IMG/VR virus record: IMGVR_UViG_3300006925_000086 | Span: 1-29,792 of that record | From: a virus | Length of the DNA stretch: 29,792 bases | Direction: 5' to 3' (one strand) | In this document: in pieces, positions 1 to 29,792 of the stretch | Numbering within the stretch: position 1 is the first letter of the stretch | Layout: each line of letters opens with the position of its first letter | Notes under the pieces: model-generated | Databases searched by the model: none | What the model was told of the DNA's origin: nothing | Seen by the model: only the letters and a program-made list of their open reading frames with translations | Made by a program: the position numbers and the translations under genes

Positions 1-336
1 AGCCTTTTCAATATCATTTCTTAATTTTATCACTACAAAAAACCCTGTATCATCAACGCCTGTTTTTAGGACTTTACCATTGGAATCTGTATATTGGTCT
101 ACTACTTCACCGACTTGAACATTAGAATGAGTAATCATAACATTTCTATATCGGTCTTGTTTCATAAACTTGTCAGCCGCTTCACGAATTGCACCCAAAG
201 TAATCTTATCATTTTGCTTATCTACTACATCAACTGATGCGTAGCCCGCAATAACGCATTCGTTATTTGCTTTAAGAATTACGAGTTCTCCGCCACTATT
301 TGGTTCATTACCAAACATAGGTGTTTTCAACTGCAT
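1..336 (-). CDS. Prohead maturation protease, XkdF-like, N-terminal part (runs off the left edge)
   Basis: The 112 visible residues have the start of an XkdF/HK97-type prohead protease: a strand-rich stretch VIAGYASVDVVDKQNDKI (residues 28-45), a helix, then MITHSNVQVGEVVD with the likely catalytic His at residue 70, and GVDDTGFFVVIKLRNDIEKA at the edge. The catalytic Ser expected further on lies outside the window. The family cleaves scaffold and capsid precursors inside the immature head. I chose ATG at 336 over the in-frame ATG at 318 because a strong TATA box is centred 27 bases upstream, which would start the transcript at or next to this ATG. The gene follows the DNA ligase after a 36-base gap, so it seems to head a separately promoted unit in which the major capsid gene would be expected next. 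Confidence 0.8.
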   Translation of the reverse strand, partial: MQLKTPMFGNEPNSGGELVILKANNECVIAGYASVDVVDKQNDKITLGAIREAADKFMKQDRYRNVMITHSNVQVGEVVDQYTDSNGKVLKTGVDDTGFFVVIKLRNDIEKA

Positions 337-358
337 AATAGGTCCTGTATTCTATGAA

Positions 359-367
359 CTATATAAA
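359..367 (-). promoter_or_regulatory. Archaeal TATA box for the prohead protease unit
   Basis: In the short gap after the ligase stop codon the minus strand reads TTTATATAG within ACTTTTATATAGTTC. Its centre lies about 27 bases before the ATG at 336, the normal archaeal TATA-to-start-site distance, so the mRNA would be leaderless or nearly so. A weak AGGA lies 6 bases before the ATG and may help in read-through transcripts. The geometry matches the promoter proposed for the gene at 28444. Confidence 0.65.
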
Positions 368-372
368 AGTAT

Positions 373-2469
373 TTAATCCGAGGAATCATCTTCATATATG
401 TTTATTAGGCCGGAGTCACTTGATTTTGGTGCAGGTTTTGTTTCATAACCAGTCCAAGCAAGCCACATCTCTTTACCTTTAACAGGTAAATATCTACAAT
501 GTAGTTTTGTTTTTACCTCTTCACCGTTTAAAATATACTCATGGTAGCCTTTTCTTTGTGCGCCTAAGACCATCGGGCCTCTTTCGAGAAGGTTGTCTGT
601 TTGAGGCTTCGTTATTTGCTTACAAGGGTATTTTCCAGATTCTCCCAAAAAGTCGTAAATCTGTTCATCTCCACTTACTTTAATCTCCCAAGCCATTTTT
701 CTACCTTGATAAAGTATAATAAAATGTAGATAACCACTATCAGTAATCCAAAGTTCAAATTCTGCATTCCTTGTTTCTGCTTTATTTAATACATCATCAT
801 CGTGTGTAAATTTTCCAGATGAATATAAAATACCATATGTGTCTCCGGCTTCCATTAGGCGATTTTTCATTTTACCTTCCGCCTTTGCGTCATTACCAAA
901 AAGTCTATTTATCATTTTAGTATCATGTTTAACTGCTCTACTAAAAATATCATTGGCTGACAAAGTTCCATAGTCTATAAGTAATTGCTTAACAAATACA
1001 AAAAATCTACCATTGTCTTTTCCGTAAGCATCTTTTAGTTCCTGCTTCCAAAAATCTATATCTAAGGAAGCATTTTTAGACATTAAATTATTGTCCTTAA
1101 AGCCGTGAAAAACAAACCCATTTAAATCGAGTTCTGTATTTAATTTAGCAACACCGTGTATTCCATCTGTAATTTCATAAGACTTCGTAAGGGCTTCAAT
1201 CTTGTAGTCGCCAAGACTTTTCTTTCCACCGGTTGTTAAAAATTCAAGAGTAATTAGTTTGTCCGGTAATTTTACTTCAGGTATTTCGTGAAATTTAGAA
1301 TTAAATAATGAAAAACCTTTTTTAGGATTACCCATAATTTCGTCAGCCATAACACGAATAATAGTTCCTACCTCAACATCTTTTTTAGTATTGGTAGTCT
1401 TACCAACATTCATGTAATAGTCTCCACTAATTTCTACAGCCTTAATAGAATCTTCCTCAACTGGACCAATGCCCATAGTATAACCAAATGTTCCATTTTT
1501 ATTTTCCTTTTTATCTAAAACCATAACATCTAAATCAACAAATTTTTTCCACTTAATCCACTTAGGGTTTTTCTTCTTTCCTATAACATAGGAAGACTTA
1601 GCATCCTTGATTACGACTCCTTCGGATGCCGGATTTTTCATAATATCCATAGCATATTCTTCGATTTCCGACAAAGAATCTGCATCTCTTGTATTATTTT
1701 TATTAGGGAATAAAACATACTCGTCGGCATTTGCTGAAAAGTTTTTCATAAGAATCATCAAGCGTTCTTCTAATTTATCCGAAGTAACCGCACTATCCTC
1801 AAAATACATAATATCAAAAACATGTGCTTTAATATCTACCTCTTCTGTAATTTTTTTATTTATATGTGCAAGTGTATCGGCACGAACTAATGCTTCACCG
1901 TCATTATACATTACGGCTTCTGCATCTAATATACAATTAGGAAAAACCCGGTCTTCTAATACCTTAACACATTGAGGCATTTTGTCTGTAATGTCTCTCG
2001 CATTAAATGTGTATATTTTAACTTTGTTATCAAATTTATGAATCTGTATTCGTAGGCCATCGTATTTTTCTTGAACAACATATTCCGAAGTAAGACCTTT
2101 AATTTCCTTCATATCGTCTATCTCAAATATACGATACATAGGTTTATTTGGCTCAACAAACTTTTCCGGTCTATCTTGTTTAACTAAAATAGCAGGTGAA
2201 TTTTTATTATTAAAGTAGTTATATATGTTACCCGCCTTTTCATTATTAACTGAAAAAGAATCATCCGAAAATAATACACTATCATCTATATTAGGAAACT
2301 GTTCCTTTAGTTTAGGGTCTTTTAATAATTGTCTAAGTTCTACAACTAATTTTTGCCAATCCTTTTCGTATGCCTTTGGGTTATCTCTCGCACTTAAAAA
2401 AGTAGAGCGAACCATATTTCTTAGCGAAGAAACATTTTTTACCACGCTATCGAATTGAGTAAAAAACAT
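373..2469 (-). CDS. ATP-dependent DNA ligase with a long extra C-terminal region
   Basis: The protein (698 aa) seals DNA nicks. All nucleotidyltransferase motifs are visible: EKYDG with adenylated Lys135 (motif I), FNARDITDK, LDAEAV with D182/E184 (III), VFDIMYF (IIIa), SEGVVIKD (IV, 282-289) and KWIKWKK (V, 303-309), then an OB-fold region to about 405. A further 290 residues are unusual; residues 569-677 (FELWITDSGYLHFII, then GYHEYILNGEEVK and MWLAWTG) loosely recall the LigD 3'-phosphoesterase fold but lack its clear His motif, so this is tentative. About 120 residues precede the catalytic core. The reading frame opens at GTG 2478, overlapping the upstream TGA; I prefer ATG 2469, which has GGTGTGAGGG in front. 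A ligase inside a head-gene block is out of its usual replication context. Confidence 0.88.
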   Translation of the reverse strand: MFFTQFDSVVKNVSSLRNMVRSTFLSARDNPKAYEKDWQKLVVELRQLLKDPKLKEQFPNIDDSVLFSDDSFSVNNEKAGNIYNYFNNKNSPAILVKQDRPEKFVEPNKPMYRIFEIDDMKEIKGLTSEYVVQEKYDGLRIQIHKFDNKVKIYTFNARDITDKMPQCVKVLEDRVFPNCILDAEAVMYNDGEALVRADTLAHINKKITEEVDIKAHVFDIMYFEDSAVTSDKLEERLMILMKNFSANADEYVLFPNKNNTRDADSLSEIEEYAMDIMKNPASEGVVIKDAKSSYVIGKKKNPKWIKWKKFVDLDVMVLDKKENKNGTFGYTMGIGPVEEDSIKAVEISGDYYMNVGKTTNTKKDVEVGTIIRVMADEIMGNPKKGFSLFNSKFHEIPEVKLPDKLITLEFLTTGGKKSLGDYKIEALTKSYEITDGIHGVAKLNTELDLNGFVFHGFKDNNLMSKNASLDIDFWKQELKDAYGKDNGRFFVFVKQLLIDYGTLSANDIFSRAVKHDTKMINRLFGNDAKAEGKMKNRLMEAGDTYGILYSSGKFTHDDDVLNKAETRNAEFELWITDSGYLHFIILYQGRKMAWEIKVSGDEQIYDFLGESGKYPCKQITKPQTDNLLERGPMVLGAQRKGYHEYILNGEEVKTKLHCRYLPVKGKEMWLAWTGYETKPAPKSSDSGLINIYEDDSSD

Positions 2470-2474
2470 TACCC

Positions 2475-2900
2475 TCACACCATTTCATCACTTGGGGTCA
2501 AAGCAGCATCTTCATTAATTGTCAATGTGTGGCGAAGACGCTTAAGTTTTCCAAGTGCTGTTTCCAATGCGGCTTCAACATCTTTATCTTGTGAATCTTC
2601 TGCATTACCTTCGGATTCAATGCGTATCTCTTCTTGGTCCGGTTCTGCTTTGTATGTCATATTTTCCGGCATTAACTTACTTTCGTAATTTCTTTTAATC
2701 ATTGTCTGTTCCTTCGTAATAGGTTTAGCCGCCAAGCGTTCAACATTGACTTGCTTTCCTGCTTTTTCATTCTTTTGAGCATCTGCTGGTTCATAACCTA
2801 AAGCATTAGTCAATAAAACTGTAAGTTCTGTCAATTGTGTTAAAGCATCTACTCCTCTAATATCTGCGTCGTCGGCTATCATTTCTTCTTTTTTACTCAT
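2475..2900 (-). CDS. Acidic protein of unknown function, 141 aa
   Basis: No family is recognised. The protein is strongly acidic in residues 85-112 (DQEEIRIESEGNAEDSQDKD), with helical N-terminal (ALTQLTELTVLLTNALGY) and C-terminal (ALETALGKLKRLRHTL) segments. Its ATG overlaps the previous stop codon (ATGA), and GGAGGG lies 7 bases upstream, so translation is probably coupled. Small acidic helical proteins next to a prohead protease are often scaffold or head-completion proteins; that is inference from position only. Confidence 0.7.
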   Translation of the reverse strand: MSKKEEMIADDADIRGVDALTQLTELTVLLTNALGYEPADAQKNEKAGKQVNVERLAAKPITKEQTMIKRNYESKLMPENMTYKAEPDQEEIRIESEGNAEDSQDKDVEAALETALGKLKRLRHTLTINEDAALTPSDEMV

Positions 2901-3133
2901 ATTGTTCCCTCCAAATTTTTAACAAGTGAATCTAAATCACTCCAATCCATTTTTGAAATCACATCACCATTAGGCATACCTGATTGAGTTTTTGCACTCG
3001 GTCTTGGACTTCGGACAAATCCGGCCTTCATAATTGCCGTGTCCGAATCTGCTAATTTTTTTTCTAAATCCTTAACCTTGTCGGAAAGGGCCTTTAATAT
3101 TTCTAAAATTTCAACTGTTGTTTCTTCTTCCAT
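2897..3133 (-). CDS. Small coiled-coil protein, 78 aa
   Basis: No family is recognised. Residues 1-33 (VEILEILKALSDKVKDLEKK) form heptads typical of a coiled coil, followed by a flexible segment (RSPRPSAKTQSGMPNGD) and a C-terminal acidic helix containing MDWSDLDSLVKNLEG. The C-terminal Trp-x-x-Leu piece faintly recalls the N-terminal tag of other proteins here. The ribosome site GAGGAGG lies inside the end of the 829-aa gene upstream, and the gene overlaps the next by 4 bases. It could be a scaffold or head-assembly factor, inferred from position and coil only. Confidence 0.7.
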   Translation of the reverse strand: MEEETTVEILEILKALSDKVKDLEKKLADSDTAIMKAGFVRSPRPSAKTQSGMPNGDVISKMDWSDLDSLVKNLEGTI

Positions 3134-3135
3134 TT

Positions 3136-5625
3136 TTATTCCTCCTCATCATATACCATGTCGTATAGTTTTTTGTATAGATTTTCATATTTCTTTCTTA
3201 GTGATGCGGCTGTCTTCACCATTTGTAGATTTTTAACTCCCAATTTCTCCAAGAGTTCTGCCTCTTCATCTTCCGCTAAACCGTCAATTATATTTATAAC
3301 TTTGCCCAATCGGAGGTAATCTTCACCAAAATATTCTGTTGGATGGGCGTTTTGAAGCATGGTTTTAACCTTACGCCTTTCTTTAGTAGAAAGGCCCGAT
3401 AGGTCTGCCTTTGAAACTGAACCCGATTTTAAATACAAACCTGCAAATGGTTCTCCACCCTGCTTAACATTTTCGAGTATTTTTTCCCTTAGTTCGGCTT
3501 GAGTATATAGTTCAAACTTTTTATTATTTTCTTCACCTACCATATGACCCAACGCTAAGGTTCTTTGTCTACCCGTATATGGTTCATAGTCGGTTTTACC
3601 TTTATTCTTCAAGGCAATTTCTACAAGTTCGTCTGTCCATTCTTGGAGATTTTCCTCCTTTTCTTCAGGCGGCATTTCTTCGGCTTCGGCTCTTGTCTGT
3701 TCAAGTTTCTTTTTATTTTCTTCAATAGTCTTAGCAGAAGGGGGGTTATTAACCCTATATGTTTCCCTAATATCCTCTAATACCTCTTTTTGATTTTCTG
3801 TAAGTTCTCGACTATAATTTCCTCTCATAGGTTCATAATCTTTAGGATAATCTAATTTAGTTCCAACTGGAACTTTATACTTAGATTCTTTAGGGTAAAG
3901 GTTTGGTTTTCTTTGTCTTGGTTTATTTTTTGGACCCGGTTTAGGTTGTCTTCGAGGTCCTTGAGAATCAGGTCCTTGAGTTCTACCTTCACCTGTTTTC
4001 TTTCTACCCGTAACACCTAATTTTGTCGCTAAATTACTTTTAGGTTTTTTCTGTAATTGGGCCGAAGGAACTTCTGCGAGAAAATATCTACCAAATTGCT
4101 TACTGCCCACTTGTTGTTGAAGTATTTTATTTGCTTTGTTCATTTGGTCTTGAGTAAGAAAACCCGACATTTGCTTTCCTCTATGTAGGAATGTGGCTAC
4201 ATTTTGTAGTAGTTTCATATTTTTTCTTTTTTCAGTGTTAATAAATTGTCTAAACTTTCGCTGTTCAGTATTTGAATCTAAATATCTTCCTGTGACTACG
4301 ACTTCTCTTGAAAAAAGGTTTGCCAAATCTGAATTAATTAAATATTGAATTGCATAAGCAATTGAATTATTACCACCCTTATCTGCTATTACATTATCAA
4401 TACCTTCTACGAGATTTTTAATAAATAACCCTTCATCCTTAACATCTGGAACTGGTTCATAATTTCTACCCAACCATTCGGAAATCTCACTAAACTTTCC
4501 TGTAAGGTCTTCATTTACGGGAAGAATTAGTCTGTTTAAATCTTTACTATATCTTGTTTTGTTATCATTCACGACTTGTAATGAAACTCTATTACCCCTT
4601 GAAGACCTATTAAATTCTATGGTCTTATTTTGCACCATCATTATTAATTTCTGTAAATATCTATCCTCGTCGGATGAACTATCCAATGATGTAGAATCTT
4701 CTATTAAAGCCATAATATCTGTAAAATCTCCGGGGTTATTTTCTCGGTATTCCTCTATGAGAGGTGAAGAACCACTGTCTACAAATTTATCTAATGAGAT
4801 AATAAAGTCATTAAAATCAGCATTTGAAATTGGTTGTAGAATAGTTCTTATCTGTGATAGGGTTGCTTTTATAGGAGGATTTTGCATCTCTGCTTCAGTT
4901 TCTATTCTTCTCGATTCTTCGGCATTTTCAACCATTTGTGATTGTAATTCTTCTACTTCCATACGAAGATTTGCAAGCATTCTTTTATCAGCAGGAGTTC
5001 TTTTATCTTCAATTATATTTTCATAATAATTTAACCTATCTTTTGCTTCTTTATAATCTCGCTTAAGTTTTGAAGGGGTGGATGTAGGTTCCTTTCTTCT
5101 ACCATAAGGTGCATCATAAGGTTTATCATCGGGTATAACCCTGTTAACATTTTCTTTATCATAGTCAACAATATTTTCTTTATAATGTAAAGCCGCCGCT
5201 TCTACTGTAATAGGTAGTTCTGGATTAATTATTTTTTTACCGCTATCTGAACCCATTCCCGGTCTTGTAATTGTTTTACCTTTTCCTGATTCTATAACAT
5301 ATATGGGGTAGAATTCATTTCTTCCATACCCGTCATCAATAATTTCTCCAGCATCATTAATTTGAATACTTTTTTTATTTCCAAAAGCAACAAAAGGATT
5401 TGATTTCTTATATGACTGTAAAGTTTCTTTATCCTGTTTAATTTTTTGTAGCAATTCTTGTCTTTCCTTTCTTTTATCCGTATTAACGAGTCGCTGTATT
5501 TTATCTTCATTTACAGAAATAACATCTTCTAAAGCAGAAATTTTTAATGCCTGTCTAATCTTAATCTCAACTTCACTAAGCGTAGCATTAGGCTTAATAT
5601 TTCTCTTTAGAATTGTTTCCCACAT
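3136..5625 (-). CDS. Large putative virion protein with N-terminal W-x-x-I-L-K tag, 829 aa
   Basis: The function is not recognised. The protein opens with MWETILKRNIK, the tag shared with the accessory proteins encoded at 18.6-28 kb, and is the only large head-block protein that carries it. Residues 183-248 are highly charged and predicted coiled coil (KLKRDYKEAKDRLNYYENII). Residues 526-580 are basic, proline-rich and probably disordered (GPRRQPKPGPKNKPRQRK). A second charged helical stretch follows near 640-690. It sits between the portal-side genes and the protease, where minor head or internal proteins are usually encoded. The start is supported by AGGTG five bases before ATG 5625. The basic linker could contact packaged DNA, which is a guess. 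Confidence 0.8.
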   Translation of the reverse strand: MWETILKRNIKPNATLSEVEIKIRQALKISALEDVISVNEDKIQRLVNTDKRKERQELLQKIKQDKETLQSYKKSNPFVAFGNKKSIQINDAGEIIDDGYGRNEFYPIYVIESGKGKTITRPGMGSDSGKKIINPELPITVEAAALHYKENIVDYDKENVNRVIPDDKPYDAPYGRRKEPTSTPSKLKRDYKEAKDRLNYYENIIEDKRTPADKRMLANLRMEVEELQSQMVENAEESRRIETEAEMQNPPIKATLSQIRTILQPISNADFNDFIISLDKFVDSGSSPLIEEYRENNPGDFTDIMALIEDSTSLDSSSDEDRYLQKLIMMVQNKTIEFNRSSRGNRVSLQVVNDNKTRYSKDLNRLILPVNEDLTGKFSEISEWLGRNYEPVPDVKDEGLFIKNLVEGIDNVIADKGGNNSIAYAIQYLINSDLANLFSREVVVTGRYLDSNTEQRKFRQFINTEKRKNMKLLQNVATFLHRGKQMSGFLTQDQMNKANKILQQQVGSKQFGRYFLAEVPSAQLQKKPKSNLATKLGVTGRKKTGEGRTQGPDSQGPRRQPKPGPKNKPRQRKPNLYPKESKYKVPVGTKLDYPKDYEPMRGNYSRELTENQKEVLEDIRETYRVNNPPSAKTIEENKKKLEQTRAEAEEMPPEEKEENLQEWTDELVEIALKNKGKTDYEPYTGRQRTLALGHMVGEENNKKFELYTQAELREKILENVKQGGEPFAGLYLKSGSVSKADLSGLSTKERRKVKTMLQNAHPTEYFGEDYLRLGKVINIIDGLAEDEEAELLEKLGVKNLQMVKTAASLRKKYENLYKKLYDMVYDEEE

Positions 5626-5627
5626 AC

Positions 5628-5843
5628 TTACACCTGTCTAAATTTTTTGGACATTTTTGGGCCGGGTCGAATAACTCCGGGGATAACAGGGTCTGCCTCA
5701 AAGTTATCCGGAGGAACTTCCGGCACATTCATTGTTAAGTCCACAGTTTTCTTAGGCGTAGGTTCCGGTTTATTAGCCTTTCGCTCAAGGTCTGCCAGTT
5801 GTTTCTTTGCTTCATCTAATTTTCTTCTTATCATATTACTCAT
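5628..5843 (-). CDS. Small basic/proline-rich protein, 71 aa
   Basis: No family is recognised. It has an N-terminal basic helix (MIRRKLDEAKKQLADLERK) followed by a proline-rich tail (PEPTPKK ... VPEVPPDNFEADPVIPGV). The start at 5843 has AAGGAG at good spacing, placed immediately after the stop of the 944-aa gene. Its helix-plus-tail design resembles small linker or head-joining peptides, but no motif supports a specific role. Confidence 0.65.
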   Translation of the reverse strand: MSNMIRRKLDEAKKQLADLERKANKPEPTPKKTVDLTMNVPEVPPDNFEADPVIPGVIRPGPKMSKKFRQV

Positions 5844-5855
5844 ATTTATTTCTCC

Positions 5856-8690
5856 TTAATTTCTACTCATATTTCTTCTTGCTATATTTTTAAGTTGTAT
5901 TGCTTCTGGATTCTTTTTAAGATATTCTTTTATTTCTTCTCTTACTGTTTCCCTTAATACTTTCCTTGCACCAATCGCGTCGGACATTTTAACATTTGAG
6001 ATAAAATATTTATATAATTCTATTAAAAAATACATCGGGTATTTTTCATCTGTCGTAGAATTGGAAATCATTTCTTCAATTATTTTCTCGAAGCGACCTG
6101 TAACGCCCTCGTTTGCCCATAAAGTTTCTATCTTATTCTTAGTATTCTCGTCTAATCTTGGGTCTAAATCGGAAACATGGTCTCCTCCAAACATATACCA
6201 ATTAAAAGGAAATGGTTCTGCCTCTCTTAGGCTCACACCCATTCTCATTCCCTCATCACCTGAAGAAAAAAATCCACCACCTTCCAATGGATTAACAAAT
6301 ACACAAGCGGCTTTTGAGCGTTCCGAATTTCTAAATACATGTCCTTCCAATCTTTCTTTTACTGCTCTACGAAAAATACCTCCCCAAACTGTGGGTGTAA
6401 TAATAGGGGTTGAATTCATAGTTATTTCGGGTAAACTGGCCCTTGTTTGTCTCATGGAACCTACCTTTTGTGTGATGAATACATCTTGATTTTCCTCAAG
6501 CCATTTATTAAATACTTCCATTATTTTTTTATTTAGTAAACTTAAAAGCATTTTATCGTAAATATGAGGAACGGAGGTATAACATATATCAATGGTTCTA
6601 TCACCTTGACCTTCTATATCATGGTAGAAGGTATCAAAAGGAAATACAACCAATATGCCGTGTGTATTTTCAAAGAATAAATGTCCAGATTTCTGCCTTG
6701 TCACTCTATTAAACCTTAAAGGTTCATAGTGTAAAGTAAGCGGGTGGTCTATCACACCTTGTCTTTTTAAATTTGGTTCTGATAAAAAATATAAAGATTT
6801 TTCACTAGGACTGGCAGGTTTAGATAGACCTACCCTTTCTTTATCTCCGATTAATAAATCTTTAGGTTTAGAAATAAGATTATTAATTAAATTAGTTAAA
6901 TCCATCCTAATATCCCAATCTTGAAAATTAATACTAAATTGTGTAGCATCATCAACTAAAGACGGTCTAATTACTTTTATTTCCTGATTATTAATATCTA
7001 TAAATATAAAATATTGGTATAAATTTCTTAAAATTGTATCAGTTACTTCAAAATCTGGTTCATTCTTGAGTTCAAAATAAGACTGTAAATATCTTATCAT
7101 ATCGTGCATATTCGTCGCATCGACTCCCTTAATAGATACTAAATACATGTCTGTCAATTGTTCTGGAACTGAAAAGCCTGAATATTTTAAAAGATTTCTA
7201 AAAAAATCACTCACATTACCTTGCCCAGTATTAGGTATATAATTGATAGCATAATCTTCACTCGCATATACATCGTCTGCTTTTTCTTCCATAAAATGTT
7301 TTATAAATAAAGAATAGTCCTTTAAGACAGAAAAATCAGAAAATGGGTCATCAGCCCTGTTAATATATCGAATAAGTTTTTTCTCATAATCTGTTAAAGG
7401 GGGAAATTGTTTAAGCATCTTTGTAGTATCACTTGAAGTAGTAGAGGGCGTGTATTTACGCTGTCCTGAAGAAGATATATAGCCCCCTAATGCCCTATCA
7501 ACATAGGCATAAAGAATATTATAAAATAATTCTCTCACTCTAATTAAATTTTCTTGATTACCTCTAAAAAATTTTCTTGATAAGGGTTTATAACTTCCCC
7601 ATATTTCCTGATACTGTTTGATAGAAGTTTCTATTGCGTTACCTAATTTCATGTCTATGCGAGAATTTGAAAGTTGTAAAATATTATTTAATTTTTTTAA
7701 TTCTGTTTTTATACTATCTTGTTCATCACTATCCATTCTTTTGCGATTAGGCATAAGTTGAATATTATTAATAGTGCTACTCGAAGGTTTAAAGAAATTT
7801 TTGTCAACGGATGAATGTATAAAGTATGTTTTCGCATCTGTAAAATAATACCGAATGTCATCAATTTTTTCAACTCGACGATTTACATACCCTTTAACCT
7901 TTTTTAATAAAGATGATTGAGCGTCGGGGTCAACCAATTTATCAAAATTTGGAACTCTAAAATTTTCACTTAATTTAAAAATTGGTGTAAGACTTATAGA
8001 GCCAAAGCCAAAGCCACCCGGAGTTATATTAAAATTTTTTGATAACTGGTTTTTAGTATAACCAGTATTAATTAATAGCGTAGTAGTAATCCTTTCTTCT
8101 TGTATGTCAATAAGCAAAGTAGGGTTTAACCCTGCATCTTTATATTCATTACAATAGTTTGCTGTTTCCCTAATTTTAGGAATACTGTCCATATCAAAAC
8201 CACCTAAATTAAGTCTTGATGTTATATATTTCAAAGTGTATCTGGGGGTTTCTATATTGGAAATTTTTCCTCTTGATTGAATTGCCGTAATGACATTACC
8301 TGTTGATTCTACCCCTGTTGACAAAACTGATGTAGGTTTATCTAAACCAGTGAACACAACTATTGAATTAGATTCAATTAATTTAGAATATTCGGGGCGC
8401 TTAAATTCTTCGATTAGCATTTCTTGAATACTTTCAGATTGAAACAAAATAAAATTTGTCACAATAGACATAGAAGAATTAGATGTAAGCACCAATATAG
8501 GTTTACTTGAGGTTGTTGGAGTATTAACTATTTCATTATAAATTTCTACTTCTATGTCTGTTTCCGCCAATTCTTCTTTAGTGTCAATAAGAATTAACTT
8601 TGAACCTCTTAACGCAAATCTATATATTTTACTAAACATGCCAAATAAGGTTAAAACTTCTTGTTCGCCCATAAGCCCCTTGTAAATCAT
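5856..8690 (-). CDS. Very large protein of unknown function next to the portal, 944 aa
   Basis: I recognise no domain in the 944 residues. The N-terminal third is mixed alpha/beta with hydrophobic strands (KPILVLTSNSSMSIVTNFIL, SNSIVVFTGLD). The middle is helical and polar. Residues about 760-830 are rich in aromatic residues and glycine (VWGGIFRRAVKERLEGHVF, NPLEGGGFFSSGDEGM, PFPFNWYMFGGDHV). There is no signal peptide or clear membrane segment. The ATG overlaps the portal stop (GGATGA) and GGAGAGTAGG lies just upstream, so translation is coupled to the portal. In many tailed viruses the gene after the portal encodes a MuF-like or capsid-interior protein, but this one is far longer. A virion role is inference. 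Confidence 0.75.
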   Translation of the reverse strand: MIYKGLMGEQEVLTLFGMFSKIYRFALRGSKLILIDTKEELAETDIEVEIYNEIVNTPTTSSKPILVLTSNSSMSIVTNFILFQSESIQEMLIEEFKRPEYSKLIESNSIVVFTGLDKPTSVLSTGVESTGNVITAIQSRGKISNIETPRYTLKYITSRLNLGGFDMDSIPKIRETANYCNEYKDAGLNPTLLIDIQEERITTTLLINTGYTKNQLSKNFNITPGGFGFGSISLTPIFKLSENFRVPNFDKLVDPDAQSSLLKKVKGYVNRRVEKIDDIRYYFTDAKTYFIHSSVDKNFFKPSSSTINNIQLMPNRKRMDSDEQDSIKTELKKLNNILQLSNSRIDMKLGNAIETSIKQYQEIWGSYKPLSRKFFRGNQENLIRVRELFYNILYAYVDRALGGYISSSGQRKYTPSTTSSDTTKMLKQFPPLTDYEKKLIRYINRADDPFSDFSVLKDYSLFIKHFMEEKADDVYASEDYAINYIPNTGQGNVSDFFRNLLKYSGFSVPEQLTDMYLVSIKGVDATNMHDMIRYLQSYFELKNEPDFEVTDTILRNLYQYFIFIDINNQEIKVIRPSLVDDATQFSINFQDWDIRMDLTNLINNLISKPKDLLIGDKERVGLSKPASPSEKSLYFLSEPNLKRQGVIDHPLTLHYEPLRFNRVTRQKSGHLFFENTHGILVVFPFDTFYHDIEGQGDRTIDICYTSVPHIYDKMLLSLLNKKIMEVFNKWLEENQDVFITQKVGSMRQTRASLPEITMNSTPIITPTVWGGIFRRAVKERLEGHVFRNSERSKAACVFVNPLEGGGFFSSGDEGMRMGVSLREAEPFPFNWYMFGGDHVSDLDPRLDENTKNKIETLWANEGVTGRFEKIIEEMISNSTTDEKYPMYFLIELYKYFISNVKMSDAIGARKVLRETVREEIKEYLKKNPEAIQLKNIARRNMSRN

Positions 8691-10345
8691 CCTACTCTCC
8701 TCTCCGTTCTTTTATCTACATTTTTATTTCCAGCATCTCCGGGCAATCCTGTGTATCTTTTATCCGGTGAAGGGGGCATTCTTTTCTTTGGGGTATAGTC
8801 AGCCTTATCTGCTACTTCCCCCGCTACTTGTCCTTTTGTTTGGCCGCTTAATAAGGCTTGTTCTTGAAGTTGTCCTAATTGTGATGAATCTATATTAGTT
8901 CCCGCATACTTATCTGTTTCAATAGGTTTATCTTTCTTATCAACATCTACTTCTGTAAGGCCTTCTGCTGGGTATTTCTTAAATATAAAATCACCATCTT
9001 CATTCATATCAACTTCAAAACCAAGATTTTTCATTTGAATCGCAAGTGCGACTTCCATTTCTCTTCTACGAAGAACTGCAATTTCATCCTCTTCTTCCGA
9101 GCGAAGAAGTTGAACTCTCCAGTCAGTAATACCAAATTGGTCCATTACAAACGGGAATAGATATTTATTATAAACCCCTTGAGCCATTTCAACTGCACGA
9201 TTAGTGACAAGAATCTGCATTCCTTCCGAATTAAGACCACCGGAGGCAGTATTATCTGCCATAAAAATATTACTCACACCATAGAAGGCCGAGATTCTTG
9301 TTCTCAAGTCTTCCTTTACAGCAGTATAATCCATCTCTTTTAATGAGTTCATAAAAGGAATCCATTCAACAGAACCACGAGAACCTCCCTCGGATTCAAT
9401 ACCCATGATAGGGATATAGTGAGGGTCTTGTTCCAACTTTTCTTTAACACCTTTCCAATACTTTACCAATGACTCCATGTTATTTGTTTGCACAGCAAGA
9501 ATACCTTTTGGTGTTCTCATTTTTTGATATGAAGTGCTAATGTAAGACTCCATGGCCTGAAGAGTAAAAATATAATTAAACAATGTAATTACTGGGGGGT
9601 GTCCGTATAATCTCGTAGGTGAATATTTACTAAAATGAACTACCTCTCCTGTAATATAATGTTGTTCTGCTTGAGCAGTTTTATTTGTAAATTCGATGGG
9701 GTGTAGATTACTACCACACATACCACACTTTTCATACCTTTCTTCGGAAATAAAATCTCTATGCGTGACGCAAGTATATCGCTGGTGTCCTCTATCACCA
9801 TCTTCGTCAACTTCTATAAACATTGTAGTTGGGTCTCCTCTATAAATCTCGTTAATTTTAGACATGGCTATTTCACCATTTTCTTCTAAGAAGTAGTCCT
9901 TGACTAAGATTAAAAAAGCATCATCCATAACATTGAGGTCTGTCTCTAATTCCTTCAAAATATCAATGAACAACTGGTGTGAATCATTTACATGATTCTT
10001 AAAAAAATTCTCAGCATAGACCTTTTGATTATAATTAGGCGTTCTTAAATCTCTTGACCTACAATTCATACATTCATCTACATCTTTTTGATGTTCATAG
10101 CCGCAGGAATTACACTTCTTATCAAATGCCTTTTTCCATTCATAACCTCGACGAAAAACCTCATTTTTAAGTTGAACCAAACAAGTGCGAACCACTGTTG
10201 AGTTTTTAGCGGTATCATATAAATATCTACCGGCGTAATGTTGAGGGTATCTACGCTCTTGAATACCTAAGTTATATACTTCTTTTTCCGTAGGAATTGG
10301 TGTTCTTCTTCGTATCAATGTTCTAAATCTGTCTCTTAGTCCCAT
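8687..10345 (-). CDS. Portal protein with two zinc-ribbon insertions
   Basis: This is the dodecameric head vertex through which DNA is packaged. The 552-aa length, the place after the terminase and the central pattern (GEVVHFSKYSPTRLYGHPPV at 233-252, followed by the long helix region LQAMESYISTSYQKM and the DLRTRISAFYGVSNIFM motif) fit the family. Two Cys clusters are unusual: C78-x2-C81 with C92-x2-C95, and C192-x2-H195 with C207-x2-C210. Both look like structural zinc sites inserted in the clip or wing region. The C-terminus (about 475-552) is low-complexity and charged. GGAGG five bases before the ATG, overlapping the previous stop, fixes the start. The downstream gene overlaps it by 4 bases. 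Confidence 0.88.
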   Translation of the reverse strand: MGLRDRFRTLIRRRTPIPTEKEVYNLGIQERRYPQHYAGRYLYDTAKNSTVVRTCLVQLKNEVFRRGYEWKKAFDKKCNSCGYEHQKDVDECMNCRSRDLRTPNYNQKVYAENFFKNHVNDSHQLFIDILKELETDLNVMDDAFLILVKDYFLEENGEIAMSKINEIYRGDPTTMFIEVDEDGDRGHQRYTCVTHRDFISEERYEKCGMCGSNLHPIEFTNKTAQAEQHYITGEVVHFSKYSPTRLYGHPPVITLFNYIFTLQAMESYISTSYQKMRTPKGILAVQTNNMESLVKYWKGVKEKLEQDPHYIPIMGIESEGGSRGSVEWIPFMNSLKEMDYTAVKEDLRTRISAFYGVSNIFMADNTASGGLNSEGMQILVTNRAVEMAQGVYNKYLFPFVMDQFGITDWRVQLLRSEEEDEIAVLRRREMEVALAIQMKNLGFEVDMNEDGDFIFKKYPAEGLTEVDVDKKDKPIETDKYAGTNIDSSQLGQLQEQALLSGQTKGQVAGEVADKADYTPKKRMPPSPDKRYTGLPGDAGNKNVDKRTERRVG

Positions 10346-10347
10346 AC

Positions 10348-11721
10348 TTATTCCTCCTTAACAATCGAATCTAATTCATTCATCAAATCCCATTTACAGT
10401 TATTTTTATATTTTGATATATTATCTTCTTGTATATCATATTTTTCAAACTCAACAGCACCTTGATTGCGAGCATCCTTCCAATTTTCCCACTTAATAAG
10501 TTTAAAAATTTCAGTCATTCTACTTTTAGCCCAAGGCTCTTTCTTGTAAAACTTCTTAATTTTAATTGCCTCTTGTAAAAGTCTACCCTGTTCTTGTTTC
10601 ATGCGAAGGTGGGGTAAGCACTTTTCTAATAATTTTGTAATATCATTTTGACTATAAAAATTTAGCCTATGTTGACTTCTACTATTCTCTCCCACCTTTT
10701 GGTCCAAGTGTAGGCGGCCAATTTTTAATTCCTTTTCCATTTCTTGAAAGAAGGCTCTTCCTCTATCTCCCGTGGCAATCATGCCAATACGGGGAGAATA
10801 TGAAGAGTCCATAGTAATATAACCATCGGAGTCAATAAACCCTGCTACATACCCATAAAGGTCTTTTTTAATCGTATCACTAAGAATGTAGTAATCTCCA
10901 TTAACATTTGTAGCGTTAATTCTTCTCAACATTTTAGAAATTGTCTGCGGTGTAGTAGAGCGATGATAACTTTTTGGCAACATTGAGTGAATACTATTAC
11001 TTGAAATTCCGGGATTATTACAAATGGTTTTTGTGATAATATTATCCAAAACATCTTGTCTTGATTTTCTAATAGACTGATGAGAAATTTCTTTGATTAT
11101 AGAGCGTATGTTTTTCTTGCTTTCCTTGAACACCTTAGTGTAGTCAGTATATTCTTTACCGTAGTCTAATTCATTCTTAAAAATATTAGCCTCCCACATT
11201 TTTGTTAAATTGTCTAAAATTTGCGCTCTCATATCTCCATCCTTGATATGTTCTAATTTTCTTAGTGTGACTATATCAGGTGTAAGTAACTTGAGTGCAG
11301 GTTTATACGGGGAAACCCAATAGATAGAATCCATACACTTATTCAAATGTTCTCCGTATGCGTTAATTAAATGGTCTATTGTCTTACTCATTTTCATTCT
11401 TGAGTCGCCTTTTAGTTGTCTACGCATATTTCTTAAATCCTTAACAATATCCGGTATAGGTTTGTTATCAATTAGTGGTTCTTCAGGGAAAGAAGATAAC
11501 ATATTTCTTGCATCGGTAAGATTAACTTGGTATATTTTAGAAATATCTTTGATAACCTCAGTCTCATCAATAGACTGATACGGTAGCCATTCGCTAAGTT
11601 TAATATCATCCACTAATTGTTTCTTGTTTTCTTTTACTTTATTCTGCGCTTCGTCAAGTTCCTGCAACTTTCTACGAAGTTCGTCTGTATTAATTTCATC
11701 TTCCTTACATATTAATTCCAT
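10348..11721 (-). CDS. LAGLIDADG homing-endonuclease-like protein with helical N-terminus and winged helix
   Basis: Residues 288-300 read LYGYVAGFIDSDG, a good LAGLIDADG motif with acidic residues D297 and D299. RIGMIATG and PHLRMKQEQGRLL follow, as in single-motif members of the family, which cut DNA as homodimers. Before it, residues 222-282 (NPGISSNSIHSM ... TISKMLRRI ... GDYYILS) look like a winged helix-turn-helix, and the first 215 residues are helical and unrecognised. The gene is wedged between terminase and portal, overlapping the terminase by 17 bases. The frame opens at GTG 11730, but that codon lies inside GGAGGTGG, the ribosome site for ATG 11721, so I use the ATG (457 aa). It could be a selfish gene targeting the packaging cassette, or a domesticated packaging-linked nuclease. 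Confidence 0.75.
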   Translation of the reverse strand: MELICKEDEINTDELRRKLQELDEAQNKVKENKKQLVDDIKLSEWLPYQSIDETEVIKDISKIYQVNLTDARNMLSSFPEEPLIDNKPIPDIVKDLRNMRRQLKGDSRMKMSKTIDHLINAYGEHLNKCMDSIYWVSPYKPALKLLTPDIVTLRKLEHIKDGDMRAQILDNLTKMWEANIFKNELDYGKEYTDYTKVFKESKKNIRSIIKEISHQSIRKSRQDVLDNIITKTICNNPGISSNSIHSMLPKSYHRSTTPQTISKMLRRINATNVNGDYYILSDTIKKDLYGYVAGFIDSDGYITMDSSYSPRIGMIATGDRGRAFFQEMEKELKIGRLHLDQKVGENSRSQHRLNFYSQNDITKLLEKCLPHLRMKQEQGRLLQEAIKIKKFYKKEPWAKSRMTEIFKLIKWENWKDARNQGAVEFEKYDIQEDNISKYKNNCKWDLMNELDSIVKEE

Positions 11722-13120
11722 ATATTCCACCTCCGAAATCTTGTCTTGTTGGTGTCCCGAATAACCCGCTACTATCTATGTCTATGAAAGCATCATTAAA
11801 AGACTTTGTGGCGTGATTAGCCAATGCGAGTGCGATAACAATATCATCGTGTGCGCCTAAACCTTCAATTTTTCCCGTACTGCTAATACCGAATGCTTCG
11901 AGTTCTTGTATAATTGCATCGGAAACAGCCTTTGCCTTTTCATCCGCATAGGGTAGTATAATTTTATTGTTCTCCAAATTCATCTGTAAGTTAAGAATAA
12001 TTTCCTCCTTTTTCTTACGGTGCATTGTAAATTCTTTAACGGGAAAGTCGGATATGTCTCGCAGTTCCATAGCAAAGGACTTTGCGAATGTATTAGTTTC
12101 AATCATTACAACTTCGGGTTTGTATCTCTCGCAAAGGTCTGTAATGCGTGTAATGTGAGAACGGAAGTCCATATTTTTTTCTCTTACCATCCAAACCACT
12201 TTTTTATTCATATCTTCATCTACTTCAATAACCATCATTACTGTATAGTCGCCGTCTGCTGAAAGTGAGGGGTCGTAGCCAATGTAGTATTTGAATGCGT
12301 CAGTATTACCATGATACGATAACTTACTTGTTCGGTCTTTAGACTTGTCGATAAATTCTTTTCCAAATAACATCGTGTTGGATGAAATTGGTATGCAGAG
12401 ATATTCTCTTGTGAACTTAGAAGAGCCGATTTCTCTCCTTCTCTTTTCTAAAGAATCTATATCCCAACGGGAGGGCCAAAGAGCATCACCTGTTTGATTT
12501 ATCGCTGGATAGCGTTGAACATCATATTCAGGGTTTTCCTCTAATGCGGCAAATATATCAGTGTATGTGAAAGGTGTGCCGACCATCCGTAAAGTAGCGG
12601 TGTGGTGAAGAGTAGGAATCATGTCTCCCCAAAACCAATCTGTAACTCGCTGTATGGCGGCAACAGAAAACTCCTTCATCGGGTCGTCAATAATAATCTC
12701 TTGAGGGTGAAGTCCACGAATCTGTGAACCAACGGAACGCTCAAGTATTTCATTTCCGTTTGTTAATCTCATTGAGCCGACAGCCCAACCGGACTTAGGT
12801 TTGAATTTTCTTAATGCTGGAATGTTTGTAAACATTCGGTCAATGTCTTTCATGTGAACCATTGTCTGTTTTTGGTTTGATGAAATGTAAATCATTTGAT
12901 ATGGTGGAGGTTGAAAAATTAATTGATAGATACACCAAGAGTGAAAAAATACGGACTTTCCGTGGTCTCGTGAACAAATGATTACAGTTCTTTGAGTGTC
13001 GTGAACTGATTGTAGCCAATCACGATGAAAAGGGGCCATTTCAAATCCGAGAATTTTCGTAAAGAAATATTCAAAATTACCATCGGAGGCTTTCATATCC
13101 ATTTCTGTAAGTAAGTCCAT
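11705..13120 (-). CDS. terL: Terminase large subunit (ATPase and nuclease)
   Basis: This motor pumps viral DNA into the prohead and cuts it. The ATPase shows Walker A CSRDHGKS (49-56), Walker B EIIIDDP (141-147, with D145/D146), and coupling motif VGTPF (180-184). The RNase H-like nuclease shows GYDPSLSADGDYT (D283), VMIETNTF (E341) and HDDIVIALALA (D425/D426), a full acidic triad. At 471 aa it is a normal length, and there is no intein. The start ATG overlaps the previous stop (TAATG), with GGGTGAT upstream. It lies directly before the LAGLIDADG gene and the portal in transcription order. Confidence 0.95.
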   Translation of the reverse strand: MDLLTEMDMKASDGNFEYFFTKILGFEMAPFHRDWLQSVHDTQRTVIICSRDHGKSVFFHSWCIYQLIFQPPPYQMIYISSNQKQTMVHMKDIDRMFTNIPALRKFKPKSGWAVGSMRLTNGNEILERSVGSQIRGLHPQEIIIDDPMKEFSVAAIQRVTDWFWGDMIPTLHHTATLRMVGTPFTYTDIFAALEENPEYDVQRYPAINQTGDALWPSRWDIDSLEKRRREIGSSKFTREYLCIPISSNTMLFGKEFIDKSKDRTSKLSYHGNTDAFKYYIGYDPSLSADGDYTVMMVIEVDEDMNKKVVWMVREKNMDFRSHITRITDLCERYKPEVVMIETNTFAKSFAMELRDISDFPVKEFTMHRKKKEEIILNLQMNLENNKIILPYADEKAKAVSDAIIQELEAFGISSTGKIEGLGAHDDIVIALALANHATKSFNDAFIDIDSSGLFGTPTRQDFGGGIYGINM

Positions 13121-13992
13121 TAACCAATCACCCTTTCATAAAATGTAGTTGTTTTACCAGCACTTTTGACTCTTCTACTTACATATTCTTTATTTCTTGA
13201 CAAATAAATTTTAAGTTCATTTCTCGTAGGAATTGTCTGTCTTCCTGTAATATTAGAATCTCTACTAATTATTGCATACATTGAATCTATTATTTCTTTA
13301 ACACTTCTTTCTTTACCGTCGACCATAATTTCATCAGTAAGTTTTTTTGCATTTGAGGATATACCACGCTTTAATATTCCCCAAGCCTTTTTCATAGCAG
13401 GGTCATCTAAACTTTTAGGAACCCACACGCCATATGTTGTAGCATCTCTTTGAAAGCGTTGATAATATCTATCCGGCAACAGTGGGTGTTTTTTCGTGTG
13501 AGGTAAAATTTCAAATCCCAACTTTCTATAACTTTGTAATCTCCAAGGCGCGTCATTAGAAAGTGAAAAAGCAATTATCTTTTTTTCCGTTTCTGCTAAA
13601 TTTTTAGCATACGGCATTCTAAATTCCTGTAATTTATTAAAGAACCCTCTTTGTAAAAATTGAATATTGCCATACTTTTCCGCATGACTTTCATAGCCCC
13701 CTACTGTGAAAGAACCTCCATCTCCGATAATATCATCCATTACAACAATGCCGGATTTAGAAACAGGATAACCAAATTCATCAAAAATAACCCAGTGTTT
13801 TGTATCTGGACTTGCAAAAAGAAAAGGACTATCCTTTCTATTTCTTAGCAATCTATTTGCTTCCGGCCATCTATTTGCGTAGCCTACAAATTGTTCATCC
13901 GATATAGGCCCTACGATAGTAAAAGTTTCCTCACCTTCGGTGAATTGAGTCCCCGAAGGAACAGGGTATCTTTTACTACGCTTGCCTTTCAT
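13120..13992 (-). CDS. Protein with a possible GNAT acetyltransferase fold, 290 aa
   Basis: The middle part resembles the GNAT fold: a strand pair ending near IVVMDDIIGDGGSF (82-95), a long helix with MPYAKNLAETEKKII (126-140), a strand AFSLSNDAPW, and YRKLGFEIL (155-163), the typical GNAT motif B ending. The acetyl-CoA pyrophosphate loop (Q/RxxGxG/A) is not clear, so activity is uncertain. The C-terminal third (about 190-290) is basic and helical, with repeated Arg/Lys (NELKIYLSRNKEYVSRRVK), and could bind nucleic acid. It is coupled to the terminase by a one-base overlap and to the 891-aa gene by four bases. A role in packaging or head assembly is inferred only from position. Confidence 0.6.
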   Translation of the reverse strand: MKGKRSKRYPVPSGTQFTEGEETFTIVGPISDEQFVGYANRWPEANRLLRNRKDSPFLFASPDTKHWVIFDEFGYPVSKSGIVVMDDIIGDGGSFTVGGYESHAEKYGNIQFLQRGFFNKLQEFRMPYAKNLAETEKKIIAFSLSNDAPWRLQSYRKLGFEILPHTKKHPLLPDRYYQRFQRDATTYGVWVPKSLDDPAMKKAWGILKRGISSNAKKLTDEIMVDGKERSVKEIIDSMYAIISRDSNITGRQTIPTRNELKIYLSRNKEYVSRRVKSAGKTTTFYERVIG

Positions 13993-16664
13993 CTAAATAG
14001 CCCCTTGACTTTGTAAATTATATCGTCGCTAATTCCGTAGTAAGAAGATAGGGTATTAAAGGAATCGTATGATTTAATAATACCTTCAATATCACGAGCG
14101 TATAAGTCAATTTTATCTTCCTTGTGTATTAAGTCTAATACATATTCTACATCACCTACATCGTCAAAATTAAAATACGCCTTATAGATTTTTTCCCCCC
14201 TATTAGATTTAACCGTGTCGAGTGCTTCTACATATGCCTTATACATCGCATCTTTATCCGTAAGTCTTCTGGAAATTTTCAACGGGTTTCTTCGTAGCGT
14301 TCTTTTAAGATTTCTAAGTTTTGTTCCTAAAGCGTTATCTTTAGCGTATTCTATAAACTCTTCATCTTCTAAAACATCAAATATTTTTAATTGGGAAATG
14401 TTTGTTTCAGCATCTTTATATTCGGTTATAGGTCTACCTCCGAATACAATATTGTTGGAATCATTAGCACCTATTGTTTGTGAAGAGAGAAGTATTTCAT
14501 ACAGTAACTTACCCATGTAATTTGTAAGATTTCTATTGACTCCTGTAATTTGTTTTCTTCTTGAATCACTCTTAGGTAAGTCCATTAGATATAGTTTTCT
14601 AAAAACTGGCATTGCTTTATCCATAATATTTAGTGCTTCGGGAACAGAGAGTTGACTATAACGCTTAAGACCTTCAAAGAATTCTATTAAATCGTCAAAA
14701 TCTTCTTGGGTAATATTAATATTTGCCCTTTTAACCATAGCCCTTCTAATACCCGCTCTTACACTTGTGCCTGTTTTTGTAGATAGGGCGGCAATTTTTT
14801 TGTAAGAATCCGATAGTATAAAATTAGGTTTATCCATTTCAAATAAATATCGAGTGTCTATAATGTCAAAGTAATATTGGTTAAATATGGAAACTAATTG
14901 TTCGAAGAATCCGTAAGTCAAATCACTTTCTTCTTGTAGGGTTTCTGCAAATTCTCCCGGCTGTTCAATATAATTGCCACCTGATAGAGAAGCGGTTCTT
15001 GCAGAACCGGGTCTTGTAGCAAAAGGTTTTCTTGCCACATTTCTATTAAAACGGGCTTCGGGTAATATATTTTTAATTTCAACTATGGTATCAAATAACT
15101 CATTTGCCATTTCATTTACAGAATTAATATAAGCCATGTATGAATTTTTTTCTACAGTTTTTAATATTAATTTAATATTGTTATCTTGAGTGACAGGTAT
15201 ATAATATTCTAAAGTAAATTTATACTTTTCTTTGCCAGACTTTAGTTTAGTAAGTATTGAACTATTTTTCTTATCATCTAAAATCATAAATGTGTAAGGG
15301 CCTTCTTTTACGAGGTCGCTTTTTATTTCTGTAATAAATTCTTTAATTTGGTCCAAATAACTTTCCTTTACCATTTCTAAAATATCCGGACTTTCTAAGT
15401 ATTCGGATAATTCTGTCATTACTCTTTCCTCTACCTTCTGTGCTAAATCACCCTCAACATATAATCGAGATTTATTTAATTTAGCGGCTAATAATGTAAG
15501 TGGGTCGGCCATTTTTTCGACCTCTTCTACTTCAACCAATAATTCTTCACCGACTTGCTCATTATAATCAATAGAAGAAGAAACTGTATTGTCTCCGGGA
15601 TTTTCATTGCGAGCGTATTTAGTCTCGTCTTGAATATCCACTTCGTCGCTAGAAATACCTCTTGAAAATATTTCTCTGTATTCTTCAATGTCAACTCCTG
15701 TAATTTGATTAACCAAATCACTTGCCAATTTAACAAGAGAAACTTCTTGAGAGTATTGTGTTATAGAAGGTGGGGTGGAATAGGTAATTGTATATTTAGG
15801 TATTCTTAATTTTTTAATTTTTTCTAAGGCCCTTTTATATTTTAAAACTGTGGCTGAATACCCTTCTTCCGCATCTATTGTTTCTAAAAATTCTCTCATT
15901 TCTTCATTAACCGTTGTTGTCAACTCCAGTGAACCTTCTCTTCTTTTTAGCGATTCACCTAATTCGTTTCCTGTAAGTTCCTGTATTTTTTGTAATAATG
16001 GTAATTCTATTACTATACCTTCAAACGATTTAAATGTGTTGTCTGTATCGGCCCAGTATTCGTAAATTTTCTTTCTATCTCCTGCGTCGGTCAATTGATA
16101 TTTTCTAAAGCCGTCAAATATCTCATCAAGACTTTTTGTATCAGGTGTGACAGTTTCTCTACCCCCTTGCTGTTCATCTAAAGCAAGGAAAATATTTCGT
16201 AAAAGGTCTTCTATTTCTGGAAATTTCGTAAAAACTCCATCTTCCAAAAAGGCAGAACAATTTTCTATAGTATCTTCCCAATCGTTCTCACTAAATGAAC
16301 CTCCAGCAGAAATTCTATTTTCCCAAGACTCTTCGGTAATTGTAGTAAGTCCGTAGAATCTACCGGCTACTGGGTATGATTCGGAAAGAAACTTAGGTTT
16401 TTGTTTTGTAAATATTTTCTCGGAACCTAAAAATAAATCTAATTCAACAATAGATGCTAAGTCGGAGAGGGCCGCTATTAATTTTAATCGCTCATCCATT
16501 TGTGGAACTCGTGACTCAATATTTTCTGTCTTTTCTGTCATTCCTAATCTTTTATCTAATATGACTTTATCTTCTTCAAAATTACCAGTCTTACCAGTAA
16601 ATTCCCCTTCTCGTATAAATTCGTCTAATAGTTGTCCAAATTCTTGCTCACTTATAATATTCAT
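13989..16664 (-). CDS. Very large, mostly helical protein of unknown function, 891 aa
   Basis: No family is recognised. The protein is acidic, largely helical, with long charged helices around 250-300 and 395-480, a strand-rich part near 485-520 (TFMILDD ... KFTLEYYIPVTQDNNIKLIL), and a basic C-terminal third (KLRNLKRTLRRNPLKISRRL near 800). There is no signal peptide or membrane segment. GGTGA five bases before the second of two overlapping ATGs fixes the start at 16664. It is encoded between the 552-aa gene and the GNAT-like gene, just before the terminase. With the 552-, 829- and 944-aa proteins it makes a set of four unidentified giants in the head block, plausibly virion proteins. Confidence 0.75.
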   Translation of the reverse strand: MNIISEQEFGQLLDEFIREGEFTGKTGNFEEDKVILDKRLGMTEKTENIESRVPQMDERLKLIAALSDLASIVELDLFLGSEKIFTKQKPKFLSESYPVAGRFYGLTTITEESWENRISAGGSFSENDWEDTIENCSAFLEDGVFTKFPEIEDLLRNIFLALDEQQGGRETVTPDTKSLDEIFDGFRKYQLTDAGDRKKIYEYWADTDNTFKSFEGIVIELPLLQKIQELTGNELGESLKRREGSLELTTTVNEEMREFLETIDAEEGYSATVLKYKRALEKIKKLRIPKYTITYSTPPSITQYSQEVSLVKLASDLVNQITGVDIEEYREIFSRGISSDEVDIQDETKYARNENPGDNTVSSSIDYNEQVGEELLVEVEEVEKMADPLTLLAAKLNKSRLYVEGDLAQKVEERVMTELSEYLESPDILEMVKESYLDQIKEFITEIKSDLVKEGPYTFMILDDKKNSSILTKLKSGKEKYKFTLEYYIPVTQDNNIKLILKTVEKNSYMAYINSVNEMANELFDTIVEIKNILPEARFNRNVARKPFATRPGSARTASLSGGNYIEQPGEFAETLQEESDLTYGFFEQLVSIFNQYYFDIIDTRYLFEMDKPNFILSDSYKKIAALSTKTGTSVRAGIRRAMVKRANINITQEDFDDLIEFFEGLKRYSQLSVPEALNIMDKAMPVFRKLYLMDLPKSDSRRKQITGVNRNLTNYMGKLLYEILLSSQTIGANDSNNIVFGGRPITEYKDAETNISQLKIFDVLEDEEFIEYAKDNALGTKLRNLKRTLRRNPLKISRRLTDKDAMYKAYVEALDTVKSNRGEKIYKAYFNFDDVGDVEYVLDLIHKEDKIDLYARDIEGIIKSYDSFNTLSSYYGISDDIIYKVKGLFR

Positions 16665-16669
16665 TCATT

Positions 16670-18328
16670 TCACCTTTTATAGTAGTCGGGGTCTTGCTCC
16701 AAATTTTCATCGTAGAGAGCATCTATCTCATGTAGATACTCGTAGGGATTTTTATTTTTAATTTTTATAAAGTTCTTAAGCGATTCTATCCTATTGGGAT
16801 TTAGTGTAGAAAGCACTTCGGTTAATTCATTAATTATTATTGTAGGTATAGGTGTAAATAATTTATCTACGCCTGATTTTATTTGAGCCTCAAGTGCAGG
16901 TGCATTTTCGGCTACAATTCTAAAATAGTCTCTCGGCTCTTCTTCTTCTAAATCTTTTAATGTGTTGAAAACATTTTCTATACTTTCAAGAGAAATTGGA
17001 TTAAAGGTTAATGCTAAGGCTATTGCGTTTTTAAATTGCTCGGCTTTCATCTTAAAGGAATCCTCACCTTCTTGACTTAATGAAGCAAAATTATATGTTT
17101 TAGGAATATTGGTAAAATCACTCCCCCCTTCTTTATCTAATAAAAGTCTATGGTAGACACTAAGCATAAGAACATATTCATTTTGTTCTAATTTGGTCCT
17201 ATTTCTTCCCATGCGTCGAGAATACCCTCGTGGTAATTCTTCAACTTGAGGAACAATGTCATTTTTCCATTGTTCAAATTGAGTCTTAGTGTTGCCGTCT
17301 TGTTTTACATCTGCCCTTATTCTCTCTAATAATTCTTCAGGAGTTTCATCACCGACACGGGCTAATACAGGATATTTTTGTTCCTTGCCCGTCTTAACCC
17401 AATCCGTCACATTTTTTCGACCAATTAAATCTCCCCCACCTACGGCAGAACCAGTCTTTCCTCCCCTTGAAAATCTAAATATAAGATAATTACTGAAAAG
17501 AGTTTCTAATGCAGTAGGACCTCTCGCCCTTAGAAGTTTGCTTAATAGAGAAGTTTTGACTTCAAAATTACCGCCTTTGAAAAAGTCTACAAGAGGGCCG
17601 GTAAAATTAGAAGTTGTTCGATTTAACATGTGTCCATATATTCTCATTATGTTTGTAAAACTTTCCTCGTTGTAATTTGAACTTCTCATCCATGTTCCTA
17701 AATTAATGGTAGCGTATTCTTTGTCTTGCACATGTAAGGCGTTGAGTCTTTTGACTATATTATAGCCTTGCGTTATTTCATTACCTTCGATAACTTCGCT
17801 TAACTGTTCTGTATCGACAGATTGCCAGCGTTCATCATCGGTTTGTATTTTAGAAATTAATTCTTTTAGTTTATCAAAAATACTTTGTCTCGGTGTACTG
17901 CTGGCTCTTGCTCTACTAATTAATATTGCCATGCCACTTAAAAAAGCAACCGGATTACCATTGAGTAGTTGATTATACAATTCTTGAATATTTTCTTCTA
18001 CCCACTTAACCGGATTGCCCGTGGTTTTATCACCAATTGTTTGACCGTCGCCATAGGGTAGTGAATAATATGCACCAAACCCTTCACTGGATTTTTCATC
18101 ATACAGGGCTTGTAAGGTTTCAATAACTTTTTCAGGGTCTCTTTTATTAGAAACTATATCATCGTAAAACATACTTGTTTCATCTTTTGCCTCATCAATT
18201 AATTCTAAAATATCTTTCATATTATTAAAAGACAACTCACGATTTCTAAGTTTATCTAAATACTCAGTATCATTTCCCCTGCGCTCACGCACAGCACGAG
18301 CAAGTCTACCTTTTATTGGTTGAACCAT
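16670..18328 (-). CDS. Large protein of unknown function, 552 aa
   Basis: No family is recognised. The sequence is helical and mixed-charge, with a Gly-rich basic stretch near 290-310 (FSRGGKTGSAVGGGDLIGRK) and a strongly acidic tail (HEIDALYDENLEQDPDYYKR). The frame opens at GTG 18337, inside the end of the membrane-protein gene; ATG 18328 is preferred because AGTGATAGGT precedes it. It follows the membrane-protein gene and precedes the 891-aa gene with a five-base gap, so it belongs to the same late transcript. Virion protein is the best positional guess. Confidence 0.75.
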   Translation of the reverse strand: MVQPIKGRLARAVRERRGNDTEYLDKLRNRELSFNNMKDILELIDEAKDETSMFYDDIVSNKRDPEKVIETLQALYDEKSSEGFGAYYSLPYGDGQTIGDKTTGNPVKWVEENIQELYNQLLNGNPVAFLSGMAILISRARASSTPRQSIFDKLKELISKIQTDDERWQSVDTEQLSEVIEGNEITQGYNIVKRLNALHVQDKEYATINLGTWMRSSNYNEESFTNIMRIYGHMLNRTTSNFTGPLVDFFKGGNFEVKTSLLSKLLRARGPTALETLFSNYLIFRFSRGGKTGSAVGGGDLIGRKNVTDWVKTGKEQKYPVLARVGDETPEELLERIRADVKQDGNTKTQFEQWKNDIVPQVEELPRGYSRRMGRNRTKLEQNEYVLMLSVYHRLLLDKEGGSDFTNIPKTYNFASLSQEGEDSFKMKAEQFKNAIALALTFNPISLESIENVFNTLKDLEEEEPRDYFRIVAENAPALEAQIKSGVDKLFTPIPTIIINELTEVLSTLNPNRIESLKNFIKIKNKNPYEYLHEIDALYDENLEQDPDYYKR

Positions 18329-18333
18329 ACCTA

Positions 18334-18519
18334 TCACTTAAGCATCATGTAAATTCCCAAAACTCCACCCAAAACAATTATTACTTTCGGTAACGCCTTC
18401 TTAATCAAAGCCTTATACTTTGCCTCTTGGCCTTCGGAAATAAGCCCCAAGTCTTCTGCCAACTCTACAATATCTTCTGCAATATCAGCAGCATCTTCAA
18501 TTTTATCTTCTGTACTCAT
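18334..18519 (-). CDS. Small single-pass membrane protein, 61 aa
   Basis: The first 30 residues are acidic and helical (TEDKIEDAADIAEDIVELAE). Residues 43-60 (LPKVIIVLGGVLGIYMML) form one clear membrane segment after a basic patch (KYKALIKKALPK), ending in a terminal Lys. The expected orientation is a tail anchor with the acidic part inside the cell. It opens the head block and has its own TATA box. Candidates are a holin-like lysis protein or a membrane anchor for assembly; neither is shown by the sequence. AGGG six bases before ATG 18519 is a modest ribosome site. Confidence 0.75.
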   Translation of the reverse strand: MSTEDKIEDAADIAEDIVELAEDLGLISEGQEAKYKALIKKALPKVIIVLGGVLGIYMMLK

Positions 18520-18532
18520 ATGAATCCCTAAT

Positions 18533-18562
18533 TACCTCTTAGAGGAATGGGGTATTTATAGT
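18533..18562 (-). promoter_or_regulatory. Internal TATA-type promoter before the head block
   Basis: The 50-base gap after the 140-aa gene is the largest inside the main operon. On the minus strand it contains ACTATAAATACCCC (TATA at 18553-18560), whose expected start site is about 10 bases before ATG 18519. An exact inverted repeat, CCTCT-n-AGAGG (18536-18546), sits at the expected start site and could be an operator or RNA hairpin. This would let the head genes be expressed separately from the accessory genes. Confidence 0.5.
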
Positions 18563-18569
18563 TTTTTGA

Positions 18570-18992
18570 TTACTTGTCCTTCAATTGGTCTCGAAGACAA
18601 AATAAATCTTCAAATATTTCTTTATTAATTCCCATAAGACTATTGTATGCAGACACAATTTGAGGTTCAAAATCCGTGTCTGGAGAATTATCTGCCCTTT
18701 TAATTAACACTATTAAATCTTTACAAATCTGTATCATTTCCTCAAATCTATCAATTCGTAAATCCGTATCAATAATACAATCATCTTCTTTTTCCAAAGT
18801 AGTTTGACCTTTACGCTGGGCAACCTTTAATCGTTTGTCTTCACGCTTTTTTCTTTCGGATAAAGATTTGTCAGCCTTCTCCTTCTGCCTCACCGCTTCT
18901 TCAATCGGGTCAAGATTAGCAATACTTTCACCGGCTAAAGTTCTTTGAAAACCAAACTTGGTTTGCTTTTTCTTTAGACCGTCTTTCCACAT
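18570..18992 (-). CDS. Charged helical protein with W-tag variant, 140 aa
   Basis: No family is recognised. It starts MWKDGLKKKQTKFGF, a divergent copy of the shared tag (Gly for Ile). A very charged, probably coiled-coil part follows (EEAVRQKEKADKSLSERKKREDKRLK, about residues 30-55), then a helical domain with LRIDRFEEMIQICKDLIVLIK and EIFEDLFCLRDQLKDK. The longer frame from 19031 overlaps the pentapeptide gene; ATG 18992 is preferred because GAGGAAGTGAGA lies just upstream and the tag then sits at the N-terminus. It is the last gene before the internal promoter. Confidence 0.7.
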   Translation of the reverse strand: MWKDGLKKKQTKFGFQRTLAGESIANLDPIEEAVRQKEKADKSLSERKKREDKRLKVAQRKGQTTLEKEDDCIIDTDLRIDRFEEMIQICKDLIVLIKRADNSPDTDFEPQIVSAYNSLMGINKEIFEDLFCLRDQLKDK

Positions 18993-18996
18993 ATTC

Positions 18997-19761
18997 TCAC
19001 TTCCTCTTACCTTGATACATCTTGTCAGCATTACGGGGTTCTATATTTTTTATACCCTTATGTAGTGAAGCCCCTCGAACATTACAGCGAACTAATGTGA
19101 CATTTCTTACTACTGCAAGTTTAGATAAATCTACACCCCTAAAATCACAATCCTCAAATGTTACATTTGTCATCTTAGCCCCATTAAAATTAGCACGACT
19201 AAAGTTGCACAGTTTAATTACACCTGAAGGGTCTTCTTTTCGATAAAAACCAAACTGTGCTTGTCTAAAACTAGAGTTCTTAAAAGAAACCTTCTTTAAT
19301 CTAATAGGAGTTCTTTTCTTACCAGTTTTCATTGTAAATTTACCTTTACCACTTGGTTTAGGTGTAGGTTTAGTTAAGTCTAATTCATATTCATCTTTCT
19401 TTCTTTGCCCCGCTTGGGCTACACCTTCAAATTTAGAACGACCAGTTCGACCATATTTATTACTCTCCCTTGCTTCTTTGGGTGTGACTCTTTGTTCTAC
19501 TAAACGACCTCTATCATCTCTCTTAGGAGGATATTCCATCTCGGTATATTTTGTTTCTTTTTGATTACTCATATCTTTACCGTTAAATATTTCTTTATCA
19601 AAACTTTTATTATCCATTATTAAATATTCACCTGCGGGTAGTGTGCCGCTAAACTTTTCCTTTCTGTTAACGAAACCTTCAACATGGCCGTCGTCGGAAA
19701 CCTTACGCTTTTTGGCCTCAATTTTATCCCACTTTCTTTTTAATATATCTTGCCAACTCAT
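18997..19761 (-). CDS. W-tagged pentapeptide-repeat protein, 254 aa
   Basis: It starts MSWQDILKRKWDK, the consensus form of the shared tag. Residues 13-155 are basic, polar and probably unfolded. Residues 157-236 are pentapeptide repeats (SFKNSSFRQAQF, then CNFSRANFNGAKM and CDFRGVDLSKL, CNVRGASL) that form a right-handed square beta-helix. Known members of this fold (Qnr, MfpA) mimic DNA and bind gyrase, but most have no known partner, so the target here is open. The start overlaps the stop of the PAP2 gene (ATGA), with GGAGGAAAGG upstream. Confidence 0.8.
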   Translation of the reverse strand: MSWQDILKRKWDKIEAKKRKVSDDGHVEGFVNRKEKFSGTLPAGEYLIMDNKSFDKEIFNGKDMSNQKETKYTEMEYPPKRDDRGRLVEQRVTPKEARESNKYGRTGRSKFEGVAQAGQRKKDEYELDLTKPTPKPSGKGKFTMKTGKKRTPIRLKKVSFKNSSFRQAQFGFYRKEDPSGVIKLCNFSRANFNGAKMTNVTFEDCDFRGVDLSKLAVVRNVTLVRCNVRGASLHKGIKNIEPRNADKMYQGKRK

Positions 19762-20597
19762 TTTCCTTTCCTCCTTTTGTAAGTTTTACAGGCCGCACAG
19801 GTAGGGCGGCATCTTCTCTTTCTACCCTTTGAAGCATCTTTTCTTCCACAAGGCTTAGGTCCGTTTTTCTTTCCACATGAAGAACAGTCAATCCATCCTC
19901 CCTGTGTTTTCTTTCCTTTACCTTCTTTTCCGCCTCGTCGAGAAAACCACCCATGTAAGCCTTCGGACTTCTCTCTCTTAAAGTTATCGCCACTTTGTAG
20001 AATATCTTCCCAAGATTTAGAAATATCTAAATACGCATCAGCAAGCATAAGTCCTACCTTTTTACCTGCTTCTATATCACTTGGATAATGATTTCCCATT
20101 TGAACACGGGAGAGAGAAATTGAATCTGCCATAGTATTAAGTTCCTTTTTCTTATCGGGGTATTTCTCACCGAGAACTTTAGCCAACGCATATGCTTCAA
20201 TAGCGTGGCCGCTTGGAAAAGAAGGTGTGTCATCCGTATTTGTAATAGACTTAATTTTATCCGAGATTTCATAGGGTCGCTTTCTACCGTATTTCATTTT
20301 AAGTCGTATGGTATGAATATCCACATCATCTATAAAATCCCCCCATTCGGACATTTTCTCTCCAACAATGTCGAGCATCATTTTATGATTATTTTTATCT
20401 AAGTCGTTAATAGTTTTTTTATCTAAGTCTTGACCTTCCATAATTTTTAGAACCTTTGGTAGTTCTTCTTCGTTATCGGGAAATGAAAGTTTAGGAATGT
20501 CTACTTCAAAAGAAGGTTCGGAATCAAGAAGTTTTTGCTTACTCGCAGAAAGACTATTCATCCATTTGGATTCTTCCTTGAGTATTTCCCGCCACAT
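19758..20597 (-). CDS. W-tagged PAP2-superfamily phosphatase with cysteine-rich C-terminal domain
   Basis: All three PAP2 active-site motifs are present: K100-x6-R107-P108 (KMKYGRKRP), PSGH (128-131), and S163-R164-x5-H170-x3-D174. The enzyme should remove phosphate from a lipid or other phosphomonoester or pyrophosphate. No membrane segments are seen, so it is more like soluble acid phosphatases or haloperoxidase-type members. It starts MWREILKEESKW (tag). A second tag, SWEDILQSGDN, at 194-204 precedes a C-terminal domain with GLHGWFSRRGGK, GWIDCSSCGK, CGR and CRPTCAAC, resembling from memory the DUF5872-type basic Cys-rich domain of marine viruses. The protein thus looks like two tagged units fused. 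ATG 20597 is chosen over a 13-residue longer frame by the tag and by AAGTGAT upstream (279 aa). Confidence 0.85.
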   Translation of the reverse strand: MWREILKEESKWMNSLSASKQKLLDSEPSFEVDIPKLSFPDNEEELPKVLKIMEGQDLDKKTINDLDKNNHKMMLDIVGEKMSEWGDFIDDVDIHTIRLKMKYGRKRPYEISDKIKSITNTDDTPSFPSGHAIEAYALAKVLGEKYPDKKKELNTMADSISLSRVQMGNHYPSDIEAGKKVGLMLADAYLDISKSWEDILQSGDNFKREKSEGLHGWFSRRGGKEGKGKKTQGGWIDCSSCGKKNGPKPCGRKDASKGRKRRCRPTCAACKTYKRRKGK

Positions 20598-20601
20598 GTT
20601 A

Positions 20602-20814
20602 TCACTTCTTTTTTGAATTGCCCCAATTAGCCGCACCCTTTTTACGACATTGAACTAAAGCACCGGAAGCATAAGCGGAAGGCCATTTTTTATAACGACT
20701 TCTTACCTTGCGATAACAAGCGTCTTTTTTTGCCTTAGATTTCTTTTTCTTATATTGCTTACTACCCTTTTTTCGTCGGGCTTTACTTTTTTTACGCAAT
20801 GTATCGAACCACAT
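20602..20814 (-). CDS. Very basic small protein with CYxKV..W-P-S-A-Y-A-S-G motif, W-tagged, 70 aa
   Basis: It starts MWFDTLRKKSKARRKK, a tag variant merging into a Lys/Arg-rich stretch. Residues 32-66 read DACYRKVRSRYKKWPSAY followed by ASGALVQCRKKGAANWGN. This motif recurs, as I remember it, in small proteins and protein tails of marine tailed viruses, often together with the GWFSRRGG cysteine-rich module that ends the neighbouring PAP2 protein. Its function is unknown; the charge suggests nucleic-acid binding. ATG 20814 is preferred over 20850 because it gives the tag at the N-terminus, with AGGGGTG upstream. Confidence 0.75.
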   Translation of the reverse strand: MWFDTLRKKSKARRKKGSKQYKKKKSKAKKDACYRKVRSRYKKWPSAYASGALVQCRKKGAANWGNSKKK

Positions 20815-20815
20815 G

Positions 20816-21019
20816 TTATACACCCCTAATATTATATTTTCTAATAACATTTCTTAACGCAATTCGTTTTTTAGAATTACTATCTGCTCGTGAAATAAGA
20901 GGGTTATTATATTCTTTTTTATATTCTTTAACTTGTTCAGGATTAAAGTGGTAGGTCTTACCATCAACGGAAAATTTTTTACCGATAATTTTAATCTTTA
21001 AAATCTGAAACCATTGCAA
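20816..21019 (-). CDS. Small W-tagged basic protein with TTG start, 67 aa
   Basis: No family is recognised. The only start that keeps the shared tag is TTG at 21019, giving (M)QWFQILKIKIIGKK; GAGGGATT seven bases upstream, inside the previous gene's end, supports it. The rest is basic, with a short strand pair (KFSVDGKTYHF), a helix (NPEQVKEYKKEYN) and a basic end (KKRIALRNVIRKYNIRG). It may bind nucleic acid, judging only by charge. Confidence 0.65.
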   Translation of the reverse strand: MQWFQILKIKIIGKKFSVDGKTYHFNPEQVKEYKKEYNNPLISRADSNSKKRIALRNVIRKYNIRGV

Positions 21020-21020
21020 G

Positions 21021-21242
21021 TTAATCCCTCGCAGTAAATGGACCTCTACGATTTGAGTCCTTATATTCAGTCTTCATTGGACAATTAGGTTTTATCGGTA
21101 AGGCTGGTAAGTTCATAGGACATGGTTGCCAAGTTTTAACACTTCTATTACATCTACGACAAACGCCTGTTTTTTTAACACCGTTTTCCATAGTTCTTAC
21201 TTGTTCAGGTGTAAGGTTTTTAGTAATGTCTGTCCATGTCAT
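21021..21242 (-). CDS. Small W-tagged cysteine protein, 73 aa
   Basis: It starts MTWTDITKNLTPEQVR, a variant of the tag (Thr for Leu). Four cysteines in CRRCNRSVKTWQPCP and NCPMKTE may bind one zinc ion. The frame opens at GTG 21251; ATG 21242 is preferred because GTGAT lies five bases upstream and the tag is then terminal. No family is recognised. It is tightly packed between other small tagged genes. Confidence 0.65.
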   Translation of the reverse strand: MTWTDITKNLTPEQVRTMENGVKKTGVCRRCNRSVKTWQPCPMNLPALPIKPNCPMKTEYKDSNRRGPFTARD

Positions 21243-21247
21243 AATAA

Positions 21248-21460
21248 TCACATCAAATTGTCTGCTGCTTTAAGCGCCAATTCTTCTGCTTGTGATAAAA
21301 TAGCGATAATTTCTTTCAATTCGCCTCTTTCATTTCCTTTTAACTTTTCAGCATATTCTATTGCATATTGAATCCTGTTCTGTAATATGCCTAATTTATT
21401 AAAAAGGTCTTCATCATCAGGCATTCCGTATTCTTTCTTAATTGTATTTTTCCATGTCAT
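21248..21460 (-). CDS. Small W-tagged helical protein, 70 aa
   Basis: It starts MTWKNTIKKEYGMPDDEDLF, a tag variant, and continues as two long helices (NKLGILQNRIQYAIEYAEKL and ELKEIIAILSQAEELALKAAD), likely a helical hairpin. ATG 21460 is chosen over GTG 21469 because GGAGTGAG lies upstream and it puts the tag at the N-terminus. The first 23 bases overlap the end of the 74-aa gene. Its function is unknown. Confidence 0.65.
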   Translation of the reverse strand: MTWKNTIKKEYGMPDDEDLFNKLGILQNRIQYAIEYAEKLKGNERGELKEIIAILSQAEELALKAADNLM

Positions 21461-21662
21461 TTTTCTCACTCCATAAGTTTTTCCATAATTTATGTCTCTC
21501 GTAATTTTCTTCTAAGTAGTCGATAACCTCGTCTTTCGACGGCGCGTTATAACCAAGACTGTCTGTAAGGTGTTTATAAATGTTTTCAAATAAACTGTCC
21601 TCGGTTATATAAGAATCCAGCATTTCACGCCAATCGAGTTTAAGAATATTTTCCCAACTCAT
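21438..21662 (-). CDS. Small W-tagged acidic helical protein, 74 aa
   Basis: It starts MSWENILKLDWREML, a full tag. The remainder is acidic and helical (SLFENIYKHLTDSLGY, KDEVIDYLEENYERHKLWKN). The ATG overlaps the stop of the 119-aa gene (ATGA) and follows a GGGGGG-rich ribosome site. No family is recognised. Confidence 0.7.
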   Translation of the reverse strand: MSWENILKLDWREMLDSYITEDSLFENIYKHLTDSLGYNAPSKDEVIDYLEENYERHKLWKNLWSEKNDMEKYN

Positions 21663-22018
21663 GTGTTTTCCCCCCTAAATTTCAATGCTTCACTAATCGC
21701 ATCAATTATCCCTGCAACTGTGTTATAGAAAAGTGTATTGCCGTCTTCAAATGCTTCATCATGCCCTTCGTCTTCCATAAATTCTTCCTGCTTTGCGCCA
21801 ATTTTTCTTAACAAAGTAATTAATACACCTTGAGTTCGTTCTTCCGAATACATAGGACTTTCTAAATAATCTATTAAATGAAATATAATACCTATAATTG
21901 AGTTCGGTTGGTTTGCATCACCAATATAACGAGGTGGAAAGTATTCTACAATTTCTCTACGAAGGTCTTCAAATAGGGCCGTTGGGTCGTCAAATTTTAA
22001 AATGTCTTGCCACTTCAT
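21659..22018 (-). CDS. W-tagged acidic helical protein, 119 aa
   Basis: It starts MKWQDILKFDDPTALFEDLR. The body has helices with hydrophobic faces (SIIGIIFHLIDYLES; GVLITLLRKIGAKQEEFME; TVAGIIDAISEALKF). No catalytic motif is seen and no family is recognised. The ATG overlaps the stop of the metallopeptidase gene, with GGGTGAGAGG upstream. Confidence 0.7.
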   Translation of the reverse strand: MKWQDILKFDDPTALFEDLRREIVEYFPPRYIGDANQPNSIIGIIFHLIDYLESPMYSEERTQGVLITLLRKIGAKQEEFMEDEGHDEAFEDGNTLFYNTVAGIIDAISEALKFRGENT

Positions 22019-22647
22019 CGCCTCTCACCCCTTTTTAACTTTATTACAAAGGATTCAAAAATTCTTCTAACGGTAGGTTCTATAACTTGAATAAGTGCTT
22101 CCATAACCATAGGGATTTTTTCTGGCTGCATATTTGCCGCTCCCATTGTTCCTATAATTCTTGCCTCAAAAGAAGATAAAATAAATTGAGCAAATCTATT
22201 TCTACCTTCTCGTGTTTCAAAATTTCTCTCTAATGAGTAGGCCTGTGTTTCTATTGCCATTTCTTGTTCTAAATATGTTTTTATAGCATTTCCTATGTTA
22301 AATTCTACATCATCTAATGCTCTTACCAACATATTTATAGATAAGTTTTGGATAGGTGTTTCTCTCACACTTAATACAAAGGAAATAATAGCATCTCCAG
22401 AGGTATCAACAATTTCCCTCATTATTGGTTCCGTATTAAATTGGGCTTCATGTGTTGATTCATGTGCTAATACTAAGGCAAGTTTCTCCGGTGTCACATT
22501 AGGATTAGGAGAAATAACAGTTTCTCCGGTCGCTGTGTTATAACTGGCAGTTTCTCCCATAAGACTTTCACCCATTCTAATTCTCGGTGCAGGTCTATCA
22601 CGGTCTACCGGCTTGAAAGAAATTTTTAAAATATCAAACCAATTCAT
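22015..22647 (-). CDS. W-tagged HExxH metallopeptidase-like protein, 210 aa
   Basis: It starts MNWFDILKISFKP (tag). Residues 55-69 read KLALVLAHESTHEAQ, an HExxH zinc site (H62, E63, H66) in a helix typical of gluzincin-type peptidases. A downstream helix with AIETQAYSLE (131-140) offers E133 as the third zinc ligand in the ExxAY setting seen in that group. So a small zinc protease is likely, though the substrate is unknown. Candidates are the host envelope, a host regulator or a virion protein. The ATG overlaps the previous stop (GCATGA). The tag on an enzyme with no packaging motif supports a common delivery or assembly signal, as inference. Confidence 0.7.
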   Translation of the reverse strand: MNWFDILKISFKPVDRDRPAPRIRMGESLMGETASYNTATGETVISPNPNVTPEKLALVLAHESTHEAQFNTEPIMREIVDTSGDAIISFVLSVRETPIQNLSINMLVRALDDVEFNIGNAIKTYLEQEMAIETQAYSLERNFETREGRNRFAQFILSSFEARIIGTMGAANMQPEKIPMVMEALIQVIEPTVRRIFESFVIKLKRGERR

Positions 22648-23306
22648 GCTAATCTCTCTGCAATATCATCTCGTATCTCAGTCCATACTTCGGGGTATCT
22701 TTCAATAAGAACCTTTTGTATAACTTCAATCTGTTGAATCACCACTGTTTCTTCTCGCTTATGTACTAATTTGCCCTTAAATTCGAGCGCATACTTTAGC
22801 GACTCACGAATTTCTTTACTAAGTTTTACTAAAGAATCCACTGTCTTGAAATCTAAATCTTCATTGTCTAAAATAAATTGTTGAATCTTACCCTGCAACA
22901 TTGAAACATTTTGCGAAAGTAGGTCAATTTCATTTAGTTCTACACGGGCTACATCTAATGCCGCCGATTGTTGAACGATAGGTTTGAGATGTTTTTTCAT
23001 ATGTAGGTTAATTGAATCGACTCCGACTTCTAAATATTCTGCAACCCTGCTCGGTTTCATATGTCCATCTACAATTGCCGCTTCTAAATCCTTTCTATTT
23101 GGCGCAACACATAAAGCACACTTATCATTTGAATCATCGTGATACGCATTCAAATGTTCCTGCATATGTTTTCTTGTAGTTCCGGCTCTCCAACCTTCTT
23201 CTCTATCAAGAGCATTGGCATCCATGCGCCCTTCAAGAATTTCTATTTCTAAGTTATCCCTATCAGGATGATTACAAAGAGGACAAGACTTACGAATTTT
23301 ACGCAT
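22644..23306 (-). CDS. Zinc-finger DNA-binding protein, possible terminase small subunit, 220 aa
   Basis: Two tandem units share one layout: C8-x2-C11 ... H47-x3-H51 and C63-x2-C66 ... H102-x3-H106, with exactly 35 residues between the second Cys and first His in both (CPLCNHPDRDNLE ... KHMQEHL; CALCVAPNRKDLE ... HMKKHL). Each unit contains a helix-turn-helix-like stretch (SRVAEYLEVGVDSINLHM). The C-terminal half is a long helical segment (DFKTVDSLVKLSKEIRESL) that could oligomerise. Small terminase subunits of several archaeal and bacterial tailed viruses have this HTH-plus-helix build, so that role is plausible, but the gene is 9.5 kb from terL. ATG 23306 is chosen (TTG 23312 is an alternative) because GAGG lies eight bases upstream. 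Confidence 0.65.
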   Translation of the reverse strand: MRKIRKSCPLCNHPDRDNLEIEILEGRMDANALDREEGWRAGTTRKHMQEHLNAYHDDSNDKCALCVAPNRKDLEAAIVDGHMKPSRVAEYLEVGVDSINLHMKKHLKPIVQQSAALDVARVELNEIDLLSQNVSMLQGKIQQFILDNEDLDFKTVDSLVKLSKEIRESLKYALEFKGKLVHKREETVVIQQIEVIQKVLIERYPEVWTEIRDDIAERLA

Positions 23307-23844
23307 TGTCAATAGCCTCTCTTAATTGTCTCTTAAATAAATTACCACTTTGCATACCATAAGTAGTGGTATCACCAAATGCTATCGTAACTGGTCCTGC
23401 TAATATTTTAAAACCGGGATATTGAGTTAAGGTGAACATAATATAATCATCACCTAATGAGGCGTTATCCTGCATAACTTGACCGGAGTTATCTAATAAA
23501 TCCTGCTGTCGCTTTCTTTCTTCTTCTGTAAGGTTTTCTCCAGCCGCCGTTCTTTCGGTAAATTCATTTAATTCTAATATTTCTTCATTAGATAGTGGAG
23601 TTTCTTCTGTCATACCAACGCCCTGCGAACCACCACTGGTAAATCCGGGGGTTAAATGTAGATGGAATTTATCTTCAGTAAAAATTTCAATAAACCCTTC
23701 AATGAGTTCAACGAGTTCTTCATCATCCGATTCATTAATTATTCTTTCCAATAAGGGTAAATGATATGACAATATATCTTTATACGCTTTAATAATCGAC
23801 CACCAATTTCCACTACTATTTAACGGGCCTCTACTGTTGTTCAC
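23299..23844 (-). CDS. Protein of unknown function, 181 aa
   Basis: No family is recognised. It begins with GTG overlapping the previous stop (GTGA), with GGTGAT in front. Near the N-terminus GNWWSIIKAYKDILSYH (12-28) is a degenerate tag displaced by about 13 residues. The middle is acidic (SDDEELVELIEGFIEIFTED) and the C-terminal part is strand-rich (DYIMFTLTQYPGFKILAGPV). It overlaps the zinc-finger gene by eight bases. Confidence 0.65.
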   Translation of the reverse strand: MNNSRGPLNSSGNWWSIIKAYKDILSYHLPLLERIINESDDEELVELIEGFIEIFTEDKFHLHLTPGFTSGGSQGVGMTEETPLSNEEILELNEFTERTAAGENLTEEERKRQQDLLDNSGQVMQDNASLGDDYIMFTLTQYPGFKILAGPVTIAFGDTTTYGMQSGNLFKRQLREAIDNA

Positions 23845-24962
23845 TTTATCACCTTCATTAAATTGCTAAATGCTTCCATGGCATCGAGTTGCTTGAGAGT
23901 AATTCCATCTCCCTCGGTGCTTCCGGGAACTTTGAATGTTTCCATTTGTTCACCCATAACGGCACGAACAACCGCATTAAGAGTTTTATTACTCTTAGGA
24001 AAACGCATTGTAATATTATTTATTTTTTCGTAATTAACCACTTCGTCAATCTCAACACGCTCACCTTCAATTTTGACAGTGCAGGTATCTACAAGTATTG
24101 CGAGGTCTGAAGAACTAATGTTAAATGTTTTATTTCTCACCGCATCGTTAAGTCTACTTTTTACGGGGAATCTTCTACCTTTTGTGTAAATAGTTCCATC
24201 AGCCATAACTTCTCGTATTGCTTTATTTAATCCGGCTACCGTAGCCAATCTTTCTGCTGTTCTTGAGCCTAAATTAGCATTAACATCAATTTTTATAGGT
24301 GCTGAACCCGGCCCCATACTCTTTTCAACTATTTCTTTAATATCAGCAACCAAACTTTTTAGGCTATTTTTTTCACCTAAGATTGCTTGCCAAAGTGGAG
24401 GCTTTGCTTTGTTTTGAGGTGGCTCGCCACCTTCTTTAGAAAAAGCATACCATTCGGGTTTAGGCTTTTCACTTGCGAAGGCTTCGTTAATTTTCTCCGC
24501 TTTCCATTGGCGGTATTCCCAATACGGGACTGTCAAAAAATGACCCGCTACCACACCTCTTTCTATTTCAGGTTCATCATCTTCACCTGCCGGAGGTTTA
24601 AAAGAAATCATAGTTCTAAATTTAATATTTGCGGGATTACGACCCGGCCTTGTTTCTATTCTCGCTAAATCTCTTTCCATGTCATCAAAATCAAGAAGGT
24701 CTTCTTCGAGGAAGGTTTCTCTCTCCAAGAAAGATTTGAGTTTTTCTAAAATTGCTCCGCCACCTGAAAAGTCTATATTTTTTCTTGACATTCCTACACG
24801 GCCATGATTTTCTACCGAAAGATAAACAGACTTAGCATTAACCTTTCCAGTGTTGGCATCCGGCCTACCTGTAATGCCGAATTGAGAATTTTTACTTGGT
24901 CCCCAAAAAGCCTTATATTCTTCAAGTAATGCTAATGCACCTTCTCTATCCCATTCAAACAT
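23841..24962 (-). CDS. Protein of unknown function with an internal W-x-x-I-L segment, 373 aa
   Basis: No family is recognised. It starts MFEWDREGALALLEEYKAF; the frame extends to 25007, but ATG 24962 sits right after GAGGAGGAAGAGG and overlaps the previous stop (ATGTTTGA). A mid-protein PPLWQAILGEKNSL at about 188-201 resembles the tag and may mark the joint between two parts. The N-terminal half is mixed, with KSVYLSVENHGRVGMSRKN; the C-terminal half has regular strands and helices (ERLATVAGLNKAIREVMADG, LAILVDTCTVKIEGERVEID). A virion or tail component is possible but unsupported. Confidence 0.65.
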   Translation of the reverse strand: MFEWDREGALALLEEYKAFWGPSKNSQFGITGRPDANTGKVNAKSVYLSVENHGRVGMSRKNIDFSGGGAILEKLKSFLERETFLEEDLLDFDDMERDLARIETRPGRNPANIKFRTMISFKPPAGEDDEPEIERGVVAGHFLTVPYWEYRQWKAEKINEAFASEKPKPEWYAFSKEGGEPPQNKAKPPLWQAILGEKNSLKSLVADIKEIVEKSMGPGSAPIKIDVNANLGSRTAERLATVAGLNKAIREVMADGTIYTKGRRFPVKSRLNDAVRNKTFNISSSDLAILVDTCTVKIEGERVEIDEVVNYEKINNITMRFPKSNKTLNAVVRAVMGEQMETFKVPGSTEGDGITLKQLDAMEAFSNLMKVIK

Positions 24963-26553
24963 CTTCCTCTTCCTCCTCACTGAAGGTGGGTCGATGTAGA
25001 GTTTCAAAACCTTCGCTTTGCGAAGTCGTTGCTTCCTTTGCCAATTTTAATAATTCCATTACAGACAAGGGTATTCCTAATTTTTTACCATCGGAAATAA
25101 AACTCTTTAAGGCAGATTCCCAATCCTCGGACTTTGTATTAGAGGTTTTTCTAAGATAGTCTGTCCACTTCATATTAATAGGGAGAACGGATTTACTACT
25201 TAAGTTCTTTGTAATTCCGCCTTCATCCTGTTCGACCATTTCCCCGTTAACAAGTTCGTATTTTTTTCCATTCCATTTAATCCAATATTCCCCGTCTTTC
25301 TTATAATCAAATAAACCTAAAACATTATCTTCAGGTAATTCCCATTCTTCTATTGCGTTCATAATAAATTCTTCTTCGGACATTTCACTAAGATTATAAA
25401 TTTCTTCTATATTATCAGTAAAATTACCATCATCGCCTAAATATCCACCTTTACGGTCGGACCATAAATCTCCCCCTAAATTTACATATTCTAAATAGTC
25501 GTAAACTTCATACATATCCTCTTCTAAATATTTAACTATAAATTTAATAAAATCAACATCTTCCGATAATATCTCTCTCACCTCATACAAACCCATCTCA
25601 TCACCGTCTTCGTCATATAACATATTATTGGAAATAAATATTTTGTCGTTATCTGTATCTTCTAAAATTGATTCAGGGTCTCCTCTTACGGTTAAATCAT
25701 ATTCATTAGGGAATTTAAGCCTAAATAATTTATTTTCCTGTAAAAACATGTCACCCACGACATGCCTAAAATGGGGGTTAAACACACCATTAGGACCTTC
25801 TTCATCTTGAACTTCTTCGTCTGCTTGAAACCTTGGTTCAAATCTTATATCCGTAAGTTGTGTTGTTGCAGTACAATTTTCACACTGATACCCCTCATCC
25901 GATATAGAAAATTCATTAAAATGCCCACAAACTTGACATTGGAGTTCTTGCCAATCGGACATATAATCCGTAAGACCTTCAACACTTTCGCTCGTTGATT
26001 CATCGTTAAGTAGACCTAATGCTAAACCCAATAGATTATCTCCAGCAGGTTTTCGTTCATCTATTTCTATACAAATAGAATAACCCTCATAAGTTCTTAC
26101 CTCATAACAACCACTGGATTTTAAACTCGAAGAAAGAATTGTATATTGGTTTGTCGAATCTCCAATAATTTCAAAACCCGCCCCTATGTCTATTATTTCG
26201 TCTATAGGTTCTATAACTTCATAAAACCAATTTAAAGAACGAAAGGTGGGCTTTACACTTTCAACAACCCTTTTTTTGTAGGCATCTAAATTTTCGGAGC
26301 GACCAAATTCACCTTTCACTTTGTCGAGAATACTGTCTAATCTTATATCTTCACTCTCTACTAAACATGCTATATCTGACCCACCATCTCTTTTTTTAAC
26401 CCTAAGAGATACCATACCCCTACCCAGAGAAGAATATAGATATGAGAAATGTGTTACTTCCCATTCTCTATGTTCCCCTTCTATCGCTTCCTTCGCTGCT
26501 TTTATAACATCTTCACGCTTAATAACTCCCTTTAATATATTTTGCCAATCCAT
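24955..26553 (-). CDS. W-tagged acidic protein with zinc ribbon and internal tag, 532 aa
   Basis: It starts MDWQNILKGVIKREDV (tag). C206-x2-C209 and C224-x2-C227 (CQVCGH ... YQCENC) form a rubredoxin-like zinc ribbon. Residues 290-420 are very acidic (DPESILEDTDNDK; SEEEFIMNAIEEWELPEDN). At 461-470 MKWTDYLRKT repeats the tag inside the protein, followed by a short helical domain and an acidic end SEEEEEDV. No ribosome site precedes that internal ATG, so I read it as a fused second tagged unit, as in the PAP2 protein. The end of this gene supplies the ribosome site of the next. No overall family is recognised. Confidence 0.75.
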   Translation of the reverse strand: MDWQNILKGVIKREDVIKAAKEAIEGEHREWEVTHFSYLYSSLGRGMVSLRVKKRDGGSDIACLVESEDIRLDSILDKVKGEFGRSENLDAYKKRVVESVKPTFRSLNWFYEVIEPIDEIIDIGAGFEIIGDSTNQYTILSSSLKSSGCYEVRTYEGYSICIEIDERKPAGDNLLGLALGLLNDESTSESVEGLTDYMSDWQELQCQVCGHFNEFSISDEGYQCENCTATTQLTDIRFEPRFQADEEVQDEEGPNGVFNPHFRHVVGDMFLQENKLFRLKFPNEYDLTVRGDPESILEDTDNDKIFISNNMLYDEDGDEMGLYEVREILSEDVDFIKFIVKYLEEDMYEVYDYLEYVNLGGDLWSDRKGGYLGDDGNFTDNIEEIYNLSEMSEEEFIMNAIEEWELPEDNVLGLFDYKKDGEYWIKWNGKKYELVNGEMVEQDEGGITKNLSSKSVLPINMKWTDYLRKTSNTKSEDWESALKSFISDGKKLGIPLSVMELLKLAKEATTSQSEGFETLHRPTFSEEEEEDV

Positions 26554-26554
26554 A

Positions 26555-27220
26555 TTACCACCTTCCTAATATTTCTTTAGGTTCTATTGCTTTAGCAAGC
26601 CAGAAATTGAGACCATTTATATCAAGTTCCTTGATTCTGTATATAGGCAATTCTTCATAAAATGAATCAGGTAATCTCCGTTCCTTGTAAAGTTGAATAA
26701 GAAAAGACCTTTTATACTTTTTTTCACTGGTATCATAAACATATGAGTCCACGGAATATTCATGTCCTGTATATGTCGCAAAGGCGACGAATTTTATAAT
26801 GTCAGGGACAACATTATTTTTTACCGCATACACTAAGGTAGTTAAAAAATCACCATTTGTCATATCACTGGTAGCCTTCACACATACATTTTTATCCCCT
26901 ACTTGAATATAATTATCATCAGAAATATCACCTAAACCATTTAATCTTTGAGAAATAGTACACCTTTCCCCAAATACTTCAAAAGAATATAAGACAGTTC
27001 TTTTGCCTAATCCTATGAAATCTATATCATCTTTAATGGGTCTCATAAATTCTAAAGTCCTTACTAAAGGTTTTAAGCGTTCAGGTGTTATTACTCTAAA
27101 TTTTTCAGCAATATGATTTATTTTTATATTAGGGTCAAAAAAATGAACATTATTTACATATTCGTCTACAAGTTTATCTCGCCCTTCCTCTTCCGACTTT
27201 AAAATATCTTGCCAACCCAT
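26555..27220 (-). CDS. W-tagged protein, paralogue of the gene upstream, 221 aa
   Basis: It starts MGWQDILKSEEEGRD. It shares with the 228-aa protein KPL-V-R-TLEFM-(R/K)P, a GLG/GIG turn, C-V-K-A-(T/N)-x-x-MTNGDF-x-x-TL and a final Gly-x-Trp end, in the same order, so the two are tandem duplicates. The sequence looks alpha/beta and soluble, without catalytic motifs I recognise. The stop and next ATG (TGGTAATATG) have the same arrangement as after the 228-aa gene. Confidence 0.75.
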   Translation of the reverse strand: MGWQDILKSEEEGRDKLVDEYVNNVHFFDPNIKINHIAEKFRVITPERLKPLVRTLEFMRPIKDDIDFIGLGKRTVLYSFEVFGERCTISQRLNGLGDISDDNYIQVGDKNVCVKATSDMTNGDFLTTLVYAVKNNVVPDIIKFVAFATYTGHEYSVDSYVYDTSEKKYKRSFLIQLYKERRLPDSFYEELPIYRIKELDINGLNFWLAKAIEPKEILGRW

Positions 27221-27221
27221 A

Positions 27222-27908
27222 TTACCATCCCTCTAATAATTCTTCAGGTATGTATTCCTTTAACCATTCGTTTAAAATATTCAATGGTATTTCGCCATCA
27301 TTATTATTATTTAAAACGGGCCAGTCTATTTCATCAAGACCTAATACATGTTCCCATATTCTTTCTAAAAGTGTGTCCTTGTATGAGTGTTCATTTATAT
27401 CATAAATATGTGTATCGTTGTGCATTTTAGTTTCCGGCATGTGTCTTTCTACATATGCTGGAAGAGTAAGAATTGTAGGTAATTGGTTATTTTTACTTGC
27501 GAGAAGAAGTGTAACCATAAAATCCCCATTTGTCATCACCCTATTAGCCTTTACGCAAAAACTCATTTGAGTTGAGTCCATTACCGGGAAAGTATCTTCA
27601 GCCCTTTCACCAATACCTTTTACAGTCAACCCAGCCGGTAAAACCGGCATTTTAAATGTAAAAGGCACTCCATATATATCGAATTTAAAAACAAAATCTA
27701 AACCATCTCTCTCAATTTCATCAAAGGGTTTCATAAATTCTAAAGTTCTTTTATAAACAAGGGGTTTAGTGCTGTAATACATAGATGAAAGAAACATGTC
27801 TTCTTCTTCTTTAGTTATTTCTCTTATTGGTGTAAATTCTCGAAATGAAATTAGTAACTCTTGGGCCAAATCACGGTCTTTATTCTTTAATATATCTCGC
27901 CAACCCAT
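27222..27908 (-). CDS. W-tagged protein, paralogue of the gene downstream, 228 aa
   Basis: It starts MGWRDILKNKDRDLAQ. It has the same core as the 221-aa protein: KPLVYKRTLEFMKPFDEIE, KGIGERAEDTF, FCVKANRVMTNGDFMVTLLL and a C-terminus ELLEGW. The function is unknown. GGCGGTG precedes the ATG. As the first large gene of the accessory block it may be expressed early. The family's conserved MTNGDF segment would be the best search seed. Confidence 0.75.
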   Translation of the reverse strand: MGWRDILKNKDRDLAQELLISFREFTPIREITKEEEDMFLSSMYYSTKPLVYKRTLEFMKPFDEIERDGLDFVFKFDIYGVPFTFKMPVLPAGLTVKGIGERAEDTFPVMDSTQMSFCVKANRVMTNGDFMVTLLLASKNNQLPTILTLPAYVERHMPETKMHNDTHIYDINEHSYKDTLLERIWEHVLGLDEIDWPVLNNNNDGEIPLNILNEWLKEYIPEELLEGW

Positions 27909-27910
27909 TA

Positions 27911-28012
27911 TTACACCGCCTTATTGAAAAATTGGCCGGTAATTTTTTTGGGACTAGCGAAAAAATTTTTTTCTTTTTTAATCCATTCCCAGCGAAAGTT
28001 TATTCCCGACAT
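27911..28012 (-). CDS. Tiny basic protein, 33 aa
   Basis: Between two longer genes the minus strand encodes MSGINFRWEWIKKEKNFFAS then PKKITGQFFNKAV. A good ribosome site (AAAGGAG) lies eight bases before the ATG, and the stop is four bases from the next start. RWEWIKKEKN at residues 7-16 is a loose relative of the W-tag. At this size coding is likely but not certain. Confidence 0.5.
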   Translation of the reverse strand: MSGINFRWEWIKKEKNFFASPKKITGQFFNKAV

Positions 28013-28075
28013 TATTTATTTCTCCTTTGTTTTCTTTGATAGTTTGGTTTATTTGGCCTTAACTTTTCTGTTTTT

Positions 28076-28444
28076 TTACTGGGGTCCCCTTTCTTTCGCC
28101 GTATCTTTTTGTTTATTTGAGTCTTTTTTGTCAAGTGTATTCCCCTTTTGGCGAATTACGAGACTTTCCAAAGGTAAATCTTGTAATGCACTCCAACTAT
28201 TAATGTCTAATTCGCAATGTCTATATAAAGTTTTACAGTTTTGCCGAGTTTTGCGTATCTCCGCAAGTATTAAGCCCAATTCTTCTTGATTTTTTGCTGG
28301 AGGGGGGTATGAATTGCGCCAAAGTGTGTCAAAATGGTCCCAGAGCCATAAAATTTTATCTATTTCTTCCATCATGGCCCACATTGAGGGCAAATATAAG
28401 GTATTTCTATGTTGGCGCATGGCCGGTTTCATAAAATCTCGCAT
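28076..28444 (-). CDS. First gene of the long minus-strand operon, 122 aa, unknown
   Basis: No family is recognised. The N-terminal half is rich in Trp and Met (SMWAMMEEIDKILWLWDHFD), the middle is helical (EELGLILAEIRKTRQNCKTL), and the end is charged and probably disordered (NTLDKKDSNKQKDTAKERG). No ribosome site precedes ATG 28444, but a TATA-like element is centred 27 bases upstream, so the mRNA may be leaderless. The first position in the operon suggests an early regulator, as inference. Fifty-odd untranslated bases follow before the 33-aa gene's ribosome site. Confidence 0.55.
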   Translation of the reverse strand: MRDFMKPAMRQHRNTLYLPSMWAMMEEIDKILWLWDHFDTLWRNSYPPPAKNQEELGLILAEIRKTRQNCKTLYRHCELDINSWSALQDLPLESLVIRQKGNTLDKKDSNKQKDTAKERGPQ

Positions 28445-28465
28445 GATTATTATGAAGGGCTTTGC

Positions 28466-28485
28466 GTATTTAATATTTTTTAATT
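28466..28485 (-). promoter_or_regulatory. Promoter of the long minus-strand operon
   Basis: The minus strand reads AATTAAAAAATATTAAATAC, with TATTAAATA centred about 27 bases before ATG 28444. This is leaderless geometry, as for the prohead protease. The palindrome ACCATATGGT lies about 34 bases further upstream and could bind a regulator shared with the divergent plus-strand gene. Confidence 0.5.
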
Positions 28486-28504
28486 AAAAAAATTCCCAAA
28501 GTGA

Positions 28505-28520
28505 ACCATATGGTAAGGTA
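28505..28520 (+). promoter_or_regulatory. Palindrome ACCATATGGT, copy 1, in the divergent promoter region
   Basis: ACCATATGGTAAGGTA lies between the divergent genes at 28444 and 28581. The same 16 bases occur in inverted orientation at 29359-29374, so the pair brackets the noncoding array. TAAGGTA also has an inverted partner TACCTTA at 28532-28538. On the other side, TTC-N7-GAA abuts the palindrome on the minus strand. A likely role is operator for both promoters. Confidence 0.6.
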
Positions 28521-28580
28521 AATTTGTGGACTACCTTATGAGATAAAAAGTATTGATAATAACATGAAAGGTGATTACTA

Positions 28581-28802
28581 ATGTATTCTATGATAGGCAA
28601 TAATGCACACGGCCAACCCAGTAAGGTGTATGGAATGGTTTGGTATTCTCAAGAGGATTATTGGGCTTTGCTTTTTACTGAACATTCAAGGGGTAGCGAA
28701 AAAATATGGATTTCTCAAGATTGGATTATTGATGGAGTTGCATGGCATCCTGCAATTGATATTTTTGATTGGGTAATTGATGTGGGGGATAGCATTGTTT
28801 GA
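28581..28802 (+). CDS. Acidic, tryptophan-rich small protein, 73 aa; only plus-strand gene
   Basis: No family is recognised. It reads MYSMIGNNAHGQPSKVYGMV followed by a tryptophan-rich, acidic body (EDYWALLFTEH, IWISQDWIIDGVAWHP, IFDWVIDVGD). The pattern suggests a compact beta-rich domain with strong negative charge. A perfect archaeal ribosome site, AAGGTGAT, lies five bases before the ATG. The gene diverges from the long operon and ends in a UUCG hairpin terminator. A single acidic divergent gene beside an operator-like palindrome could be a regulator or a DNA-mimic type inhibitor; that is speculation. Confidence 0.75.
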   Translation: MYSMIGNNAHGQPSKVYGMVWYSQEDYWALLFTEHSRGSEKIWISQDWIIDGVAWHPAIDIFDWVIDVGDSIV

Positions 28803-28820
28803 TGATGAATGAAAAAAACG

Positions 28821-28849
28821 AGAAGGGGGGCTTCGGCCCTCTTTCTTTT
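28821..28849 (+). terminator. UUCG hairpin plus U-run after the plus-strand gene
   Basis: AGAAGGGGGGC-TTCG-GCCCTCTTTCT folds into a stem of about 11 pairs, including G-U pairs, capped by a UUCG tetraloop and followed by TTTT. It starts 18 bases after the stop codon of the 73-aa gene. It fits a transcription terminator or a 3'-end stabilising hairpin. Confidence 0.7.
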
Positions 28850-28888
28850 GGTTGGGGTCGCCCAACAAATTATATACTTACCATATGG

Positions 28889-28952
28889 TTCGTAGATAAT
28901 GAAAGTATAGGGTTGGTATGTGGGTGGGAAGATAGTTTCACTTACTAACGAA
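28889..28952 (+). ncRNA. Structured unit 1: hairpin with G-rich core
   Basis: The outer stem is TTCGTAG (28889-28895) with CTAACGAA (28945-28952, one bulge). The inner stem is TGAAA (28900-28904) with TTTCA (28936-28940). The loop core at 28907-28932 contains GGG-TT-GG-TATGT-GGG-T-GGG. It is the weakest stem of the three. TTATATAC lies just before the palindrome. Whether it is transcribed is not shown by the sequence. Confidence 0.5.
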
Positions 28953-29067
28953 AACGAAAAGTGTCCTTTTCTTATTTGAGGATATATACTCCTCAGTCGT
29001 GACAGTATTATCTTGTGAATACTCCTTCCTCATTATTACCATATGGTTCTACATAGTAGAAATTAGG

Positions 29068-29151
29068 TTAAAGAATTTTAACACAGATAGAGACGAACAT
29101 AGGGTGTGCTTGTGGGCGGGAGAAAGGAACGGTTGTGTTAAAGTTCTTTAA
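29068..29151 (+). ncRNA. Structured unit 2: 18-pair stem with G-rich core
   Basis: TTAAAGAATTTTAACACA (29068-29085) pairs with TGTGTTAAAGTTCTTTAA (29134-29151) over 18 positions; the single non-Watson-Crick position is a U-G wobble, which favours RNA. The loop core at 29099-29124 aligns without gaps to unit 1 and holds GGG-N9-GGG-C-GGG-N5-GG. TTCTAC-ATA-GTAGAA (29047-29061) forms a second small dyad. GGATATATACTCC (28980-28992), a TATA-like element, lies about 55 bases before the palindrome. Confidence 0.6.
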
Positions 29152-29233
29152 GATTGTCCTTATATATAGGTGAGGTGTGCATTTTTGGCTATACACTTAC
29201 ATGTCACGCCAAGCACAACCATATGGTTCAAAA

Positions 29234-29329
29234 TTTTGGAAACAAAAAGTTTCAGGCAAAGCGTAACTTGTTTAAGGGTGGCTTGAGGGTGGAGAAAAAA
29301 ACAAGTCTGAAAATTTGCAGGTTCCAAAA
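29234..29329 (+). ncRNA. Structured unit 3: nested stems with G-rich core
   Basis: Nested pairs are TTTTGGAA (29234-29241) with TTCCAAAA (29322-29329), TTTCAG (29250-29255) with CTGAAA (29307-29312), and ACTTGTTT (29266-29273) with AAACAAGT (29299-29306). The loop from 29273 to 29296 holds GGG-T-GG-CTTGA-GGG-T-GG, aligning to the cores of units 1 and 2 with one or two gaps. TTATATATAGG (29160-29170) lies about 55 bases before the palindrome, as in unit 2. Confidence 0.6.
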
Positions 29330-29358
29330 CAACGAAGTGTTTTTAATCTTAGGCTCGA

Positions 29359-29374
29359 TACCTTACCATATGGT
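29359..29374 (-). repeat. Closing palindrome, inverted match to copy 1
   Basis: TACCTTACCATATGGT is the exact inverse of 28505-28520. On the plus strand it continues TAATGAATAATTTG; the copy at 28880 (read on minus) and the copy at 28505 (read on plus) also have AATTTGT a few bases after ACCATATGGTAA. So one flank type (TAA ... AATTTGT) marks the array borders and another (TTC-N9-GAA) marks the interior. Confidence 0.55.
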
Positions 29375-29736
29375 AATGAATAATTTGTAGTCAAGCCTTA
29401 TCATAAAAAAAGAAAAAAAGATAGCAGGAAAATACCTAAGACCGACCTTTCACAGCCGCCATCTTATGTTCTGTTAAAAACCTCGAATAAACGAGGCACA
29501 AAAACGAAAACAAGCCCAAATGCTTTTAGTATTTTTATCGAACAAACCTGCATATCTCTTTTTAGGGAGTAGGAAAGGGCCTTGCACCCTATCGGTAATT
29601 AATTTTCGGCTAAGAGACATTACTACTCTTGTTTATATTTTGACATTTAAATCACCAAGATTAAGGTTGACACGGGCGTAGATAACTTACCATCCTTATC
29701 ATACCCAACCCTTTGCCACCCTCCACCGCTAAGGAA
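29375..29736. other. Noncoding stretch with several small inverted repeats
   Basis: I find no supported gene or tRNA here. CCTCG-n6-CGAGG (29481-29496) is a small hairpin. GAGTAG (29567-29572) and CTACTC (29623-29628) enclose AGGG-n6-CCCT and AAGAG-n9-CTCTT, a possible folded RNA. Near 29681-29735 the minus strand is G-rich (GGAGGGTGGCAAAGGGTTGG) and lies just after the stop of the edge gene; it may be part of that gene's 3' region. Confidence 0.4.
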
Positions 29737-29792
29737 TTATTCTTCGCTTGCTTCCTTTGTCTGCTTATCCATCTCGCTGACAACCTTCAAGG
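29737..29792 (-). CDS. C-terminal end of a gene entering from the right edge
   Basis: The minus strand has an open frame from the edge to TAA at 29737-29739, coding LKVVSEMDKQTKEASEE. It is charged and helical like the ends of other proteins here. Too little is visible to name it; its existence is inferred from the open frame and composition. Confidence 0.45.
   Translation of the reverse strand, partial: LKVVSEMDKQTKEASEE

Follow-up and report, generated by a model that had tools for sequence, protein, structure and literature searches.

The sequence analysed here, referred to as the window, is the 29,792-nucleotide stretch of IMG/VR record IMGVR_UViG_3300006925_000086, and all features located in it below lie on the minus strand. 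Sequence comparison identifies the window as part of a magrovirus genome; magroviruses are tailed viruses associated with Poseidoniales, abundant archaea of the oceans. The terminase large subunit gene (11705..13120) places it among these viruses, its product being 68-98% identical over the full length to those of several 90-96 kb contigs. Terminase, portal, capsid and protease genes and two opposed modules were found, as set against the published description of the Magrovirales rather than against named genomes; magrovirus genomes are described as being ~90-110 kb in size with two opposed modules (PMC12999244, PMC10768690). The portal protein gene (8687..10345; phrog_18178, E 1.9e-60) is accompanied by two further head-module genes, one for an 829-aa protein (3136..5625), located between those for the portal and the protease, and one for a 78-aa protein (2897..3133). 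The first-pass annotation spoke of a virus with a prohead protease; none is encoded in the window, and in relatives the head maturation protease gene is found at the position that would fall immediately past the left end.

Many proteins of the window share a short N-terminal tag. A six-frame scan with the pattern M(x)Wxx[ILVT][LIRTV]K matched 13 starts (27908, 27220, 26553, 22647, 22018, 21662, 21460, 21242, 21019, 20814, 20597, 19761 and 5625, that at 21019 being TTG), where the window's own composition predicts 0.013 among 33 genes. The first-pass annotation had listed 14 tagged starts, and all of its coordinates and sequences hold; 13 are exact and the one at 18992 (MWKDGLKK) is degenerate. 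Its statement that the proteins are unrelated after the tag is also mostly borne out, except that the 228-aa protein (27222..27908, MGWRDILK) is by sequence comparison related to its 221-aa neighbor (26555..27220, MGWQDILK), so that the 14 tags represent 13 families.

Domain searches assigned three of the tagged proteins with varying confidence: a PAP2 phosphatase of 279 aa (19758..20597, MWREILKE; PF01569, E 3.5e-13) with a C-terminal GW..DC..KPCGR module, a pentapeptide-repeat protein of 254 aa (18997..19761, MSWQDILK; PF00805, E 2.2e-11) and a putative HExxH metallopeptidase of 210 aa (22015..22647, MNWFDILK), for which the match to DUF6782 (E 5e-4) is below the cut-off of that family. A small basic protein of 70 aa (20602..20814, MWFDTLRK) is weakly DUF5872-like and carries a WPSAYASG module. 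The open reading frame scan also yielded tagged proteins of 532 aa (24955..26553, MDWQNILK), 119 aa (21659..22018, MKWQDILK), 74 aa (21438..21662, MSWENILK) and 70 aa (21248..21460, MTWKNTIK), as well as the 829-aa protein (MWETILKR), which retains its tag in relatives while its N-terminal part diverges. The remaining two are a Cys-rich protein of 73 aa (21021..21242, MTWTDITK), whose relative in genome G004 begins MTWTDLIK, and a protein of 67 aa (20816..21019) that begins (M)QWFQILK from its TTG codon and has the G004 relative MEWFQILK. Three of the tags are loose: MTWKNTIK, MTWTDITK and the MWKDGLKK of the 140-aa protein (18570..18992), the start of which falls inside a longer ORF (18570-19031) and corresponds to MSWQDGLKK and MIWQDGLRK in relatives.

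Overlooked in the first-pass annotation were tag-like segments inside three window proteins and, in the 78-aa protein, a related C-terminal motif. The 532-aa protein contains MKWTDYLRK (25147..25173) at an apparent fusion joint, and its C-terminal part from this segment on is a separate tagged gene of 51 aa in relatives. Likewise, in the phosphatase KSWEDILQ (19995..20018) separates the PAP2 domain from the GW..DC module, which G008 encodes as an independent gene beginning MTWQDILR. The third segment, GNWWSIIK (23788..23811, within SGNWWSIIK), occupies residues 12-19 of a 181-aa ORF (23299-23844).

The distribution of the tag among related viruses, in which the first-pass annotation had proposed to search for it, is consistent with that in the window. 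Across ten related genomes or long contigs the tag is present at 165 of 1001 gene starts and at only 10 of 5763 internal methionines (Fisher p 8e-128), and it is used on 10-24 genes per genome. An alignment of 135 tagged proteins revealed nothing in common but MxWxxILK; conservation does not extend past residue 8, beyond which the proteins fall into 87 sequence clusters. In a profile of 124 tags, W3 is found in all 124 and K8 in 122. Tagged genes are confined to the late strand (120 of 450 genes, versus 0 of 372 on the early strand; p 1e-35) and are less shared between genomes, 33% being present in at least five of seven genomes versus 60% for other genes (p 1.7e-7), as would be expected of accessory cargo. 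The contig search gave 256 tag matches versus none for the reversed pattern, and among 39 large contigs retrieved by tag DNA alone, 31 possessed the magrovirus major capsid protein (MCP). The tag is a protein-level signal: it uses Ile, Lys and Asp codons as the rest of each protein does, and its 118 24-mers include 114 distinct ones. Codon usage rules out a DNA-level element. Ser2, however, is encoded by AGT in 48 of 65 cases and the Leu codons lean to CTA, a bias that hints at some copying of the tag by duplication. A literature search for the tag strings found no mention of them.

A related motif occurs in the head module itself. More specifically, only two families, the head protease (8 of 8) and the 78-aa protein (10 of 10), conserve M-x-W-x-[DE]-[IL] at a position other than the start, and both carry it C-terminally as a conserved M-[SD]-W-x-[DE]-[IL] helix (EMSWEEINDLV in the protease, KMDWSEIDELV in the 78-aa protein). 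The window's own 78-aa protein lacks an N-terminal tag and ends in KMDWSDLDSLV (2921..2953), a docking-like motif; in a small number of divergent 78-aa proteins the W is replaced by F. The protease belongs to Peptidase_S78 (PF04586; E 3e-12, 47.4 bits versus a cut-off of 21), and its W372 is invariant among 52 proteases with a mean column identity of 47% and present in all 30 additional proteases recovered through tag DNA. At neither C-terminus does a Lys follow at the spacing seen in the tag.

Variable linkers in both the MCP and the protease contain an invariant Lys in the same hydrophobic-hydrophobic-Lys setting that ends the tag, and these positions may be cleavage sites. In the MCP the site is found in 88 of 88 sequences, comprising 58 of 58 unique proteins and 30 of 30 more (29 by pattern and one LLK/T), and corresponds to the invariant K26 of A6, within a gapped linker. 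K205 and K349 of the protease are invariant and lie at or in linkers of low pLDDT; the N-terminal Lys site of the protease is instead predicted to be in a strand. The 78-aa protein contributes a further candidate, the conserved AIMK/AG (3026..3037). Proteins of replication and packaging also show conserved hydrophobic-hydrophobic-Lys, for the most part where the surrounding sequence is itself well conserved, and because it is unspecific on its own, weight is placed here on invariant Lys in variable linkers. The position after ILK in the tag varies freely (R, N, I, S, A, E and others), while A, S, G, Q or T follows the MCP site, which counts against a cleavage reading. An AlphaFold model of the capsid protein, which is of the SU10 type (PF17236), was poor (pLDDT 42), and PDB profile searches with the protease and the MCP gave no useful match.

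Thus, M(x)WxxILK is probably an N-terminal prohead-targeting and processing tag, a functional counterpart of the phage T4 capsid-targeting sequence (CTS) that differs from it in sequence and in the family of the protease involved. The first-pass annotation had suggested a T4-like loading signal, an idea that gains support from the late-strand restriction, the C-terminal motif of the protease and 78-aa protein, the matching Lys sites and the merely chance-level occurrence of the tag in host-phylum genomes. According to this model, the tag would form a short amphipathic helix, M-x-W-x-x-[IL], that docks inside the assembling head where the C-terminal helices of the protease-scaffold and of the 78-aa protein would bind as well, such that cargo would be enclosed together with the protease. 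The S78 protease would then cleave behind the Lys of hydrophobic-hydrophobic-Lys sites: in its own linkers, in the 78-aa protein, in the N-terminal piece of the MCP and at the ILK of the tag, this last cut freeing the cargo ahead of DNA filling. Encapsidation and cleavage are deduced from sequence, as is injection; more speculatively, some cargo, such as the PAP2 phosphatase, the metallopeptidase and the pentapeptide, small basic and Cys-rich proteins, might enter the host with the genome and act early.

Several other explanations deserve consideration. Chance carries no weight given the 0.013 starts expected in the window, and the same applies to a common start of cellular proteins in the host, which the first-pass annotation had named as a result that would speak against its proposal: matches in 390 Thermoplasmatota genomes, which likely include Poseidoniales, are at chance level (126 genomes with any match, none with more than four), and most of 30 such loci that were read stop within a few codons. 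Simple descent, in which duplication keeps the N-terminus while the bodies diverge or are replaced, or in which early codons are constrained by translation, could account for the predominance of AGT at Ser2 and for the tandem tagged paralogs of G011 and G012, which have ~25 further residues in common. Such an origin without any targeting role is nevertheless highly improbable, since the Ile, Lys and Asp codons and the distinct 24-mers noted above, the sharp end of conservation at K8 and the recurrence of the motif away from starts, at head-protein C-termini and module joints, all stand against it.

It is also unlikely that the tag is solely a protease-cleavage propeptide, with W-x-x as part of the recognition sequence and cargo reaching the head by other means. 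The N-terminal position and the resemblance of ILK to the putative cleavage sites are what a propeptide would predict, but the linker sites of the MCP and protease lack both W and M, indicating that W is unnecessary for cutting, and W with M at -2 is instead kept at the C-terminal ends of the protease and the 78-aa protein, neither of these ends having a Lys at the tag spacing. Quite unlikely, too, is the alternative named in the first-pass annotation, here taken as docking to a common hub outside the head, such as some host- or virus-encoded protein of the infected cell. Short W-x-x-[IL] motifs serve for docking in many systems, PAP2 enzymes often act at membranes, and late expression is also compatible with lysis or membrane functions. 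However, the motif is common to two conserved head-module proteins, no early-strand protein is tagged, and the cargo is mixed and includes the 829-aa protein of the head module; any common hub would most likely be a head component.

The T4 CTS is MKTYQEF-like and thus unlike the magrovirus MxWxxILK; T4 also has Glu at P1 where magroviruses would have Lys, and the magroviruses differ in their S78/HK97-type protease and in the 10-24 genes per genome with putatively encapsidated products. HK97 is not known to carry tagged cargo, and the propeptide motif of SPN3US gp245 is not known to be shared with cargo N-termini. In T4 the internal proteins IPI-III and Alt carry the CTS and are cut by gp21 (PMC3012670, PMC7411985), and the two systems are alike in placing a short N-terminal peptide on diverse proteins (165 starts and 87 body clusters here), in the variable, lineage-specific nature of the bodies, and in ending the peptide at an apparent head-protease site, although cleavage in magroviruses is putative. 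In phage P1 an N-terminal signal puts the antirestriction protein DarB into the head, the first 30 residues being sufficient for a reporter (PMC9024508), but more than nine residues are needed, whereas the conserved part in magroviruses is eight residues long and found on many families. The C-terminal propeptide of the SPN3US protease gp245 has been suggested to direct this enzyme into the prohead and to be self-removed (PMC7411985); similarly, the magrovirus protease has a conserved IAK site followed by the C-terminal W motif. HK97 gp4, also a Peptidase_S78, removes the delta domain at the K103/S104 bond (PMC10275583), a Lys matching the predicted P1 Lys of magroviruses, although the capsid protein there is not of the magrovirus SU10 type. 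The Druskaviridae (HVTV-1, HCTV-1 and HCTV-5), cultured relatives of magroviruses, arrange their terminase, head, protease and MCP genes in a similar order; in the halovirus HVTV-1, 0 of 42 starts read carry the tag, and the protease C-terminus is without the W motif.

If the proposed function is correct, this would be, to our knowledge, the first capsid-targeting tag reported for archaeal viruses, and candidate virion cargo could be listed from the genome alone for a very abundant group of ocean viruses with largely uncharacterised genes. Genes such as the magrovirus acid phosphatase, which has been treated as metabolic (PMC10160649), would become possible virion proteins, and its small size could make the tag useful for directing proteins into HK97-type capsids. 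Both proposed steps, docking and cleavage, lead to clear-cut predictions that are inexpensive to check. More tentatively, and with a likelihood a little below even, the tag may define an order-wide delivery system of archaeal tailed viruses, in which a docking helix of the protease-scaffold was copied onto dozens of unrelated, fast-changing proteins that are enclosed, set free by a single cut and injected into Poseidoniales cells, which they would disarm or reprogram; to become cargo, a gene would need only to acquire the eight codons of the tag.

The WPSAYASG module of the small basic protein is found in 365 phage records, nearly all of cyanophages, and in those examined often lies beside terminase genes. 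Its value as direct proof of a virion location was rejected, as gp136 and gp137, the cyanophage S-CREM2 virion proteins that were checked against mass spectrometry (PMC10665884), are without the module. The start of S-CREM2 gp136, MQTFSMFFSED, is loosely CTS-like.

Judged against published ICTV descriptions, the layout and head genes of this virus record of 29,792 bases appear to fit the Magrovirales, tailed viruses linked to Poseidoniales, which are marine archaea (ICTV profiles PMC12999244, PMC10768690). Its terminase is 67-100% identical to those of 80 IMG/VR contigs, several of which are 90-96 kb long. An HNH-endonuclease-like gene (10348-11730) shares a 26-base overlap with the end of the terminase gene and is kept between terminase and portal in 10 of 10 genomes. 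Within the head module lies an ATP-dependent DNA ligase-like gene (373-2478), which directly precedes the head protease gene in relatives.

The first-pass annotation had listed 14 proteins in the window with M(x)WxxILK-like starts, of which 13 begin in this way where it placed them and one (MWKDGLKK) is degenerate; 0.013 such starts would be expected. The annotation had also proposed a search of related viral genomes, and there the motif recurs. When genes were called in ten genomes or long contigs by a start rule independent of the tag, 165 of 1001 gene starts carried it as against 10 of 5763 internal methionines, several of the latter being miscalled starts or fusion joints. Each genome has 10-24 tagged genes. 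The profile reads M, [S/N/T/K/G], W, [E/K/Q/F], [D/N], I, L, K with nothing past K8, and across 135 aligned tagged proteins MxWxxILK is all that is shared. The bodies behind the tag are diverse: when grouped by body sequence under a slightly wider tag definition, 174 proteins form 87 clusters, of which 57 are singletons. Among 39 large contigs examined from a search of all IMG/VR with the tag DNA alone, 31 have a magrovirus capsid gene and the other eight may be fragments. These contigs, each selected for one match, hold 256 matches to the broad tag pattern (reversed control, 0), which lie on a single strand within each contig with one exception.

The tag is confined to late genes: 120 of 450 structural-strand genes carry it in seven near-complete genomes, versus 0 of 372 replication-strand genes. 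Tagged genes lie both around and among the head and tail genes. Tagged genes are shared between genomes less than untagged late genes. The cargo that can be recognised is of several kinds (PAP2 phosphatase, pentapeptide protein, putative metallopeptidase, DUF5754, DUF5872-like and small Cys-rich proteins), with weaker single matches to SUKH, AbiJ_NTD4 and DEK_C.

In a related genome (G008) the GW..DC..KPCGR module has a gene of its own, which begins MTWQDILR; in the window it is fused to PAP2 (19758-20597, minus strand), and KSWEDILQ lies at the joint. In the 532-aa protein (24955-26553, minus strand) the C-terminal part opens with MKWTDYLRK; relatives encode this part on its own, as a gene starting MTWEKYLK. 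Tags thus seem to have arrived with each module and to outlast module fusion. Tandem arrays of tagged paralogs occur in two related genomes, G011 (83494-89600; L101:3494-9600) and G012 (26160-29092; L113); about 25 post-tag residues are common to the paralogs (NIQISSQRTSSKDYVxPDE; VQISxxRQKLRSD) and the remainder differs, so that each looks like a cargo-diversifying array.

All proteins were also searched for sequences like M-x-W-x-[DE]-[IL] away from the start. Just two conserved families have such a sequence with an M two positions ahead of the W: the maturation protease of the head, whose gene, as relatives show, lies beyond the left end of the window, and the 78-aa protein of the head module (2897-3133, minus strand). 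In the protease it is EMSWEEINDLV, within the last 15-20 residues (8 of 8, L replacing M in one); in the 78-aa protein it is KMDWSEIDELV (10 of 10). This W is invariant across 52 aligned proteases (47% mean column identity) and present in 30 of 30 further ones, preceded by M or L in 27 and by I in three; the stretch forms a terminal helix in the predicted structure. When a tag-derived profile was run against 231,479 internal 8-mers, internal tag copies, fusion joints and the C-termini of these two proteins were among the top ranks.

The end of the tag, ILK, also matches lysine sites in head proteins. The magrovirus protease is a Peptidase_S78 (E 3e-12) of the HK97 gp4 family, and the HK97 protease cleaves its capsid protein at K103/S104 (PMC10275583). 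The magrovirus capsid protein, of SU10 type, has two conserved parts, an N-terminal piece and the shell domain, with a variable, gapped linker between them. An invariant Lys in this linker, in the context [ILV][LMI]K|[ASGQ], was found in 58 of 58 unique sequences (the middle position is S in one), 51 of 51 aligned sequences and 30 of 30 additional ones (one followed by T). In the protease itself, Lys 205 and 349 are invariant, at the start of or within low-confidence linkers of the predicted structure, and Lys 22, ahead of the catalytic domain, is nearly so; the 78-aa protein carries NVLMK|SG. From these sequences we infer that the head protease may cut at all of these sites, including the ILK of the tag, where the match to the capsid site is weaker because the residue after the tag Lys, unlike that in the capsid protein, is unconstrained.

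In the model proposed here, a W-x-x-[IL] helix would dock in the prohead and cleavage after ILK would follow, and this sequence of events would jointly explain the tag, the C-terminal motif, the lysine sites and the restriction to late genes. The tag very probably acts in head loading, and docking with cleavage, taken broadly, is a probable account. Cleavage at the ILK of the tag itself is on balance likely, and the chances that at least some tagged cargo is injected are even. The tag would work like the T4 CTS (PMC3012670, PMC7411985) and the P1 DarB signal (PMC9024508) without being a sequence member of either; the suggested resemblance to T4 capsid targeting fits the head-motif, lysine-site and late-gene evidence as a way of working, but not as kinship in sequence. 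Were the tag instead a common start of cellular proteins in the host, it should abound there, and across 390 genomes of the Thermoplasmatota phylum the broad pattern occurs at chance, with at most 4 matches in any genome. None of the 42 starts read in HVTV-1 carries the tag, and its protease is without the C-terminal W motif. The tag strings tried were not found in the literature searched, and one magrovirus survey searched mentions no N-terminal motif.

One genome of the Thermoplasmatota set (G033), with 0 matches to the tag pattern, has two distant capsid-gene relatives (L261, L262) in which a similar site, IIRK|A, lies close to the N-terminus. The WPSAYASG modules examined in cyanophages and a roseophage are without the tag. 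WPSAYASG (20602-20814, minus strand, in the window) and modules like GW..DC..KPCGR (PAP2 C-terminus, 19758-20000) co-occur in gp114-like proteins of cyanophages, whose genes lie close to those for terminase (L122-L126); this suggests that widely differing marine viruses have a head-associated function in common. The magrovirus clamp-loader (RFC small subunit) has a 58% identical counterpart on a contig (NZTP01000016.1) that is placed in a MAG named for a bacterium, Altibacter sp., probably through a binning error. Finally, one contig of 184,733 bases (IMG/VR 3300021958_000021) has two magrovirus capsid genes that differ from each other and lie about 91 kb apart, and it represents either two joined genomes or a chimeric assembly.
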